Shown here: positions 1-64,000 of the stretch, in pieces
Numbering within the stretch: the stretch's first letter is position 1
Layout: every line of letters begins with the position of its first letter
Assembly: GCF_000411555.1 (NCBI RefSeq)
Contig: NZ_KE150486.1
Coordinates: 1,240,001 to 1,304,000 of the forward strand
Direction: 5' to 3'
DNA: 64,000 bases
DNA from: Atopobium sp. oral taxon 199 str. F0494
GTDB lineage: Bacteria > Actinomycetota > Coriobacteriia > Coriobacteriales > Atopobiaceae
Notes under the pieces: generated by a model
Told to the model about the DNA's origin: nothing
Database searches by the model: none
The model's input: only the letters and a program-made list of their open reading frames with translations
Translations under genes and position numbers: made by a program

Positions 1-1
1 G

Positions 2-463
2 GGATGTATTGCCGGAGGTCGTGTATACTGCCATGTCAACGCTCGTGGCGATGTAGAGCCGTGCGTATTTATTCACTACTCAAATGTCAACATTAAAACT
101 GCCGATAGCTGGCTTGACTGTCTAAAACAACCTATTTTCCAGGCATACCGCAGTCACTATCCGTGGAATAAGAATCTTTTACAGCCTTGTCCGATGCTTG
201 AAAATCCCGAGATACTACCTCAGATTGTCAAGGATGCCGATGCGCATACATCGGAATACGTCTCGCCCGAAAGCGCCGAAGATCTTTGCGCTCGTACAAC
301 ACCTTATGCTAAGAAATGGGCGCCTGAAGCTACAAGGATTTGGCTGGAAGAACATCCTACGGGTGAAAAAATTTATGAGGACGCGATGTCTGATAAAGAT
401 GTTGCCTATAAAGCAAAAGTTATTGCCGAGGAAGACGCCAAGAATCAAGCAATTACCGGATGA
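2..463 (+). CDS. Radical SAM protein, C-terminal part with auxiliary Fe-S (SPASM-like) domain, truncated by window edge
   Basis: An open frame runs in from the left edge at base 2 and stops at 461-463; the N-terminal radical-SAM barrel lies outside the window. The visible 153 residues begin GCIAGGRVYCHVNARGD and continue with EPCVFIHYSN. That cysteine-rich pattern is typical of the C-terminal Fe-S domain of SPASM-type radical SAM proteins; further cysteines follow in WLDCL and QPCPM. The tail is hydrophilic and acidic. The substrate cannot be read from this fragment. The gene converges with the flavin reductase on the other strand. Family placement is moderately sure; function is open. Confidence 0.7.
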   Translation, partial: GCIAGGRVYCHVNARGDVEPCVFIHYSNVNIKTADSWLDCLKQPIFQAYRSHYPWNKNLLQPCPMLENPEILPQIVKDADAHTSEYVSPESAEDLCARTTPYAKKWAPEATRIWLEEHPTGEKIYEDAMSDKDVAYKAKVIAEEDAKNQAITG

Positions 464-478
464 GTTTCAGATGCCGGC

Positions 479-1003
479 TTAATCTGCAACGTATACCTTA
501 AGGACTTCGCCAATGTAGCGGGTGTGGAAGTCATGGAGCGGATAGTTCTGCTCGATGATGCTTTTGTCGACGAAGTTATCCGGTATAAGGTCATCAACGT
601 AAATTTTGTGGCATACAAACGTGAGTTCAGCCTCTTCAAATGTGGTTGTTCCATCGATAAACAAAGGAGTCAGTTGGGCGTGTGCAACCTTGTCTTCGTC
701 GCGTCCGGATTTTGTGCCTAGGTATGCGAGTTTCTTCTTGTTGTCTTTTGTATCAGGAAGAAATGAGAGGGTATAGATGTCGTGGCTATCCATGAAGGTC
801 TTGGTGTAGCGTTGGGGTCGGATATAGCAGATGGTGGTATTCTTGGAACCTTCGCGTGAGCCAAAGAGGGTGCCAAAGTGTCCCCAAGCTGCAGTCATGG
901 TATTAAAGCCGTCTTCTTTATTGCCCGCGGTAATGAGCATCCATCGGTCTCCGATGAGCGACCACGGATTAAGCTGCAGGCTCTTGATGTCTACTTCGTG
1001 CAT
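479..1003 (-). CDS. Flavin reductase-like, FMN-binding split-barrel protein
   Basis: A 174-residue protein, the usual length for this family. It opens with an NPWSLIGDRWMLITAG segment, followed by DGFNTMTAAWGHFGTLFG and later YTKTFMDSHDIYTLSFL. These match the flavin-binding core of the split-barrel flavin reductase and related flavoprotein family, in which bound FMN is reduced or used in electron transfer. A small C-terminal region (HTRYIGEVLKVYV) completes the barrel. There is no signal peptide, so it should be cytoplasmic. The electron partner is not evident from neighbours; it is separated by only 20 bases from the B3/B4 gene upstream and could share its transcript. Confidence 0.8.
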   Translation of the reverse strand: MHEVDIKSLQLNPWSLIGDRWMLITAGNKEDGFNTMTAAWGHFGTLFGSREGSKNTTICYIRPQRYTKTFMDSHDIYTLSFLPDTKDNKKKLAYLGTKSGRDEDKVAHAQLTPLFIDGTTTFEEAELTFVCHKIYVDDLIPDNFVDKSIIEQNYPLHDFHTRYIGEVLKVYVAD

Positions 1004-1023
1004 GATGTCCCCTTACCTCGTTC

Positions 1024-1698
1024 TTATGCGTATATGACATGTGTATCAAACTCCATGTCAGGCATACTCTCAGCTAAATCATATCGAATACGTTCAAGCG
1101 CTTCGAGGCGAATTTCAACAGAAGTATTTGCATTACCCTGAATGACGAAAATCGCATTTTTTGTCTCGTTGCTAAATTTGTAGTTTTCTCCGTCTCGAAT
1201 GTCAAGCCACGCCATGATTCCCCTTGCATCACGATAGATATAATCCGTTTTAGCAACGTGTTTTTCCTTAGACAGAATTGGGAGGAAGGAATCTTCGTTG
1301 CCGCTGACGGTAAACTCTATCGAGCCATGTACTTTATCAAGATCATGCCCTCCAATTGCCAGCAGTGAATGCAGTGCTTCAACGTTGTAAATATCGATAA
1401 TACTGTTGATATGAGGCAGAGAACCCCGATGCCGGATATTTTGAATGAGCGCAGGAACGGTAGGAGGATTTCTTTTTACGCTTCGCCCTACACTTTGTAA
1501 TAAATCCGTATAGCCTTTGATGATTGGATGACCGAGAAGAGCATCGATATCACAGCTTAGTGCCCACTTCTCCATTTTTTCTCGTTTTGCTAGAAATGCG
1601 TCAGAAAAAGGAGACTGTGGATCTACATTACGCGCAATGCCTATTACGACACTTTTGATTCCCAAGGCAGCAAGGCTACCATCAATAGTCATATTCAT
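1024..1698 (-). CDS. Stand-alone B3/B4 (PheT-like) domain protein
   Basis: 224 residues resembling the B3/B4 domain of phenylalanyl-tRNA synthetase beta chain as a free-standing protein. Family-like segments are NPPTVPALIQNIRHRGSLP, HINSIIDIYNVEAL and the glycine-containing GGHDLDKVHGSIEFTV block. In the synthetase this domain takes part in tRNA or substrate binding and editing; stand-alone versions may act in trans as editing or tRNA-binding proteins, but their role is not settled. Met codons at 1698 and 1692 are both possible; an AGGCGG stretch lies about 10 bases before 1698. No membrane segments are seen. Confidence 0.75.
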   Translation of the reverse strand: MNMTIDGSLAALGIKSVVIGIARNVDPQSPFSDAFLAKREKMEKWALSCDIDALLGHPIIKGYTDLLQSVGRSVKRNPPTVPALIQNIRHRGSLPHINSIIDIYNVEALHSLLAIGGHDLDKVHGSIEFTVSGNEDSFLPILSKEKHVAKTDYIYRDARGIMAWLDIRDGENYKFSNETKNAIFVIQGNANTSVEIRLEALERIRYDLAESMPDMEFDTHVIYA

Positions 1699-1812
1699 AA
1701 AAATCGATCCGCCTTAGTAATTACCATTTGACGCACTTTTTGATAAAACGAGAAAAACAAGACAGAGCAGGCGACGTAAAAAAGAATGGATGACATAAGG
1801 ATTTGTTTGCGG

Positions 1813-2259
1813 TTAATGGATAATGTGCATATGCGACGCTGTGGCCACAAGTTCATAGCATACAGGAGCAAGAAACAAAATTCCGAGTTGCCATACAACT
1901 GATGCAGTGATGTCACTCAGAGTGGCAACATATCTATTGGTCACCGCCGGTTGTTTGAGAGCCACGTGTATCAGTTTGGTAAGTATGGGACAGACGACAA
2001 CATATCCCAAAATGTAGGGGAGAAAGGCCGTCTTTGATTCCGGATACGACAAAGATTCGGCAAATACCATACAAAGCTGCATAAATAGCAAGAGGCCGAT
2101 AAGCCCCTTAAGTCCCATTTGAGGAACTTGCCAAATGGTGTTTTTGGCAAGCTTCTGCAGTTGCGGCCGTGCAAACCCAATAAACGCCAAGAGCGCTACC
2201 AACACAAAGCCAGCGCCAATCAATACAGTTAAAGCGTCGCGAGTCTCTGATAAGTCCAT
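1813..2259 (-). CDS. Multi-pass membrane protein, unknown function
   Basis: 148 residues starting at MDLSETRDAL, chosen over an upstream in-frame Met because GGGGAA lies just before it. Four hydrophobic stretches are visible: around residues 10-30 (LIGAGFVLVALLAFIGF), 45-65, 75-95 (YILGYVVVCPILTKLI) and 115-140 (VVWQLGILFLAPVCYEL). They suggest a small four-helix membrane protein. I do not recognise the family. It is co-oriented with another small membrane protein immediately upstream (2371-2637), and the two may work together. No catalytic motif is seen. Confidence 0.6.
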   Translation of the reverse strand: MDLSETRDALTVLIGAGFVLVALLAFIGFARPQLQKLAKNTIWQVPQMGLKGLIGLLLFMQLCMVFAESLSYPESKTAFLPYILGYVVVCPILTKLIHVALKQPAVTNRYVATLSDITASVVWQLGILFLAPVCYELVATASHMHIIH

Positions 2260-2370
2260 ACTATTCCCCACAAACCAAGAAAAGCGAATCGAGAAGAGCA
2301 AATCAAAAGGGCATTCCGAGAAGAACGTGCAGAGAAGGGAGCGCTGAGAAGCTCCATGCCCTAGAGGTGC

Positions 2371-2637
2371 TTATCCAGGGAAAACCATCTGAGCAATCGG
2401 CATGAAAATATTGGTTTGTCCAGCTAAATCTTCGATAATGATAGCGGCAGAGACAACAAAGATTAAACCGCTGCAGACCCCGAGCACCTTTTTCACGGCA
2501 GCATTGGAAGCATGCTTAGAAGATCGCTGGAGCAAGACGGAGATAATACACGCGATTGTGGTAATGACAACTACCTCGAAAAGAGCTTGAGGCATTGTTG
2601 CTTCCGTGTGGATGAGTGCGTTGATAAGGTAACCCAT
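2371..2637 (-). CDS. Small membrane protein, unknown function
   Basis: 88 residues with two hydrophobic segments: FEVVVITTIACIISVLL near residue 20-36 and VLGVCSGLIFVVSAAIIIEDL near 52-72, separated by a basic and polar loop (QRSSKHASNAAVKK). The C-terminus IFMPIAQMVFPG may lie along the membrane. A second in-frame Met (2595) is an alternative start with a weak GGAAG before it. Not recognised. It sits 111 bases upstream of the other small membrane gene, on the same strand, and is probably co-transcribed with it. Confidence 0.5.
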   Translation of the reverse strand: MGYLINALIHTEATMPQALFEVVVITTIACIISVLLQRSSKHASNAAVKKVLGVCSGLIFVVSAAIIIEDLAGQTNIFMPIAQMVFPG

Positions 2638-2687
2638 GAAAATCCAATCTGTTTACACAACATGAAACAAAAGAATCATACATAAGA

Positions 2688-3497
2688 CTATGCCAAAGTG
2701 CTTAAGCAGGATTTGAGATTTTCCGTGAGTGTAACAATGTCGTGTTCAACATTTTGTGGATGCGCAAAGAGATCTTGGTAGAGGGCGGTAAGGTTTTTCT
2801 CAAAGTCCTGAGGAAGAACGTGAGCCTGCTCAAGTGCAATTTGCACCATGCGTTTTTCGCCGGGATGAGTGAGTTCATTCATGGCAAAGATGATGTCGAA
2901 ATATGATTCCATGTAGGCAGCGGTTCTATGGTTGACGCTAACAATGTCGTTTCTTTTCAGTGCTTTTATGATTTGCTTGTCATACGACGGAAGATTTCCT
3001 GAAAGCAGTCGCTTGTTGCGCTCAATAACGTTTTTCTTTAGTTGAGCGGGATAAGGAACGGCGTACTTCTCCTGTAGATCGCGAAATTTTCCTTCTCGGT
3101 CAAAGAGTATCTTGCTGTGAAGCAAATTGTGCCACATGCACGTGGTGTAGCCGTTATGTGCAATATGGTCATCAACAACCGATGAAATATCTTTTGAGAA
3201 TGCGTCCAGGTTGCGATGCAGGATGTCAATGTCGATGCCATCTTTTAACGTGCAGTTATCCTCCAGCTCCCAAAAATGGTTGCCGAGTTCTATGTAAGAG
3301 CAGCATTCTTTGAGAATAGGGAGACGCGTTTCTTCAGAAAGAGGGCTTTTCTCATATACATAGAGGTCGTAGTCGGATTTCTCGTCATAACGGGCGCCGG
3401 CGCGCGAACCTCCCAGAGCAATCGATTCGACCTCCGGCAGTTCAGACAAGTAGGCGCAAAGTTTCTCGAAATACATGGCTGCTCCGTATCGCTCCAT
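2688..3497 (-). CDS. Nucleotidyltransferase-fold protein with DUF4037-like C-terminal domain
   Basis: 269 residues from the Met at 3497; the frame is open further upstream but that part overlaps the XRE regulator gene. The N-terminal half has the pol-beta nucleotidyltransferase signature: GGS at residues 29-31, the metal-binding pair D42 and D44 in SDYDLYVY, and a third acidic strand at DGIDIDIL (89-91). The C-terminal half is helical and resembles DUF4037, also found with aminoglycoside-type nucleotidyltransferases. Relatives transfer a nucleotide to a small molecule or protein; the substrate here is unknown. The gene follows the XRE regulator by 23 bases and is likely under its control. Confidence 0.75.
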   Translation of the reverse strand: MERYGAAMYFEKLCAYLSELPEVESIALGGSRAGARYDEKSDYDLYVYEKSPLSEETRLPILKECCSYIELGNHFWELEDNCTLKDGIDIDILHRNLDAFSKDISSVVDDHIAHNGYTTCMWHNLLHSKILFDREGKFRDLQEKYAVPYPAQLKKNVIERNKRLLSGNLPSYDKQIIKALKRNDIVSVNHRTAAYMESYFDIIFAMNELTHPGEKRMVQIALEQAHVLPQDFEKNLTALYQDLFAHPQNVEHDIVTLTENLKSCLSTLA

Positions 3498-3520
3498 GGC
3501 TGCTCTGACTTCAGTAAATT

Positions 3521-4231
3521 CTACAGATTTCTCCTGTTGATGATGAGCCCAAAAATAATCAGTATCCAAGCACAAATAAACAACACAGCTGCAAGCCATA
3601 GAGGAAGCCGATAAAGACATTGATCCGTTAGGATTACGCATGCGCCAAGTACGACGCCGAGTATGGTAATTTTGCTTATCGATTTTTCTCTTTTGGACTG
3701 TTCAGGGGTCGCATGGCATTTCTCTTGTAGCTTTTTGAGTACCCGTATCTTGGCCTTTTTGATCCTCGCTGCATGTTTCTGGGTAAAAATCACCCCTATA
3801 ATAGTCATGCCAAAAGCAAGTCCCAGGCCAAAATCTCCCACAACTTCGTATGGCGCAATGGAGCCAAGATTTAACAACTGGATTGCGAGAAACGCTACAA
3901 ACCCCAGAAGTCCAACGATAAAGAGCCAGTGCAGCCTTTGCAACAACCGTTCCTTTTCGTCGTTACTGTAATCGGCGACTTCCAATACGGTCTCGCGTAA
4001 TTCTTTGTCCATATGCTCACGTGTCCTTTCTCCGCATAAGATTTCTCGAAGGTCGACCGCGTAAAAATCAGACAATTCCATCAGGATGTCCAGGTCCGGC
4101 ATGTTGCTGCCGGTTTCCCATCGAGAAACCGTTCTGCGCGTAACACCCATTTGTTCTGCAAGCTGTTCCTGGGTAAGTCCTTTTTCTTTTCGTAACTCCT
4201 GAAGAACTTTTCCTATTTTTACGATATCCAT
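3521..4231 (-). CDS. XRE-family transcriptional regulator with C-terminal membrane segments
   Basis: 236 residues; the start at 4231 is chosen for a strong AAAGGAGG Shine-Dalgarno about 10 bases upstream. Residues 5-60 form a classical Cro/C1 helix-turn-helix (IGKVLQELRKEKGLTQEQLAEQMGV, then RRTVSRWETG and NMPDLDILMELSDFY). The remainder has about four hydrophobic segments (LFIVGLLGFVAFLAIQLL; FGLGLAFGMTIIGVIF; ITILGVVLGACVIL; LWLAAVLFICAWILIIFGLII), so this is a membrane-tethered regulator. Two inverted repeats upstream, at 4286-4344, are candidate autoregulatory operators. The nucleotidyltransferase gene directly downstream is the most likely target. Confidence 0.85.
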   Translation of the reverse strand: MDIVKIGKVLQELRKEKGLTQEQLAEQMGVTRRTVSRWETGSNMPDLDILMELSDFYAVDLREILCGERTREHMDKELRETVLEVADYSNDEKERLLQRLHWLFIVGLLGFVAFLAIQLLNLGSIAPYEVVGDFGLGLAFGMTIIGVIFTQKHAARIKKAKIRVLKKLQEKCHATPEQSKREKSISKITILGVVLGACVILTDQCLYRLPLWLAAVLFICAWILIIFGLIINRRNL

Positions 4232-4285
4232 GGATTGGCGACCTCCTTTCGAGCCCATCTTACCGTCGGCTGCTCTTACAAAACA

Positions 4286-4344
4286 GGACATAAAGTGAGC
4301 AATACTCTTTATGAGCTATATTGTCCACAGGACATGTTATGTCC
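4286..4344. promoter_or_regulatory. Candidate operator pair upstream of XRE regulator
   Basis: Two inverted repeats lie just before the regulator gene: CATAAAG (4289-4295) facing CTTTATG (4307-4313), and the perfect GGACAT-gtt-ATGTCC (4330-4344). The half-site GGACAT also occurs at 4286-4291, overlapping the first repeat. Such paired palindromes are typical operator sites for Cro/C1-type repressors; binding by the adjacent regulator is inference. Confidence 0.45.
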
Positions 4345-4406
4345 CTTATAAATAATAGGGTATAGTCTCGCTGTAAAACAAATCATAGGTAATTACCATG
4401 GATAAT

Positions 4407-5186
4407 TTATCTCTTATCGCGTGCCGATAAATGAATCCACGCGGTCAGCTTTTTGCAAAACTCTTCCGGATGCAGCGTAAAAAACTCAGCATGATCCATT
4501 CCTGCATTTTCAATGATTTGCGCATGGGGGAACATTTTGCGAATGTATGCGATGTCCCATTTTCGTGGCCCTTTCTCAGCAGAGCCGTACCAATATGCTA
4601 TGCGGCAATTAATGGATGGAGCGGATTTTGGCATGGAGTAATTATTGCAGGAGTAGAACGAACGCCAGATGGTTTTTGCGCTCATGCCGGACATAGCCTC
4701 TTTGATGTATGCAATGTCGTTTTCCGTATATTTTTCAGGATCGAACATGCCTCGCAACGCCTTGATGCTCATGTGTTTACCGATTTCCAACATTATGAAA
4801 TCGCGAATACCAATGAGGTATGTCAGTGGTTTCCAGAGTTGATAAGGGGTCATACCGCCGTCTATTACGGCACAGTCAACGGATATCTTTCTGGTGGCAA
4901 GCATTCGTGCTACGACGGCTCCACCCAAAGAGCAGCCATAGAGGTATTTGGTGGTGTTCAAGCCGTGATGTATAAGCCATGAGGCCATTTCGTCGGCAAT
5001 CTGCTCCACACTGGTAAAGTCAGTTTTGGGCATATCCGGGTCAAAGCCGGGTAGTGCAGGAATAACGAGGTGGTAGTGCTTTTGCAATGTTGGTATCACA
5101 TAGTTGAAAACATCCCATCGCACACCAAGCGGATGGAACAAAACAAGAACATCTTCGTTTTTCTCGCCAAACTCGTGAACGGTCAT
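4407..5186 (-). CDS. Alpha/beta hydrolase
   Basis: 259 residues with an alpha/beta-hydrolase fold. An oxyanion-region HPLG follows the strand DVLVLF, the nucleophile elbow is GCSLGG (Ser near residue 87), and a C-terminal MDHAEFF supplies the catalytic His near residue 235. The acidic member is less clear (GSAEKGPRKWD). No signal peptide is present, so the protein should be cytoplasmic. The start is a Met at 5186 and no competing start was seen. Substrate unknown. It is transcribed toward the XRE regulator. A second, distinct hydrolase of the same fold is found in the element at 14144-14887. Confidence 0.8.
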   Translation of the reverse strand: MTVHEFGEKNEDVLVLFHPLGVRWDVFNYVIPTLQKHYHLVIPALPGFDPDMPKTDFTSVEQIADEMASWLIHHGLNTTKYLYGCSLGGAVVARMLATRKISVDCAVIDGGMTPYQLWKPLTYLIGIRDFIMLEIGKHMSIKALRGMFDPEKYTENDIAYIKEAMSGMSAKTIWRSFYSCNNYSMPKSAPSINCRIAYWYGSAEKGPRKWDIAYIRKMFPHAQIIENAGMDHAEFFTLHPEEFCKKLTAWIHLSARDKR

Positions 5187-5533
5187 TGTTCTCCATATCT
5201 AGCAAGAGAATAGCGTCTTATACAACATTATATTTGAAGTATGGTGTCATCCAGTTTCTATATGCGCAATAATCAGGACATATATCTTTACTTTTTCGTA
5301 CGACTCGCTGAACCCAGCGACTCAAGTAATTTTTGCGGATTCCGCAAAAATTACTTGAGTAACAAAACTATAGACAAGCTCAAATTTGTGAAGAGCTTGC
5401 TTTGCGATTTGTAAGAATAGAAACCACCAGACGTTGTACTTGCTTTGAGAAGTCAAGCAGAAATGTCAAGCCCTGTTGCAGAGAAGATTTCTTTGACAGC
5501 TTTACTAGTCATGCTAACTTTTCGAATAAATTT
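5187..5533. other. AT-rich intergenic stretch, 347 bases
   Basis: No credible gene is seen on either strand. It holds the upstream region of the hydrolase gene, a long perfect palindrome (5320-5360) and the region beyond the end of the broken AlbA_2 gene (which stops at 5534). Composition is clearly richer in A+T than the backbone, consistent with imported DNA. Confidence 0.5.
5320..5360. repeat. 41-bp perfect palindrome (20-bp arms, 1-base centre)
   Basis: ACTCAAGTAATTTTTGCGGA at 5320-5339 is mirrored exactly by its reverse complement at 5341-5360 around a single T. In RNA it would fold into a very stable hairpin from either strand. It could be a bidirectional terminator between the hydrolase gene and the broken gene that ends at 5534, a recombination or transposon end, or a target for a palindrome-binding protein. 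Only the repeat itself is directly seen. Confidence 0.85.
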
Positions 5534-6942
5534 TTATTTATAAACTTCCCAATAGCCATTTTTATCTTTTCCAACGTATTTAATATAAGGGATTTCCTTT
5601 ATATACCTTGAAATTGTCTTTTCATTAACTTTCAATTCTTCGGCCATAAATTTACGGCTAACCTTACTATCCTTTTTTTATCATCTCAAAAATTTTACTC
5701 TTCAATTCTTCGGAGGACATTCGAGGGACATTTCGAGGGACATTTTCTCCGCCCACCTTTTGCGTTGCTATCTTCTTCAGAGGAATAATCGTTCTGAATA
5801 TATCACCCTCCTCAAATAACGGATTTTGCCCTGAGTAAAGTTGTGTGTACTTGTAGGTATTTCGCATCCCTGATCCAAGTTCATCTGCAAGACCTATTTC
5901 TCTAAATACCTTTGATATAGCAGGGTTTTTAGGAAATGGCTCAAATTTCTGCAAATCCAATGCTCCCAGCCCGTGAGCTAAATTACTGTTTTCAACAGTA
6001 ATTTTCTCGTTGTCAATGATCATCTTTGCCGGATAGCTGCTTGAATAATCCCTATGAGCCAGTGTATTGGAAACAATTTCTCTAAGTATCCTATCTCTCG
6101 CATTGACATTGACAATTCCATCCAAAACGAATAAGTCATTCAAATGCTTTTGTCCAAACTCTATAAGCCTGCCATAGCTATCAATCAGATTTGTTATGAC
6201 AACATCTCTATCATCGTATCTATCCTTATTTTCAAACCCTAAAGATTGCATCGGTTTTGTGCTGCGGGAGAACAGACATAATAGAGTTATCTTTCCCAAA
6301 TAACAGAATAGCAGCTAATGTAATGCCTTCGCGCTTTGTCTCTGGATCTGTCAGAATCAAATTAGCGCTTCTAAGAAGCTCCTCATTGCTCATATTTTTC
6401 CAAACATGGTTTTTATTTCTGGCGGTAGCCATACTTTTGGCTTTAGCAATGATAGTGGCATCAAGAAAATCAATATCAAGATTCGGATATACTTTATTTA
6501 CAAAATAGCTGCTCTGCTTCCTTGCGTATAGCTTATATACAAGCTCTGAGTGATCTGTGATATTGATGTCTCCTTCATAAGACCTATCCCAAATTCTTCC
6601 GTTATGTCTGCATACCTGATAGCCTTCAGGAACTCTTATATAAATAATCTGCTTACCTTCAATTTCAAAAATTTCCGGCAGCAGATAGAGTGGTGGGTAT
6701 ATCTTTTGCGGATTGTTGATTGCAGTAGTAAATTCCTTAATCACTTTATCTACTTTATCTTTACTAACGCCAACAATCTCTCTTTTATCATTTACACCAA
6801 GTAAAATATGTCCTCCATTTCTATTGTTGAAAGAACATACCGTATCAAAGATATCTTTGGTCAGAGTGTTTTTAGATTCTTTAAATTCGACATCTGTCTT
6901 TTCTCCATTTTAAATGAGGTATTTTATCTCCTTAGAATTCAT
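5534..6942 (-). pseudogene. AlbA_2/Schlafen-type ATP-binding transcriptional regulator, broken by three lesions
   Basis: Reading on the minus strand from ATG 6942, the frame gives MNSKEIKYLI and then TAA (6912-6910) at codon 11. It resumes as NGEKTDVEFKES, the AlbA_2 (DUF4062-like/RecG-related) opening, followed by GGHILLGVND. A one-base shift near 6234-6237 separates TDAIFRV from ENKDRYDDRDV. A further shift in a 7-A run near 5683-5689 separates KIFEMIKK from DSKVSRKFMAEELKVNEKTISRYI, the C-terminal winged helix, which ends at 5534. An intact protein would be about 468 residues. Relatives are regulators common in Firmicutes and on mobile DNA. Low GC and decay indicate a transferred, inactive gene; one lesion alone could be a sequencing error, three are unlikely to be. 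Confidence 0.85.
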
Positions 6943-6960
6943 ATCTGCCCCCCATATCCA

Positions 6961-7142
6961 CTAAAAACCGTCTTTGATCATCTTAAAATACTTCAACGCA
7001 TCAGAAATAGCTTCTTTCTTTTCAACTGGACACTGAAAAACTTTCTGATTCTCATTTTTTTCGAAATATTATAGTGTTCCCTAACGTCTAAACCGTGTTT
7101 TCTCTTAGCCTGCGCAATGTAAAGTGTCGATACCTTAAAACC
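6961..7142 (-). pseudogene. Decayed copy of the RlmD C-terminal extension
   Basis: Reading minus from about 7142: GFKVSTLYIAQAKRKHGLDVREHYN, then SKK, a one-base deletion in an A-run, then QCPVEKKEAISDALKYFKMI and a stop at 6961-6963. This parallels the last part of the RlmD encoded at 15026-16504 (KVSTLYIAQIKKKCGI, LREHYNKSKK, ALRHFKMI). The methyltransferase domain is absent; the upstream side is cut off by the gene at 7147-7692, whose stop directly abuts it. It is best explained as the end of a second, older element of the same family. Confidence 0.8.
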
Positions 7143-7146
7143 TAAA

Positions 7147-7692
7147 CTACCTCGCTATCAAAGAGACTTTTTGTACAACTTCTTCATAAGAAGTTCCTTC
7201 CGAAATAATACTTTGTATTTCACTGATATGTATTTTCTTTTTAAACTCCTTTAATCTATTTTCATCATTGTTCAACTTTATTTTTTCCAAGTATCCGCCT
7301 CCTTTTGGCATACCAATAAGACCCTTACTCTCTTCAGTTTCTCTAATATATTTAAGACACCCAAGCAATATTTGTCTGTCTAATCCTGCCATTTCTGCAA
7401 TATACATTATCAATTGAGGACACTTCAAACTATTATAACTTGGCTTTTTATCCGAGCGATTATTTTTTTCATTATCAATATAGTATTCAAAAAAATGAAA
7501 TGCTTGTGAAGGCTCAGCCTTACTTCTATCAATTATTCTTTTATATTTAGAATATTTTGCAACTTCAAAATATCCGCCTACTGTTTGGCCAAGTCCTTCC
7601 TTGACCATCATATCGCAAACAAGCTCATCATCACTACGATTTCTATGCCCGCCATATTTTTTTATCGAATTCCAAAAATCTTTATTATTCAT
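7147..7692 (-). CDS. Hypothetical protein in AT-rich mobile remnant
   Basis: 181 residues, lysine- and asparagine-rich, from an AT-rich stretch unlike the backbone. It begins MNNKDFWNSIKKYGGHRNRSDDELV. It has no membrane segment or signal peptide and is predicted mainly helical. The segments AFHFFEYYIDNEKNN and QLIMYIAEMAGLDRQILLGCLKYI could form helical repeats. I do not recognise it. Its stop codon abuts the remnant of the rRNA-methyltransferase extension, so it probably marks a recombination junction. It may be intact, but no homology was available to confirm its length. Confidence 0.55.
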   Translation of the reverse strand: MNNKDFWNSIKKYGGHRNRSDDELVCDMMVKEGLGQTVGGYFEVAKYSKYKRIIDRSKAEPSQAFHFFEYYIDNEKNNRSDKKPSYNSLKCPQLIMYIAEMAGLDRQILLGCLKYIRETEESKGLIGMPKGGGYLEKIKLNNDENRLKEFKKKIHISEIQSIISEGTSYEEVVQKVSLIAR

Positions 7693-7858
7693 GTTATGGC
7701 TCCTTTTTCATCCATCTCAATTCTTCACTACACCTTATACATCAAGCAAACGCATTTCACATGGCACGAGACGTGAGAAACGATGTGGGTTGTGTGCGCA
7801 CAGATGAAGGCAGTTTTTCGCCTGTTTGCGTAAACATATCCGCCCTATGACTTGTTCC
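7693..7858. other. Junction between AT-rich remnant and GC-richer cassette
   Basis: Composition changes here from AT-rich (left) to near-balanced (right). No gene, RNA or clear att repeat is recognised in these 166 bases. This is probably a boundary between two acquisitions. Confidence 0.4.
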
Positions 7859-8008
7859 TCATGACTGGATGTGCGTGGATAATCTGATACCGTCTTGCCC
7901 CCTGTCAGCCATCTTGGATTCTCCTTGAGAGTCCAGAAATCCCCAAATCATCTTCTGCTTGTTTTTCGACCATTCAATCAGGCGTAAATAAACTTCCTCG
8001 GTTGACAT
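7859..8008 (-). CDS. Small ORF, 49 residues, last gene of the 8-12 kb cassette
   Basis: ATG at 8008 lies two bases after the stop codon of the large membrane-protein gene, suggesting translational coupling. The 49 residues begin MSTEEVYLRLIEWSKNKQKM and contain a tryptophan-rich stretch (EWSKNKQKMIWGF), then DSQGESKMADRGQDG; the frame stops at 7859-7861. There is no membrane helix. It could be a small partner, an antitoxin-like peptide, or chance. The tight spacing and shared codon character are the only support. Confidence 0.4.
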   Translation of the reverse strand: MSTEEVYLRLIEWSKNKQKMIWGFLDSQGESKMADRGQDGIRLSTHIQS

Positions 8009-8010
8009 CG

Positions 8011-9459
8011 TTACGAGAAGACATACCCGACTTTGTTTACGCCTATTACTCCTCGGCGCAGGACGGTGATGTCGATTGTCTCGTAGTCCGCTTTCTTTAT
8101 TTCAGCCACACCGATGGCGATCCTCGGTATCTCCGTGGTCTCGATTCTGGTGCGTGGTATCTCTATCGTCTCGACTCCCATCTCATGGAGTACGTCCTCT
8201 GGAAGCTCATAGTTCTGCTCTACCAGTCCAAAACAGGTGAAGCCGGTATCAACGCAGAACGAGATTAGCTTCTTCTTGCCGATGTTGTAGATGACGCAGA
8301 AGGATGTTCCTATCAGGCTGCCCAGCAGGTATCCGAGAACAGGAAGCTGGAATCCGAGTGCCTGACCTATGATACCTCCAATATGTGCCCCAACGAGGTA
8401 TCCGCCGGACACAACGACCATATCCACGAATGCCGCACCCATCTGCTGTGTGGTCATCTTTCCTGCAGCGACGAGAATGCTGTTCTTTGTGGTCTGCAAA
8501 ACCAGAGCAACAACGGTGCCGAGAAGCGTCGGGCTGATTCCCTTGAGGGCTTCGCCAAGCGCACCGCTCTCGCACATGATGAGAAGCGCAGACGATATCG
8601 AACCGCGAAGGAACCCTTCTGTACCTGCCGATATTCCTTTCTTACCCATGTGCTTGACTGTGGAAAGGTCGAGTTCTCCGTTCTTGATGAGGAAGTCGAT
8701 GGCTTTATATATCTCCGGAGCAAGTTGAACGGCTACCGTTATGGCTGCCGTAGTGTATCCGGCTTTCAGAGCCTGCTTCAGCAGGTATTCCGTCTTGATC
8801 GCGCCCTCAGCTGTGACGCCATGCTCCTCTGCTTTGAACTCCTGCTTCTTGCTTTCCTTTGCCATCTTCTCGAGGTCTTTTCTGGAGGCAGATCTGGACT
8901 CCACACCCTCGTCGTTTGCAAGCTTGTCGGTCAGTCTCGACTCTGTCTCGCCGTAGGCTTTCGACACGTCCTCACGGATAGGTTCGTTTCGGAGTGCTTC
9001 CCGATGTGCGGTCTGTTTTGCGGCATCGAGCTGATCTGACGGAACGAGCCTGCCCTGATTCTGATAGCTCGCCTGACCGGTGTCGGGATTGAAGCGAGCC
9101 TGTGCCTTGGCGGTCTGCTCGGCGGTTCCGTAGGACTTGGCACTGTAATCCGTGCCGGATTTCAGTTGAATGTCCACGGAGTCCTTCGCCGTGCTGTGAA
9201 GAACCGCTGCGCGGTCTGCCGAATCTGCCGCCACCGCATCAACGTTAAATGTGCCAGCTTCCCATTCCTCGAACATGTAGCCCTGCAGCTGCCCGATTCC
9301 AAGATTGCGGTACTGGTGGTTGTTGATATTATCTTCAAGCTGCTTAATTGCCGCTTCAACGGCACTGACGTATTCCGTGCCCATGTGGGCGGCTACGTCC
9401 GCTCCCATTATCGCTGCGGCAAATTCCCAGCCTTGTTGTACTTCGCTTTTCGTCTGCAT
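8011..9459 (-). CDS. Large glycine-rich membrane protein of unknown family (putative effector of the cassette)
   Basis: 482 residues. The N-terminal ~130 residues are soluble, with GYMFEEWEAGTFNVDAV and later VDIQLKSGTDYSAKSYGTAEQTAKAQ, an arrangement that looks like a conserved domain. Residues ~130-235 are charged and helical. From ~235 to 400 there are several hydrophobic, Gly/Ala-rich segments (GYTTAAITVAVQLA; LLGTVVALVLQTT; VVVSGGYLVGAHIGGIIGQALG; LPVLGYLLGSLIGTSF) that could form a glycine-zipper pore or membrane anchor. The tail has repeated ETIEIPR / ETTEIPR motifs. No family is recognised. It lies 11 bases after the 224-residue gene, in one operon. A role as membrane-acting effector is inference from architecture only. 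Confidence 0.65.
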   Translation of the reverse strand: MQTKSEVQQGWEFAAAIMGADVAAHMGTEYVSAVEAAIKQLEDNINNHQYRNLGIGQLQGYMFEEWEAGTFNVDAVAADSADRAAVLHSTAKDSVDIQLKSGTDYSAKSYGTAEQTAKAQARFNPDTGQASYQNQGRLVPSDQLDAAKQTAHREALRNEPIREDVSKAYGETESRLTDKLANDEGVESRSASRKDLEKMAKESKKQEFKAEEHGVTAEGAIKTEYLLKQALKAGYTTAAITVAVQLAPEIYKAIDFLIKNGELDLSTVKHMGKKGISAGTEGFLRGSISSALLIMCESGALGEALKGISPTLLGTVVALVLQTTKNSILVAAGKMTTQQMGAAFVDMVVVSGGYLVGAHIGGIIGQALGFQLPVLGYLLGSLIGTSFCVIYNIGKKKLISFCVDTGFTCFGLVEQNYELPEDVLHEMGVETIEIPRTRIETTEIPRIAIGVAEIKKADYETIDITVLRRGVIGVNKVGYVFS

Positions 9460-9470
9460 CGATAGTTACC

Positions 9471-10145
9471 CTATTTGTTCATGAAGCTCTCAAGCTCATC
9501 TCTGTAAAGATGGACAGCCCCGTAGAAGAGCATCTGCCTTTTCATGAGGGATTTGTTCCTGAATATCTCTTCGGATTTGACTGCGACCTGCTCACTGACC
9601 TTCTCGAAGGCATCTGCTCCACTTTCGAGAATCTTCTTCGCCGCATTCAAGAAGGCAGGAGCCTTCTTCTCACCGTCAGTCTCTTCTTGCTTGGCGATCT
9701 CTCCGACGGATTCCTCTCCGGCGTTCTCAACGATATCTTGCTTCATCGTCTTCAGGAAACTGGGAACTGGGAGGTCTGACAACTTCTTCAGAAACTCGTC
9801 GTAGCCCTCTCGGCTGGTCAAGGCTTCCGGCTCAACATAGAGGACAGCCTGATTGCCTGCCCATCCGTATTTGACGCCGCAGTCATCGAACTTCACGTCG
9901 ATGACGGGGATGAGCTTGTCTGTTCCTTTGATGTCGCCGAGGAATAGGATCTTTCCTTGTATGTTTCCGGCCTTCTTATTACCGAGCCACACCTTCTCCG
10001 TCCAAGACACGACGTTGATGGAGTTGTCCCTTGTGCCGACAACCTCATTTTCAGCATCATCATGTGTCTCGATCATCTTCTTGAGCTGATTCATCAGAAG
10101 CTCGTCCTTGTAGACGACGATAAGCGTTTTCTTCGTTTCAAACAT
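9471..10145 (-). CDS. Unrecognised two-part protein (alpha/beta N-terminus, acidic helical C-terminus)
   Basis: 224 residues. The first ~125 alternate strand- and helix-like segments (KTLIVVYKDELLMNQLKKMIE, NIQGKILFLGDIKG, KYGWAGNQAVLYVEPEAL), suggesting a Rossmann-like or flavodoxin-like domain. A conserved-looking GDIKG and the GWAGNQAVLY strand stand out, but no known nucleotide motif is seen. The rest is acidic and helical (EESVGEIAKQEE, ILESGADAFEKVSEQV) and ends MLFYGAVHLYRDELESFMNK. AGGAG lies 10 bases before the start. It is translated just ahead of the large membrane protein and is its most likely partner, perhaps a sensor or controller. Function unknown. Confidence 0.65.
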   Translation of the reverse strand: MFETKKTLIVVYKDELLMNQLKKMIETHDDAENEVVGTRDNSINVVSWTEKVWLGNKKAGNIQGKILFLGDIKGTDKLIPVIDVKFDDCGVKYGWAGNQAVLYVEPEALTSREGYDEFLKKLSDLPVPSFLKTMKQDIVENAGEESVGEIAKQEETDGEKKAPAFLNAAKKILESGADAFEKVSEQVAVKSEEIFRNKSLMKRQMLFYGAVHLYRDELESFMNK

Positions 10146-10194
10146 TGCAATATGTCTCCTGTTAACTCACGATGCAAACAATATGTGCCTCTAT

Positions 10195-10209
10195 TCTACG
10201 TCCCGTAGA
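10195..10209. promoter_or_regulatory. Short perfect hairpin/operator TCTACG-tcc-CGTAGA
   Basis: A 6-bp perfect inverted repeat with a 3-base centre lies in the 99-base gap between the GIY-YIG gene and the 224-residue gene. It may attenuate read-through or be an operator for the HTH protein of the same cassette. No promoter match is strong enough to name. Confidence 0.35.
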
Positions 10210-10244
10210 AGCGGAATGTAACACCTTCTATAAGTCTTTAAGTT

Positions 10245-11441
10245 TCACGCCTTCGTCTGTAATTCACATGATTTGCCGTTTGATTCGCCGCCTACGATGC
10301 ATGCCGCTGCGGCAGATGGGCTGCTGAACGTCGTATCCTCTGTGAAAACACCGTCCTTAACCGTTCCGGCATCAATCAGTTCCTTGCGATGAATCTTTAT
10401 CCATTCCCGACAGGATGCACATTCCTCCGGGCATATTTCCGAGCCCTTAAGCACGATAAAGGCATCCCCAGAAACGTATCCGTGCGCTACCGCTTTCTTG
10501 CCTGCAAGGTGAAGGATGATCGCATCACCAGCATCTTCGGATACCTTCGGCTTCCTTGTCGGTGCCTTTTTCTTTGCAGGAGGTGCATCCTCTGTCATCT
10601 CCTTTAGCAGGACTCCGTCGGCATTCTTCCATTCGATCAGCCCGTTTGAGTTCTTGCCGCATACGAACGATGACGCATACGAAGGGCTCCCGAAAGAAAT
10701 GTCCTCTTGAAGGATGCCGGCCTTATTGATAATGGCCGCATGCTGTTCACGCGCCTTCTTCACTCCTGCAGGCAGGTAGTCTGCAGCTTCGGGATAAATG
10801 TAGCTTCCTTTCAGCACCCAGAAGCCATCATCCTCGAGCTTGCCCGTTGCCTTACCGCCTTTGCCATGACTCCGAGAGAAATAAAGAAGGTCTTCTTGTT
10901 TCTCGCCGTTGTCGTGCGAAGGCTGCGGTTCCAGAGCCTTATGCCCCAGTGCAGGCATGACGATCTGAGCGTTCATGATGAACTCTTCAAGAAGGTCTCT
11001 TGTCTTCTTGGGAAGCTGGGACTGAGTAGGTGTATTTGCGTTCTTGACAATGTACCGCTTCGCATCCGAGATGATCCCGTGGAAGCGATTCTCGAGGTAC
11101 TTAATCTTGCCCTTGTCGAGGATGTTGTCCGACGTCACCAGAGCAACGACCTCCGTCCAGAATGTGTCGCCTTTTTCGAACCCATGCGGCTGCATCAGCC
11201 TTTTGAGGACATCGTCGCCTTCGCCAACGTAAACGAACTGCCGGTTGGACTCGTCGTCACGACCGAACAGGAAATACACGCCCGGCGCATGAAGCTCCGG
11301 AAGGTCATTGCAGTTCTTCACGTCGTCATCACGCGGAATCTTATATGCGATGCAATTCCAATTGGACAGTGTCGCCTGCCACCTTCCGGTGGCTGTTCCG
11401 TCCATCAAATATAAATCTATGCTCTTCCCAAGTGATGGCAT
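10245..11441 (-). CDS. GIY-YIG nuclease-domain protein with two DUF4357 domains
   Basis: 398 residues. The GIY-YIG core is clear: GVYFLFG at 54-60, QFVYVGEGDDVLKRL at 68-82 (VYVG replacing YIG) with a candidate catalytic Arg at 81, and the metal-binding Glu in YLENRF near 117. The C-terminal half has two related DUF4357-type units at roughly 198-281 and 315-398. They share an FWVLKGSYIYPEAA / FIVLKGSEICPEEC strand pattern, DISFGSPSYASSFVCG / DTTFSSPSAAAACIVGG, and, in the first only, LIEWKN. A Lys/Pro/Ala-rich linker joins them. GIY-YIG domains cut DNA; proteins of this architecture are frequent in accessory and defence regions. It lies 15 bases after the HTH gene. Function is inferred from domains. 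Confidence 0.85.
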   Translation of the reverse strand: MPSLGKSIDLYLMDGTATGRWQATLSNWNCIAYKIPRDDDVKNCNDLPELHAPGVYFLFGRDDESNRQFVYVGEGDDVLKRLMQPHGFEKGDTFWTEVVALVTSDNILDKGKIKYLENRFHGIISDAKRYIVKNANTPTQSQLPKKTRDLLEEFIMNAQIVMPALGHKALEPQPSHDNGEKQEDLLYFSRSHGKGGKATGKLEDDGFWVLKGSYIYPEAADYLPAGVKKAREQHAAIINKAGILQEDISFGSPSYASSFVCGKNSNGLIEWKNADGVLLKEMTEDAPPAKKKAPTRKPKVSEDAGDAIILHLAGKKAVAHGYVSGDAFIVLKGSEICPEECASCREWIKIHRKELIDAGTVKDGVFTEDTTFSSPSAAAACIVGGESNGKSCELQTKA

Positions 11442-11456
11442 CGATTCGTCTTCCTG

Positions 11457-11903
11457 TTATTCTTCTGGCGAACTGCCGAGCAGCGGCACCTTGTGTTTTT
11501 TCAGCATTTCGTTTATCGCGTATATCGAATTATTGGAGCATGCACCAAGCACGCATTTATAAATGTAGTCCTCTGTCTTCTTAGTGTTTAGTTTGAAGTC
11601 CGTTTTGTCGAATAGATCTTCCGCTTCAGCTGGCGAAAGCTTCAATCTAACGCAGAGTGCAAGAACTGTCTGCTTGCTGGTTGGGTATTCCTCATCGTTG
11701 CGGAGTCGCTGTATGGTTTTCACGCCAACGAGTGATTTGTCCGAGAGAGCTTCGACCGTCATCTTCTGCTCCCTCATGAGCTGGACAAGCGATTCGGCAA
11801 ACAACCTGGGGAGTTGTCTCTGCCTTGCAACGTATTTCGCAGCATTCTCCACAACGGCATTAAGTGCCTTGTTGTGCGGATTGTGCTCATCGTCTGCGCC
11901 CAC
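11457..11903 (-). CDS. Helix-turn-helix protein, first gene of the cassette (start uncertain, possibly frame-disrupted)
   Basis: 148 residues from GTG 11903. The HTH is in LFAESLVQLMREQKMTVEALSDKSLVGVKTIQRLRN, followed by LSPAEAEDLFDKTDF and a helical tail. Xre-like proteins of this kind control neighbouring cassette genes. The start is odd: no clear Shine-Dalgarno precedes 11903, whereas 68 bases upstream an ATG (11971) opens MSKPWVGTDDN in another frame, and WVGADDEH near the present start repeats that peptide. An imperfect 21-base direct repeat offset by 53 bases underlies this (see repeat entry). If the 53 bases were absent, MSKPWVGADDEHN would run into this frame. Confidence 0.7.
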   Translation of the reverse strand: MGADDEHNPHNKALNAVVENAAKYVARQRQLPRLFAESLVQLMREQKMTVEALSDKSLVGVKTIQRLRNDEEYPTSKQTVLALCVRLKLSPAEAEDLFDKTDFKLNTKKTEDYIYKCVLGACSNNSIYAINEMLKKHKVPLLGSSPEE

Positions 11904-11960
11904 CCAATATGCCGAAAAATCGGTGCGCAGGGGCTGATGTTATCGTCTGTGCCTACCCAA
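11887..11960. repeat. Imperfect 21-base direct repeat offset by 53 bases at the HTH gene start
   Basis: Copies at 11887-11907 and 11940-11960 agree at 18 of 21 bases and both encode WVG(A/T)DD on the minus strand, in different frames because the offset (53) is not a multiple of three. Deletion between copies would restore a single reading frame from ATG 11971 into the HTH protein. Confidence 0.7.
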
Positions 11961-12079
11961 GGTTTACTCATGTTTTCGCCTCGATAAGTTCCTATTCTCC
12001 CAATCTCGCGAGATCGACCCCTTCTCCACAAGAAGCAGCTATCGCCGAAAGCCCCTGTTACATGCGAGTTTCAGCCACG

Positions 12080-12121
12080 TCACCCATCTGTGCGTGACAG
12101 CAAGGCTACCGTCTCCACATG
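12080..12121 (-). pseudogene. Displaced native 3' end of rlmD
   Basis: On the minus strand, 13 codons read HVETVALLSRTDG followed by TGA (12082-12080). The present rlmD reads HVETVALLSK at 15337 downward and then runs into a different sequence. The shared first nine residues and the immediate stop show that this is the original end of rlmD, separated from the gene by the inserted element. The native RlmD would have been about 402 residues. Confidence 0.9.
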
Positions 12122-12122
12122 T
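12105..12122. repeat. Left attachment site copy (18-bp direct repeat)
   Basis: GCTACCGTCTCCACATGT, identical to 15321-15338. It encodes part of HVETVA on the minus strand. Together the two copies mark the crossover sequence of an integration into the 3' part of rlmD. Integration of conjugative elements into this gene's 3' end (rumA/rlmD) is known from streptococci. Confidence 0.9.
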
Positions 12123-12259
12123 ATCAAGACTACCTGATGATAACTATACACAAGACAGGAGCTTAATATTTCTCGCGCAAAGCTAATATCCATAGAAAAT
12201 GATGTCTTAAAACTAATGTCAAAGTCTTTAAACATATGAAAAGCCTTATATACAAGAAT

Positions 12260-12958
12260 TTAAGAGTTCCTTACTTTTTTCACATTCCAGTTCATCAAAT
12301 GTCTTCCTAAATTCCTGTAGATAAAGGCTTTGACTGCCGATATCTCCTGATAATGACTTTTCAGTAATTCATCCGGAGAATCATATACTCCCAAATCCTG
12401 CGTAATTCCCTCGCTTTGAATGTATGTGTCATTTTTGTCAAAATCAATGATTGGATGCTGAAAATCCTTTACCGCAACACCATATCCGCAAAAAGAACCG
12501 ATACAGTCCGCAAATTTTTTCTGCAGTTTTGACAAATATTTTTGATCCAGTATAAAAGCCTCCAGTTCATACCACTTATCTTCAAAATACACTTCAACCC
12601 AACTGTGTAATATATTCTGAGGGGCATTTTTATAAACGAATCCACTCATCGCACCTTTTTGCAGTTTTTTATCTATGGTAAATCCATGAATTCGGCAAGG
12701 AATTTCACAGGCACGAAGCAATGCCATAAAAAGAGTTCCCTTTGTATTACATTGACCATATCCGTCCTCAAGAACTTTAGAGGCAGGAATACTGTCATCC
12801 ACATTGTACCCAAATGCTATCTCATCTCTTACGAAATTATAAATCGCTTTAAGACAATCAAACTTATTTTCTTCTTTCCAACGCTTCATCTCTATTAATT
12901 TTTGAATGCCCAGATTTGAAAAATCAAGCATTTTAGTCTCTTGCAAGTATGTACTCAT
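12260..12958 (-). CDS. Transglutaminase-like (papain-fold) domain protein
   Basis: 232 residues from ATG 12958 (AAGGT seven bases upstream; a Met five codons earlier has a poorer site). The transglutaminase-like core shows the catalytic Cys in GYGQCNTKGTLF (Cys70), the His in ILHSWVEVYF (His118) and an acidic residue in the following DKWYELEAFILD strand. Bacterial proteins with this domain act as cysteine proteases or amide-bond enzymes, or are of unknown function. There is no signal peptide or membrane helix, so a cytoplasmic location is likely. It is the last gene of the element, 58 bases after a membrane-protein gene. Substrate unknown. Confidence 0.8.
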   Translation of the reverse strand: MSTYLQETKMLDFSNLGIQKLIEMKRWKEENKFDCLKAIYNFVRDEIAFGYNVDDSIPASKVLEDGYGQCNTKGTLFMALLRACEIPCRIHGFTIDKKLQKGAMSGFVYKNAPQNILHSWVEVYFEDKWYELEAFILDQKYLSKLQKKFADCIGSFCGYGVAVKDFQHPIIDFDKNDTYIQSEGITQDLGVYDSPDELLKSHYQEISAVKAFIYRNLGRHLMNWNVKKVRNS

Positions 12959-13016
12959 TATATTTACCTTCATAAGTTCCGATTTATTTTACGCAGCACA
13001 AACTATCTACATAAAT

Positions 13017-13523
13017 TTATCTTCCGAAAAATGCAACAATCAAAGCCTGAATCGCTGCTACAAACGGTATAATCAAAAACGGAGCCACTACAAAATGCTC
13101 CATAATGGCTCTATGCTTCATCCAATTGCCGAACCCATAATCAGGGTGTCCTTCTGTCCCGGGTATGACGATTTTTTCCTTATATTTCCCCAGAAACAAC
13201 AGACAATCCAGCAGTAAAAAATCCCCTAAGTTTAATATGCTCCACTGAATATACCCCATCCAAAAAAGAGTCCAATAGTCAGAAATGCCTAAATGAAAAA
13301 GACTTGCTATTGAATATATGAAACAAATCCCACAAATTATAATTGTTAGCATGAGATTTATGTTTTTCTCTTTTTTGGTCATCTGTTCAGGTGCAGCTTT
13401 TTGAATTGCCTTTGGATAAGAATCAAAAAAATATCTCGGATTGATTAGTGCCAAAGCTGCCACGGCACCATTAAAGATTGCAGCTATTGCAAATCCGTCC
13501 AGAATCGCTCGCATTACATCCAT
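13017..13523 (-). CDS. Membrane protein, element cargo, paralogous to next gene
   Basis: 168 residues with four hydrophobic segments: near 8-27 (LDGFAIAAIFNGAVAALALI), 57-77 (LMLTIIICGICFIYSIASLF), 85-110 (WTLFWMGYIQWSILNLGDFLLL) and 143-166 (FVVAPFLIIPFVAAIQALIVAFF). Between the last two is a polar loop, IPGTEGHPDYGFGNW. The same arrangement, with YPETAGAKGYDNFGF in the loop, is present in the 13603-14142 product, so the two are likely duplicates or subunits of one membrane complex. Family not recognised. Confidence 0.65.
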   Translation of the reverse strand: MDVMRAILDGFAIAAIFNGAVAALALINPRYFFDSYPKAIQKAAPEQMTKKEKNINLMLTIIICGICFIYSIASLFHLGISDYWTLFWMGYIQWSILNLGDFLLLDCLLFLGKYKEKIVIPGTEGHPDYGFGNWMKHRAIMEHFVVAPFLIIPFVAAIQALIVAFFGR

Positions 13524-13602
13524 AAAACCCTCTCCTTCTTAAATTCTATTCTTTCTTGCCATGTACTCTGCTTAAAACTTTGGAAAATCAAAGTACATAA
13601 AC

Positions 13603-14142
13603 TTATCGCCATAAGGGAATAATTACCGTTAAAATGAACGCCAAAAGAAGACTTATCCCACAAAATACAATAAGCTTAGTTATCTGGCTTTTGGCATTAA
13701 ATCCAAAGTTATCATATCCCTTTGCCCCTGCCGTTTCAGGATAAATTCTTTCAGGTAATTTCAACTTTGTAAGCATAAGATAATCAAAGCATATAATATC
13801 AAATAATTTATATCCTTCAGTGATAATGAAAAATCTGATAAAAGCTTCTATAAAAGACAGTTCAGTTTTTACCGTATCAACCATTGCCCATATAAGTACC
13901 AACGTTACTCCTACAAAACCGGCGATCATAATACATACGCCAAGTAAATTCACCCAAGGAGCTCTATCCGGCATTTTTTCCATCATTTCCTTTATATCAT
14001 CCGGTGCGCCGAAATGTTTAGAGCCGAATTTTGGAATCACAAGAATAAAGTCCATTATCATAAGTGTCGCGAATAGGCACACCAATCCCAGCATAATAAG
14101 CGTCTTAATCATCTGACTCATACTCCTATAAATTAAATCCAT
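13603..14142 (-). CDS. Membrane protein, element cargo, paralogous to previous
   Basis: 179 residues with hydrophobic segments near 12-35, 66-88 (LLGVCIMIAGFVGVTLVLIWAM), 97-120 and 153-176 (LIVFCGISLLLAFILTVIIPL). The loop motif IYPETAGAKGYDNFGF corresponds to IPGTEGHPDYGFGNW in the next gene's product. The start at 14142 directly follows the hydrolase stop; Met codons a few residues inside are alternatives. Translation is probably coupled to the hydrolase. Possibly a transporter or an integral enzyme acting with the hydrolase; this is inference from gene order only. Confidence 0.65.
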   Translation of the reverse strand: MDLIYRSMSQMIKTLIMLGLVCLFATLMIMDFILVIPKFGSKHFGAPDDIKEMMEKMPDRAPWVNLLGVCIMIAGFVGVTLVLIWAMVDTVKTELSFIEAFIRFFIITEGYKLFDIICFDYLMLTKLKLPERIYPETAGAKGYDNFGFNAKSQITKLIVFCGISLLLAFILTVIIPLWR

Positions 14143-14143
14143 T

Positions 14144-14887
14144 TTATTCTTGCAAAAATATTTTCAGCTTCTCCGCATATTCTTTCGGATGCTCGTGCAA
14201 AAATTGTCCATGTCCCATGTTTTCAAAAACTTCGCTTGCCATTTGCGGCAGATATTCTTTCAATTTCTTTTCACCCTTAGCCGGAATAAGCTCTTCACTT
14301 CCACGCCAAAATAAGACCGGATTAGAAAATTTTTTTAAATTTTCAGGTATCTTATAATGATAAAGATATTGACAAGCATTCTGAATTGTTTTTTTACGAA
14401 TATGCGTATACATCATTTCAATCAAGCTATGGTTATCTTTTCCCATCATCTTATTCAGCAAAAACCGAGGTATTGGTTTCCCATGCCTGATTCTACTTGT
14501 TCCGATCATAAAAACCCATTGAAACGGCAACGCCATAAGTCCCATTTCAATGACAATTGCCGCATCCAACAATACCTTTTCAACAGAGATGTTTCCTCGT
14601 GCAATCAACTCAACCGCCATGGTAGCCCCCATGGAAAAACCACAAAGACCATATACCTTCCCGTTCATTTCCTCTTGCATGTAATTTTCTATATCATCGA
14701 TACTATCTTTTAGCGATAACATATCATCCGGTTTGGAGGCACAATGTCCATCCAGTTCACAAAGAACGATATAATAATCCTGTAAATAAGACAGAAGCGA
14801 TTCAAAGCATAACTTCGCCGTAGAAGCAAGTCCGTGAATAAATAACAGGGACTTGTTTTTCTTATTTCCATATGTAATATAGTTCAT
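14144..14887 (-). CDS. Alpha/beta hydrolase, element cargo
   Basis: 247 residues from ATG 14887, preceded by AAGGAG about 10 bases upstream (GTG 14893 is an alternative). The fold is shown by SLLFIHGLAST (oxyanion region), the nucleophile elbow GFSMGA with Ser85, and GHGQFL near 232 for the His. GSEELIP offers an acidic residue in place of the usual Asp. Cytoplasmic. Codon use and low GC match the rest of the element, not the backbone. It is the first full gene of the element after the rlmD extension and likely heads the cargo operon. Substrate unknown. Confidence 0.8.
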   Translation of the reverse strand: MNYITYGNKKNKSLLFIHGLASTAKLCFESLLSYLQDYYIVLCELDGHCASKPDDMLSLKDSIDDIENYMQEEMNGKVYGLCGFSMGATMAVELIARGNISVEKVLLDAAIVIEMGLMALPFQWVFMIGTSRIRHGKPIPRFLLNKMMGKDNHSLIEMMYTHIRKKTIQNACQYLYHYKIPENLKKFSNPVLFWRGSEELIPAKGEKKLKEYLPQMASEVFENMGHGQFLHEHPKEYAEKLKIFLQE

Positions 14888-15025
14888 GTGCACTAAGCTC
14901 CTTAAAACGATATTTAAAGCAGGAAAATCGTTGTGCTATTCAAGCATATTTTTCCAATCGGTTTTTACTTCTCTATACAACATGGAAAAGCGGGTAATTT
15001 TTAACTTGAATTAGTACCTTTTCTA

Positions 15026-16504
15026 TTAAATCATCTTAAAATGCCTTAAAGCATCAATAATAGCATCTTCCTTTTCCAGTGTGCATTGTGGAATAACCTG
15101 TTTCTCTTTTTTTGATTTATTATAATGCTCCCTCAGTACAATTCCACACTTCTTTTTAATCTGTGCAATATAGAGTGTCGAAACCTTTAAATCAAATTTT
15201 TCCAATATATATTCCTTGATTTGTGCATAAGTCGCTTTACTTTCAGCACTTGTCAAATCAAGCTCATCAAGTTTAATTTCAACATCTATATGCTTATCGA
15301 CATCGAGTTTGGACAAAAGTGCTACCGTCTCCACATGTTTGGTGTGCGGGAACATGTCCACAGGTGTTATACGCTCCAGCCTGTACCCGCCGGCGAGAAG
15401 AACCTCCAGGTCGCGAGCTTGCGTTACAACGTTGCACGATACGTATACCACCCGCTTTGGCGCCAGCTGCCCAATCGCTTTCAGAAAGGTTGGCGTGGAA
15501 CCTGCGCGTGGCGGATCAAGAACAACAACATCATAAGAAGCTCCGCGCTGAGCCTTCTTCGCAATGAAGCGCGTGGCATCGTCACAGATAAATCGTGCAG
15601 AAAGGGTGTTGGCGTGGGCGTTTCTCTTGGCCATGGCAATGTTATTTTCAACTTGGTCAACTCCGGTGAGTTCGGTGGAAATGTCGTTCAAACCGGCCTC
15701 TTTAGCTGCGCAGATGCCGATGGTGCCGGTACCGCAATAGGCATCGAGGACGCGAAGGACGCTGCGGTTGCCGTGGCTCTTCTCGCGCAATCCAACTCCT
15801 TCAAGCGCCAGTTGATAGAGGACCTCGGTCTGCTCGGGGTTAGTTTGATAGAAACTCGTGGGTCCAATCTCAAACATGCAGTTTAAGAGCTTATCGTGCA
15901 TGGTTTCTGAACCCGCGAGCACACGAGTGGCTCGCCCTAAAATAGCGTTTGTGCGTCTTTGGTTACTGTTGAGAACGATGCCGGTTAGCTCGGGGTGAAG
16001 TGTTTGAAGTGCGGATACAAACTCTCGCTCGTGAGGAAGGCGCTGACCGTTGGCGACAAGCGTTAAAAGCATCTCGTCCGTGGCGTATCCCGTGCGTATG
16101 ACGGCATGGCGAAGCGTTCCTCGGTTGCGGTCTTCATCGTAGGCAGGTACCTTAAAACGGGCGGCCAGCCGGGCGACGTCGTTTAAGATTTCGCGCGCTC
16201 GTGGATCCTCCGCTAAGCAGGCTTCACACGCCACAATGCGATGCGTTCCCGCGCTGTAAAAGCCCGAGCGCACAGACCTGCCCCGTCCCGGCGCAAAAGG
16301 AGTGGTGGCTTTATGCCTGAACGCGAGCGGTTCTTTCATACCGCGAATGTCTTCTACAGAAATGCCGAACTTCTCGCCAAGAGGACCAAGCAGCTCAACT
16401 ACCTGCTGCTGTTTGCGTTGTAGCTGGATAGGATAGGGAACCGACAACCACTCGCAGCCTCCGCAGGTGCGGGCAACAGGGCATGTAGGGGTGCGATATC
16501 CCAT
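15026..16504 (-). CDS. rlmD: 23S rRNA (uracil-C5) methyltransferase RlmD/RumA type, with element-derived C-terminal extension
   Basis: 492 residues from ATG 16504, with GGAGAGG before it. It transfers a methyl group from SAM to a uracil of 23S rRNA. Visible features are Fe-S cysteines in CPVARTCGGC near the start and CEACL; the SAM-binding DAYCGTGTIG; the DPPRAG loop; and the catalytic Cys in VYVSCNVVTQARDL. Up to HVETVALLS (about residue 398) it is GC-rich backbone. The remaining ~94 residues (KLDVDKHIDVEI to HFKMI) are AT-rich and supplied by the integrated element; this tail resembles extensions on Firmicutes homologues. The original end, RTDG-stop, lies displaced at 12080. The enzyme probably still works, since the catalytic domain is complete. 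Confidence 0.9.
   Translation of the reverse strand: MGYRTPTCPVARTCGGCEWLSVPYPIQLQRKQQQVVELLGPLGEKFGISVEDIRGMKEPLAFRHKATTPFAPGRGRSVRSGFYSAGTHRIVACEACLAEDPRAREILNDVARLAARFKVPAYDEDRNRGTLRHAVIRTGYATDEMLLTLVANGQRLPHEREFVSALQTLHPELTGIVLNSNQRRTNAILGRATRVLAGSETMHDKLLNCMFEIGPTSFYQTNPEQTEVLYQLALEGVGLREKSHGNRSVLRVLDAYCGTGTIGICAAKEAGLNDISTELTGVDQVENNIAMAKRNAHANTLSARFICDDATRFIAKKAQRGASYDVVVLDPPRAGSTPTFLKAIGQLAPKRVVYVSCNVVTQARDLEVLLAGGYRLERITPVDMFPHTKHVETVALLSKLDVDKHIDVEIKLDELDLTSAESKATYAQIKEYILEKFDLKVSTLYIAQIKKKCGIVLREHYNKSKKEKQVIPQCTLEKEDAIIDALRHFKMI
15321..15338. repeat. Right attachment site copy (18-bp direct repeat) inside rlmD
   Basis: Identical to 12105-12122. Left of it on the plus strand the sequence is AT-rich element DNA; right of it is the GC-rich rlmD core. 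The composition break coincides with the repeat. Confidence 0.9.
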
Positions 16505-16741
16505 GGAGATCCTCTCCAAATGTGTCAGATTGATTGCAACATGGCAAACTCTGCGAATTTGTCTGCAAAACATTGTAGGCTATTGCGCAACAAGGCGCAG
16601 GTTGGCTACACGGTGAATTGCGACAGCGAATTTCGGCGCGAGAAAATCGCGGCAGCGAATCGCAGTACGAGAAAATCGTGGCGCTGGCTTTTTCGCAACC
16701 CGTTGGCGTCTGCGCAATGGGCACGAGTGAATGGAGAGCGT

Positions 16742-17710
16742 ATGGCACTTGTAAGTAAAATCGGCATCATCGGCGCTGGTCACGTTGGGGCGCATGTCGC
16801 AAACGCTCTGCTGTTTAAGGGTCTTGCAACCGAGCTGTACATCAGCGATATCGATGAGGTTCTCTGCAAAGCTCAGGTTAACGACTTGCTTGACGCTATG
16901 CCCTTCTACCCGCATCCCGCGCGCGTCTTTGAGGTGGATGCGCGCTACGAAGAACTTGCCGATTGCGACATTATCGTGAACGCAGCGGGTCATATCGAGG
17001 CTGCGGCGGCAAGTCGCGACGGCGAGCTTTTTGTGACCACCGATGAGGCGCGCAAGTTTGCAAAGCGCATCTCAGATGCGGGCTTCAACGGCGTATGGGT
17101 CAGCATCTCCAATCCCTGTGACGTTGTTTCTACTGAGATTCAGTATCTGACCGGCTGCGATCCCAAGAAGGTCATCGGTTCCGGCACTACGCTGGATTCT
17201 GCTCGTTTCCGTCATGCGCTTTCTAGGGCGACTGGTTATCCGGCAAGTTGCATCAACGCCTGGATGCTGGGCGAACACGGCAACGGCCAGTTTGCCCTGT
17301 GGTCCCATGTAACGTTTGGCTGCTTGACCGATAAAGAGATTGAAGACAGAACCGGCGTGAAATTTGACCGCGCTCAGCTTGAGCAGGACGCGCGTATGGG
17401 CGGCTACGTTACTTATAAGGGAAAACATTGCACCGAGTATTCCATCGCTAACGGTGCTGTTGAGGTTATCGGCGCTATCGTCAATGACACCAAGCTCATC
17501 ACTCCCGTATCTACGCTGCTTGACAGTGTGTATGGCGCGTCTGGATTCTACTCCTCACTTCCTGCGGTTATCGGCAAAGACGGTGTCGAGAAGGTCCTCG
17601 TGCCTGAGCTTTCCGAGGAGGAAATCGCGGCGTGGAAGAAGTCTTGCGAGCATGTTAAAGGAAACATTGACCAGCTTGAATGGCTGAAAGTTGACGCCCG
17701 CGTAGCATAG
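16742..17710 (+). CDS. L-2-hydroxyacid dehydrogenase of the LDH/L-hydroxyisocaproate dehydrogenase type
   Basis: 322 residues; ATG 16742 follows GGAGA, and an upstream extension of the frame is not protein-like. The NAD-binding GIIGAGHVGAHVA is at the N-terminus, NPCDVV in the middle, and the catalytic His in GEHGNGQF. The reaction is reversible reduction of a 2-keto acid with NADH. In the substrate loop after VNAAG the usual lactate-dehydrogenase GETR pattern is absent (HIEAAAASRDGELF). This and the overall layout are closer to L-2-hydroxyisocaproate dehydrogenase, so a branched or aromatic keto acid is plausible. It stands alone and ends in a clear terminator. Confidence 0.85.
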   Translation: MALVSKIGIIGAGHVGAHVANALLFKGLATELYISDIDEVLCKAQVNDLLDAMPFYPHPARVFEVDARYEELADCDIIVNAAGHIEAAAASRDGELFVTTDEARKFAKRISDAGFNGVWVSISNPCDVVSTEIQYLTGCDPKKVIGSGTTLDSARFRHALSRATGYPASCINAWMLGEHGNGQFALWSHVTFGCLTDKEIEDRTGVKFDRAQLEQDARMGGYVTYKGKHCTEYSIANGAVEVIGAIVNDTKLITPVSTLLDSVYGASGFYSSLPAVIGKDGVEKVLVPELSEEEIAAWKKSCEHVKGNIDQLEWLKVDARVA

Positions 17711-17720
17711 GCGAAAGGAA

Positions 17721-17750
17721 ACGCGAGAAGGACGTCCTTCTCGCGTTTTT
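17721..17750 (+). terminator. Rho-independent terminator
   Basis: ACGCGAGAAGGA / TCCTTCTCGCGT stem (17721-17732, 17734-17745 region) with almost no loop, followed by TTTTT. It is 10 bases after the dehydrogenase stop. Confidence 0.85.
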
Positions 17751-17919
17751 CTCGGCCCCCAAAACCCGATCGCAAAACCAGCCCAAATGTGCAACATTTC
17801 TGCCGCGTAACCGCTCGCCGCGCCGCTGTTTGCGTATGCCTGACTGCGGACTATCATTGAGTAGATACATGGCGGAAGCTCGTACGTCGTAAATGTTGAG
17901 GCTAGGCGGGTGATTATAT

Positions 17920-18957
17920 ATGAACAACAGGAGAGGTGTGCGTTTTGACCTCGTACGTTCTCATCCTGATGTTGCAATTATCTGTCTTGCCATAATTATG
18001 GTATTTGTTGCGGTTGTGTCGCTGACGTTGGGTCGCTATAGTATCGCGCCGTCCGATGTATGTAAGATTTTGATAAGCCGTATTGTCCCTACGGCTCAAA
18101 CGTGGACAAGTCAGCAGGCAAATATTTTCTTTGGCGTGCGGCTTCCCCGAGTTGTCTTAACGCTCATGGTAGGCTGTTCTCTGGCTGCCGCAGGCGCGTC
18201 GTTTCAGGGTATCTTTCAAAATCCGCTGGTATCTCCGGATTTTCTCGGCGCTTCGCAAGGAGCCGCATTTGGCGCCTGCCTTGCAATCCTTCTTTCCGCA
18301 AGCAGCCTCGTGACCTCTGTCTCAGCCTTCGCGTTTGCGATGATTTCGGTTGTGGTGGTGCTGGCGATAAGCGCGACGGCCCGCGGCAATCGGATTCTCA
18401 TCACGGTGCTTGCGGGCATTATGGTGAGTTCGCTCTTCTCGGCAGGCGTTTCTTACATTAAGCTGGTTGCGGATCCGAGCGCTCAGCTTCAGCAGATTAC
18501 GTTCTGGCTCATGGGTTCTATGACCAGCGCGAAAATGCAGGATATCGCTTTGGTTGCGGCTCCTGTTCTTGTGGGTACCATTGGTCTTTTTGCGATTCGA
18601 TGGCGGCTAAACGCTCTTACCATGGGAGACGATGAAGCGCTGACTATGGGTGTTGACGCACCTCGACTGCGCGTAGTGACTATTATACTTGCCACTATGA
18701 TGACAGCGGCGTGTGTTTCGGTGACGGGCATTATTGGCTGGATTGGTTTGGTAATTCCTCACTTTGCCCGCGGCCTTGTGGGCGCGGATTATCGAAAACT
18801 TATGCCTGCGAGCATGCTGATGGGAGCTACCTTCCTTTTAATCGTTGACAATATCGCGCGCCTCGTCGGTACCTCCGAAATTCCCATCGGCATCTTGACG
18901 GCTTTTGTTGGCGCGCCATTCTTTATGTGGCTTATCACGAGAAAGAGGGCAGCATGA
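17920..18957 (+). CDS. FecCD-family ABC transporter permease (iron-chelate/cobalamin type)
   Basis: 345 residues with about nine to ten hydrophobic segments. FecCD/BtuC hallmarks are RLPRVVLTLMVGCSLAAAGASFQ, NPLVSPDFLGASQGAAFG, GIIGWIGLVIPHFAR and SEIPIGILTAFVGAPFF. It forms the membrane channel of an importer for metal chelates such as siderophore-iron, heme or cobalamin. The ATG before NNRRG has a weak GGCGGGTG site. Its stop overlaps the ATPase start (ATGA). No recognisable cobalamin riboswitch or other leader RNA was found in the 169 bases upstream. Confidence 0.92.
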   Translation: MNNRRGVRFDLVRSHPDVAIICLAIIMVFVAVVSLTLGRYSIAPSDVCKILISRIVPTAQTWTSQQANIFFGVRLPRVVLTLMVGCSLAAAGASFQGIFQNPLVSPDFLGASQGAAFGACLAILLSASSLVTSVSAFAFAMISVVVVLAISATARGNRILITVLAGIMVSSLFSAGVSYIKLVADPSAQLQQITFWLMGSMTSAKMQDIALVAAPVLVGTIGLFAIRWRLNALTMGDDEALTMGVDAPRLRVVTIILATMMTAACVSVTGIIGWIGLVIPHFARGLVGADYRKLMPASMLMGATFLLIVDNIARLVGTSEIPIGILTAFVGAPFFMWLITRKRAA

Positions 18958-19793
18958 GCTTGGATGTCCGACATCTTTCTTTCTCATACGGAAATCACAC
19001 GGTGCTCAAAGACGTGTCGTTTGAGGTTCCTGACGGCTCGCTGACTTGCGTGCTCGGCCCCAACGGAACCGGCAAGACAACGCTTTTCCGGTGTATTCTT
19101 GGCTTAAATCAGGGGTATGGCGGGACAGTCGCTGTTAACGGAACTGATGCATCGAAGCTTTCTGTTCGTAAGCGGGCGCTTGAAATAGCCTATATTCCAC
19201 AATCCCACCGGTCGGTCTTTGACTACGAGGCTCTTGATGTGGTGCTGATGGCATGCGGCGGTGAGCTCAGCGTTCTCAAAAGTCCTGGAAAAGAGCAGGT
19301 GGAGCATGCTCTTGTATCACTTGAACGCGTAGGTATTGTCGATCTGGCTCATCGCCCCGTGACAGAGCTTTCGGGAGGTCAGCAGCAGCTGGTTCTGGTG
19401 GCACGCGCGGTGGCGCAGAATTCACATACTATTGTCATGGATGAGCCTACCAGCGCGCTTGACTTTGCGAATACCTCGCGCATTTTAAATCTGGTTCGCT
19501 CGCTTGCGGATGAAGGAAGATCGGTATTGCTTTCTACACACCATCCTGATCAGGCATATCTCTATTCAGATGCGGTTCTTGCGCTTGAGGGAGGACGCGT
19601 GGTCGTGGACGGCACACCACAGAGCGTGGTGACGTCCGAGCATATCAGCAGGCTATATCACATTGGCGTACGCGTGAGTTCACTCTACGACGATCATGTG
19701 CGGGTGTGTGTGCCGGAATCAAGCATTCAGAATCTTACGCAAGATTTTTTGCGGCAGGGAGAGAACGGAGCTTCTCGGCATTTGAACGTTTGA
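18954..19793 (+). CDS. ABC transporter ATP-binding protein (FepC/BtuD type)
   Basis: 279 residues from ATG 18954, overlapping the permease stop by four bases, which indicates coupled translation. Walker A GPNGTGKTT is near residue 37, the signature is ELSGGQQQ, Walker B is IVMDEPTSALDF, and the switch His is in STHHPDQA. It energises import through the FecCD permease. The C-terminal ~50 residues (YDDHVRVCVPESSIQ) extend beyond the core. The substrate-binding protein follows after 75 bases. Confidence 0.93.
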   Translation: MSLDVRHLSFSYGNHTVLKDVSFEVPDGSLTCVLGPNGTGKTTLFRCILGLNQGYGGTVAVNGTDASKLSVRKRALEIAYIPQSHRSVFDYEALDVVLMACGGELSVLKSPGKEQVEHALVSLERVGIVDLAHRPVTELSGGQQQLVLVARAVAQNSHTIVMDEPTSALDFANTSRILNLVRSLADEGRSVLLSTHHPDQAYLYSDAVLALEGGRVVVDGTPQSVVTSEHISRLYHIGVRVSSLYDDHVRVCVPESSIQNLTQDFLRQGENGASRHLNV

Positions 19794-19868
19794 ACTGTGT
19801 AGGCACTGAGCTAAGGCGGTACCATCGCGAGCGGGTCGCGAGCCGTCCGAGCGCAAAGGAGGATAGGT

Positions 19869-20975
19869 ATGGCAAAGCAGCAGATGACGAGAAGGGCTTT
19901 CGCAGCGCTTCTCGCCGGCACCGTTGGCGGCATTGCGGGATGTTCCAACACAAAGCCGGAAGAAAAGAAGGAAGACGCGCAGGAGCAGGAACAAGCTAAG
20001 AGCTGGAAATTTACCGACTCGTGTGGCCGTGAGGTAGAAATTCCCGCGAAGGTGGAAAAAATCGCCCCTTCGGGACCTCTTGCACAACAGGTCATCATTA
20101 CCATTGCGCCTAAAAAGCTATGTGGCCTTGCAAATGATCTCGGCAATGCCGCAGCGTATTTTCCTGACGTTCCCGAGAATCTTCCCAAATTCGGTGCCAT
20201 TTACGGCGGTAAGGGCGATTTTAACAAGGAGGCTGTAGCTGATGCCGCGCCGGATCTTGTCATTGATATCGGCGAAGCGAAAAAGACTATCAAAGAGGAT
20301 ATGGATAACCTCCAGCAACAGCTGGGCATTCCGTGTGTTCATGTTGAATCGTCGCTTTCCACCTATAGTGACGCCTACGCTAATCTCGGTAAACTTCTAG
20401 GCGAGGAAGATCGTGCTAAGGTTCTCGGTGAGTATTGCAAGAACGCATACGATGAGGTTAATGCTGTGGTAAGCGGTCTTTCTGACGATAAGCGCGTCAA
20501 GGCGGCATATCTGTTGGGCGACAGTGGCCTTAACGGCATGGCCAGGGGCAGTTTTCAGGCAGGCGTTATCGATATGGTGGCAAACAACTGTATCGTCGTT
20601 GATAAACCGACCGGTTCGGGTGCGGGCAATGAGCTCAATTTGGAGCAGATTGCAAACTTTGATCCGGAGCTTATCGTCTTTGGACCCAAGAGCATTTACC
20701 AGTCTGTCGGTGACGACGCAGCCTGGGCGGATATTGCGGCTATCAAGAACAAAAACTACTATGAGGTTCCCAGCAAGCCGTACAACTGGCTTTCCGGCCC
20801 TCCGTCCGTCAATCAGATTATGGGTTTGCAGTGGTTCGCACGCCTGTGCTACGCGGAACAGTTCAACACTTCTGCCGAAGACGTTACCAAGACCTACTAC
20901 AAAACGTTCTACAACTATGAACTCAAAAATGACGAGGTAAAAGACCTGTTTTCGACTGCGACCAAGCAGTCATAG
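19869..20975 (+). CDS. Metal-chelate ABC transporter substrate-binding lipoprotein
   Basis: 368 residues. The N-terminus MAKQQMTRRAFAALLAG combines a twin-arginine-like TRRAF motif with a lipobox ending in Cys25 (IAGC), so the protein is probably exported by Tat or Sec and lipid-anchored. A charged Glu/Lys linker follows. The mature part is a class III (BtuF/FhuD-like) binding protein: two lobes joined by a long helix, with the segments VADAAPDLVIDI and FDPELIVFGPKSIY. It delivers substrate to the FecCD permease. The ligand is not identifiable; iron-siderophore, cobalamin or an oxyanion/metal chelate are all possible. AAAGGAGG precedes the start. Confidence 0.9.
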   Translation: MAKQQMTRRAFAALLAGTVGGIAGCSNTKPEEKKEDAQEQEQAKSWKFTDSCGREVEIPAKVEKIAPSGPLAQQVIITIAPKKLCGLANDLGNAAAYFPDVPENLPKFGAIYGGKGDFNKEAVADAAPDLVIDIGEAKKTIKEDMDNLQQQLGIPCVHVESSLSTYSDAYANLGKLLGEEDRAKVLGEYCKNAYDEVNAVVSGLSDDKRVKAAYLLGDSGLNGMARGSFQAGVIDMVANNCIVVDKPTGSGAGNELNLEQIANFDPELIVFGPKSIYQSVGDDAAWADIAAIKNKNYYEVPSKPYNWLSGPPSVNQIMGLQWFARLCYAEQFNTSAEDVTKTYYKTFYNYELKNDEVKDLFSTATKQS

Positions 20976-21054
20976 GAGCATTTGCGCGCAGAACAGTTGA
21001 GTGTTGGGCTACCAAGCGTAGAGTTATCAAACGTAGGTCTGCGGCAGAAAACGG

Positions 21055-21699
21055 CTAGGCGAGAAGCGTTTCAAGCAAAAGAGCCTTTGAGGAATCTGTA
21101 GGTTGTATCAGCTCCGAGGTGCCCCAAGAACCTCGGAGCAGCTCCTTGGCAGCTGAGACAAGTGAGGGACGAACAACAATGACAGCATGAGACCAAAGCG
21201 GTTGGGGCTCTTGGCGAGGTCCCTGCTGAAGTACCAAAAGCGCTTCTGTCAAGCCGGTGCCGTGTAAGAGCTCAAGGGGTCCGAGTTCATCAACAATAAG
21301 GATGCCTCCAACGTGGCTGTTGCGACAATCGGTGCTGCAGACGGAATCTTTATGGTAATTTGCGGCGGCAGCGCAATCTTTGAAGCAACCGATGTCTGCG
21401 GCATGGCTAAGTTCGTGGAAGTGGGCGTTAACCCGGCTAAGCGCGGTGTCCGAAAACGTCCAGCCAAGTCCGGATGTTCCTGAGGTTCCCGCGGCTTTTG
21501 TGGCAAGACTGAAGCGTTCATGTGTTGGCAGCAAGATGTTGTCAATGCCGAGCTTTACGCGCTTCTCGCCGATATACTTCCATCTTCCTGGAGCGATGAC
21601 TCCATAGGTGGGAATGTGGTAGCCATCAAGTTCGGCAATGAGCGCCTCAAGCCAGCATGTTTTGCCTGTTTGCTGCGGCGCGGTAAGAATAAAGAGCAT
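21055..21699 (-). CDS. THEP1/DUF265-type NTPase
   Basis: 214 residues, a small P-loop NTPase with Walker A APQQTGKT at residues 7-14, the family-like GWTFSDTALSRVN and Walker B ILIVDELGPLEL. Relatives hydrolyse nucleoside triphosphates; homologues occur beside metal- and molybdenum-related genes. A Cys-rich insertion (CFKDCAAAANYHKDSVCSTDC) around 120-145 may bind metal and is unusual. It is transcribed convergently to the ABC transporter and divergently from the DUF4213/DUF364 gene, supporting a shared metal-handling theme. Role inferred. Confidence 0.75.
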   Translation of the reverse strand: MLFILTAPQQTGKTCWLEALIAELDGYHIPTYGVIAPGRWKYIGEKRVKLGIDNILLPTHERFSLATKAAGTSGTSGLGWTFSDTALSRVNAHFHELSHAADIGCFKDCAAAANYHKDSVCSTDCRNSHVGGILIVDELGPLELLHGTGLTEALLVLQQGPRQEPQPLWSHAVIVVRPSLVSAAKELLRGSWGTSELIQPTDSSKALLLETLLA

Positions 21700-21937
21700 G
21701 GAGACCTCCTTGCTGGATGTGTGTCCTATTATCGCGAAATTAAAAGGCGTTGCGAGTGCGTTCCAGAGGCTGAGCGGTGGGCTTTCTGCTATTTTGTAAG
21801 GCGAATGGTCTCACAAACGCTATCCGATTCTCGCTTTCAGGATATCGTGAAGAGACATGGATGACGAATGTGCCTCTGTATGCAATCCATTGTTTTACCT
21901 CTCTACGCTCGTAGATTTCTTTGTGAAAGGTGCTGTT

Positions 21938-22714
21938 ATGGCCGACTGGGAACTTTACGACAGACTGATTGATGAAATGCCTAAAGACGCGCTGGTGCGT
22001 AGCGCGTGCATGGGCGCGCATTGGAGCTATGTTGAAGCTGATTGCGGCACTGGTGTAGCAAGTACCTGTCGTGGCGGTACGCGCGAGCGGTTGGAAGACA
22101 TAGTCGCCCGACCGCTTTGCGAGATAGCGAAGCTTTCCAAATCGTGGGACTTTGAGGTGGCGTCGCTGGGAGTTGCGGCAATAAATGCCTGGTATAACAG
22201 GCGCGAGTGCCTTGATTATTGTGCCGTCAAATTTGGCTATTCGTGCTGCGGAAAGCCCGATTTGCAAAGCGACCCTTTTCAGTATCTTCCAAAACGCTTT
22301 AAAGAGTTTGAGCTTCAAAAAGGTCGTCATCCGAGAGTGGTTTCCGTGGGGCGTTTTCCGGGGGATAAGAACATTGCAGAATCGTCCGATTACCTTGTCT
22401 TGGAACGTTCGCTTCGCGAGGGGTACAACTTGCCTGATTCTGCCTGTGAGTATGTGATTCCGGAAGCCGATTTTGTACTTATAACGGGTATGACGGAGAC
22501 AAATAAAACACTACCTCGCTTGTTGGAGCTTGCTTCGAAGGCTTACACGATTTTAATTGGGCCATCAGCGACCCTTGCCGCCCCGCTGTTTTTGGCGGGT
22601 GTTGATGAAATCGCCGGCAGTATCGTCGGGGACTCCGAGCGGGTAAAGTCCTTTATCGAGCTGGGTAACTCTCCCTTGCGTTCAGGGGGCATGAGGGTGT
22701 GCGTGTTATCATAG
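21938..22714 (+). CDS. DUF4213/DUF364 protein (putative heavy-metal chelation)
   Basis: 258 residues from ATG 21938, with AAAGGTG upstream; the frame is open further up but the earlier Met lacks a site. The N-terminal part is DUF4213-like (ASLGVAAINAWYNR) and the C-terminal part is the Rossmann-like DUF364 domain (VVSVGRFPG, LPDSACEYVIPEADFVLITGMTETNKTLPRLLELA, ILIGPSATLAAPLFLAGVDEIAG). The family is thought to bind heavy metals or their chelates and occurs with FecCD-type transporters, as here. It ends 36 bases before phnW and could share its promoter, though the functions differ. Confidence 0.85.
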   Translation: MADWELYDRLIDEMPKDALVRSACMGAHWSYVEADCGTGVASTCRGGTRERLEDIVARPLCEIAKLSKSWDFEVASLGVAAINAWYNRRECLDYCAVKFGYSCCGKPDLQSDPFQYLPKRFKEFELQKGRHPRVVSVGRFPGDKNIAESSDYLVLERSLREGYNLPDSACEYVIPEADFVLITGMTETNKTLPRLLELASKAYTILIGPSATLAAPLFLAGVDEIAGSIVGDSERVKSFIELGNSPLRSGGMRVCVLS

Positions 22715-22750
22715 GCAGCATGCAAGCCCGCGCCATTTGGAGGCAATCCC

Positions 22751-23887
22751 ATGCAAGAAAGCGTAAAGAGAAATATTCTGCTCAATCCCGGTCCGTCGAC
22801 TACAACTGATTCAGTCAAATACGCGCAGGTGGTTCCTGACATTTGTCCGCGTGAGAAAGAATTCGCGTCTATTATGGAGCCGATGCGTAATGATCTGGTG
22901 CACATTGTGCACGGAGACCCCAAGGAATATACAGCGGTACTGTTCTGCGGGTCGGGAACTATCTGCATTGACGTTACGCTCAATTCGCTGCTTGCGAAAG
23001 GTAAGCGAGCCTTGGTCGTCAACAACGGCTCATACAGCCAACGTGCCTGCGATGTGCTGATGGCGTATCACATGCCCTTTGTTGAAGTTAAGCAGCCAAT
23101 AGATACCACTCCTGACCTCGATGTCATTGAAGCGGCGCTCAAGGATAATCCTGATGTGGGCTATGTGTATATGACTTTCCATGAGACCGGCTCCGGTCTT
23201 CTGAATCCCGTTCGCGAGGTGGGCGCGCTTGCGCATAAATACGGTGCGTTCTTCATTACAGATTCCACCTCGGCGTACGCGATGATTCCTATCAACGTGT
23301 ATGAGGACAATATAGATTTTTGCATGGCCTCTGCTCAGAAGGGCATTCAGGGTATGACAGGCCTTTCCTATGTCATCGGACGCCGCGATATCATTGAGGC
23401 GTCTAAAGACTTTCCGGTGAGGTCTTACTATTGCAATCTGTATCTGCAGTATAACTACTTTGAGACTACCGGTGAGATGCACTTTACCCCGCCCGTGCAG
23501 ACCATTTATGCCGCTCGTCAGGCAATCAAAGAGTATTTTCAGGAGGGCGAAGCCGCAAAGTGGGCTCGCCATCAGCGTGTTATGGCCGCCATCAGGCGCG
23601 GCATCGACCGTCTGGGCCTGAAGGAAGCTTTGAGGCGAGAAGTGCAGTCAGGTTTGGTAGCCGCGGTGCGCTATCCCAATGATCCGGCGTGGGACTTTGA
23701 GAGGGTTCACGACTATTGTTATGAGCGCGGATATACTATCTATCCCGGTAAGATGCAGGGTTCCGGCACGTTCAGGCTCTGCGCCCTGGGAGCTATTGAT
23801 GAAGATGACATCGATGCGTTCTGGGAAGTTTTTGAGCAGGCTCTTGTGGCCACAGGTGTTTCCATGCCTGTAATCTATGCTGAATAA
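22751..23887 (+). CDS. phnW: 2-aminoethylphosphonate-pyruvate transaminase
   Basis: 378 residues, class V aminotransferase fold. It carries NPGPSTTTDSVKYA near the N-terminus, HGDPKEYTAVLFCGSGT, the cofactor-binding TDSTSAYA, and the PLP lysine in SAQKGIQGM. It interconverts phosphonoacetaldehyde and 2-aminoethylphosphonate (AEP). Next to PEP mutase and phosphonopyruvate decarboxylase its job is AEP synthesis, the reverse of the degradative role of the name-giving enzyme. It is the first gene of four closely spaced, co-oriented genes. GGAGG lies about 8 bases before the ATG. Confidence 0.9.
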   Translation: MQESVKRNILLNPGPSTTTDSVKYAQVVPDICPREKEFASIMEPMRNDLVHIVHGDPKEYTAVLFCGSGTICIDVTLNSLLAKGKRALVVNNGSYSQRACDVLMAYHMPFVEVKQPIDTTPDLDVIEAALKDNPDVGYVYMTFHETGSGLLNPVREVGALAHKYGAFFITDSTSAYAMIPINVYEDNIDFCMASAQKGIQGMTGLSYVIGRRDIIEASKDFPVRSYYCNLYLQYNYFETTGEMHFTPPVQTIYAARQAIKEYFQEGEAAKWARHQRVMAAIRRGIDRLGLKEALRREVQSGLVAAVRYPNDPAWDFERVHDYCYERGYTIYPGKMQGSGTFRLCALGAIDEDDIDAFWEVFEQALVATGVSMPVIYAE

Positions 23888-23908
23888 GCGCGTTTTGAAG
23901 GAGATTGT

Positions 23909-25204
23909 ATGCCAGTTGTATATGCCGCTTTTGGCACCGATGTCATTCACGAAGGACACCTGAATATCCTTCAGCATGCTCGAGAGTACGGCACGGTAAT
24001 CGTGGGAGCTCTAAGCGATAAGGCCTTAATCAGATACAGTCGATTTCCTACGGTCTCTCAGGAAGAGCGGGTGAAGCTCTACGAGTCTCTTGAAGGGGTC
24101 AGCCGCGTTGTCGTTCAGGATGATTACCTTTACGACGAAGTAATCGCAACGCTTAAACCTGACTATGTGGTGCATGGCGATAACTGGCAAAACGGTCCTG
24201 AACGGGCTATTCGTGACAACATAGAGGCACTTCTCGCAACCTATGGCGGTACACTTATTGAAGTTCCTTACACCAGAAGCGAACAAGCACGTAAGGTTGA
24301 CCGGCAGCTTCGAGAAAAGCTGGCAATGCCGGAATATCGCCGTCGCCGCCTGAGACAGCTGCTTGCCATCTCACCGACGGTTAAGGTTATTGAGGCGCAT
24401 GATGGACTGACCGGTCTCATTGCCGAGAAGACCGTCGTAGATCACAACGGCCGCCTTGACCAGTTTGACGGCATGTGGGTAAGTTCGCTGTGCGACAGCA
24501 CCGAGCGAGGCAAGCCCGATATCGAGCTTGTGGATATGTCTGCCCGCCTGCGCACCATCGATGACATCATGGAAGTTACCACTAAGCCAATCATTCTCGA
24601 TGGAGATACGGGAGGCCTGACGGAACACTTCGTCTATAACGTGCGCACGCTGGAGCGTATGGGTGTTTCGGCTGTCATCATTGAGGATAAGACCGGTCTC
24701 AAGAAGAACTCCCTGTTTGGTACCGAGGTCAAGCAGACGCAGGCGCCCATCGAAGATTTCTGCGCCAAGATTTCTGCGGGTAAGAAAGTTCAGCTGACTG
24801 ACGACTTCATGATTATCGCTCGTATCGAGAGCCTCATCCTTGAACGCGGTATGGAGGACGCGCTGACAAGGGCGTTCGCTTTTAAAGACGCCGGCGCCGA
24901 TGGCATTATGATTCACAGCCGTAAAAAAGACCCTGCTGAAATCTATGAGTTCTGCGATCGGTTCCGCGAGAAGGACTCCGTAACTCCTATCGTTGTCGTG
25001 CCTACTTCCTTTAACAGCGCTACGGAAGAAGAGCTTGCTTCTCACGGCATCAACATCGTCATCTACGCCAACCAGCTGATTCGCGCAGCGTTTCCCGCCA
25101 TGCAGGAGACGGCTCGCGGCATCTTGAAGGCGCACCGCGCACTTGAAGTTGACGAGCAGCTCCTTCCGTTCAAGGACATCATCCGTCTTATCGATGAGCT
25201 GTAG
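23909..25204 (+). CDS. aepX: Phosphoenolpyruvate mutase with N-terminal cytidylyltransferase-like domain
   Basis: 431 residues. Residues 1-~135 are a nucleotidyltransferase domain of the TagD type (FGTDVIHEGHLNIL with the HxGH motif, later DYVVHGDNW). Residues ~150-431 are the PEP mutase barrel, with LDGDTGG, the EDKTGLKKNS signature, IARIESLI and PTSFNSATEEEL. The mutase turns phosphoenolpyruvate into phosphonopyruvate, creating the C-P bond. The N-terminal domain probably attaches a cytidylyl group to a phosphonate or a related acceptor; similar fusions are known in surface-phosphonate clusters. The start follows GGAG. It is 21 bases after phnW. Confidence 0.92.
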   Translation: MPVVYAAFGTDVIHEGHLNILQHAREYGTVIVGALSDKALIRYSRFPTVSQEERVKLYESLEGVSRVVVQDDYLYDEVIATLKPDYVVHGDNWQNGPERAIRDNIEALLATYGGTLIEVPYTRSEQARKVDRQLREKLAMPEYRRRRLRQLLAISPTVKVIEAHDGLTGLIAEKTVVDHNGRLDQFDGMWVSSLCDSTERGKPDIELVDMSARLRTIDDIMEVTTKPIILDGDTGGLTEHFVYNVRTLERMGVSAVIIEDKTGLKKNSLFGTEVKQTQAPIEDFCAKISAGKKVQLTDDFMIIARIESLILERGMEDALTRAFAFKDAGADGIMIHSRKKDPAEIYEFCDRFREKDSVTPIVVVPTSFNSATEEELASHGINIVIYANQLIRAAFPAMQETARGILKAHRALEVDEQLLPFKDIIRLIDEL

Positions 25205-25213
25205 GCGGCAGGA

Positions 25214-25981
25214 ATGATTACTACAGAAAAAATCGGTGCCACTGCAGAGAAAAACAACGCCGCCGCGGAGAAGACCAACGCGATTGTCATGGCCGCGGGG
25301 CTTGGAACGCGCATGGCACCTCTTACCAAAAAGACGCCCAAACCCCTCATCAAGGTCAACGGAACGCCGATGGTTGAAACGGTTATAAACGCGCTGGTTA
25401 CAGGCGGCGTCGATCGAATCTATGTGGTCGTTGGCTATCTTAAAGAGCAGTTTTGCTATCTTACTGAGCGCTATCCGTGCGTAATGCTTATTGAGAATAC
25501 GGAATATCTGGAGAAGAATAACATTTCTTCGATATATGCCGCCGCTGATATCCTTGAACAAGGAAGTACGTTCATTTGCGAGGCCGATTTGGTCATCTCC
25601 GATGAGCATATCTTTCAGCCGAAGCCCACGCGGTCAGGCTATTTTGGACGCAGGTTCGACGGGCATACGGATGATTGGACGTTTGACCTTGACGCGTCGG
25701 GAACTATTACCAGGATTGGCAAGGGCGGCGACGATACATACGCTATGGTGGGCCTGGCGTACTTCTCGGCAGCTGACGCGCGGTACCTAGCAAAGTGCAT
25801 ATGCAACACTTCGGCGCGTCCCGGCCATGAACAGCTCTTTTGGGATGATGTGGTCAACGATCACATTGCCGAGTTTGACCTGAAGATTCACCCCGTTGCC
25901 GCACGTCAGATTGTGGAACTTGATACCGTCACGGAGCTGGCATCGTTTGACCGCAGCTACGAAAATCTTTTGAGGAGTTAG
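25214..25981 (+). CDS. NTP-transferase, probable CMP-AEP synthase (PntC-like)
   Basis: 255 residues. After ~22 low-complexity residues (EKIGATAEKNNAAAEK) comes the sugar-nucleotidyltransferase start NAIVMAAGLGTRMAPLTKKTPKPL, then VVVGYLKEQF, NISSIYAAADIL and FICEADLVIS. It resembles phosphocholine and 2-aminoethylphosphonate cytidylyltransferases. In this operon the expected reaction is CTP + AEP to CMP-AEP, the activated donor for putting AEP on glycans or lipids. It follows aepX by 9 bases and precedes aepY by 4. Specificity is inferred from context; phosphocholine is an alternative. Confidence 0.8.
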   Translation: MITTEKIGATAEKNNAAAEKTNAIVMAAGLGTRMAPLTKKTPKPLIKVNGTPMVETVINALVTGGVDRIYVVVGYLKEQFCYLTERYPCVMLIENTEYLEKNNISSIYAAADILEQGSTFICEADLVISDEHIFQPKPTRSGYFGRRFDGHTDDWTFDLDASGTITRIGKGGDDTYAMVGLAYFSAADARYLAKCICNTSARPGHEQLFWDDVVNDHIAEFDLKIHPVAARQIVELDTVTELASFDRSYENLLRS

Positions 25982-25985
25982 ATCC

Positions 25986-27113
25986 ATGCAGGTAAAAGCA
26001 TTTGTTGACGTGCTCGGCGCCGACTTTTACACGGGCGTACCCGATTCTCAGCTCAAGGCGCTTTGCAACTACCTTATGAGCGAGTATGGCATTGACCCCA
26101 AGCACCATATCATTGCCGCTAACGAGGGAAACTGCACCGCGCTTGCCGCCGGCTATCATCTTGCGACTGGCAAGATTCCCGTAGTCTATCTGCAGAACAG
26201 CGGTGAGGGCAATATCATCAATCCGGTCGCGTCTTTGCTTAACGAGAAGGTCTATGCCATTCCGATGATTTTCGTTATTGGATGGCGCGGAGAACCCGGT
26301 GTTAAGGACGAACCTCAGCACATCTACCAGGGTGAGGTTACGCTCAAACTGCTGGAAGACATGGGAATCCGTCATTTTGTGGTGGGCTCTGAAACCACCG
26401 CGGAAGAACTAGTGGTTACCATGAACGGGTTCAGGGATGATCTTGCTAAGGGGCGCGACGTAGCCTTTGTGGTTAGAAAAGGCGCGCTTTCTTTTGAGGG
26501 CGCCCTTAAGTACGCGAATGACAACACCATGGCGCGCGAAGAGATTATCCGCCATATTGCGCAGGTTACAGGCGATGATCCTATCGTGTCGACTACGGGC
26601 AAGGCAAGCCGAGAGCTCTTTGAGATTCGTGAAGCCGCAGGCGAGGGCCATGAACGTGATTTTCTGACGGTGGGATCGATGGGGCACGCGTCCTCCATTG
26701 CGCTCGGCGTAGCGCTGAACAAACCGGAGCAAAAAATCTGGTGTATTGATGGCGATGGGGCTGCTCTGATGCACCTGGGAGCTATGGCGGTTATCGGCGC
26801 GCAAAAGCCGTCCAACTTGGTGCACGTGGTTATCAACAACGCTGCTCATGAGACGGTAGGCGGTATGCCCACCGTCGCGGACTCCGTTGATTTGGTGAGC
26901 ATCGCTTTGGCCTGCGGATATCCGTATGCCGTGCGTGTGGATGATCTCGAAGCCCTTGACGCTGAGCTTGCGCGGGTGCGTAGTCGAGAAGGACTGTCGT
27001 GCATCGAAGTTTGTTGTTCTATTGGAGCTCGTGATGATTTAGGGCGTCCGACTACAACAGCTCTCGAGAACAAGCAAAATTTCATGAGGTATTTAAGCGC
27101 ATTCAGCGAGTAA
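25986..27113 (+). CDS. aepY: Phosphonopyruvate decarboxylase
   Basis: 375 residues, thiamine-diphosphate enzyme. The N-terminal half has FYTGVPDSQLKALCNYL, a cofactor-activating Glu in ANEGNCTALAAGYHL, and QNSGEGNIINPVASL. The C-terminal half has the TPP/metal motif GDGAALMHLG followed by NNAAHETVGGMPT. It decarboxylates phosphonopyruvate to phosphonoacetaldehyde, which makes the mutase step irreversible in practice. It is the last gene of the operon, followed by a hairpin. With PhnW and AepX it completes the route PEP to AEP. Confidence 0.93.
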   Translation: MQVKAFVDVLGADFYTGVPDSQLKALCNYLMSEYGIDPKHHIIAANEGNCTALAAGYHLATGKIPVVYLQNSGEGNIINPVASLLNEKVYAIPMIFVIGWRGEPGVKDEPQHIYQGEVTLKLLEDMGIRHFVVGSETTAEELVVTMNGFRDDLAKGRDVAFVVRKGALSFEGALKYANDNTMAREEIIRHIAQVTGDDPIVSTTGKASRELFEIREAAGEGHERDFLTVGSMGHASSIALGVALNKPEQKIWCIDGDGAALMHLGAMAVIGAQKPSNLVHVVINNAAHETVGGMPTVADSVDLVSIALACGYPYAVRVDDLEALDAELARVRSREGLSCIEVCCSIGARDDLGRPTTTALENKQNFMRYLSAFSE

Positions 27114-27117
27114 CAAA

Positions 27118-27146
27118 CGCACCCGGCGAGTAGCGTGTCGGGTGCG
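27118..27146 (+). terminator. Hairpin after the phosphonate operon
   Basis: CGCACCCG (27118-27125) pairs with CGGGTGCG (27139-27146) across a 13-base loop, five bases after the aepY stop. There is no T-run on the plus strand. Probable terminator or 3' stabilising hairpin. Confidence 0.6.
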
Positions 27147-27206
27147 AAAAGAGTAAAACAACTTTTAGCGTTCATTAGAGTTGCATGTAGAACTGAACTG
27201 TACGTT

Positions 27207-27758
27207 TTAGAACTGCACTTTTGGAGCCTGACGAGCAGCCTGGTCGTCAACGGTAAAGCTCTGGCGAGGCTTAAAGCGCGAACCCGCAACGATGGAGTTG
27301 GGGAAGACTGCAATAACGTTGTTGTAGTCCATGACCACGTCGTTGTAGCTCATGCGTGCATAGCTGATGCGGTTCTCGGTATCAGTGAGCTCAGACTGGA
27401 GCTGCTGGAAATTCGCGTTTGCCTTAAGATCAGGATAACTTTCAGCAACTGCGAAAAGTGAGGTCAGCGCATTGGAAAGCGTACCGGAAGCCTCCATTTT
27501 TTCCTGAGGGGTGCGTGCGGACGCAACGGCTCCACGAGCGGCAGTTACCGCTTCAAGGGTGCCGGACTCGTGCGTTGCATAGCCTTTGACGGTTTCAACG
27601 AGGTTGGGAATGAGGTCATTTCGGCGCTGAAGCTGTGCATCAATGGTTGCCCATGCGTTGTCGACTTTATTGTTTGCACGGATAATCTTGTTGTAAATCG
27701 TAATGCCCCACAGTACCAGTAAGGCCACAAGAACGATGACACCAATTGCGATTCCCAT
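27207..27758 (-). CDS. lemA: LemA family protein
   Basis: 183 residues from ATG 27758 (AAAGGAT upstream). A single N-terminal membrane helix (GVIVLVALLVLWGITIYN) is followed by the LemA signature NKVDNAWATIDAQLQRRNDLIPNLVETVKGYA and a long helical domain ending in SRFKPRQSF. LemA proteins are membrane-anchored with a coiled-helix domain; their role is poorly defined, often near peptidase or TPM-domain genes, which are not seen here. Full length for the family. Transcribed toward the end of the phosphonate operon. Confidence 0.9.
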   Translation of the reverse strand: MGIAIGVIVLVALLVLWGITIYNKIIRANNKVDNAWATIDAQLQRRNDLIPNLVETVKGYATHESGTLEAVTAARGAVASARTPQEKMEASGTLSNALTSLFAVAESYPDLKANANFQQLQSELTDTENRISYARMSYNDVVMDYNNVIAVFPNSIVAGSRFKPRQSFTVDDQAARQAPKVQF

Positions 27759-28006
27759 ATCTAATCCTTTCACGTGCGGCGATAAGCCAAGTGCTACTCG
27801 CGACGTTTGATGATTCAAGTTTACCCAAAACATGAATCCGATATCAAACCTGAAAAGGGATTTTGATACAAGAAGTTCGGCAAAAGGGGGAAAGAGGGGA
27901 AAAAGAGGAAACAGATTTCGATAGGAAGACTTCGACAAAAGAAGAAAAAGAAGATTTGGCAAGCTGAGATATGCTGTCTTGCGTTAAAACACTTATTGCC
28001 ATAAAG

Positions 28007-28098
<92 letters not shown>

Positions 28099-28145
28099 AA
28101 AGCGGTATTATCCTACCTCATAACGGACACTTTTGGGAGCAAGTC

Positions 28146-28712
28146 GTGAACGAATTTGTAAAAACAGAGTCTCAACAAGACTTTTCAGCCGATGGGTCGC
28201 GTAATCTGGGGAATTCACTTCAGGCTGATAATGCGTGTGGGAGCTCGCCTTCTGCGTCTGATGAGAAGTTCATGCGCTTGGCGCTTGATGAGGCGGCTGC
28301 CGCGGCGGCTGAGGAGGAAGTTCCTATTGGGGCGGTCGTTGTGCATGATGGGAAAGTAATTGCGGCGGCGCATAATCGACGCGAAATCGATAATGATCCT
28401 TCCGCCCATGCGGAGTTTTTGGCTCTGCAAGAAGCTTCTCGCGTGTTGGGCCGGTGGAGACTTACGGGCTGTACCGTATATGTGACGCTTGAGCCGTGTC
28501 TCATGTGTGCGGGTCTTATGGTAAACGCCCGTGTAGACCGGTGCGTTTTTGGCGCCGCGGATCCGAAAGGCGGAGCCGCAGGTACGCTTTATGATGTGAG
28601 CTGCGACCCAAGGTTAAACCATACGTTTCAAGTCACATCGGGCGTGCTTGCTGATGAAGCGGCAGCGCAGCTCAAAGATTTTTTCAAAGCACGACGTGAG
28701 CATAGGAAGTGA
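28146..28712 (+). CDS. tadA: tRNA-specific adenosine(34) deaminase
   Basis: 188 residues from GTG 28146. The first ~38 residues are a low-complexity polar extension, longer than usual. The deaminase domain has AEEEVPIGAVVV, the zinc-binding and catalytic HAE in SAHAEFLAL, and PCLMCAG. It converts A34 to inosine in tRNA-Arg(ACG), letting one tRNA read several codons. It stands alone just past tRNA-Ser. An ATG-initiated shorter form would begin at MRLAL, inside the domain, so the long form or an intermediate start is more likely. Confidence 0.9.
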   Translation: MNEFVKTESQQDFSADGSRNLGNSLQADNACGSSPSASDEKFMRLALDEAAAAAAEEEVPIGAVVVHDGKVIAAAHNRREIDNDPSAHAEFLALQEASRVLGRWRLTGCTVYVTLEPCLMCAGLMVNARVDRCVFGAADPKGGAAGTLYDVSCDPRLNHTFQVTSGVLADEAAAQLKDFFKARREHRK

Positions 28713-28730
28713 GCGCAGGAAGTGACAATG

Positions 28731-28769
28731 GTATCCGGAACCTCCGCTGTGGCGAGAAGTTCCGGATAC
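28731..28769. repeat. Inverted repeat after tadA
   Basis: GTATCCGGAAC (28731-28741) and GTTCCGGATAC (28759-28769) are exact reverse complements around a 17-base loop that contains the recurrent GGCGAGAAG word. Probable factor-dependent terminator or transcript-end hairpin; there is no T-run. Confidence 0.6.
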
Positions 28770-28910
28770 GAATGACTGTCGCGTGAATTCATATGGTATA
28801 CGGAGTGCAAGGGTCCGAGTCTGTCTCCGTAGTGCCGCTGACCAGTCTTGTATGGTCAAGCTTTGCATGGCCGGACAATTCCTGTACGGTCAATCAGGCA
28901 GGAGTTCTCG

Positions 28911-29618
28911 CTAGTTAATGCGAGAATACGAATACGGCGTCAGGGTAAATCCGCTCAGCAGTACCAGCGTGGCCAAAGTAATTACTCCAACAACAATAAG
29001 CACAATAATGAGCGTTGTTTTTGCGCTGGACTTCTCGTCTTCCTGAGCTATGAAGAGGTGCTGATTTTCGGGGTCGGCAGTAAACCCGCTCTTAATCAGA
29101 ACCTGAATCGCAAGAAAAATATTGATGGCCTCAACAATGACGAAGAGCACAACCGTTGCGTATGACGATACAGCACTGCTCAACACACGGTTAAGAACAC
29201 CCATAAATACCGTAAGACCAAGCCACGTCTGCCAATTGCCAACATAGAGCCTCTGCAGGCCAGTCACGCCGCCAACGGCACAGCAAATGCCATAGACGAC
29301 TCGAGAGCGCAGTAAAGGAGAGTGAGAAACGCATGAGGTCGGGGTGGGTGCAGAAGTGGAAGTGGGCATAGAGGTTGGCTGAGCCTGCTGGGGAGGAACA
29401 TCGGGTTTGGTGGGGCTTTCGGACTCAGATGGAGGTGTGGGGGAATCCATCGTATCAGCTGGATTGCTTGGGGCAGAATCGTTTGACCCCATAGCTGGCC
29501 CGCTCGACTCCATAGAAGCCTCGTTGTTTAGATTGTCAACCGGGTTGGTTGGCCCCATAGCCGGATCGCCTGACTCCATAGCCGAGTCGCTTGGCTTCAG
29601 AGAGGTTTCGTCGTTCAT
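28911..29618 (-). CDS. TM2-domain membrane protein with long Ser/Pro-rich N-terminus
   Basis: 235 residues from ATG 29618 (GAAAGGAAACGAT before it). The first ~105 residues are low-complexity, with repeated SGPAMG / SGDPAMG and NPVDN / NPADT units, then PTPPSESES and PTSMPTST runs. After that a TM2-like domain shows GGVTGLQRLYVGNWQTWLGL and further hydrophobic segments (VVLFVIVEAINIFLAI; TTLIIVLIVVGVITLATLVLL). TM2 proteins are small membrane proteins of unclear role. The repetitive N-terminus is likely disordered and on the cytoplasmic side. Function unknown. Confidence 0.7.
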   Translation of the reverse strand: MNDETSLKPSDSAMESGDPAMGPTNPVDNLNNEASMESSGPAMGSNDSAPSNPADTMDSPTPPSESESPTKPDVPPQQAQPTSMPTSTSAPTPTSCVSHSPLLRSRVVYGICCAVGGVTGLQRLYVGNWQTWLGLTVFMGVLNRVLSSAVSSYATVVLFVIVEAINIFLAIQVLIKSGFTADPENQHLFIAQEDEKSSAKTTLIIVLIVVGVITLATLVLLSGFTLTPYSYSRIN

Positions 29619-29732
29619 ATCGTTTCCTTTCAACTGAGATGTCTGTAGAACACCCACAGTGTATCCACGGAGGAATAAAGAAAACGTTAAGTGAAATCTC
29701 GTCTTTCGCGCTTACAGAGGAGGGCTATACCC

Positions 29733-30116
29733 TTACGGAATTAGTGAAAGCAAAAGGCATATAAGAGCCAGTACAGGAAGGGTTTCCTGCTTGGCAGCGG
29801 TGCCGCGCTTATCGGGCGAGGTTACAAACAGCAGAAGCGCCGCGGCAAACATGGACGCCGCTCCAAAGAGAATCAATGACATTCCCGCGGGATTTCCGTT
29901 GATGTGAAGAATAATGCCGACAACAATCTCAACCGCCAGAAACAGATTATAAAATCCCTGGTTAAAAGCCATCTCTTTAGTGTTGGCGGCTTCATCTTGT
30001 GTAAGGTTGAATGTTGCGCGGGTCTTCTCGCTTGTCCACGCGATAGATTCCATATAGAAGATGAAGACATGCAAAAGCGCTGCCAGGATAGAGAAAGCAA
30101 GGCCTGCGATAAACAT
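29733..30116 (-). CDS. DUF1304-type membrane protein
   Basis: 127 residues with four hydrophobic helices (IAGLAFSILAALLHVFIFYMES; YNLFLAVEIVVGIILHI; MSLILFGAASMFAAALLLFV; TLPVLALICLLLSLI). The pattern HVFIFYMES...W followed by NQGFYNLFLA is that of DUF1304, small integral membrane proteins found widely in bacteria. Role unknown. It lies 48 bases after the helicase gene on the same strand and may be co-transcribed with it. Confidence 0.8.
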   Translation of the reverse strand: MFIAGLAFSILAALLHVFIFYMESIAWTSEKTRATFNLTQDEAANTKEMAFNQGFYNLFLAVEIVVGIILHINGNPAGMSLILFGAASMFAAALLLFVTSPDKRGTAAKQETLPVLALICLLLSLIP

Positions 30117-30164
30117 AAAATCTCCTTTGAGACGAACCGTTCGAGTGAGGAGCGGGTCGTGAGG

Positions 30165-31493
30165 TTAAAAGTGCCGGCCGTAGCGACCGCCAAAACCGCG
30201 GCCGCGCGCTTTGGAGCCGGAAAACATCGAGCGCATGGTTTTACTGACGGAGCGATTCGGCTGCAACATGATACGCCCTTGGTCGTATGGGAAGTCCGGG
30301 AGATCCCATACGGGAATCAGTGACTTTGTGAAATATTCAATCTCGCGAAGCGGCGTAATTTCGTCTGGCGCCATGAACGTAAATGCCTGACCTGTGGCTC
30401 CTGCGCGGCCGGTACGCCCGATGCGATGCACATAGTCCTCAGGGTCCATGGGAACGTCAAAATTAACGACGGCGTCAATGTTTTGAACGTCGATGCCGCG
30501 GCTCATAACATCGGTTGCCACAAGTACCTGCACGTTGCCGGCGCGAAACTTCTCCAGCGCGCGCGTTCGAGCCTTCTGGGGACGGTCGGCATGCATGACG
30601 TCCACCTTGAATCCGGCGCTCTTAAGCGTCTCAAACACGTGATCCACACGTGATTTGGCTCGGCAAAATACCAGCATCCTCCCCGAGCCAATGTTGAGAA
30701 ATCGTATGAGGGATTCAAGCAGCTCCATTTTTTGCCCCTGCGTGACAGGGCATAGATGCTCTTCGACAGTATCGGCCGTCTGACCAGTGCGCGCAATCTC
30801 GATGGCCACGGGATTGTGCAGCATCGCGTCAACAGTTGAGCGAATCGACGGCGGGATTGTTGCCGAGAAAAGCAGCGTTTGATGCGCTTTTGGCAGCTCA
30901 AGCATGATGCGCCGAACGCTCGGCCAAAAGCCCATGTCAAGCATGCGGTCAGCTTCATCGAGAACAAAGACACTGATGTCTTCGAGATTCACCTGATGGT
31001 GTTCAACCAAATCGAGTAAGCGCCCGGGAGTAGCAACCAGCAGGTCGCAGCCTTTCTGTAGCTCCGTTATCTGCCGCTTGAACTTGGCGCCTCCCATGAC
31101 AATGACCGCGCGCTGATTTGTGTGCTCGCAGACAGTGCTGACAACGTGATCGATTTGCGCGGCTAGCTCACGTGTGGGTGTAACGATAAGCGCGCGCGGA
31201 TTCCGCTGTCTTTTGCGGCGGCGTTTGGGGCGGTCGATTTTCTCGCCAGTCGCGTTGGTGTGGGAGGTTTTGCCAGCGTCTTGCGGTTCGCTGATAACCT
31301 GAAGCGTTGGCAGGGCAAAAGCCGCGGTCTTTCCGGTACCGGTCTGTGCCGAAGCGACAACGTCCTTGCCGGCCAGAACTGCGGGAATCGCCGCTGTTTG
31401 GATGGGGGTTGGCGTGTTGAAGCCCAGCGCTGACACGCCCGCTAAGATGTGCTCGTTTAGCCCGAGCTCGGCAAAAGTAGTATCCATGTTCAT
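30165..31493 (-). CDS. DEAD-box RNA helicase (RhlE-like)
   Basis: 442 residues. Helicase motifs in order: Q-motif FNTPTPIQTAAIP, motif I ASAQTGTGKT, Ia PTRELA, Ib TPGRLLD, II DEAD, III SAT, the RGID segment of motif V, and VI HRIGRTGRAG. A basic KRRRKRQR insertion lies between motifs I and Ia. The short tail is Gly/Arg-rich (GSKARGRGFGGRYGRHF), typical of RNA-binding RhlE-type enzymes. It unwinds RNA during ribosome assembly or mRNA decay. Divergent from metA with about 110 bases between. Starts at 31493 and 31487 are both possible. Confidence 0.93.
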   Translation of the reverse strand: MNMDTTFAELGLNEHILAGVSALGFNTPTPIQTAAIPAVLAGKDVVASAQTGTGKTAAFALPTLQVISEPQDAGKTSHTNATGEKIDRPKRRRKRQRNPRALIVTPTRELAAQIDHVVSTVCEHTNQRAVIVMGGAKFKRQITELQKGCDLLVATPGRLLDLVEHHQVNLEDISVFVLDEADRMLDMGFWPSVRRIMLELPKAHQTLLFSATIPPSIRSTVDAMLHNPVAIEIARTGQTADTVEEHLCPVTQGQKMELLESLIRFLNIGSGRMLVFCRAKSRVDHVFETLKSAGFKVDVMHADRPQKARTRALEKFRAGNVQVLVATDVMSRGIDVQNIDAVVNFDVPMDPEDYVHRIGRTGRAGATGQAFTFMAPDEITPLREIEYFTKSLIPVWDLPDFPYDQGRIMLQPNRSVSKTMRSMFSGSKARGRGFGGRYGRHF

Positions 31494-31602
31494 AAGTATA
31501 CTGTCTGTTAAATTTCGCGTGCGTATGATATGCGAATCATTGACTGACCTATTATACTGTGTGGCGAGACGTCCTTGCGGAGAGAAGAAAGTAGGGCATT
31601 AC

Positions 31603-32586
31603 ATGCCAATTAACATTCCAGATGGTTTGCCGGCAAAACATACGCTTCACCAGGAGCGCATTTTCGCGCTTGAGGAAGAAGTCGCCGAACATCAGGAAAT
31701 TCGTCCGTTAAAGATCGCCATTCTTAACCTCATGCCTACAAAGATTCAAACGGAAACGCAGATTCTGCGACTCATTTCAAAGTCTCCCATTCAGGTGAGT
31801 TGTGACTTTATGCGCGTCTCAAGTCACGTCTCCAAACATACGCCCGAAGATCATCTGGTGAATTTCTACGATACGTTTGATGCGTTTGAGGCTAAAAATT
31901 ATGACGGTCTTATAGTCACTGGCGCTCCGCTTGAAGAGATTCGCTACGAGGATGTTGACTATTGGGATGAGTTTTGTCGGATTGTCGACTGGTCACAAGA
32001 GCACTGCTTTTCTACGATGTATCTTTGTTGGGGTGCCTTAGCCGGACTGTATCATCTGTACGGCATTCCCAAAAAGCAGCTGGGATCCAAACTTTTTGGT
32101 ATTTTTCCGCAGCGCCTGTGCGATGAGTATTCGTTTCTTACCAACGGCTTTGATGAGGTGCACTATATGCCTCATTCCCGGCACGCCGCTATTGATACAG
32201 GAGAGCTTGCTGGTCATACCGAACTCGCAGTACTCTCTGAGGGATTTGATTCCGGTCCAGCGCTTCTGGCAACGCGCGACTTCCACGAGATTTACGTTAC
32301 CGGCCATTTTGAATATGGCCGCGATACGCTTGCGGAGGAATACTGGCGTGATTTTCACAAGGGGCTGCCTATTCGTATTCCGGAAAACTATTTTCCTGAC
32401 GATGATCCCGAGCGGCAGCCGCTGTTTACGTGGCGCGCACACGCCAACTTGCTCTATCGCAACTGGATTAACTGGGTGTATCAGATGACGCCGTATGACG
32501 TCTCCAAGATTCCAGAAGCCATTTGCGACCTGCGCAAACATGTCGCTGTAGCTGATCCTGACGCGCGGATGACCGGTCGATTCTAG
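31603..32586 (+). CDS. metA: Homoserine O-acetyltransferase (MetA family)
   Basis: 327 residues from ATG 31603; the upstream open frame is not protein-like. MetA signatures are PLKIAILNLMPTKIQTETQ, the catalytic Cys142 in LCWGALAGLYHLYG, and HFEYGRDTL. Residue 111 is Glu (GAPLEEIRYEDV). In this family Glu at 111 goes with acetyl-CoA use and Gly with succinyl-CoA, so the predicted product is O-acetyl-homoserine, feeding methionine synthesis. It is monocistronic and divergent from the helicase. A TATTATACT box about 50 bases upstream is a possible -10. No riboswitch was recognised. Confidence 0.92.
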   Translation: MPINIPDGLPAKHTLHQERIFALEEEVAEHQEIRPLKIAILNLMPTKIQTETQILRLISKSPIQVSCDFMRVSSHVSKHTPEDHLVNFYDTFDAFEAKNYDGLIVTGAPLEEIRYEDVDYWDEFCRIVDWSQEHCFSTMYLCWGALAGLYHLYGIPKKQLGSKLFGIFPQRLCDEYSFLTNGFDEVHYMPHSRHAAIDTGELAGHTELAVLSEGFDSGPALLATRDFHEIYVTGHFEYGRDTLAEEYWRDFHKGLPIRIPENYFPDDDPERQPLFTWRAHANLLYRNWINWVYQMTPYDVSKIPEAICDLRKHVAVADPDARMTGRF

Positions 32587-32604
32587 GTTTTCTCCGCAGC
32601 AAAC

Positions 32605-33687
32605 TTACTGTTTCTCCAGGTAGTCGGTATGCCAGGCGGCATTGGTGGAGCTTACCGCGATATGCTTGCCGCCATCGGAAGAAGTTATGGTAAACGGCTC
32701 ACTTATGGAGCTTACTTTTCCGTTGAATGAGATTTGAGAACTGTTCTCATTTCCCACCCACTTTGTCTGAGCTTTCTTGGTGGACTTGTTCGCGTTTCGT
32801 TCTTTCTCGGCCTTTTCTTGAGCCTTCCTCTGAAGATCTCTCTTAAGGACGTTACCGCGCGAAGTCTGCTCAGTGATGCGGTGAATGTAGGTATCGTAAT
32901 CGGAACCTCTGCCGGTCTTGTCTCCCCACACGATTTTCTCGTTTTCAAGATCATCGCGCAGGGCCTTGAGCTCATCCAGCCGCGTGTTGATAGCTGACTC
33001 ATCAAGAGTTTCAGCGGAATCGCTTTCGGAAAAACTGCTGGCGCTTAAGCGCTTTTTATAGTCTGACGAGAACCAATCGGTAATCAACTGCTCCTTGTCA
33101 GAAATCATGCTGGTAACGACAGTGAGGTCCTTATCGTCAGCGCCGTTGTTCAATTTGAACTTGCCTGCTGACACATCGTTATCTATTGTATTTTGGATAT
33201 CGGCGAGTTCTTGGTATGACGCGAGAAGCTCAGCGCGGTCGCTGTTTTCATCCGGCGATACGTCAATGTCCTCTATCTGTGTTTTATACGTATTTTCCAG
33301 CTTTTTAATATCAGCTCTTCTTGCATTGTCCTGTTGAGTGCCAGTACAGGTCAAGATGCCTGTTCCAATACCGGCGCAAAGTATCAGGGCGAGCAAAACG
33401 ACCAGCACCGTCCGTACCATCTCATTGGGTTTGCGCTCCTCTTTTGTAAAAGACGAGTTTGCTCCCTCTGAGACTACCTTAAATTGCGAATAGTCAATAT
33501 CTGAAGCTGTCTGCGAATGCGATGCGGTACTGTCGAAATCTTCTTCAGAGAAAAGGGGAGCGGACGTGATTGTATAGGAGCCAAGTTCTGGTTTTTGAGC
33601 CTCCTTCTGCTCGGAAAGAGGCTCTTCACAATGAGAGCAAAGACTTGCTCCATCTTGGTTTTCTGTTCCGCAGTGGGGGCAAAGCAT
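32605..33687 (-). CDS. Zinc-ribbon membrane-anchored protein, unknown function
   Basis: 360 residues. An N-terminal zinc ribbon (CPHCG...CSHCE, residues 3-20) is followed by an acidic region, one transmembrane helix near residue 92-112 (TVLVVLLALILCAGIGTGIL), and an extracytoplasmic helical domain rich in Asp, Glu and Lys. The C-terminus (SQISFNGKVSSISEPF, TITSSDGGKHIAVSS) is beta-like. Zinc ribbon, helix and outer domain is a common plan in actinobacterial and Firmicutes surface-sensing proteins, but no specific function is known. Co-oriented with the next membrane protein, about 63 bases apart. Confidence 0.65.
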   Translation of the reverse strand: MLCPHCGTENQDGASLCSHCEEPLSEQKEAQKPELGSYTITSAPLFSEEDFDSTASHSQTASDIDYSQFKVVSEGANSSFTKEERKPNEMVRTVLVVLLALILCAGIGTGILTCTGTQQDNARRADIKKLENTYKTQIEDIDVSPDENSDRAELLASYQELADIQNTIDNDVSAGKFKLNNGADDKDLTVVTSMISDKEQLITDWFSSDYKKRLSASSFSESDSAETLDESAINTRLDELKALRDDLENEKIVWGDKTGRGSDYDTYIHRITEQTSRGNVLKRDLQRKAQEKAEKERNANKSTKKAQTKWVGNENSSQISFNGKVSSISEPFTITSSDGGKHIAVSSTNAAWHTDYLEKQ

Positions 33688-33750
33688 AACGTTCTCCTTA
33701 ACGGCTGCGCGTGTTGTCCAGTCTCTGGGAAGCCGGGCGTCATGTAATGA

Positions 33751-34587
33751 TTAGTTGTCGAGAGTTGTTGGCGGTACGGGTTTTGTGGGCTGCGGTATGG
33801 ACGGAGTATTTGCGCCCGGAATACCGAGTACGTTGGGAGCAGGAGCGCTGGGTGCGCCGGGAACTGCAGGTATGCTTGGAGTTGCGGTCGCACCGGGAAC
33901 TGTTGGTGCATGGGATGCACCGGTCGTATTGTGTTTTTCAGGAGTGTCAAGTGCTGTCTGTGGCGCCGGCTGAACAGGTTTCAAAGTCTGGTCTGGTGTC
34001 GGGTTAGTGAGTGCTTGGACAGAATTGGATTTTTCGCGTCGAGCGAAAAGTATGACGCTTAACACTATAATTGCGCCGCAAATCAGAAAATAGAGATAAC
34101 CGTATCCCGTAGTTTGAAGGCGGAGACCGGGTATCGTATTAAATCCCATAGGATATTCCTGGTAGGGGGTGATTTCATATACGCCGCCATTTCGCGCGTT
34201 ATACGCAAAGATATTCGCGATGAATTGATGCCGCAGGATGAAAAAAAAGTATGCGCAAATAAGTGCGGGGATACCTGCGAGCCATGAAACTTTTTTCGCG
34301 GGAGGAAGCAGTGCGAGCGCACAATTCACAAGCGGCAAAATGAGGAGGAAAATAAGTAGATGGAGACTGCTCAGCATACTTGCAAGGGCAACTACTGAGC
34401 TGCTTGCCGAGGGCATGCGTGAAAGGTCTTTTACAACATTTGCCAGAGAGAGCAGTTCGCTGAACGACAGGTTAAAGGTCGCTTCGTCAGCGTGCAGCCG
34501 AAGAACGGGAAAGACAAAGAAAAGGACCAAAAGGGCACTTAAACCTGCGATAACGTAGCGGAGGACATCGTAATTCTTATTATTCAT
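33751..34587 (-). CDS. Membrane protein with Pro-rich C-terminal tail
   Basis: 278 residues. Four hydrophobic segments lie in the first ~185 residues (VIAGLSALLVLFFVFPVL; LLIFLLILPLVNCALALL; IPALICAYFFFILRH; YLYFLICGAIIVLSVILF). A cytoplasmic-side tail from ~190 on is rich in Pro, Thr and Ala, with tandem-like units TPDQTLKPVQPAPQ, VPGATATPSIPAVPGAPSAP and PNVLGIPGANTPSIPQPT. Such tails are disordered and may vary in repeat number. Not recognised. Shares orientation and probably a transcript with the zinc-ribbon protein downstream. Confidence 0.65.
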   Translation of the reverse strand: MNNKNYDVLRYVIAGLSALLVLFFVFPVLRLHADEATFNLSFSELLSLANVVKDLSRMPSASSSVVALASMLSSLHLLIFLLILPLVNCALALLPPAKKVSWLAGIPALICAYFFFILRHQFIANIFAYNARNGGVYEITPYQEYPMGFNTIPGLRLQTTGYGYLYFLICGAIIVLSVILFARREKSNSVQALTNPTPDQTLKPVQPAPQTALDTPEKHNTTGASHAPTVPGATATPSIPAVPGAPSAPAPNVLGIPGANTPSIPQPTKPVPPTTLDN

Positions 34588-34760
34588 GACAGCTCCTCAG
34601 GAACAAAGGTATGTCGTTTCTCATACAAGCGTGAAGTTTATTTTACCTTTTATTTGCAAGTTCCGTAGAATATATAGGTAAAGAAGGCCTCGTGGGCCTT
34701 CAGAAAATGGTTGGGAAAGTTCTCTATGGCAGGCATAGCGGCAATAAAGGATAGAAACGT

Positions 34761-35312
34761 ATGAAGTTTATTATTGCTTCTGATATACACGGCGCGGCCA
34801 GTTGGGCGCGCAAGCTTATGGGCGTCATTGAAGCTGAGCAGCCTGACCGCGTGGTGCTTCTCGGCGACCTCCTCTATCATGGTCCACGAAACAATCTGCC
34901 TGAAGATTACGCTCCTAAACAGGTCATAGAGCTGCTCAATGGCATTGCCGATCACATAATTGCAGTGCGCGGCAACTGTGAGGCGGAAGTCGATCAGATG
35001 GTTCTCGATTTTCCCTGCATGGCCACGTATAACACGCTGATAGACCCGTTATATCCGCTTGGCGAGAAGACCCTCTTTCTTACGCACGGCCATATATATG
35101 GTCCGGGCCTGCACAACAGCGTTGACCAATGGCCTCAACTGCCGTCGGGTTCGGCGTTTATCTATGGGCACACGCACAAGAAAGTCAATGAGGTGCTTCC
35201 TGACCATCTTGGCATAACGGTGTTTAACCCAGGATCGGTGGGGCTTCCCAAGGACGGCTCACATAGCTGCGGCATATATGAAAATGGTGAGTTCAGACAC
35301 GTGTTGCTGTAG
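34761..35312 (+). CDS. yfcE: YfcE-type metallophosphoesterase
   Basis: 183 residues, calcineurin-like phosphoesterase fold. Metal-binding motifs in order are SDIHG (8-12), GDLLYHG, GNCE, THGH and GHTHK. It hydrolyses phosphodiester bonds in a Mn-dependent way; the natural substrate of this subfamily is not settled. An AAGGCC-tcgtg-GGCCTT hairpin (34684-34700) lies in the leader. It converges with the 484-residue surface protein, ending 16 bases away. Confidence 0.9.
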   Translation: MKFIIASDIHGAASWARKLMGVIEAEQPDRVVLLGDLLYHGPRNNLPEDYAPKQVIELLNGIADHIIAVRGNCEAEVDQMVLDFPCMATYNTLIDPLYPLGEKTLFLTHGHIYGPGLHNSVDQWPQLPSGSAFIYGHTHKKVNEVLPDHLGITVFNPGSVGLPKDGSHSCGIYENGEFRHVLL

Positions 35313-35328
35313 GATGCTCCGCAGGGTG

Positions 35329-36774
35329 TTATTTTGTGAGCGTATAGGTATCCGTAAAGATTGTCGTGGCTCCGTCTTCGGTATGGTATGAGGCTACCGT
35401 AGCGGTTCCTGTGCCGTCAGCATCGTTAAAGCTCAGGGTAATCCAGGGATTTTTGGAGCTGTTGGGATAGGCGCCCATAAACGAGATAGTGCCTCCGGGA
35501 ACAAGCAGTCCCTTCTCGCTTATATCAGTAGAAGTCGAAAACGGAAGGCTGTCAAAGGGCGCGTCCCCCTCATATGCGCGGTACGATCCGGCTACCGGCC
35601 CGTGGTCGTGCACGACGCCGGATACCGTTCCGGTAATGGTTACGGTTGAGTCAGATGTAAATTCAGCGGAGGTTATCGTAAGTGAGAAGGGCTTGTAGCG
35701 GCCGGAATAGTTCAGTCCGCCATCACTTGATTCGGTTTTTTCGAAGGTTCCCGTCCAGCTGCCGACAAGATTGCCGTAATCATGCGTAGCCGCCTTGGCG
35801 ACTTCAACGCCGCTTAAAGACCAGGTACCGTTTCCTCTGTCAAAATCAAAGTGAGCACGCGCTTCAAAGGAGGTCTTTGAAAGTTTGTCGGTACGCGTGC
35901 ACTTTATAATCACTGAGCAGGTTTGTTTCTCACGGTCAAACTGCGCGTCGACAATCTCAAAAGCGCCTTCTCCGTAGGTGCTGAGATATGAAGTCGAGCC
36001 GGCTTTATTGTTTGTTGAAGACATGTCGTCAAGTTTTTTCAGGATCTCTTCGTGTGCGTCAAGCACGCTTTGCGTTGCGACTCCTGAGGTTGCTTCATAG
36101 TGTATCGAAATGTCTTTCTCCTGGCCGATGGGTTGCCATGCGCCGGAGACGTTTGCGTACCCTAAGGTAGAAGTTTTCACAGCCACTAACGCGTTTCCTG
36201 AGTACCTTGTGGTAACTTGGGCGCTCGCGTATCCCGTGGCGCCGAATTTGGCATCATCGCTTGAGATTGCCGTCATAGTACGGCCGCGCTGACCGACCTC
36301 AATGCCCGTAAGAACCAGTCCCTCATCGGCGTCAAAGGGGCCGGGAGTCCAGTCTGGCGTTTCAATATGAGTGCGGGCATCTTCGGTAACGGCGTCAACG
36401 CTTGGAATGTCGTTTGCACGGACAAAAGCGACAACCAATGCGGAAATTGCCGCGAGAAGCAGGATACTCAGGATACCCACGGCAATGCGATGGCGCCGAA
36501 CAAATCGTATCAGCCCATGATGGCGGTGGCGCGCGTAGGATGAGATGCTGTGCGCGATGTCTTTCAGGCTGGTGGCATCGTCGTTGGGTGCAGCGTCCGT
36601 GCGGTTGGTGAAGCGGTGTGAAGATACGAGGTTCTTCTCGGCACGCAAGGGCAGCTCACCGGTTGGCGATTCGTCGTCAAAATCGGGCAACGCGCCAGTG
36701 CGGCCTGCGTCTAAGACGTAATCTTGCGCGGCGTCCGAGAAATCCTGTTCGATTTTATCGAGCTTCGTGTCCAT
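35329..36774 (-). CDS. Single-pass surface protein with beta-rich outer domain
   Basis: 481 residues from ATG 36774 (an ATG at 36783 is also possible). The N-terminal ~95 residues are cytoplasmic and polar. A transmembrane helix follows basic HHGLIRFVRRHR at about 105-125 (AVGILSILLLAAISALVVAFV). The rest lies outside the cell and is rich in Thr, Ser and Gly, with beta-sandwich-like stretches (LVGSWTGTFEKTESSDGG; FSLTITSAEFTSDSTVTITGTV). It resembles calcium-binding or adhesion-like domains only loosely, and no family is recognised. Probably a secreted-domain sensor or cell-surface protein. Confidence 0.65.
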   Translation of the reverse strand: MDTKLDKIEQDFSDAAQDYVLDAGRTGALPDFDDESPTGELPLRAEKNLVSSHRFTNRTDAAPNDDATSLKDIAHSISSYARHRHHGLIRFVRRHRIAVGILSILLLAAISALVVAFVRANDIPSVDAVTEDARTHIETPDWTPGPFDADEGLVLTGIEVGQRGRTMTAISSDDAKFGATGYASAQVTTRYSGNALVAVKTSTLGYANVSGAWQPIGQEKDISIHYEATSGVATQSVLDAHEEILKKLDDMSSTNNKAGSTSYLSTYGEGAFEIVDAQFDREKQTCSVIIKCTRTDKLSKTSFEARAHFDFDRGNGTWSLSGVEVAKAATHDYGNLVGSWTGTFEKTESSDGGLNYSGRYKPFSLTITSAEFTSDSTVTITGTVSGVVHDHGPVAGSYRAYEGDAPFDSLPFSTSTDISEKGLLVPGGTISFMGAYPNSSKNPWITLSFNDADGTGTATVASYHTEDGATTIFTDTYTLTK

Positions 36775-36956
36775 TCCTACCATCCTATGACGTTATAAAG
36801 AGTTTCTCACATTCGTATGAAAATAGGTGCAGCGAATAGAACAAGCTTGCGGGTGGTAAACTCACAGGGATGAAATGTTGCTTCGCGTATGGTTTGGCGA
36901 GAAGGGCAAAAGGTCTCGAGGTCATTCAGGCGCGAAGGCACGATAGGGAGTACGTT

Positions 36957-38024
36957 ATGCGCGACAAACTAGAAAAGATTCTTTCGGCCTACGCTGACCT
37001 TGAGGCAAGGCTTGCGGATCCTGCGGTTGTTTCCGACCCCAAGGAGTACGCCCGCATTGCCAAGGAGCATGCCAATCAAGCCGAATTGGTGGAACGATCT
37101 CGCGAGTACATTGGCGCTCTTGATGATATTGAGGCCGCGAAAGAGCTGTTGAACGGATTGACCGACCCTGAAGAAAAAGAGATGCTTCAGGCCGACATCG
37201 CGGAAAATGAAGCGAAGCTGCCTGAGCTTGAGGACGAGATTAAAATCATGCTTATTCCGGGCGATCCCAACGACGAGAAAGATACTATCGTTGAGATTCG
37301 CGCTGGCGTTGGCGGTGACGAGGCAGGTATTTTCGCAGGCGACCTGTTTAAGATGTACGAGCGTTTTGCCGAGGCTCACGGCTGGAAGGTTGAGGTTCTC
37401 TCCAGCTCTCCTTCGGAAGCTGGTGGCTTTAAGACCATTGAGTTCAAGGTGACGGGCGAGAAGGTCTACTCTGTGATGAAGTTCGAATCCGGCGTGCACC
37501 GCGTGCAGCGCGTGCCAAAGACGGAGTCGCAGGGCCGTATTCAAACGTCGACGGCAACCGTTGCGGTGCTTCCCGAGGCGGACGAGATTGATATCCAAAT
37601 CAATCAGGAAGATCTTCGTATTGACACCTACTGCGCTTCCGGCCCCGGAGGTCAGGGCGTCAACACTACCTATTCGGCTGTCCGCATTACGCATCTGCCT
37701 ACCAATACGGTGGTACAGTCGCAAGACCAGCGGTCCCAGATTCAAAACCGTGAAGTCTGCATGCAGATGCTTCGCGCCCGCCTCTATGAGCAGGAGCTTG
37801 AGCGCCAGCAAGCGGAGCAGGGAGCAGACCGTCTTTCTCAGATTGGCCATGGCGCCCGCTCGGAGAAGATTCGCACGTACAATCAACCGCAGGATCGCGT
37901 GACCGATCACCGCGTTGGCTTTAACGGCACATACAATGGTGTCCTTCTGGGCGATACGCTGCCGTCCGTCATTGAGGCCTTGGCAGCGGCAGAGCGCGCC
38001 GAGAAGTTGGCTCAGGCCGTCTAA
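36957..38024 (+). CDS. prfA: Peptide chain release factor 1
   Basis: 355 residues from ATG 36957; an in-frame earlier ATG (36870) gives an extra 29 residues without family support. The GGQ motif is in SGPGGQGVNTT, and the release-factor core reads GVHRVQRVPKTESQGRIQTSTATVAVLPE. It recognises UAA and UAG and triggers peptide release on the ribosome. Followed after three bases by prmC, whose product methylates the GGQ glutamine, a classic pairing. GGGAG lies about seven bases before the start. Confidence 0.95.
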   Translation: MRDKLEKILSAYADLEARLADPAVVSDPKEYARIAKEHANQAELVERSREYIGALDDIEAAKELLNGLTDPEEKEMLQADIAENEAKLPELEDEIKIMLIPGDPNDEKDTIVEIRAGVGGDEAGIFAGDLFKMYERFAEAHGWKVEVLSSSPSEAGGFKTIEFKVTGEKVYSVMKFESGVHRVQRVPKTESQGRIQTSTATVAVLPEADEIDIQINQEDLRIDTYCASGPGGQGVNTTYSAVRITHLPTNTVVQSQDQRSQIQNREVCMQMLRARLYEQELERQQAEQGADRLSQIGHGARSEKIRTYNQPQDRVTDHRVGFNGTYNGVLLGDTLPSVIEALAAAERAEKLAQAV

Positions 38025-38027
38025 GCT

Positions 38028-38942
38028 ATGGCCGATCAGCAGACGTGGACCGTCAAACGTATTCTCACCTGGACGTGCGGATATCTTGAGCGCAAGGGCG
38101 ACAAGCACCCCCGTCTTTCGGCGGAATGGCTGCTTTCAGCGACTACAGGACTTTCTCGCGTAGAACTTTATACCAACTTTGATAAGCCGCTTACACGCGA
38201 TGAGCTTGACCGTATGCACACCGCAGTTGAACAGCGCGCCTCTGGTCGGCCCCTTCAGTATGTTACGGGCGAGATGCCGTTTCGGCATATCGTTTTGAAG
38301 TGTGAGCCGGGCGTGCTGATTCCACGTCCCGAAACCGAGATTCTTGTCGATGCTGCGTTAGAAGGCATTGACGCGGCTGCCGAGAGGCGCGGCTCTTTTG
38401 ACGCTCTTCGGGTTCTGGAAGTGGGTGTCGGAAGCGGATGTATTGCGCTTTCCATAGCCTCTGAGCGCCCAGGCGTTGAGGTTACCGCAACGGATATCGC
38501 TCCCGCGGCGATATCGCTTGCAGAGCGCAACCGTGACGCGCTTGGACTGACCGATCACGTAACCATTGTGGAATGTGATTTAGCGGCAGGTGTTCCGGAA
38601 GAGCTCGCCCAGACATTTTCCGTGCTCGTATCCAATCCTCCCTACATTCCTACTGAGGTATTAAAAGATCAGGTGCCGTCCGAAGTCAAAGACTACGAGC
38701 CACGACTTGCCTTAGACGGTGGAACTGACGGCCTAGACGTGTATCGCCGCTTGCTTAAGGAGGCCAACCGCATGCTTGCCCCTGGCGGCATGCTGTGCGT
38801 CGAGCTGTATGAGGGACACCTTGCGCAGGCTGCGGAGCTGGCGCGCGCTGCCGGCGCATGGGAGCGCATTCAGGTGCGAGAGGACCTTACTCATCGTCCC
38901 CGGATTCTTATCGCATACCGTAAAGAGCAAGCGCAGGGGTAA
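38028..38942 (+). CDS. prmC: Release factor glutamine methyltransferase
   Basis: 304 residues. An N-terminal helical bundle binds release factor; the methyltransferase domain has LEVGVGSGCIALSIA (SAM binding) and the catalytic NPPY in VSNPPYIPTEVL, plus LALDGGTDGLDVYRR. It methylates the Gln of the GGQ loop of RF1 and RF2. Three bases after prfA; the operon continues into the Sua5/TsaC gene. Confidence 0.95.
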   Translation: MADQQTWTVKRILTWTCGYLERKGDKHPRLSAEWLLSATTGLSRVELYTNFDKPLTRDELDRMHTAVEQRASGRPLQYVTGEMPFRHIVLKCEPGVLIPRPETEILVDAALEGIDAAAERRGSFDALRVLEVGVGSGCIALSIASERPGVEVTATDIAPAAISLAERNRDALGLTDHVTIVECDLAAGVPEELAQTFSVLVSNPPYIPTEVLKDQVPSEVKDYEPRLALDGGTDGLDVYRRLLKEANRMLAPGGMLCVELYEGHLAQAAELARAAGAWERIQVREDLTHRPRILIAYRKEQAQG

Positions 38943-38959
38943 CAGAGGAGGTTGTGGTC

Positions 38960-39601
38960 ATGGGAAAGATTGTAACCGTCGATCAAAATAGCCCTGCGTC
39001 CTGCGTAGTTGATCAAGCGGTTGTGATTGCGAGAGCGGGCGGAGTGCTCATCGTGCCTACCGATTCCGTGTATGGCATTGGCGCCGCAGCGATTGCGGGA
39101 AATCCCGGGCATGAGCGTATTTTTGAGATTAAGCGCCGCCAGCGCACGCAAACGCTGCCATGGCTTGTTGGATCCAAGGAGGATGTTGAGCGCTACGCTC
39201 AACATGTTCCCGCATGGACCCGCGCGCTTATCGACACCTATTGGCCGGGCGCTCTGACCCTGGTCGTCAAGGCTGCAAAGGCGGTTCCCGACGAATACGT
39301 CTTGCCTGACGACCGCACCATCGCTTTGCGCATGCCCGCATCGAAGCTTGTGTGTGAAATCATCGAACGACTTGGCGTTCCATTAGCAACTACCAGTGCA
39401 AACATTCATGGCCATCCCTCAGCTGTCAGCGGAGGAAGCTTGGAGCAAGCGCTTATAGATCAAGCGGATCTGACGATTGACGGAGGTCCGGCGCCCCTTG
39501 CGATTGCGTCGACCATCGTCGACTGTACAGGCGATACTCCGCGCATTGTGCGCGAGGGAGCGATTCTGCCGGAAGAACTTCTCGCCACAGCGGATTTTTA
39601 G
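38960..39601 (+). CDS. tsaC: Threonylcarbamoyl-AMP synthase (Sua5/YrdC type)
   Basis: 213 residues from ATG 38960, because AGAGGAGG (38944-38951) is correctly spaced for it; GTG 38954 is too close. YrdC-domain motifs are VPTDSVYGIGAAA near residue 31, KRRQRTQTLPWLV, TYWPGALTLVV and ATTSANIHG. It makes the threonylcarbamoyl-adenylate used for the t6A modification at tRNA position 37. Last gene of the prfA-prmC group. Its stop overlaps a hairpin (39578-39609). Confidence 0.9.
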   Translation: MGKIVTVDQNSPASCVVDQAVVIARAGGVLIVPTDSVYGIGAAAIAGNPGHERIFEIKRRQRTQTLPWLVGSKEDVERYAQHVPAWTRALIDTYWPGALTLVVKAAKAVPDEYVLPDDRTIALRMPASKLVCEIIERLGVPLATTSANIHGHPSAVSGGSLEQALIDQADLTIDGGPAPLAIASTIVDCTGDTPRIVREGAILPEELLATADF

Positions 39602-39609
39602 GCGAGAAG
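39578..39609. terminator. Inverted pair of the CTTCTCGCC / GGCGAGAAG word at the end of tsaC
   Basis: CTTCTCGCC (39578-39586) and GGCGAGAAG (39601-39609) are exact reverse complements around a 14-base loop at the stop codon. Placement suggests a transcript-end hairpin, made from two copies of the word that recurs across the backbone. No T-run. Confidence 0.5.
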
Positions 39610-39708
39610 CGCCAGGGAATGTGAGAAGCGCCAAGAGAATTGGTATTGGGACGTGCTGGACGTGCGCATTGCGGTACTCTTTTAGAGAGAACGACGTAAG
39701 GAGGATTC

Positions 39709-40167
39709 ATGCGGGTAGCTATCGCATCCGATCACGCGGGATTTATTCAGAAAGCTCCGATTGCTGAGTACGTTAAATCGCTCGGTCATGAAGTTATTGA
39801 CTTTGGGCCCGAGAATGACGATCGCGTCGATTATCCCGATTATGCTGACAAGGTGGCTCGCTATGTAGCAGCGGGCGGCGCTGACCGCGGCGTCCTTATC
39901 TGTGGAACGGGGCTTGGCATCGCAATGACGGCTGACAAAGTTCCCGGTATCCGCGCAACGCCGATACAGACGCCCCAGTTTGCTCAACTGGCGCGCGAGC
40001 ACAACAACGCTAACGTTATTGGGCTTTCCGGTCGCTTTGTTGATGTGGAGATTAACAAGGAGATTGTCAAAATCTTTCTGACGCAGGAGTTTGGTGGCGG
40101 ACGTCACGCGGGCCGCGTCGTGAAGATTATGCGCGAAGATAATCCTGCCTTTGAGGGCGTCAAGTAG
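39709..40167 (+). CDS. rpiB: Ribose-5-phosphate isomerase B
   Basis: 152 residues, usual length. RpiB hallmarks are IASDHAGF near the start, DYPDYADKVA, and GVLICGTGLGIAMTADKVPGIRA with the catalytic Cys. It interconverts ribose-5-phosphate and ribulose-5-phosphate in the pentose phosphate pathway. AAGGAGG is about 7 bases before the ATG. Followed by short tandem repeats and upp, a nucleotide-metabolism neighbourhood. Confidence 0.95.
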   Translation: MRVAIASDHAGFIQKAPIAEYVKSLGHEVIDFGPENDDRVDYPDYADKVARYVAAGGADRGVLICGTGLGIAMTADKVPGIRATPIQTPQFAQLAREHNNANVIGLSGRFVDVEINKEIVKIFLTQEFGGGRHAGRVVKIMREDNPAFEGVK

Positions 40168-40210
40168 GCTGTGTACATACCGTACGCGGCAGCGTGTTTT
40201 TGAGGATTGG

Positions 40211-40262
40211 ACGTTGAGAGTCAGACGTTGAAGAGTAAGCGTTGAGAGCCGAACGTTGAGAG
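40211..40262 (+). repeat. Four short imperfect tandem repeats upstream of upp
   Basis: Units ACGTTGAGAGTCAG, ACGTTGAAGAGTAAG, GCGTTGAGAGCCGA and ACGTTGAGAG follow each other directly in the leader of upp. The last unit overlaps the GAGAGGA ribosome-binding site. Copy number could vary by slippage and alter spacing or translation of upp. Too short and spacer-less to be CRISPR. Confidence 0.7.
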
Positions 40263-40270
40263 GAAATCTA

Positions 40271-40915
40271 ATGGCAAAGTACGATGAAACTCGTTTATTT
40301 GTGATGGACCATCCGCTGGTGCAGCATAAGCTCCACATTCTCCGCGATAAGACGACTACAACCAAGCAGTTCCGCGAGCTCGTCAACGAGCTGGCTATCT
40401 TAGAGTCTTACGAGGCGATGCGTGATTTTCCGCTTGAAGACGTTGAGGTTGAGACTCCGCTTGAAACTATGACCGCAAAGCGTATCGCTGGCAAGAAGGT
40501 TGCGATCATCCCCATTCTCCGTGCGGGGCTGGGTATGGTTGACGGCGTGCTTGAGCTGGTTCCTTCTGCGCGCGTAGGTCATGTGGGCATGTATCGCGAT
40601 CCGGAGACGCATGAGCCCCATCAGTACTACTGCAAGTTTCCACCCGATGTGGAAAACCGTACCTGTCTCGTGGTTGACCCCATGTTGGCTACGGGCGGTT
40701 CTCTGACGGCCGCGATTCAATTTCTACGCGAAGCGGGCGTAAAGGACATTCGCTGTCTCACGATTGTGTCGTGCCCCGAAGGTGTAAAAGCCGTGCTTGA
40801 TTTTGATCCCAACGTCCGTCTGTATACGTGCACCGTGGATCGTCAGCTGGACGAGAGCGCCTATATTCTCCCGGGTCTTGGTGACGCTGGCGACAGAATC
40901 TATGGTACTAAGTAG
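40271..40915 (+). CDS. upp: Uracil phosphoribosyltransferase
   Basis: 214 residues from ATG 40271; the five upstream in-frame codons belong to the repeat leader. Features are PLVQHKLHILRDKTT, PILRAGLGMVDG, MYRDPETHEPHQYY, and the PRPP-binding VVDPMLATGGSLT. It makes UMP from uracil and PRPP in pyrimidine salvage. Transcription ends at the hairpin after 41020. Confidence 0.95.
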   Translation: MAKYDETRLFVMDHPLVQHKLHILRDKTTTTKQFRELVNELAILESYEAMRDFPLEDVEVETPLETMTAKRIAGKKVAIIPILRAGLGMVDGVLELVPSARVGHVGMYRDPETHEPHQYYCKFPPDVENRTCLVVDPMLATGGSLTAAIQFLREAGVKDIRCLTIVSCPEGVKAVLDFDPNVRLYTCTVDRQLDESAYILPGLGDAGDRIYGTK

Positions 40916-41019
40916 CGGTTTATAGAGCGCGCAGCGAGAAGTACTGAGCCTCCTTACTAACCGGTAAACGGAAAAAATACCATAAGGCATAGAATACCTC
41001 TCCATATATCCGCATGTAT

Positions 41020-41080
41020 ATCGGCGATTTGCAGGTCAGTATAAGAACTGGCAAGCAAGTCGCCGATTAGTTATTGTTTT
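41020..41080 (+). terminator. Probable terminator after upp
   Basis: ATCGGCGATTTGC (41020-41032) pairs with GCAAGTCGCCGAT (41055-41067) with one G-U pair, followed by TTATTGTTTT. The 260-base gap between upp and the regulator gene holds this hairpin and otherwise no recognised element apart from the AT-rich regulator promoter region. Confidence 0.65.
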
Positions 41081-41196
41081 ATGTGACTAACAATTAGAAA
41101 TCTATATGAAAATATACAAGTAGTTGCAAAACTTTTGATGCGTGTATGCGGCCGAAGTGCGAGTGAAACAAGGTTATGTTTTGGGGAGTGGGTGTA

Positions 41197-41967
41197 ATGA
41201 TTTCTAATGTATCACGTGGCTTACAGCCGTCGGAGTGGGTCCGGATGGTTGGCAGAGGATCTCTCCAAGATTATCAGGATTGTTTTGCAAGGGATACGCA
41301 CATTCCTATCCACCTTATTGACCGCAAAGGCAATCCCTTGCTTATTCCTTCAAAAAAACTATTCTTTTGTGATTTCGTCAAGACAAGTATTGATCATGAT
41401 TGCAGCGGCGTTAACCGAATTAATATGGATGATGTTGCGGCTCACTATGACAAGACTCACAGTTTTGAGCCATTAGTGAAATGCTGTGATTTCGGTATTT
41501 CAAGTTTTGTGGCTCCTGTGTATTTTAATGGAGAACTCATGGGATTTTGGCATTGTCCTGGATTTACGTATGCAGATTCGCCTCACGCCAAGCAGCTTCA
41601 TGCCAAATTCGATCTTCCTATTCTTACTCATGCAGCATTTACGAGCGCTCTTTCCATGCTCATAATCATCTGTCGTTTGCTCGACATTCACCTTGATAAT
41701 GCGACCAAACTCTCTATGACAGAGCCTGCATCTGATCAGACTATTTCAAGTCAATTGACACGTCGTGAGAATGAGGTTGCCTCACTGGTGTGTTGCGGCA
41801 TGTCAAATGCTCAAATTGCAAAAAAGCTGTATGTAAGCGAGAAAACCATCAAAACGCATTTAAGTAATATTTTTTCAAAACTTGGTGTTCGCAATCGAGT
41901 ACAGCTTATCTGTGACTATTCTTCTGCTATGGACGCTGACGGTCATTCGGAACTGGAGGTGATGTAA
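41197..41967 (+). CDS. LuxR-type regulator with PocR-like sensory domain
   Basis: 256 residues from ATG 41197, with GGGGAG spaced 8 bases before it; ATG 41176 is poorer. The N-terminal ~150 residues are a PocR-like domain: PIHLIDRKGNPLL, conserved cysteines in FFCDF and KCCDFG, and SFVAPVYFNGELMGFWHCPGF. The domain binds small molecules such as diols or aromatics. The C-terminal HTH is LuxR-type (LTRRENEVASLVCCGMSNAQIAKKLYVSEKTIKTHLSNIFSKLG). The stop and the next gene's GTG are adjacent. It likely controls the decarboxylase locus, sensing its substrate; inferred from position. Confidence 0.8.
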   Translation: MISNVSRGLQPSEWVRMVGRGSLQDYQDCFARDTHIPIHLIDRKGNPLLIPSKKLFFCDFVKTSIDHDCSGVNRINMDDVAAHYDKTHSFEPLVKCCDFGISSFVAPVYFNGELMGFWHCPGFTYADSPHAKQLHAKFDLPILTHAAFTSALSMLIIICRLLDIHLDNATKLSMTEPASDQTISSQLTRRENEVASLVCCGMSNAQIAKKLYVSEKTIKTHLSNIFSKLGVRNRVQLICDYSSAMDADGHSELEVM

Positions 41968-42882
41968 GTGCGTACTCCGCGTATTTTATTTGTATGTGTT
42001 GATCCCGATGCGAGAAACAACTTTAAGCAAGAGCTCTCACATTATGGCTATGATGTTGTTCTTTGCTATCGCGGAGAAGAGGCATTGAGAATTATAGAAA
42101 AAAACACCGTTGATGTGCTTGTTTTCTCACTTGAGCTTCAGGATATGAATGGTTTTGAGGCCTGCCGTCTGGTTCGTCTCAAGTATGATTTTCTCGCGTA
42201 TCCTATTGTGGTTCATGCCTTGAGAGATTCCGCAGAGTTGCGTTTAGCCGCCTTTAGAGCTGGAGCCAATATCTTTACCTTTGAACCTGTGAAGTTTGAC
42301 CGCCTACACTATGTTCTTTCACTGCTGGTTAGCGGACGTCGCCGGTATAAAAGAAGTGTTCCCGCTGAAGATTTTTTAAGAATCGTCGATAGAGAGTACT
42401 GCGCGTCAAGAGAGATAGATGATTTTATTACTACCGATAAGGGAAGTTTGCGAAAGTCCGATATTCTCCGTTGGGCCGGTATCCTTTCTAAGGAGAGCGG
42501 GATTGCGGAGGAACAGCGAGCCATTGTGCATGAAATGATTAACTATACCCTTGACCTGCTCGCAACGTATGGCTCCATTGCAGAAGTGCTTGAACACCTT
42601 AATGAAATGTGGGCCGGAACAAGCATTTGGATTGAATTCAAAAAGCTTTTTGAATATGGGCATGGAAATTTTCATCTGGATGCTAAAAGCACCCACACCA
42701 CTGATGGCATTACGGCGCTTATGTTGCTGCTTTGCTCATATCTGCTTTCTGGTCAAACACCGATGGAAGCTATTTCTGCCCTATATGAGATCGAAACAAT
42801 AAACGCCGATGAGGTGGATGTGCTCAATCGCGTTATTACCGCGGATTCCTTTATGAATCGCGTTTTTAACCAAGGCGTATGA
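41968..42882 (+). CDS. Pseudo-receiver domain regulator
   Basis: 304 residues from GTG 41968, directly after the LuxR gene's TAA. Residues 1-~125 have a response-regulator receiver fold (RILFVCVDPDARNNF; GYDVVLCYRGEEAL). The phosphoacceptor Asp is replaced by Ser54 (VLVFSLELQDMNG), and the conserved Lys region reads FTFEPVKF, with Glu in place of Lys. It should therefore not be phosphorylated in the usual way. The C-terminal ~170 residues are helical with no recognised DNA-binding domain. It probably works with the LuxR/PocR protein. It converges on the activase gene five bases away. Confidence 0.7.
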   Translation: MRTPRILFVCVDPDARNNFKQELSHYGYDVVLCYRGEEALRIIEKNTVDVLVFSLELQDMNGFEACRLVRLKYDFLAYPIVVHALRDSAELRLAAFRAGANIFTFEPVKFDRLHYVLSLLVSGRRRYKRSVPAEDFLRIVDREYCASREIDDFITTDKGSLRKSDILRWAGILSKESGIAEEQRAIVHEMINYTLDLLATYGSIAEVLEHLNEMWAGTSIWIEFKKLFEYGHGNFHLDAKSTHTTDGITALMLLLCSYLLSGQTPMEAISALYEIETINADEVDVLNRVITADSFMNRVFNQGV

Positions 42883-42887
42883 TGACA

Positions 42888-43880
42888 CTAGAATGGCGTA
42901 TCGCTTCCCAGGTAGCATTTGATATTTCTATCGAGAAGAACTTTCTGGAGTTTGGCTAGTGTATGAGGAGGAGTTGGCTGCTCGTTCTTGAATGCATAAT
43001 CCATACTGAGCTCTTCCCATTTTGATACACCAAGACGATGGAAGGGCAAGAGATTGAATTCGTCAAGGCCTATCTCGTTCATAAAATCAGCGACTTTGGA
43101 GAAGTTTTCTTTGGAGTCATTGAGCCCTGGAATAACGGGAGCGCGAAGGATAAGCCGTGTGTGATTTCCGGAGTTTGCGAAAGCGCGGATATTATTGAGG
43201 ATGCGCTCATTTCCAACTCCTGTATAGGCTCGGTGAAGCTCAGAATCCATGCATTTTAGGTCATTGAATGCAAAGTCCATATAGCGCATGATGCGCAGAT
43301 ACGTAGGAGTATCAGCAAGAGCCTCCGTTTCAATTGCTTTATGAATGTATAGTTCATCACACCTTGCGAGAACCGCTTCAAGGAATTCCGGCTGGAACAT
43401 TGGGTCGCCACCAGAGAAGGTTACACCGCCGTTACCTGACCAATAGTGACGATCTCGCTCAAGGATGTACATTATTTCTTCGACAGTATATTCCTTTGAG
43501 ATTCTTACGAGTGCGTCATCAAAACACGCGTCGATGCACTCGAGCGTCGTACAAGTATGACAAAGTTCCCAATCAAATTTCATGGGGTGCTCAGGGTCCT
43601 GTGAATTGTCATGTACCGCTCCGTAGGGACATGCATTTGTGCATCGAGTGCAGGGCTTGCTTGCCGTATTGATACATTTTGAACCCATGTAGAGCTTACC
43701 CTGGCGATTATAGAAACTTTCCGGATTGCAGCACCAAGAGCAGCGCAAAGGACAGCCTGACATAAAGATGAGAGTTCGGCAGCCCGGTCCGTCATGGACA
43801 CTGAACGACTGAATATCAAAAATGCGTCCTTTAAGGTCTTTTTGCTCGTGAGCTATGGGAGCAGACAAACTCCTTCTCAT
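42888..43880 (-). CDS. hpdA: Glycyl-radical enzyme activase (arylacetate decarboxylase activating enzyme)
   Basis: 330 residues; GGGAGG before ATG 43880. This is a radical SAM activase: IQSFSVHDGPGCRTLIFMSGCPLRCSWCC contains CX3CX2C. Two ferredoxin-like cysteine groups follow (CINTASKPCTRCTNACPYGA; CHTCTTLECIDACFDDAL), then GGVTFSGGDPMFQPEF. It uses SAM and a reduced Fe-S cluster to install the glycyl radical on the decarboxylase large subunit. Divergent from hpdB across a regulatory region with two long inverted repeats. Assignment to the decarboxylase comes from position and the extra clusters. Confidence 0.9.
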   Translation of the reverse strand: MRRSLSAPIAHEQKDLKGRIFDIQSFSVHDGPGCRTLIFMSGCPLRCSWCCNPESFYNRQGKLYMGSKCINTASKPCTRCTNACPYGAVHDNSQDPEHPMKFDWELCHTCTTLECIDACFDDALVRISKEYTVEEIMYILERDRHYWSGNGGVTFSGGDPMFQPEFLEAVLARCDELYIHKAIETEALADTPTYLRIMRYMDFAFNDLKCMDSELHRAYTGVGNERILNNIRAFANSGNHTRLILRAPVIPGLNDSKENFSKVADFMNEIGLDEFNLLPFHRLGVSKWEELSMDYAFKNEQPTPPHTLAKLQKVLLDRNIKCYLGSDTPF

Positions 43881-43889
43881 ATATCCTCC

Positions 43890-44028
43890 CCTGATAATGC
43901 TTTCTAAAAGATTTAAAAAGCATTATCAGGAAAAGATTTTATGGATACGTACAGCGGAAGTCCTATCTATTCGCCTATTTCAAAACGGCGATATACGACT
44001 TTTAGGACCAGTAGTCTTAAAGTCGTAT
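43890..44028. promoter_or_regulatory. Two long inverted repeats in the hpdA-hpdB divergent promoter
   Basis: Repeat one: CCTGATAATGCTTT (43890-43903) against AAAGCATTATCAGG (43917-43930), perfect, 13-base loop, just upstream of the activase start. Repeat two: ATACGACTTT (43993-44002) against AAAGTCGTAT (44019-44028), with partial symmetry further in. They could be operators for the LuxR/PocR regulator, one for each direction, or leader hairpins. The 278-base region has no gene. Confidence 0.6.
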
Positions 44029-44158
44029 CTCTCTCAGAAAAAGATACAACTTTTTATTAGATATTTCGACCCATGTTTGGCGAAGCATTCTCATTAAAAA
44101 TTATCGCAATGGGCAGGCTAAGAGGGTCTGCCGCTGATGTTTTAAGGGAGGCTTGGAG

Positions 44159-46888
44159 ATGGCAACACTTCAACCGATGAAGCTGAGTGAAGTTCTCGCT
44201 GAGCGCGGGCTTTCTCTTGAAAGTCATGCAAACGGAGAGGCACCGGCTGAAATCACTGATCGAGAGATCAAGAGGGAGCCAACCCCGCGAGCTAACTACC
44301 TCCGTGATATTTACTTCGACACGCTCTCCTCGCTGGACATTCAGGAGTCCTACTGGTACTCCCGTGCAGCAGCCGAGCACGAGGGAGAAGTTCCTATCAT
44401 GCGGCGTGGTTATGCTTTGCAGAGCGTATTTGAACACCTTGATACGCCGATTTGGCCGCATGAGCAGCTCGTGGGTGCAAAAGCGGGGTTTTATCGCGGC
44501 TCTGCACCTCTGCCTTGGCTGACGGAAAGTTTCTTTATGGACAAAGATTCTGATTTGTACAAGGCAGCCCTTGACACGGGAGCCGAATCCAGCGCAGAGG
44601 TTTCTCACTTTGGCGCGGGTGGCGGCAACGTTACGCAGAGCTTCGGAAACGTTGTTTCTGTTGGTGGTAAGTATGGCGTACGCCTTGAAAACGTTCCTGC
44701 GATGCATCGTCTTGCGTATTCTTGGGCCGGCAAGTCAGTTGAAGATGTCGCTCGTAAGTATGAGCAGATGGTTCCTGAATACAAGATCAAAGAGAACATC
44801 ATGAAGTCCGTTGTCAGTAACTTTGACTCCGGTTTCACCATTCCTCAGGGCCGCGAAGTTATGAATTACTACTTTGTACTTGAGCATGGATTCGATGAGC
44901 TCATTGATATTTGCAAGAAACGTGCCGGTGAGGTAGCTGGTGAGCCAGGTGGCGATGGTATTGCCGGTATGGACAGGCTGTATTATTACACTGCTATGGG
45001 CTTGTTGGTTCAAGGTCTTTCCAAGTGGTTTGACAATTACGGAAAAGAAGCCGATCGCCTTATTTCTATTACCACTGACGAAACCGAAATTGCTGAGCTG
45101 AAGGAAATTTCCGAGCGCCTGCATCGGTTGGCACATGAGAAGCCAAAGACATTTAAAGACGCTTTCCAGACCATTTATCTTTTGCATTTGGCAGAACTCA
45201 ATGAAGATGCAATGTCCGGCCTTTCTCCTGGTCGTATAGGACAAGTTCTCTACCCCTATTTTGAACAGGATATTGAAAACGGCACTCTTACTGAGGAAGA
45301 GGTCGAAGAATGGCAAGAGCTGTATCGCGTTAAGATGACCTGCATCGATGCTTTTGCCTGTACCGGTGTTGTCGGAGGTGTCCTTTCGGGCAATACATTC
45401 AACAATGTCTGTATCGGTGGTGTTGATCGCGACGGCAAGTCCGCAGCAAACCGTCTTGAGATGATTATGCTCGACGCGGGTATTAACTGCCAGACCACCC
45501 AGCCGACTCTTTCACTGTTGTATGACGAGGCGAACCCCGAAGAGTTCGTCATGAAGTGCATGGAATGTGTAAAGACAGGCGCTGGTTATCCTGCAATTAT
45601 GAACAACCGCGTAGCAATGGAATTCTTACTGAACCAGTATGCTCACGAAGGCATGACGGTTCAAGAGGCGCGCGCATGGTCAGTTGGCGGCTGTCTTGAG
45701 ACTTCTCCCGGAACTTGGATGCCGCTTCACCTGAACGGCAAACTTTACTGGATTCCTGGCGGATCTGCACAGCCGACTTCAGTTGGTATTCACTTCCTAA
45801 ACAATCCAAAGATTCTTGAACTTGCGCTCAATAACGGTCTTGATAAGCGCACGGGACTTCAGGTCTTCCCACCACACGATAAGTCCTTCGAGACGTTCGA
45901 AGAGCTGGATGAGCAGTACAAAGTGTATTACCAGAAGGCTTGTGAAGTTCTGAATAAGTGCATGAACATCCAGCATGATGTCTGGCGTAAGTTCACCCCG
46001 TCCATGGTCAATTCACTGCTTAAACCGAATTGTCTCGAGAAGGGTCTCGGTATTGCGCACAAGGGCTACCGCTACAATTCGACGTTTAATATCGAGTGCT
46101 GCGGAACGTGCAATCAGATTAATTCTATGGCAGCCATTAAAAAGCTCGTGTACGAAGATAAGAAGTACACGCTTGAACAGCTTAAGGATGCGCTTGACAA
46201 CAACTTCGGCTATAAAACCTCTAAGGAAGTTGGTTCCGAATCTTTGAAAGATCAGGAAAAGCGCACAGATGACGACGGTCGTTACGATGAGATTCATGCG
46301 GATTGTCTGCGCGCTCCGAAGTATGGCAATGATGACCCATATGTTGATCAGATGCTCTATGACTGGGAGCAGTGGTTCTGCAACGATTTGCCGGCAACTA
46401 TTGAGAATCTCTATGGTGAGCCGTATTACGTCTGTCAGATGTCCGTATCAACTCACGGTCCCGAGGGCGCAGTTACTGCCGCTACCGCCGACGGTCGTCT
46501 CCAAGGCACCACTTTTGCCGACGCTTCGATGTCCGCTTATCCAGGTACGGATACTCATGGACAGTATGCACTTTTTGAATCAGCGACCGGCTGGGATCAC
46601 TCTATGTCCCAGAACAGCCAGATGAATCTCAAGCTTCATCCGAGCGCCGCGAAAGGCATTGAGGGCTCAAGGAAACTGATGGATCTTACTCGCGCATACA
46701 TGCGTAAGGGAGGCTTCCATATCCAGTACAACATTATTGACTCTCGCATACTTAAAAAGGCACAGGCGAACCCCGAGAATTACCGTACGCTGCTCATTCG
46801 TGTTGCAGGATTCACACAATATTGGGTTGAGATTGGCAAGCCAATTCAGGATGAGGTAATTGCTCGTACCGAGTATGAATCCATTTAA
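44159..46888 (+). CDS. hpdB: Glycyl-radical arylacetate decarboxylase, large subunit (4-hydroxyphenylacetate decarboxylase type)
   Basis: 909 residues from ATG 44159 (AGGGAGG upstream; the TTG six bases earlier is less likely). Pyruvate-formate-lyase-like fold with the catalytic Cys512 in SVGGCLETSPG and the radical Gly884 in RVAGFTQYW near the C-terminus. It removes CO2 from an aromatic acetate; with 4-hydroxyphenylacetate the product is p-cresol. Presence of a small subunit gene points to this type rather than indoleacetate decarboxylase, a related enzyme known from Olsenella. The glycine loop RVAGF(T/S) matches the family; specificity remains an inference. Oxygen-sensitive; implies strict anaerobic growth. 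Confidence 0.9.
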   Translation: MATLQPMKLSEVLAERGLSLESHANGEAPAEITDREIKREPTPRANYLRDIYFDTLSSLDIQESYWYSRAAAEHEGEVPIMRRGYALQSVFEHLDTPIWPHEQLVGAKAGFYRGSAPLPWLTESFFMDKDSDLYKAALDTGAESSAEVSHFGAGGGNVTQSFGNVVSVGGKYGVRLENVPAMHRLAYSWAGKSVEDVARKYEQMVPEYKIKENIMKSVVSNFDSGFTIPQGREVMNYYFVLEHGFDELIDICKKRAGEVAGEPGGDGIAGMDRLYYYTAMGLLVQGLSKWFDNYGKEADRLISITTDETEIAELKEISERLHRLAHEKPKTFKDAFQTIYLLHLAELNEDAMSGLSPGRIGQVLYPYFEQDIENGTLTEEEVEEWQELYRVKMTCIDAFACTGVVGGVLSGNTFNNVCIGGVDRDGKSAANRLEMIMLDAGINCQTTQPTLSLLYDEANPEEFVMKCMECVKTGAGYPAIMNNRVAMEFLLNQYAHEGMTVQEARAWSVGGCLETSPGTWMPLHLNGKLYWIPGGSAQPTSVGIHFLNNPKILELALNNGLDKRTGLQVFPPHDKSFETFEELDEQYKVYYQKACEVLNKCMNIQHDVWRKFTPSMVNSLLKPNCLEKGLGIAHKGYRYNSTFNIECCGTCNQINSMAAIKKLVYEDKKYTLEQLKDALDNNFGYKTSKEVGSESLKDQEKRTDDDGRYDEIHADCLRAPKYGNDDPYVDQMLYDWEQWFCNDLPATIENLYGEPYYVCQMSVSTHGPEGAVTAATADGRLQGTTFADASMSAYPGTDTHGQYALFESATGWDHSMSQNSQMNLKLHPSAAKGIEGSRKLMDLTRAYMRKGGFHIQYNIIDSRILKKAQANPENYRTLLIRVAGFTQYWVEIGKPIQDEVIARTEYESI

Positions 46889-46914
46889 CTTCAGGTAATT
46901 GAAAGGAGACCCTT

Positions 46915-47190
46915 ATGTGTAAGTATCGCGATTGCGATTTCTATATTCCCATTGATGTCGTAAAGGGTATCGATCACGCTCACGGTGATGTTGTAGTAAT
47001 GGGCGATGAAGAAATTGCTGCTGTTGACTTTGTTCCCGCTCATAAGTGCAAGTTCTGTGCGCACTATAAAGAAACTGAGAGGAACATGGGAATATGTAGC
47101 GGATTTACAACCGAGTATTGGGCGTTTGCAGAGAACGGTGCTCGTAACTGCGAGGCGTTCGAGATGGCAAAGGACCTCGTTGAAGCGTAG
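46915..47190 (+). CDS. hpdC: Arylacetate decarboxylase small subunit
   Basis: 91 residues, 26 bases after hpdB, with GAAAGGAG before the ATG. The C-terminal half carries CX2C...C...C (Cys45, 48, 61, 79), matching the spacing of the second Fe-S cluster site of known 4-hydroxyphenylacetate decarboxylase small subunits. The N-terminal cluster site looks degenerate: apart from Cys7, the ligand positions of known subunits (a His near 4 and Cys near 20 and 34) are Tyr, Asp and Ala here. So probably only one cluster is bound. The subunit stabilises and regulates the enzyme. The comparison relies on memory of the Clostridioides protein. Confidence 0.85.
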   Translation: MCKYRDCDFYIPIDVVKGIDHAHGDVVVMGDEEIAAVDFVPAHKCKFCAHYKETERNMGICSGFTTEYWAFAENGARNCEAFEMAKDLVEA

Positions 47191-47218
47191 CACACGCTGA
47201 TTTTCCCTCCAAGGACGG

Positions 47219-47256
47219 CGCCCCGGGAACTCTCGCGGGTTTCTGGGGCGTTTTTT
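47219..47256 (+). terminator. Terminator after hpdC
   Basis: CGCCCC (47219-47224) pairs with GGGGCG (47245-47250) with further pairing inside the loop, followed by TTTTTT. It probably partly separates the decarboxylase from the transporter gene. Confidence 0.8.
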
Positions 47257-47283
47257 ATACATTGCAATGATTGGGGACATCTT

Positions 47284-48600
47284 ATGAAAGATGCTAAGTC
47301 AACCTCGCGTAAGGTAGTACTAGCAGCCTTCCTTGCGTGTTTCTGTCTTTTTGGTTTCCGTTCAACATTTTCTATCCTTCAGGTTCCTATGGGCAAAGAT
47401 CTCGGATGGACCGGATCACAACTATCTCTGGGCTATTCTCTTATGATGATGGTGTATGCGGTAACGGCTTTCTTTGCGGGTAAGATTGTTGATAAGAGTG
47501 GCTGCAGGCCGGTGTATTTTGCAGGTGCTGTATTTTGCTGTCTTGGTATGGTGGCTACTTCGTTTATTGATAATATTTATTTCTACTTCTTTAGCTACGG
47601 TGTTTTTGCAGGTATCGGCACCGGTATGCTGTGGGTATCTTCGACTACCTCATGTCGCAAGTGGTTTGTAGGTGACCGTTACTCCACGGCGTGGGGCATC
47701 GCTTTTGCTGGGGCTCCTATCGCTCAGGTATTGCTTACGCTTTTTATGAAGCCGTTCTTAGCTCAGAATGCATCCGCATGGCGCACTGTCATGTTGATTA
47801 TGGGCTTCGTCTTTCTTGCGCTTCTTTCGGTATCGGCTCTCGTCGCTCAACGAAACCCCAGTGATCTTGGCCTTGAACCGTTTGGAAAACTTCCGCAAAA
47901 GAAAAACGAGAAAACCCATGACTTCACGGTTGCAGAAGCATTTCATACGCGCGCTATGTGGTGTGATATTTTTGCGTTTCTCTTTGCAATGCTTGGTGAA
48001 TTTCTCATTTGGTCTCAAATTGTTAAATACTGGACGGTCAATCTGAATATGGATCTTGGTACTGCCTCCAACATGTATATTATCATCGGTGTCTGCGGAA
48101 TCTTTACGATGCCGCTTTTGGGTAAGGTTGCAGATCGTCTTGTAAAGTCAAGAGGAAATGAACCGGAAGCACGCCGCATCGTGCTTATTGCCGGTCCTAT
48201 CGTTGGCGCTATCGGGTGCGTTCTTCTCCTTATGATGAAGGCTGATCAGTTGTGGCTCGGCGCACTTTGTTGCGTATTGTTTGCCTGCTATTGGGCGGTT
48301 GAGCCAGGTGGATGCGCTGGATATGCCGGATCGGTTTTTGGTAATAAGTACTTTGGTAAAGTTTGGGGATTTGCTACGCTCATCGTTATGTTTGTTGGGC
48401 CGGCGACCGGTTCCTTTATGGGTGGATTTTTAGCCGATGTAACGGGCAACTATACTGCATCTGTCATTTTTGCTCTCTGCGGGTTTGTCCTTTCTGCACT
48501 TATGGCTCTGCTTCTTCCGAAGGAAGTCAAAGCTCCAACTCGTGCCCAAGAGGCGGGGGCTCATTGTCGGGAGCGGCAGACAATCTCTTCCGCACTCTAG
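47284..48600 (+). CDS. MFS transporter, probable aryl-acid uptake or cresol export
   Basis: 438 residues with about 12 hydrophobic segments in two halves. MFS motif A-like GKIVDKSGCRPVYFAGA lies between helices 2 and 3, and GKVADRLVKSRGNEPEARR in the second half. It is related to oxalate/formate-type and monocarboxylate-type MFS members. Position right after the decarboxylase suggests exchange of arylacetate and its decarboxylated product, or substrate uptake. The last ~20 residues are polar and irregular. A hairpin follows. Confidence 0.88.
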   Translation: MKDAKSTSRKVVLAAFLACFCLFGFRSTFSILQVPMGKDLGWTGSQLSLGYSLMMMVYAVTAFFAGKIVDKSGCRPVYFAGAVFCCLGMVATSFIDNIYFYFFSYGVFAGIGTGMLWVSSTTSCRKWFVGDRYSTAWGIAFAGAPIAQVLLTLFMKPFLAQNASAWRTVMLIMGFVFLALLSVSALVAQRNPSDLGLEPFGKLPQKKNEKTHDFTVAEAFHTRAMWCDIFAFLFAMLGEFLIWSQIVKYWTVNLNMDLGTASNMYIIIGVCGIFTMPLLGKVADRLVKSRGNEPEARRIVLIAGPIVGAIGCVLLLMMKADQLWLGALCCVLFACYWAVEPGGCAGYAGSVFGNKYFGKVWGFATLIVMFVGPATGSFMGGFLADVTGNYTASVIFALCGFVLSALMALLLPKEVKAPTRAQEAGAHCRERQTISSAL

Positions 48601-48612
48601 GTTTTTACCCGT

Positions 48613-48639
48613 GCGTAGGGGAAGAAACTTCCCCTACGC
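48613..48639 (+). terminator. Hairpin after the MFS gene
   Basis: GCGTAGGGGAAG (48613-48624) and CTTCCCCTACGC (48628-48639) form a perfect 12-bp stem with an AAA loop, 12 bases after the stop. No T-run; may attenuate transcription into the DUF4125 gene. Confidence 0.65.
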
Positions 48640-48662
48640 TCGTTGCGTGAGGAGCGTTGCAC

Positions 48663-49274
48663 ATGGCTTCGCTTGACCTTGTTGAAACCATTAGGCACTA
48701 CGAATATGAGGATTTTTCCTATGCTGTCAAAGAATGGTCGCCTCCCTATATTGGGTGTAACCTGAATTCATTTTTTACACGGATGCGAGGACCTCAGCTT
48801 ATGACTTGGAGCCTTGAAGTTCTTGAGTCATATTGCGCAGATCTTGAAAAAGCGAGGATGTATCATACGTCACTCTTTATTGAACGTTTTGTATATGTGT
48901 ATGGGTGTTCAAAAGAGGTGAGCCACCGGTATCGTTTTCCTATGAGGTCGTTGGAGTTTAAGAAGTATGTTGATTTCATTACAAAAATCTCCTTAATTTG
49001 GGAAACGCGCGCGAGGATGCAATTCCCGCTTTTTACAAAATGTATAGGGCCTCTTATTGTTGAAGAGGATACGCAAATGAGCCCGTCATACGAAGTACGT
49101 CTTCGAGCAGAACTCATGACATATTCCACCGAAACTATCCGTGCATATTTTGAGTTTGTTATGCAGTGTTGGGATGAGGGTTTTAACCCAAATATCCAAA
49201 CCTATCATGGCGTTGCGCGCGAGCTTGGTTTTCCAAGTGCGTCTGAGGCAGATCAGCTTGGAGCATCTCTATAG
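48663..49274 (+). CDS. DUF4125 family protein
   Basis: 203 residues from ATG 48663 (GAGGAG upstream). The DUF4125 pattern is visible: an N-terminal helix with Glu and Trp (YEYEDFSYAVKEW), RMRGPQLMTWSLEVLESYCADLEKA, and the later EVRLRAELMTYSTETIRAYFEFVMQCWDEG. The domain is of unknown function and tends to occur beside glycyl-radical loci and TPR or DUF4037 proteins. Here it pairs with a second copy at 50154. It may be a scaffold or chaperone for the decarboxylase; inference. Confidence 0.75.
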   Translation: MASLDLVETIRHYEYEDFSYAVKEWSPPYIGCNLNSFFTRMRGPQLMTWSLEVLESYCADLEKARMYHTSLFIERFVYVYGCSKEVSHRYRFPMRSLEFKKYVDFITKISLIWETRARMQFPLFTKCIGPLIVEEDTQMSPSYEVRLRAELMTYSTETIRAYFEFVMQCWDEGFNPNIQTYHGVARELGFPSASEADQLGASL

Positions 49275-49319
49275 CATTACCGCTCTTCTTGCTATGCGAG
49301 AGATTGGAGAGAAAAGACT

Positions 49320-50090
49320 ATGAACGGCAAGGATGTATTGGATGAGATTGACGAGGTTCTCAAATTCCATGCAGATAGTAAAGATAATGATGCCGCAATT
49401 TCTCTTATGAGGAGGAAGCTTTGTGAGATTGGTAGAGAGTATGGTGAAAAGAGCTCAGAATTTATCAGTGTTCTTAATGAGCTAGGAAGCATTGAGAGAG
49501 ATGCCGGACTTTTAGATGAGTCGGCCAGCGATCTTCTTCGTGCCGTTGAGATTCAGATGGATGCAATACCGATTTTTCAAGACGACGATGGCTGTATGAG
49601 CGCTGGGTGCACGGCATGTTCATCGGTAAAGACTATGCCTACAAAGCATATTGATCCCGGACTGGCGGCTACACTCTGTAGTCTTGGAGGAACATACCGC
49701 CTGATGGGTGATTTCGGTCAGGCAGAGTATGCATTTATTATGGCTATTCAGATTTACGATGCAACAGTTGGGACAAAACACCCCTTATACGCGACGGTTC
49801 TCAATGAACTTGCCTTGCTTCGCCAAAATCAGGGCCGCTACGGCGAGGCTATTGAACTGCACGATCGTGTCCAGACGATTATTGGTATGTCGGCGCATGC
49901 GGAGTATCGCGCGAATAATCTCTTTAACCGCGCTCTCTGCGAGTATTTGCGTCGAGGAGATTTTGGTCGCGCTTATCACGATGCCAAGGAGGCACTAGTT
50001 CTCTATACCGTTCATATGGGTGCCGATTCTTTACAGGCCTGTCGCGCACGCAAGATATATGAGCTCATCAGTGAAAGCTATGTGCATTGA
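49320..50090 (+). CDS. Tetratricopeptide-repeat protein between two DUF4125 genes
   Basis: 256 residues with TPR-like helical repeats (GSIERDAGLLDESASDLLRAVEIQ; LCSLGGTYRLMGDFGQAEYAFIMAIQIYD; LNELALLRQNQGRYGEAIELHDRVQTI; NRALCEYLRRGDFGRAYHDAKEAL), resembling the kinesin-light-chain type. An insertion between the first two repeats carries DDDGCMSAGCTACSSVK, a Cys-rich loop that could bind metal. TPRs mediate protein contacts. 45 bases after the first DUF4125 gene. Function likely tied to its neighbours. Confidence 0.8.
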   Translation: MNGKDVLDEIDEVLKFHADSKDNDAAISLMRRKLCEIGREYGEKSSEFISVLNELGSIERDAGLLDESASDLLRAVEIQMDAIPIFQDDDGCMSAGCTACSSVKTMPTKHIDPGLAATLCSLGGTYRLMGDFGQAEYAFIMAIQIYDATVGTKHPLYATVLNELALLRQNQGRYGEAIELHDRVQTIIGMSAHAEYRANNLFNRALCEYLRRGDFGRAYHDAKEALVLYTVHMGADSLQACRARKIYELISESYVH

Positions 50091-50153
50091 TAGCGAAGTG
50101 TCATAGGCAATGTGTTTCGTGAGCTTCCTTCATGCCGATTACTGGCAGAATAG

Positions 50154-50753
50154 GTGATCATTGTGAAAAGAGCTATAAAAGACCTATTAATTGGCGCCAT
50201 TGAGGAAATTGAGCGAAATATGCTTTTAAAGGCTGGCATTATCAAAAGCGAGCTGTTATATCAAACTGACTACAGACAAGCACTCCTTTTTCAACGGGCT
50301 TTATATATATCATGGCCGATTGAAGTGCTTGAAAGTTATAAGCTCGATCTTGAGCAAGCACAAAAGCATGGCAACAATCTTATGAGTGAGAAATATGCAC
50401 GAATGAGAGAAATAGCTTTACGGGAAGCATTGGAAATACCTCCATTGGATTTGCTGAATAAACGTCTCATAGAAGAAGCTGTGGACATACTGTTAGGGTG
50501 GGAAGCAAACTTGTGCGGACATTACCGATTACTGCAGGAGAAGGCAAGAAGTCTTCGCCAAAAGAATCTGGATGCCGCGTCAGTTCCCTTAGTTGCTTTG
50601 GATGTATACCTGTTTGGAGAGTTCTCAATTTACTCAGCACGTACACTTTCACTGTATCTCAAACATCTTATAATACAGGAACGACAGGATATCAATGGAA
50701 GTATGATGGTGTACGACAATATGAGCTATCTCCAAAGCTCGGTGGTCGTCTGA
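50154..50753 (+). CDS. Second DUF4125-like protein
   Basis: 199 residues from GTG 50154 (GTG 50163 is an alternative). The family-like core is ALLFQRALYISWPIEVLESYKLDLEQAQKHGNNLMSEKYARM, close to the other copy's MTWSLEVLESYCADLEKA, and the later SARTLSLYLKHLIIQERQDI. The N-terminal half is more diverged than in the first copy. The C-terminus (DNMSYLQSSVVV) is short. It ends the locus; the next 266 bases hold the promoter region of the ATP synthase operon. Confidence 0.65.
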   Translation: MIIVKRAIKDLLIGAIEEIERNMLLKAGIIKSELLYQTDYRQALLFQRALYISWPIEVLESYKLDLEQAQKHGNNLMSEKYARMREIALREALEIPPLDLLNKRLIEEAVDILLGWEANLCGHYRLLQEKARSLRQKNLDAASVPLVALDVYLFGEFSIYSARTLSLYLKHLIIQERQDINGSMMVYDNMSYLQSSVVV

Positions 50754-50885
50754 TGAAAATGAAGAGAGGTATGAGGGGAGCCTTCAACCATAAACGTGAA
50801 AACAGTATGTATTTTTGAATAAAGTTCAAAAATATTGTTTTTTACGAAAAGAGAGAGCTTGTAAAGTGTTACTATCGCCACTTGT

Positions 50886-50938
50886 GCATACAGAGTATGC
50901 GAAATGATTTGCGTGGTATACGATATACATCATATAAT
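50886..50938 (+). promoter_or_regulatory. Probable promoter of the ATP synthase operon with two palindromes
   Basis: -35 TTGCGT (50909-50914), 18-base spacer, and -10 TATAAT (50933-50938). A palindrome GCATAC-AGA-GTATGC (50886-50900) lies upstream and GTATA-CGA-TATAC (50916-50928) falls inside the spacer, where a bound protein would block polymerase. The rest of the 266-base gap (50754-51019) is AT-rich leader and no other gene is seen. Confidence 0.55.
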
Positions 50939-51019
50939 CGCAAGTCTTTGCATTCTACGTGCGAGTGCAGCGATAAGAACCCGGTAGGTGCCGCTGTGTT
51001 GGGAAAGGAAGAGAGATAA

Positions 51020-51817
51020 GTGAATCCGCTATCTCAGCTGCCTGAAAAGATGGACGAGCTGCTTGACAGCTTTATGACTCATCCTCTTGTTGGCAGTACG
51101 ACTGTTGGTTTTACCAACTACATCTTTTGGATGTGCGTAGCGCTTGTGCTGCTTATGGTCGTCATGTTCATCTTTGTCCAGAAGCAGAAAAGATCCCTTG
51201 TTCCGCAAGGCATCTTTGTGAACTCCATTGAGTATCTCGTTGAGTTTATCCGCGATGATATGGTCAAAGGGCTTCTCGGAGATACATGGAAGAAGCATTT
51301 TTCTTTCTTGGCGTCGTTGTTTCTCTTCATCCTGGCGAACAACATTGTCGGCATTATTCCCGGCTGCCATCCCGGCACCGGTACCATTGGCGTAACGGCT
51401 GCGCTGGCTTTGTGCTCCTTTGTCTATTTTATCGTGGTTGGCGTCAGGCGTATGGGGCCTCTCGGATATATCAAGAGCCTTGCGCCGGAAGGCGTCAATC
51501 CCTTCATGGGAGCAATGGTCTGGGTCATTGAGCTCTTCTCGACCTTCCTGCGCCTCATCACTCTTGCAGTCCGACTTTTCTGTAACATGCTCGCAGGCCA
51601 TGTTGTTATGGGCGTCTTTGCGATTCTGGTCTCCCTCTTTATGGGTCCTATTCTGCAAGGATTTTCGGCGACTGCATTTGCCCAAGCCGGAGCATCTGCT
51701 TTTTGGTTGCTTATCCTCATTGTGATTTACGCTGTCGAGCTTTTGGTCGGCGTCATTCAAGCATATGTGTTTACCTTGCTCTCATCTGTCTACATTCAGC
51801 TTGTAGAGAGTGAGTAA
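51020..51817 (+). CDS. atpB: ATP synthase F0 subunit a
   Basis: 265 residues from GTG 51020 (GGAAAGGAAGAGAG upstream). Integral membrane protein with five to six helices; the essential Arg is in LAVRLFCNMLAGHVV, and the C-terminus ends in IQAYVFTLLSSVYI. With the c-ring it forms the ion path of F0. It opens the operon atpB-E-F-H-A-G-D-C; an atpI gene is absent. Confidence 0.95.
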   Translation: MNPLSQLPEKMDELLDSFMTHPLVGSTTVGFTNYIFWMCVALVLLMVVMFIFVQKQKRSLVPQGIFVNSIEYLVEFIRDDMVKGLLGDTWKKHFSFLASLFLFILANNIVGIIPGCHPGTGTIGVTAALALCSFVYFIVVGVRRMGPLGYIKSLAPEGVNPFMGAMVWVIELFSTFLRLITLAVRLFCNMLAGHVVMGVFAILVSLFMGPILQGFSATAFAQAGASAFWLLILIVIYAVELLVGVIQAYVFTLLSSVYIQLVESE

Positions 51818-51914
51818 GAAGAACAGGGGTACAAAGTGTTTTGGGCGATGACAGTCGCTTGAAATAGGTAGTGTGTTGATCGTCTTGGAATCAGGACGAA
51901 TAAAAGGAGGAATT

Positions 51915-52109
51915 GTGGGCGTTATTGGTTACGGTCTTGGTGTTTTGGGCGCCGGCGTAGGTATTGGACTTGCTGCTTACGGTGCAACTTCAGGAATGGC
52001 TCGTCAACCTGAGATGCAAGGTCGTCTCTTTACGGTTTTTATTCTTGGATCGGCATTCATCGAGGCGTTGGCACTGATTGGTTTCGTTGTAACGCTGATT
52101 GCACAGTAG
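51915..52109 (+). CDS. atpE: ATP synthase F0 subunit c
   Basis: 64 residues from GTG 51915, four bases after AAAGGAGG (51903-51910). Hairpin of two helices: [22 protein letters not shown], then the loop [13 protein letters not shown], then a second helix with the ion-binding Glu in [13 protein letters not shown]. The residues after Glu (Ala, Leu) and a first helix without Gln argue for proton rather than sodium coupling. Slightly short for the family; an upstream in-frame start would add residues without family support. Confidence 0.92.
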
Positions 52110-52145
52110 GCCGACCGCATCTGAATCATTAAGTTGGAGGAACGC

Positions 52146-52757
52146 ATGAACACGATACGAAAGGGAGCGAAGACCGCGGCAGTTGCCGGAGTGGCAACCG
52201 TGGCGTATGAGCTGCTTGCTCCCTCCGTCGCGCTTGCTGAGTCGCCGAGTGGGGCAGACCTTCTTCTTCCTAAGCCCGCTGAGTTCATTCCTGCGCTCAT
52301 TGCGTTTTTGATCATTTGGTTTGTTTTGGGCAAGTTTGCCTGGCCTTCTATTCTCAAGATGATGGAGAGCCGCCAGGAAAAGATTCAAAATGATCTGAAC
52401 ACGGCAGAAAATGCTCACGTTAAGGCAGAGAAAGATCAAAAGATTGCCGCCGCAAGCATCGATGAAGCTCGTCGTAAGGCAGATGAGATTGTTGCTGCCG
52501 CTAAACGTGAGGGCGAAGAAGAACGTGCTCGCATCATCGAGCAGGCGAAGAAGGAAGCGTCCGATATCATCACCAAAGGCCATAGCGCCGTTGATTCTGA
52601 GCGCCGCCGTTGCCTTACGGAGCTTTCTGGTTCCGTAGTGGACCTATCCGTTGAAATTGCCGGCAAGATCATTGGCAATGAGCTTGATGAAGCTCAGCAG
52701 CGTCGTCTTGCCGAGAAGTATCTTGCGGAAGTAGGTAAACCTGATGAGCGCAAATAA
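52146..52757 (+). CDS. atpF: ATP synthase F0 subunit b
   Basis: 203 residues from ATG 52146 (TTGGAGGAA upstream). A membrane helix near 38-58 (FIPALIAFLIIWFVLGKFAW) is followed by a long charged coiled coil (ENAHVKAEKDQKIAAASIDEARRK), the peripheral stalk. The N-terminal ~30 residues (AAVAGVATVAYELLAPSVALAES) look like a cleavable signal or an extra hydrophobic segment, not present in standard b subunits. Overlaps atpH by 14 bases. Confidence 0.93.
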   Translation: MNTIRKGAKTAAVAGVATVAYELLAPSVALAESPSGADLLLPKPAEFIPALIAFLIIWFVLGKFAWPSILKMMESRQEKIQNDLNTAENAHVKAEKDQKIAAASIDEARRKADEIVAAAKREGEEERARIIEQAKKEASDIITKGHSAVDSERRRCLTELSGSVVDLSVEIAGKIIGNELDEAQQRRLAEKYLAEVGKPDERK

Positions 52758-53217
52758 GCGTGAACAGGAAAAGAAGGTAGAGGGTTACACGAGGGCTCTC
52801 ATTGAGGCCGCTCGCGCCGAAGGCCGTCTGAACGCCGATCTTATACAGTGGCAGCATGTCCGCAAGTTTTCACCGGAAGTCCTTGAGACCCTCGGTGCAA
52901 TGCAGGCAAGCGAGGACTTCAGCCTCATCAAGGATGTTGCGGACCAGTTTGAGGAGCTTCTCGATACTGAAGACGCAACCATCACCGTTGTAGTAACAAC
53001 ATCAGTACCCCTTGATGATACGCTGCGTTCCAAGATTAAACAGACGCTTGGCATGCAGTTTAACGCCGCAATTTATCTTGTTGAGCGCGTTGATCCCTCT
53101 ATTCTCGGCGGCATTATTGTTGAGACGCGCGGCCGGCGCTATGACGCGTCCGTGCGCGCCCAGCTTACCAATATCAAGAACAAGCTCTCATTGAATAACG
53201 TTGAAAGCGAAATGTAA
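52744..53217 (+). CDS. atpH: ATP synthase F1 subunit delta
   Basis: 157 residues, all-helical N-terminal domain plus C-terminal strand domain with [25 protein letters not shown], the usual delta/OSCP ending. It links the b stalk to F1. Starts inside atpF and ends overlapping the atpA ATG by one base, so translation is coupled. The N-terminus is shorter than the roughly 175-180 residues common elsewhere. Confidence 0.93.
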
Positions 53218-54893
53218 TGACTGAAGAAAAGGCCACAATTGAGGAAGGGACGTTGAGCTCTGACGTCATCATTGAGTTGCTGCGTGAACGTCTTTCCCAG
53301 GTCAATTCTATGGTTGATCAGCAAGAGGTTTCCGTGGTAACTGAGGTTGCTGACGGTATTGCTCGCGTTGCTGGTCTCCGAACCGCGATGGCCGGCGAAC
53401 TGCTGCAGTTTACCAGCTCTTCCACAGGTCACGCCGTATACGGCCTTGCCCAGAACTTGGATGAGACCGAAGTCGGTGCCGTCCTGTTCGGCGATGTCTC
53501 CGACATCAGAGAAGGAGACGAGTGTCGTACAACTGGTCATGTTATGGACATTCCCGTTTCCCACGATATGTTGGGACGCGTGGTTAACCCCTTAGGTCAG
53601 CCTATTGATGGTCTTGGTCCGATTCACGCGACACATCGCCGTCCCGTTGAGTTCAAAGCGCCCGGCATTATGGAGCGTCAGCCTGTTAACCAGCCGGTGC
53701 AGACCGGTCTTCTCGCTATTGACGCAATGGTGCCTATCGGACGCGGCCAGCGTGAGCTTATCATCGGTGACCGTAAGACCGGCAAGACCGCTATTGCCAT
53801 TGACGCCATCGTTAACCAGGCCAAGACCGACATGGTCTGTATCTATGTCGCTATTGGCCAGAAGGCTTCAACCGTCGCGTCAATCAAGGAGTCTCTGGCG
53901 CGGCACGGCGTCTTGAACAAGACCGTTATCGTTGCCGCCACGGCTGCGGATTCCGCACCTATGCAGTACATTGCTCCGATGGCCGGCGCGGCTATCGGCG
54001 AGTACTTTATGTATAACGATAAAAACGGCGAGCCCGCAGACGCTGAGCATCCCGGCGGGCACGTTCTTGTGGTATACGATGATCTTTCCAAGCAGGCAGT
54101 GGCGTACCGTCAGATGTCGTTGACGCTGCACCGTCCGCCAGGACGCGAGGCGTACCCCGGTGATATTTTCTACCTGCACTCTCGTCTTTTGGAGCGTGCT
54201 TGCAAGCTTTCCGATGCCAACGGCGCCGGCTCTCTTACGGCGCTCCCTATCATTGAGACGCAGGAAGGCGATGTCTCGGCGTATATTCCAACGAACGTCA
54301 TCTCCATTACGGACGGTCAGATTTATCTGCAGTCCAACCTCTTCTTCCAAGGTCAACGCCCTGCAGTTGATGTAGGTATTTCGGTGTCACGCGTCGGCGG
54401 TGACGCGCAGATCAAAGCGATGAAGCAGGTGGCGGGTACGCTTCGTTTGGACCTCGCAAGCTATCGTGAAAAGCAGGCCTTCTCGCAGTTTGGCTCTGAT
54501 TTGGACGCGACGACGCAGTACCAGCTCAATCACGGTGCCCATACCATGGAGCTTCTCAAGCAGCAGAGATACGCGGCGCTGGACGTGCGCGATCAGGTTA
54601 TTGTTATCTTCGCGTCGAAGGAAAATTTCCTTGACGATGTTGACCTTGATCACGTCGGCGCGTTTCGTGATGAGCTTGCCATTTACATGGCCGAACGTCA
54701 CCCGCAGCTGCGCAACAGCATCATGGACGGCAAAATTTCAGATGATGCCGCCGCGCGTCTGCGCATGCACATACAACACTTTAAGGAGAAGTTCCTTGAT
54801 GAACATCCCAACAAAGTTGTGGAGGACGTGCTTGCCAGCGCGGAAAACCCGAGTGACCTTGCGGCAACTCAAAAGGGTCCTGATCAGGAGTAA
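53217..54893 (+). CDS. atpA: ATP synthase F1 subunit alpha
   Basis: 558 residues. Nucleotide-binding [15 protein letters not shown], the regulatory region [14 protein letters not shown] with the arginine finger, and a long C-terminal helical domain. About 45 residues longer than many alphas because of an acidic tail ([21 protein letters not shown]). Non-catalytic nucleotide sites of F1. One-base overlap with atpH; atpG follows after six bases. Confidence 0.97.
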
Positions 54894-54899
54894 TACGGA

Positions 54900-57295
<2,396 letters not shown>

Positions 57296-57303
57296 GATCT
57301 GCC

Positions 57304-57741
57304 ATGGCTGAGTTAACCTGTCAGTTTGTGCGACCCGACCGTCTTTTGTACGAGGGAAATGTGGCAAGTCTCATCCTCGCGACTATTGATGGTGAGCTTG
57401 GCGTATGGCCCGGTCATGAACCGGAGATTGTCGCGCTTGGTGATGGAATCGTGCGCCTTCACATCAGGCGTCCCGATGGAGAAATCGCTGTTCAAAAAGT
57501 TGTTATCTCAGGCGGGTATGCTGAGATTGATCCGTCCGGCGTTATTATTTTGGCTGACCACGCCCGCCGGACGGACGACATTAACGCTGATGTTGTGCGC
57601 GAGACACGCGACGCCGCCATTGATAAGATGGATGCCTTGGACGAGAAGGACAACAGGCGTGCGTATTACGAAAATAAGATTAAATGGTGTAACCTTCTCT
57701 TGAAGCAGGTGCTTGAACACTCAAGCACCCAGGAGCAGTAG
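57304..57741 (+). CDS. atpC: ATP synthase F1 subunit epsilon
   Basis: 145 residues. Beta-sandwich N-terminal domain (LTCQFVRPDRLLYEGNVASLI, DGELGVWPGHEPEIVALG) and C-terminal helices (MDALDEKDNRRAYYENKIKW). Couples gamma rotation and can inhibit hydrolysis. Ends the F-type ATP synthase block; murA starts 11 bases later on the same transcript. Confidence 0.95.
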   Translation: MAELTCQFVRPDRLLYEGNVASLILATIDGELGVWPGHEPEIVALGDGIVRLHIRRPDGEIAVQKVVISGGYAEIDPSGVIILADHARRTDDINADVVRETRDAAIDKMDALDEKDNRRAYYENKIKWCNLLLKQVLEHSSTQEQ

Positions 57742-57752
57742 CTCGGAGACTT

Positions 57753-59036
57753 ATGGATGTCATACAGATTGAAGGCGGTCATCCTGTCACAGGACAGGTG
57801 ACGGTTGAGGGTGCAAAGAACTCTGCGTTGAAGCTCATGGCGGCCACTATCATGGCGCCTGGCGTTACAACGCTTACTAACGTACCCGATATTGCCGATG
57901 TGCACGTGATGGGAAAGGTCTTAAAAACCCTTGGCGCGCGCATCGAAGTTGTGGACAAACATACGCTTAAGATTGATACCTCCGATATCGATAAATGGGA
58001 AACTCCGTACAGCCTTGTTGCCCAGATGCGCGCCTCAACAGCGGTGTTGGGACCGCTTATTTCCCGTTTCGGGAAGGCGATTGTGGCAATGCCCGGAGGC
58101 TGCAACATCGGTGCTCGAAAGATTGATATGCATATCCTGGGCCTTGAGGCTTTAGGTGTTGCGTTTAAGGTAGCGCACGGCAATATCCACGCTTCCGTTC
58201 CAAATGGTCTTGTCGGCGAAACTGTCTCTTTGGCGTTCGCGTCGGTTGGAGCGACGGAAAACCTCATGATGGCCTCAGTGTTTGCGAAAGGCACAACGGT
58301 TATCGACAATGCGGCTCGTGAACCCGAGATTGTTGACCTTGCCAATCTCCTGAACGAAATGGGCGCTCGCGTTGTTGGAGCAGGTACTCCCGTCATTGAA
58401 ATTCACGGCGTCAAGGAGCTTCATCCGTGCGTGCACGCTGTTGTAGGGGATCGCATCGAGGCGGGAACATTTCTAGCCATCGGCGCTCTTACGGGTGACC
58501 CTGTGCGCGTGAACGGCTTTGACCCCAAACACCTTGGCCTGGTGCTCAAGAAGTATGAGCAAATGGGCATCAATATCGAATACGGCAGACAGTGGGCGTG
58601 TGCTTCTCGCCAAAAACCCTTGAAAGCCATTGATATTCAGACACTGCCGTTCCCGGGTTTTCCGACGGACATGCAAGCTCAGACTATGACGCTGCTTTCA
58701 CTTTCCGAAGGCAGCTGCATCGTTACGGAGAATGTCTTTGAAAACCGTTTTATGCTTGCAAGCGAGCTTCAACGTATGGGTGCCGATATTACCATCGAAG
58801 GCCATCACGCTATCGTTCGCGGTGTTTCCGGGCTTGAAGGAGCCCAGGTTAAATCACCGGATCTTCGTGGCGGCGCCGCGCTCGTGATGGCTGGCCTTGT
58901 GGCAGAAGGAGAAACAACGGTATCGGCCATCCATCATATCGACCGTGGTTACGAGGGCTTTGTCGAGAAGCTTGTCTCAATCGGAGCGGTTGCCCGGCGC
59001 CTGTCCATTCCTGATGATGATATCTTTGAAGGGTAA
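57753..59036 (+). CDS. murA: UDP-N-acetylglucosamine 1-carboxyvinyltransferase
   Basis: 427 residues, full length. The catalytic Cys is in MPGGCNIGARKIDMH; there are EPSP-synthase-like repeats (VEGAKNSALKLMAATIMAPG, GAALVMAGLVAEGETTV), and the glycine-rich ends are conserved. First committed step of peptidoglycan synthesis, using PEP. murA after atpC is a known actinobacterial arrangement. The LCP gene follows after five bases. Confidence 0.97.
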   Translation: MDVIQIEGGHPVTGQVTVEGAKNSALKLMAATIMAPGVTTLTNVPDIADVHVMGKVLKTLGARIEVVDKHTLKIDTSDIDKWETPYSLVAQMRASTAVLGPLISRFGKAIVAMPGGCNIGARKIDMHILGLEALGVAFKVAHGNIHASVPNGLVGETVSLAFASVGATENLMMASVFAKGTTVIDNAAREPEIVDLANLLNEMGARVVGAGTPVIEIHGVKELHPCVHAVVGDRIEAGTFLAIGALTGDPVRVNGFDPKHLGLVLKKYEQMGINIEYGRQWACASRQKPLKAIDIQTLPFPGFPTDMQAQTMTLLSLSEGSCIVTENVFENRFMLASELQRMGADITIEGHHAIVRGVSGLEGAQVKSPDLRGGAALVMAGLVAEGETTVSAIHHIDRGYEGFVEKLVSIGAVARRLSIPDDDIFEG

Positions 59037-59041
59037 CGTTC

Positions 59042-60232
59042 ATGAGCCCAAGGTCCGCTAAGACTCAAAAGGACAAAGGCACGCCGTTCGTTTCCGAGAC
59101 GGCGCGGTTCAGCCGAGTTTCAGCGGAAGCGTATCACGAGCGCCGTAAAAAAGTTGCGCACAGAAGTGTCGCCAAAAGGGCTGCTCTCGTCACGTTTTCT
59201 TCCCTTGTCATAGCCACCGTTGTTGCGGCGGTGGTATGGGTGGCGTCCATTCAGATGCGCCTCAATAACTCAGAAGTCATTAATGACAATCTCCGCAGTA
59301 CTCTGACAGAGCAGACTGCTCCGTCCGATCCATACTATATGCTGCTTTTAGGCACTGACGGGCGGCCAGGAGAAACTGAGTATCGTGCAGATTCTATCAT
59401 CTTGGCTCGCGTTGATCCGGCCAACAAGCGAGTGACCTTGCTTTCCATTCCGCGTGACACCTATGTCACATGGAAGGGCACACAGATGAAGATCAATGCC
59501 GTCCATTTTTATGACGGGGCGGCCGGAATGGTGCAGATAGTCAACCAGCTCTGCGGCGTTAAGATTGCGCACTACGCGGAAGTGAATTTCGACGGCCTCG
59601 CGGGTATTACCGATGCCGTTGGTGGAGTGACAGTCGATGTAGATCAATACATGCGCGACACCGAGAACTTCAGCGGCGTGACCGAGCTCTATGCGGGCAG
59701 GCAGATCCTCAACGGGCAACAGGCGCTGTTCTATACGCGTTGCCGGTATGCCTTTGCGGACAGCGACTATACGCGTATGCGGCACCAGCGCACCTTTATC
59801 AAGGCTCTTCTGGCGCAGGTGCTTTCTTCGGGTGATCCGGTCAAGATTGCTTCCATCATTAACGCTACGGCCGATATGGTGGTCACGGATCTCTCGGTGG
59901 CCGACGCAATCTCACTTGCGTCTCAGATGATAGGCCTGCGAGCGGACACCGGCATCTATACGGCATATGTACCCTCGGCTCCTGAAACCATCGGCGACCA
60001 GTCCTATGTCATTGCCGATGACGATAAGCTTGCCAAAATGATGGAAATCATTGACCGGGGAGGAAATCCCTCTTCGCTCAACGATAAGACTGACGCTGAG
60101 GCCGACAAGGAGGCGGGAGAAGGAGGCTCATCTGAGGAGCCAAGCACTTCTCGCTTAACTTCCGAAAGCGAGGAAGACAGCGGGCATAATGACAATCCCG
60201 TTACAGTCAACAGCGAAGACGTCATTCAGTAG
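59042..60232 (+). CDS. LytR-CpsA-Psr (LCP) family cell-wall ligase
   Basis: 396 residues. A basic cytoplasmic N-terminus and one membrane helix (ALVTFSSLVIATVVAAVVWVAS, near 50-75) precede the LCP domain outside the cell: LLLGTDGRPGE, YRADSIILARVDPANKRVTLLSIPRDTYV, GGVTVDVDQYM, LNGQQALFYTRCRYAFADSDYTRMRHQRTFIKALL. LCP enzymes attach glycopolymers or teichoic-acid-like chains to peptidoglycan. The acidic, Ser/Glu-rich tail (residues ~350-396) is disordered. Ends the atp-murA block; 254 bases of mostly non-coding sequence follow. Confidence 0.92.
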   Translation: MSPRSAKTQKDKGTPFVSETARFSRVSAEAYHERRKKVAHRSVAKRAALVTFSSLVIATVVAAVVWVASIQMRLNNSEVINDNLRSTLTEQTAPSDPYYMLLLGTDGRPGETEYRADSIILARVDPANKRVTLLSIPRDTYVTWKGTQMKINAVHFYDGAAGMVQIVNQLCGVKIAHYAEVNFDGLAGITDAVGGVTVDVDQYMRDTENFSGVTELYAGRQILNGQQALFYTRCRYAFADSDYTRMRHQRTFIKALLAQVLSSGDPVKIASIINATADMVVTDLSVADAISLASQMIGLRADTGIYTAYVPSAPETIGDQSYVIADDDKLAKMMEIIDRGGNPSSLNDKTDAEADKEAGEGGSSEEPSTSRLTSESEEDSGHNDNPVTVNSEDVIQ

Positions 60233-60486
60233 AACGTGGGATGGCAGTTTCTGAGCCATCTGCAAAATACCTTTGGGCGAAGCTCGGGCTGGCGCTTGTC
60301 GCCGCTCTCATTTGCTCGCTCCGGTTTGTCCGATGTGCCGCCTGTCTTGCGCCATGCCGTATTGTGAAGTAATGCTGTGCGCTGCCGACTCAAGTAACGT
60401 TTCAAGTAATAGGGGTATCATTATTCATAGTGAGTAAAAGTTCCTCTTAATCAAAAAACACGGCTTCTACATTGTTGGAGGGTCGC

Positions 60487-60915
60487 ATGGCTAATGACGC
60501 AATACTCCCTGACCATACCCTAAGCAAGGCAGGGGAAGATTATCTGGAAGCGATTTATCGGATTGCTTTGGACCAGCCTGAAGACGACAGAGGCGTTCGT
60601 TCGGTCGATGTTGCCGAGGCGCTCAAGGTCTCCAAAGCAAGCGTAAACAAGGCGCTTTCCCTCCTTAAAGAGCAGGGCATGGTTGAGCAGAGCCGCTATG
60701 GCCGTGTGACACTGACAGAGGAAGGCGAGAAAAACGCGCGGCAGGTATGGCGCGCCCACCGTGCGCTCAGAACGTTTCTCGAGCATGACCTGCATGTGGA
60801 CGAGGACACCGCGGACGCGGAGGCGTGCCTGATGGAGCATTCGCTTTCGCACAGTACCATGTCCAAACTGGTGCAATTCCTCGAGAGCCGAGGAATTACT
60901 ATCGATGAGAGGTAA
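60487..60915 (+). CDS. DtxR/MntR-type metal-dependent regulator
   Basis: 142 residues from ATG 60487 with TTGGAGGG upstream (TTG 60472 is less likely). A winged helix at 10-75 (AGEDYLEAIYRIALDQ, RSVDVAEALKVSKASVNKALSLLKEQGMVEQSRYGRVTLTEEG) is followed by a dimerisation domain with metal-ligand candidates Glu and His in ACLMEHSLS. It lacks the C-terminal SH3-like domain of DtxR and is like MntR in length. It probably represses metal-uptake genes; the FecCD cluster at 17.9 kb is a possible target, unproven. Confidence 0.88.
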   Translation: MANDAILPDHTLSKAGEDYLEAIYRIALDQPEDDRGVRSVDVAEALKVSKASVNKALSLLKEQGMVEQSRYGRVTLTEEGEKNARQVWRAHRALRTFLEHDLHVDEDTADAEACLMEHSLSHSTMSKLVQFLESRGITIDER

Positions 60916-61107
60916 TCTCTCGAATTCCAGAGAATTTCTCGTATAGTGCACTCGCGCAGAGGATATATAGAGGACACGTTGTTGTGCGGCGCTCATGCGC
61001 AGGGCGGCCGAATCCGCCCGTTTACGACATAGGCATAGCGCAATGCGGTTAAACCGAGCGGTTTGGGGTATTGTGATGAGCGTAATGCGTCATGCGGAAG
61101 GAATGTG

Positions 61108-62004
61108 ATGAAGGCTATTATTCCGGCAGCAGGACTCGGTACTCGATTCCTACCTGCAACCAAGTCAATGCCCAAGGAACTGCTTCCTGTTCTCGATAAG
61201 CCCGTCATCCAGTATGTTGTCGAAGAGGCTCTGGAGCCTGAAGGCGTCGATGGCGTCATCATTGTCAATTCACGAGAAAAACCACAGATAGAGGACTATT
61301 TCTCCATTGATGAAAAACTTGAAGATATGTTGAGCTCACGGGGAAAAGACGAGTTAGCCCAAAGAGTTCATGAGGCTTCAACACTTCCGGTCTCTTTTGT
61401 CTATCAAGACAACCCCTGCGGTCTTGGTCATGCGGTACTGTGCGCTGCGGAGGCTGTGGGCGCTGAGCCGTTTTTTGTACTGCTGGGCGATTACTTTGTT
61501 CCGGACCGCCAGATGTGCCTTCGTATGAAGGAGGTTTCCAAGGAGCATGGCGGCGCTTCCGTTATCGCCGTTGCGCCCGTCCCTGAAGATCAGACAAATC
61601 GCTACGGAATCATTGCAGGGGAGTGCACCAACAGGTCTGAGACAGCGGACGCTGAAAGCGAAGGTGCCGTTTGGAAAGTTTCAGGACTTGTGGAGAAGCC
61701 CGAGCCTAAAGACGCGCCATCGCACCTGTTTATCGTCGGCAGATATCTTTTGTCTTCCAGAATCATGGAACTTCTCGCCACGCAAGGTCCCGGCGCCGGA
61801 AATGAGATACAGCTTACTGACGCGATGGAGCGCCTGCTTGCTGAAGAAGAGATGTACGCGCTGGTGGTAGACCCTGCCGAAGGCTGCGACACGGGGACGC
61901 CTGCTGCATGGGCGGCTACCAATGCCCGTATGGCACTGTTGGATCCCAATCAAATAGATGCATTTAAGGAGGCGCTTGGCCAAGCGGCTGAGAACCTTGG
62001 ATAA
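61108..62004 (+). CDS. galU: UTP-glucose-1-phosphate uridylyltransferase
   Basis: 298 residues from ATG 61108 (GGAAGGA upstream). The signature AAGLGTRFLPATKSMPKELLPV lies at the start, followed by NSREKPQIEDYF and VYQDNPCGLGHAVLCA. It makes UDP-glucose for surface glycans. Its end overlaps the probable TTG start of the phosphohexomutase, fitting a glucose-6-phosphate to glucose-1-phosphate to UDP-glucose pair. Confidence 0.95.
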   Translation: MKAIIPAAGLGTRFLPATKSMPKELLPVLDKPVIQYVVEEALEPEGVDGVIIVNSREKPQIEDYFSIDEKLEDMLSSRGKDELAQRVHEASTLPVSFVYQDNPCGLGHAVLCAAEAVGAEPFFVLLGDYFVPDRQMCLRMKEVSKEHGGASVIAVAPVPEDQTNRYGIIAGECTNRSETADAESEGAVWKVSGLVEKPEPKDAPSHLFIVGRYLLSSRIMELLATQGPGAGNEIQLTDAMERLLAEEEMYALVVDPAEGCDTGTPAAWAATNARMALLDPNQIDAFKEALGQAAENLG

Positions 62005-63400
62005 GTCAGCTGATATACTGCGGTTTTCCAGCGATGGCTGGCAAGCCCGCTATGATAAAAGCTTCACCAAAGAAAACATCGTCCGCCTTGCGGACGCCCT
62101 CGGTCACGTCTGGTCTGATGAGCAGCCTGGCGCCACAGTTATCGTGGGTTTTGATACGCGAGCGCAGTCTTCCGAATATGCGCGGCTTGTCGCTCAGGTC
62201 ATTGCTGCACACGGATTAGAGGTACGGGTTTCTGATCGTTTTTGCCCCACGCCGGCAGTCGGGTTCGCCTGTGCGACGTCGGACGATGCTGTTGGCGGCA
62301 TCATTATTACGGCGACCGAGCTTTCCTGCGAATACAATGGCATCGTCGTGCGCGATTACAACGGGGGTCCGGTATCTCGCGGTTTTTTGGATGTGGTTGA
62401 GCATCAGATCCCGCTGAAGCCCACCGAAGCGCGCGGCAACTATCAGACAATCAACCTTATGACTCCCTACCTTGAAACGCTTCTCTCAGAGGTGGACGTT
62501 GAGACGATCACTTCTTCTCGCCTGCGTGTTGTTGTGGATCCTATGTACGGCGCCGCTTCCGGATACGTTGCCGAGCTGCTCCGCGCCGCGGGCTGCAGCG
62601 TGCAGGAAATCCATGCGGGACCTCAGGATGATTTCGGCGGTATCCATCCGCAGCCTGCGGATCCATGGGCTGATGAGTGTTCCAGTGTTGTGCAGGAAAC
62701 AGGGGCTGACTTAGGCGTTTTGTTCGATGGCGACGGAGACCGGGCCGCTATAGTCGACGGGTCGGGGCACCTTCTGACGCCGCACGAGTTTGTTCCTTTG
62801 GTTATTAAGCACCTCGCTGCGTTTCGTGGCGAGAAGGGGCGCGTGATTTCTACGATTACCTGTTCCGCACGCATTTCTCGCCAGGCTGAGCGTCTGGGTT
62901 TGGAATCTGTGTCGGTGCCCGTGGGTTTCGCGCGCATCTACAACGAAATTGAGGCGGGAGATGTGTTGCTTGCTGCCGAAGAGTATGGTGGCATGTGTTT
63001 TCCGCATCACCTCCACGAAAGAGATGGACTGCTTGCGGCTCTCTATATAGTCGAGATGGTCGCAAAAAGCGAGAAAAGCATTGCAGAGCTTATTGCTGAG
63101 GATACGCTGGAGCTTGGACGCATGTGCTATATGCGCCGCGGTGTACGTCTTGACGCGGCGGCTACACAGGCGTTCCGCAATATCCTTCCCGGATTGAATC
63201 CCGCTGATGTTGCGGGGTATGAACCTGTATCCGTAAGCCACGCCGATGGCCTGCGCCTGCAATTTGCCGATAATTCATGGGTGTTGATTCGTCCGTCTCG
63301 CATGGACGCGCTGGTACGCGTCTATGCTGAGGCGTCGACCGAGGCGCAGCGCGACAAGCTTTTAGACGCCGCCTGCGAGATTGTGCGCAGAGAGGCGTAG
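61997..63400 (+). CDS. Phosphohexomutase (PGM/PMM family) with altered catalytic-serine motif
   Basis: 467 residues from TTG 61997, overlapping galU by eight bases; an ATG at 61958 would overlap more. Three-domain phosphohexomutase plan: metal loop DGDGDRAAIVD intact, and a sugar-loop equivalent AAEEYGG. The catalytic loop, normally TASHNP, reads TATELS (residues 105-110), so the phospho-Ser is replaced by Thr107 and His by Glu. It normally interconverts hexose 6- and 1-phosphates. Whether Thr can serve, or the enzyme has another role, is open. The galU overlap suggests glucose phosphate supply. Confidence 0.85.
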   Translation: MDKSADILRFSSDGWQARYDKSFTKENIVRLADALGHVWSDEQPGATVIVGFDTRAQSSEYARLVAQVIAAHGLEVRVSDRFCPTPAVGFACATSDDAVGGIIITATELSCEYNGIVVRDYNGGPVSRGFLDVVEHQIPLKPTEARGNYQTINLMTPYLETLLSEVDVETITSSRLRVVVDPMYGAASGYVAELLRAAGCSVQEIHAGPQDDFGGIHPQPADPWADECSSVVQETGADLGVLFDGDGDRAAIVDGSGHLLTPHEFVPLVIKHLAAFRGEKGRVISTITCSARISRQAERLGLESVSVPVGFARIYNEIEAGDVLLAAEEYGGMCFPHHLHERDGLLAALYIVEMVAKSEKSIAELIAEDTLELGRMCYMRRGVRLDAAATQAFRNILPGLNPADVAGYEPVSVSHADGLRLQFADNSWVLIRPSRMDALVRVYAEASTEAQRDKLLDAACEIVRREA

Positions 63401-63728
63401 ATGTTTCCTCCCTTCCACCCACCCTCTCGTTCCCGAATTGTGGAGGATTTGTGAAGACGGCCTTTTCGGGTCTTTCGAAGGGGGGTAGAGACTATAGTTA
63501 TTCCCCGCGCGACGCTGACAGACCTACTAAAAGCGCAGCGCAGCGAACCTTGAAAACCGGATACTGAGATCGTAAAAGATCGACAAAGACAGACTAGCGA
63601 AATAATCGAATGTGAATGCAAATTCACGCCAATTCTTATATTTCAGCGAATCCGAGATCAGCGTGATCTAAGCGAGGATTTATACTCACCTCTTTTAACC
63701 TCTACAGGCACATGTGTCTGTATCAGTT
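63401..63728 (+). promoter_or_regulatory. rRNA operon promoter and leader region
   Basis: No gene is seen in these 328 bases. A TATAGT box at 63493-63498 and a TTGAAA...TAAAAG pair (63550-63555, 63573-63578) are possible promoter elements; neither is convincing alone. CTTGAAAACCGGATACTGAG near 63549 resembles the conserved leader next to many rRNA genes. Leader RNA extends to the mature 16S start. Confidence 0.5.
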
Positions 63729-64000
63729 TGAATGGAGAGTTCGATCCTGGCTCAGGATGAACGCTGGCGGCGCGCCTAACACATGCAAGTCGAACGATTA
63801 AAGCACCTTTTAGGTGTGTATAAAGTGGCGAACGGCTGAGTAACACGTGGGCAACCTGCCCTCCTCTTGGGGATAGCCTCGGGAAACCGAGGATAATACC
63901 CGATACTTCACTTGAGCCGCATGACTCAAGTGAGAAAGCTTTTGCGGAGAAGGATGGGCCCGCGGCCTGTTAGCTTGTTGGTGGGGTAGAGGCCTACCAA
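63729..64000 (+). rRNA. 16S ribosomal RNA, 5' part, cut by window edge
   Basis: AGAGTTCGATCCTGGCTCAG begins at 63736 (equivalent to E. coli position 8), followed by GATGAACGCTGGCGGCGCG, AGTCGAACG and GGCGAACGGCTGAGTAACACGTGGG. The mature start is estimated at 63729. The sequence, including CCTCGGGAAACCGAGGATAATACCCGATA, is of Coriobacteriia/Atopobiaceae type by eye. Confidence 0.97.

Follow-up and report, generated by a model that had tools for sequence, protein, structure and literature searches.

The window, that is, the whole 64,000-nucleotide stretch analysed here, carries between upp and atpB an island built on a cassette for 4-hydroxyphenylacetate decarboxylase (HPAD), the p-cresol-forming enzyme. 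Homology identifies the DUF4125–TPR–DUF4125 block that ends this island as a derivative of a TPR/DUF4037/DUF4125 triad from which the predicted nucleotidyltransferase, DUF4037, has been lost. Taken as a whole, the reading of the locus as an HPAD island with a DUF4037-less triad derivative, in which a control module has been reduced to an adaptor pair and a relic, is in our judgement a serious possibility that falls a little short of probable.

The island consists of genes for a PocR–LuxR regulator, a pseudo-receiver, a divergently oriented activase, the large and small decarboxylase subunits, a major facilitator superfamily (MFS) transporter, and a DUF4125, a TPR and a second DUF4125 protein, in that order. 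With its flanks, it is laid out as follows.

40256..40915, + strand: upp, uracil phosphoribosyltransferase, bordering the insertion site on the left (TIGR01091, 276 bits, cut-off 208)
41176..41967, + strand: PocR-domain LuxR-type transcription regulator (PF10114, 47.3 bits, cut-off 23.9; PF00196, 71 bits)
41968..42882, + strand: pseudo-receiver, REC domain and a C-terminal part of about 180 residues (PF00072, 49.6 bits)
42888..43880, − strand: HPAD activase HpdA, radical SAM (NF033717, 505 bits, cut-off 420; CX3CX2C present)
44153..46888, + strand: HPAD large subunit HpdB, glycyl radical enzyme (NF033715, 1661 bits, cut-off 1150)
46915..47190, + strand: HPAD small subunit HpdC (NF033716, 102 bits, cut-off 50)
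47284..48600, + strand: MFS transporter (PF07690, 138 bits, cut-off 33.4)
48657..49274, + strand: DUF4125 a, HPAD-cassette lineage (PF13526, 99.7 bits, cut-off 25; model pLDDT 89.8)
49320..50090, + strand: TPR protein, homologue of the triad TPR part (TPR_12, 66.7 bits, cut-off 30.1)
50154..50753, + strand: DUF4125 b, most similar to the copy in the G124 indoleacetate-decarboxylase island (PF13526, 105 bits, cut-off 25)
51020..51817, + strand: presumed atpB, ATP synthase subunit a, bordering the insertion site on the right (open reading frame)

All nine island genes listed in the first-pass annotation were recovered in place as open reading frames with Pfam or NCBIfam matches, and its start at 41197 proved to be the second possible ATG of the PocR–LuxR gene, the first being 41176. 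The right flank, which we take to be atpB from recognition of its sequence, gave no NCBIfam match at 1e-50; atpB homologues occur in 79 of 81 genomes of the family, and upp and atpB are the neighbours in 23 of the 31 family loci read. In genome G124 the same junction is occupied by an indoleacetate-decarboxylase (IAD) island, and upp–atpB is one chromosomal junction used by two different arylacetate decarboxylase islands. The MFS, DUF4125 a, TPR and DUF4125 b genes lie on one strand, separated by successive gaps of 56, 45 and 63 bp. Promoter-like sites show no excess at the locus (14 versus 16.9 expected from shuffled sequence), and terminator-like sites do (17 versus 9.6 expected). The longest of the latter, a 16-pair stem at 47217–47252, lies between the small subunit and MFS genes, so that transcription of the MFS and DUF/TPR genes may be separate from that of the genes before them.

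The enzyme is assigned as HPAD by its equivalog score together with its conserved Cys, Glu1, Glu2 and Gly positions. HpdB aligns with 2y8n_A at 1017.7 bits, with Cys514, Glu516, His547, Glu648 and Gly886 at what we take to be the active-site positions of that structure, and the radical Gly, thiyl Cys, Glu1 and Glu2 are all present. Its score against the IAD model NF033718, 667 bits, is below the cut-off of 1100, and the available portion of one report describes the substrate-binding Glu2 as absent from IAD (PMC6181972). The first-pass annotation gave the likely product class as p-cresol or a related compound; with HPAD assigned by equivalog score and active-site residues, this class need not be left open, and p-cresol is the predicted product. 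HpdC keeps the C-terminal Cys quartet and has mostly lost the presumed N-terminal cluster ligands: the positions matching H3, C19 and C36 of 2y8n_B, presumably cluster-binding residues, are Tyr, Asp and a residue other than Cys, respectively, and the score against Pfam 4HPAD_g_N is 16.3 (cut-off 25), this second Fe–S site of the small subunit being usual in HPAD and outside its curated definition.

The PocR–LuxR protein, whose homologues occur in HPAD and IAD loci of other genomes, is likely to be the ligand sensor of the cassette. The designation pseudo-receiver was borne out by alignment, in which Ser replaces the phospho-acceptor Asp found in the receivers of four related loci; the gene has a dN/dS of 0.019 relative to genome G173. 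A degenerate HD domain in the C-terminal half of this protein, compared with the HD domain of the clostridial locus L163, gained no support from a profile comparison, in which the receiver part alone aligned. The MFS protein is probably an arylacetate importer by analogy with Olsenella scatoligenes, whose HPAD and IAD clusters each hold an MFS gene with a proposed uptake role in the part of the report available to us (PMC6181972).

The O. scatoligenes HPAD cluster resembles that of the window in its HPAD with small subunit, activase and MFS protein, but that part of the report mentions neither DUF4125 nor TPR nor DUF4037 genes (PMC6181972), whereas the window cassette lies at upp–atpB and ends in DUF4125–TPR–DUF4125. 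The clostridial hpd clusters (four loci, of the class of Drancourtella) have the three HPAD proteins in common with the window, and L163 also has a PocR–LuxR protein, a Cache histidine kinase, a REC–HD protein and an MFS protein. By contrast, the window lacks the kinase gene and its receiver is a pseudo-receiver, and none of the four clostridial loci, at 19.5 kb each, contained DUF4125, TPR or DUF4037. The G124 IAD island (L066) shares with the window the upp–atpB insertion point, a LuxR-type regulator, an MFS protein, an activase and a DUF4125 gene adjoining atpB. It differs in having IAD as its glycyl radical enzyme (GRE; 1766 bits), together with a Cache histidine kinase, a receiver with the phospho-acceptor Asp, a DUF4037 beside a canonical DUF4125, and a regulator with no Pfam PocR match.

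Sequence comparison defines TPR, DUF4037 and DUF4125 as a conserved, widespread triad, split or fused in several phyla. Among 80 named DUF4125 loci (the best 80 of at least 530, picked by likeness to the HPAD-linked E. sinensis copy), DUF4037 is present in 59, TPR in 58, both in 54 and neither in 17; 14 single-chain TPR–DUF4037–DUF4125 fusions were found. Across 246 Coriobacteriia, strong DUF4037 matches (≥94 bits) occur in 19 genomes, all 19 of which have DUF4125, and DUF4125 without a strong DUF4037 occurs in four, HPAD-linked and including the window genome. DUF4037 is predicted to be a nucleotidyltransferase, with motif residues G36, G38, S39, D51 and H52 in 74 of 74 sequences and D53 in 73, a set that includes repeats (L079 and G052 are one locus). 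A strict dependence of DUF4125 on DUF4037 was dropped as a general claim: among the 246 Coriobacteriia the degenerate HPAD-linked copies are the sole exceptions to it, but it failed in genomes outside this set. Among 20 genomes with DUF4125 but no adjacent DUF4037, many of them incomplete metagenome-assembled genomes (MAGs), 10 have no DUF4037 at 1e-12; canonical DUF4125 without DUF4037 exists, and DUF4125 may therefore have a role of its own. A literature search on DUF4125 and DUF4037 found no function in print. When the DUF4125 model was compared with PDB folds, nothing credible emerged (Foldseek E no better than 1.2, VIA-align Z at most 3.1), a null that does not show a new fold, and the matches listed for a fusion model cover essentially its TPR part.

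DUF4125 is associated with glycyl radical enzymes in Coriobacteriia. With a GRE profile run on six-frame segments and protein clusters re-scored with profiles, 22 of 28 DUF4125 genes in this class have a glycyl-radical domain no more than 10 kb away, against about 1.2 expected; the enzymes concerned are HPAD, IAD, CutC and others. A GRE is present in 17 of the 80 named loci (1.5 expected), a share that may be inflated because these loci were chosen by likeness to an HPAD-linked copy, and 60 have neither GRE nor activase in the surrounding DNA, which is often short. For 35 module loci that lack a GRE, a simple ORF caller, error-prone in GC-rich DNA, listed 136 neighbour proteins; the 126 that were scanned showed no dominant family (the commonest, 5 of 126). 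Both DUF4037 and DUF4125 occur in 11 of 12 CutC genomes, on the same contig in 10, and the CutC-linked DUF4125 copies form one clade, thus counting as one association, not nine. In both E. sinensis and Rubneribacter the full triad follows HPAD directly on its 3′ side.

The co-localisation with the decarboxylase on which the first-pass annotation relied extends to other genomes, and to IAD as well as HPAD loci, so the lack of co-occurrence elsewhere that it named as a refutation was not observed. DUF4125 is present in 6 of the 12 coriobacterial HPAD loci found, or 7 counting G175, which is broken over two contigs; TPR alone adjoins two, two end at contig ends, and the congener G066 retains the HPAD cassette with neither. 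These counts are lower bounds, because scoring took in no more than the three or two best first-look candidates of each genome. DUF4125 also adjoins HPAD in Rubneribacter and a Peptococcaceae MAG, and at least one triad component is present in four IAD loci (G124, G160, G249 and G250), the cases of G249, G250, Rubneribacter and the MAG being biased because they were found through DUF4125.

In the window, DUF4125 and TPR are present and DUF4037 is absent, so that the block is a triad derivative and no full member. Its TPR protein falls in one cluster with those of triad loci, DUF4125 a and b keep 14 and 16 of 31 conserved family positions, and the sole DUF4037 match of the genome is weak (27.5 bits), about 46 kb away and in another nucleotidyltransferase. 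Nor is the block the single unit that the first-pass annotation described, as the two DUF4125 proteins have different nearest relatives. Away from upp–atpB, DUF4125 a again lies 3′ of the MFS gene in G156 and, as we infer across a break between contigs, in G175. The best match of DUF4125 b outside its species is the G124 IAD-island copy (159 bits versus 102 for the next), to which it is sister in a quick tree (SH-aLRT 99), both adjoining atpB; its branch is long (1.57), so this placement needs care. DUF4125 a belongs to the HPAD cassette; DUF4125 b resembles the IAD-island copy and is probably a decaying relic.

A somewhat unlikely alternative is that the whole block is a functionless, decaying passenger of island turnover at upp–atpB. 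Decay would account for the shrinkage of DUF4125 b in G173, where DNA similarity extends over about 130 bp, the missing block in G066 and the loss of about half of the conserved positions from both DUF4125 proteins. It would also fit the intraspecies changes, which the preferred reading takes as weaker constraint on the block and which between G000 and G054 are mostly nonsynonymous there (10 nonsynonymous to 4 synonymous, compared with 5 to 19 in the PocR-to-MFS genes; Fisher p 0.005); DUF4125 a (2 to 1) and TPR (4 to 2) have few changes, with little constraint visible. However, dN/dS relative to G173 is 0.076 for DUF4125 a and 0.150 for TPR, at a dS of about 0.9–1.1 that is near saturation, DUF4125 a recurs behind the MFS gene away from the junction, and all three block genes align over nearly their full length, free of gaps, in G054.

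In the preferred reading, that of an HPAD island with a reduced control module, arylacetate would enter through the MFS protein and be sensed by the PocR–LuxR regulator; the activase would make the glycyl radical, and HPAD would convert 4-hydroxyphenylacetate to p-cresol and CO2. The complete triad would most likely be a control module that adjusts inducible operons of anaerobic catabolism, above all those with glycyl radical enzymes. Within it, a protein or small molecule would be held by TPR and receive a nucleotidyl group from DUF4037, with DUF4125 as the dedicated partner. The window lineage would have lost the enzyme part and kept DUF4125 a and TPR by purifying selection as a binding or adaptor pair, DUF4125 b being a putative remnant of an IAD-type island formerly at the upp–atpB junction. 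A regulatory or adaptor role is our best guess for DUF4125 and TPR. More speculatively, we consider it possible rather than probable that the triad represents a previously unrecognised module for controlling anaerobic catabolism by nucleotidyl transfer, repeatedly recruited by the glycyl-radical operons for p-cresol, skatole and trimethylamine, with DUF4125 as the dedicated partner of a transferase that the window lineage dropped while keeping partner and scaffold. These three gut products affect host health and all arise from glycyl radical enzymes, and an accessory module accompanying the operons for HPAD, IAD and CutC in Coriobacteriia would offer a single point of access to all of them. 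Two uncharacterised Pfam families, one a predicted nucleotidyltransferase and the other its partner, gain a concrete, testable context.

Docking of partners is common among TPR proteins, and DUF4125 and TPR could instead assist the assembly, maturation or repair of the decarboxylase through cluster loading, activase docking or protection of the radical enzyme. The placement of the block genes behind the cassette MFS gene, on its strand and at the gaps given above, and the enrichment of the DUF4125 family near several different GREs and their activases speak for such a role, which we nevertheless judge unlikely. As a requirement of HPAD, the maturation factors suggested by the first-pass annotation are not supported: the block is missing beside the HPAD cassette of G066 and from all four clostridial loci, so an obligatory role in maturation is unlikely. 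The block proteins evolve faster than the enzyme, the 60 of 80 DUF4125 loci without a nearby GRE or activase also argue against this role, and in the available part of the report purified IAD activase placed the radical on OsIAD in vitro (PMC6181972).

A domesticated MNT/HEPN-like toxin–antitoxin or defence pair that happens to lie near catabolic genes is a very improbable reading of the triad. In its favour, DUF4037 has a nucleotidyltransferase-type motif, and the available portion of a HEPN survey groups it with TPR fusions and the C-terminal domains of aminoglycoside nucleotidyltransferases (PMC3710099). Against it, the Rx4-6H motif is given in the same portion as not conserved in the DUF4037-type domain (PMC3710099), DUF4037 and DUF4125 accompany CutC in 11 of 12 genomes and stand in order within HPAD and IAD loci, and six triad proteins scanned with PADLOC matched a general TPR model only.

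A further parallel comes from a limonene ring-cleavage operon, which differs from the window in pathway and phylum and whose DUF4125 and DUF4037 proteins, LrcL and LrcM, are assigned no role in the part of the report available (PMC12583861). As in the window, the setting is an anaerobic catabolic operon; the two genes are adjacent and expressed, and the operon follows a BssE chaperone gene (PMC12583861).

The window contains all nine genes that the first-pass annotation had assigned to its decarboxylase locus, each above its curated family cut-off. The large subunit scores 1661 bits against NF033715, the model of 4-hydroxyphenylacetate decarboxylase (HPAD; cut-off 1150), versus 667 bits against the indoleacetate decarboxylase (IAD) model, below its cut-off of 1100, and the small subunit and activase score 102 bits against NF033716 (cut-off 50) and 505 bits against NF033717 (cut-off 420), respectively. 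Aligned to the solved HPAD 2y8n_A (1017.7 bits), the large subunit keeps the thiyl Cys514, Glu1 (Glu516), His547, Glu2 (Glu648, which binds the substrate) and, as the radical residue, Gly886. Glu2 distinguishes HPAD from IAD (PMC6181972). By sequence, the window enzyme is an HPAD, and these scores and retained residues, Glu2 included, make p-cresol its expected product. PMC13285125 refers to Lu 2021 for another arylacetate decarboxylase, that of Olsenella scatoligenes.

The small subunit (46915-47190), like its counterparts in G173, G066 and G124, retains the C-terminal Cys quartet. Cysteines are missing at the positions matching C19 and C36 of 2y8n_B in 4 of 17 small subunits (window, G173, G066 and G124; relatives' loci L061, L062 and L067), which may therefore bind one Fe–S cluster rather than two. 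A strong terminator-like hairpin lies at 47217-47252, between the small-subunit and MFS genes, and the MFS gene and the block that follows it may form a separate transcript. The block comprises:

48657-49274, DUF4125 a
49320-50090, TPR protein
50154-50753, DUF4125 b

The first-pass annotation had suggested that these proteins belong to the decarboxylase pathway, for example as maturation or scaffold factors. Our survey of HPAD and IAD loci, which among coriobacteria covers 12 HPAD loci in 11 of 246 genomes (a lower bound), bears out the co-localisation.

HPAD and IAD loci and their DUF4125, DUF4037 and TPR genes
HPAD with DUF4125: G000 (window genome), its congeners G054 and G173, and G156, G052, G200
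HPAD with DUF4125 by inference only: G175 (contig 17)
HPAD with TPR, no DUF4125: G124, G160
HPAD without DUF4125 and TPR: G066 (congener)
HPAD cut at a contig end: G133, second G175 locus
IAD with DUF4037 and DUF4125: G124
IAD (1768 bits) with TPR: G160
IAD with DUF4125: G249, G250 (both found via DUF4125)

The G175 DUF4125 is assigned to HPAD because both contig ends break within the MFS gene and DUF4125 follows MFS; E. sinensis L079 and G052 are one locus. Two further HPAD loci were found via DUF4125: that of Rubneribacter, with a complete triad of TPR, DUF4037 (a predicted nucleotidyltransferase) and DUF4125, and that of the Peptococcaceae MAG G250 (1582 bits), with DUF4125. In an Actinomycetaceae MAG, a glycyl radical enzyme (GRE) at L133:14879-17554 (-) scores 940 bits for HPAD and 817 bits for IAD, below both cut-offs; it neighbours MFS, activase and a full triad, and may be an arylacetate decarboxylase with a different substrate preference. 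Dependence of HPAD on the DUF4125 and TPR proteins is not upheld: G066 keeps HPAD without the block, and none of the four clostridial HPAD loci (from four genomes among the 391 in Drancourtella's class, a lower bound) carries a triad gene within the 19.5 kb fetched per locus. A maturation role in the decarboxylase, one of two main rival explanations of the block, would fit the co-localisation and has these five loci against it.

The triad extends well beyond HPAD. DUF4125 occurs at 28 places in 23 of 246 coriobacterial genomes, including all 19 with DUF4037 at ≥94 bits; the four without such a DUF4037 are G000, G054 and G173, from the window's genus, and G156. The 80 top-ranked named loci from other bacteria, out of at least 530, span Bacillota, Thermodesulfobacteriota, Chloroflexota, Actinomycetota, Spirochaetota, Pseudomonadota and others; DUF4037 is present in 59 and TPR in 58; 54 have the two together and 17 lack both, many loci being short contigs, and 14 encode single-chain TPR-DUF4037-DUF4125 proteins. 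Across 74 DUF4037 sequences, repeats among them, G33, G36, G38, S39, G43, D45, D46, S49, D51 and H52 are invariant and D53 is kept in 73, forming a nucleotidyltransferase-type motif. A HEPN survey groups DUF4037 with aminoglycoside nucleotidyltransferase C-termini and mentions TPR fusions (PMC3710099). The Pol-beta-type nucleotidyltransferase encoded at window 2688-3641 (-) matches DUF4037 weakly and belongs to no triad.

Among coriobacteria, 22 of the 28 DUF4125 places lie ≤10 kb from a Gly_radical domain, versus ~1.2 expected from domain number and genome sizes; one lies at 66 kb and five have none on their contig. Of the best 80 named loci, 17 carry a GRE versus 1.5 expected (81 Gly_radical matches, 19 of these genomes, ~63 Mb), a share biased because loci were ranked by similarity to the HPAD-linked E. 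sinensis DUF4125; three more have an activase without a GRE. Twelve of the 246 coriobacterial genomes encode CutC, and 11 of these have DUF4037 and DUF4125 (same contig in 10, another contig in G205; G116 lacks both), and TPR adjoins them at 8 of 9 CutC-genome loci read. At the eight CutC loci read (L170-L175, L068, L071), the DUF4037-DUF4125 pair has the orientation of cutC and lies ~9 kb downstream of it; TPR comes before the pair in seven and was not found in L071. In the DUF4125 tree, HPAD/IAD-linked copies require five changes and CutC-linked copies form one clade, so the association counts are not independent events.

The window's island lies between upp (end 40915) and atpB (start 51020). 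We surveyed this junction at 31 loci (30 from 79 genomes with atpB, of 81 searched in a family we read as Atopobiaceae, plus the congener G080): in 23, 458-1235 bp separates the upp match from the atpB match, in four (G000, G054, G173 and G124) an island intervenes, and in four upp falls outside the fetched flank. G066, read separately, also has its HPAD island here. In G156 and G175, which carry the closest extra-genus cassettes (large subunit 86-87% identity), upp adjoins atpB and HPAD lies elsewhere. The G124 island occupies the same junction, but its decarboxylase is an IAD (1766 bits):

L066, upp 3478-4116 to atpB 15567: upp, IAD, MFS, activase, LuxR-type regulator, histidine kinase, receiver, DUF4037, DUF4125, atpB

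The tree places DUF4125 a with the HPAD-locus copies of G173, G156 and G175, then with the full-triad G160 copy. DUF4125 b is nearest to the G124 IAD-island copy (44% identity, 159 bits; next best 102) and its sister in a quick tree (SH-aLRT 99; long branch), and each stands immediately before atpB; in our reading, DUF4125 b is probably left over from an IAD-type island once located here. The window TPR has no close extra-genus relative among the loci compared (best 33%).

Decay of the block is the other main rival. Of 31 positions conserved at ≥90% in 74 other DUF4125 members, DUF4125 a keeps 14 and DUF4125 b 16, versus 26-31 in the 25 other members shown; DNA comparison still recognises only ~130 bp of DUF4125 b in G173 and none of the block in G066. 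Nonsynonymous and synonymous codon changes between G000 and G054 number 10 and 4 in the block versus 5 and 19 in the PocR-to-MFS genes (Fisher p 0.005), and 4 and 1 in DUF4125 b alone. Between G000 and G173 (dS 0.67-1.13), dN/dS is 0.076 for DUF4125 a and 0.150 for TPR, and 0.008, 0.030, 0.019 and 0.026 for large subunit, activase, pseudo-receiver and MFS, respectively. By these small counts, DUF4125 a and TPR are under constraint, though less so than the enzyme, and selection on DUF4125 b seems to have relaxed. We lean, tentatively, towards the block being a control or docking module whose transferase would have been lost in the window lineage.

DUF4125 a is predicted to be all-helical (pLDDT 89.8), and fold searches with the model gave no credible match in the PDB. 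In the model of a natural TPR-DUF4037-DUF4125 fusion (pLDDT 91.8, pTM 0.65), the TPR part is similar to superhelices of the kinesin-light-chain/LGN and Rap/PlcR types; both Rap and PlcR are binders of signal peptides, according to the titles of several matched structures. This predicted likeness fits a sensing or docking role, without proving it. Run on six triad proteins, PADLOC gave no match beyond a general TPR model. In the open-access papers searched, the passages naming DUF4125 or DUF4037 give no function for either, and neither they nor TPR were found in the main text of a survey of microcompartment loci (PMC4207490).

In several related HPAD/IAD loci, a LuxR-type regulator is accompanied by a receiver and a histidine kinase, the kinase being Cache-type in L066, L114 and L163. 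The window and G156 have no kinase gene separating the regulator from the receiver protein, and Ser replaces the phospho-acceptor Asp; phosphorylation signalling through the window receiver has therefore probably been abandoned, with the PocR ligand sensor still present. The clostridial HPAD locus L163, from the class of Drancourtella, has PocR-LuxR, a Cache histidine kinase and a response regulator with the receiver fused to an HD domain, whereas the window has a pseudo-receiver and no kinase gene beside the regulator; the reduced regulators of the window may derive from a set like that of L163.

Elsewhere in the window, G+C taken every 2 kb is 0.50-0.57 over 16001-40000. It is low (0.36-0.42) in 4001-8000 and 12001-16000, where GC skew is negative and reaches -0.25; these two stretches are possible foreign segments.
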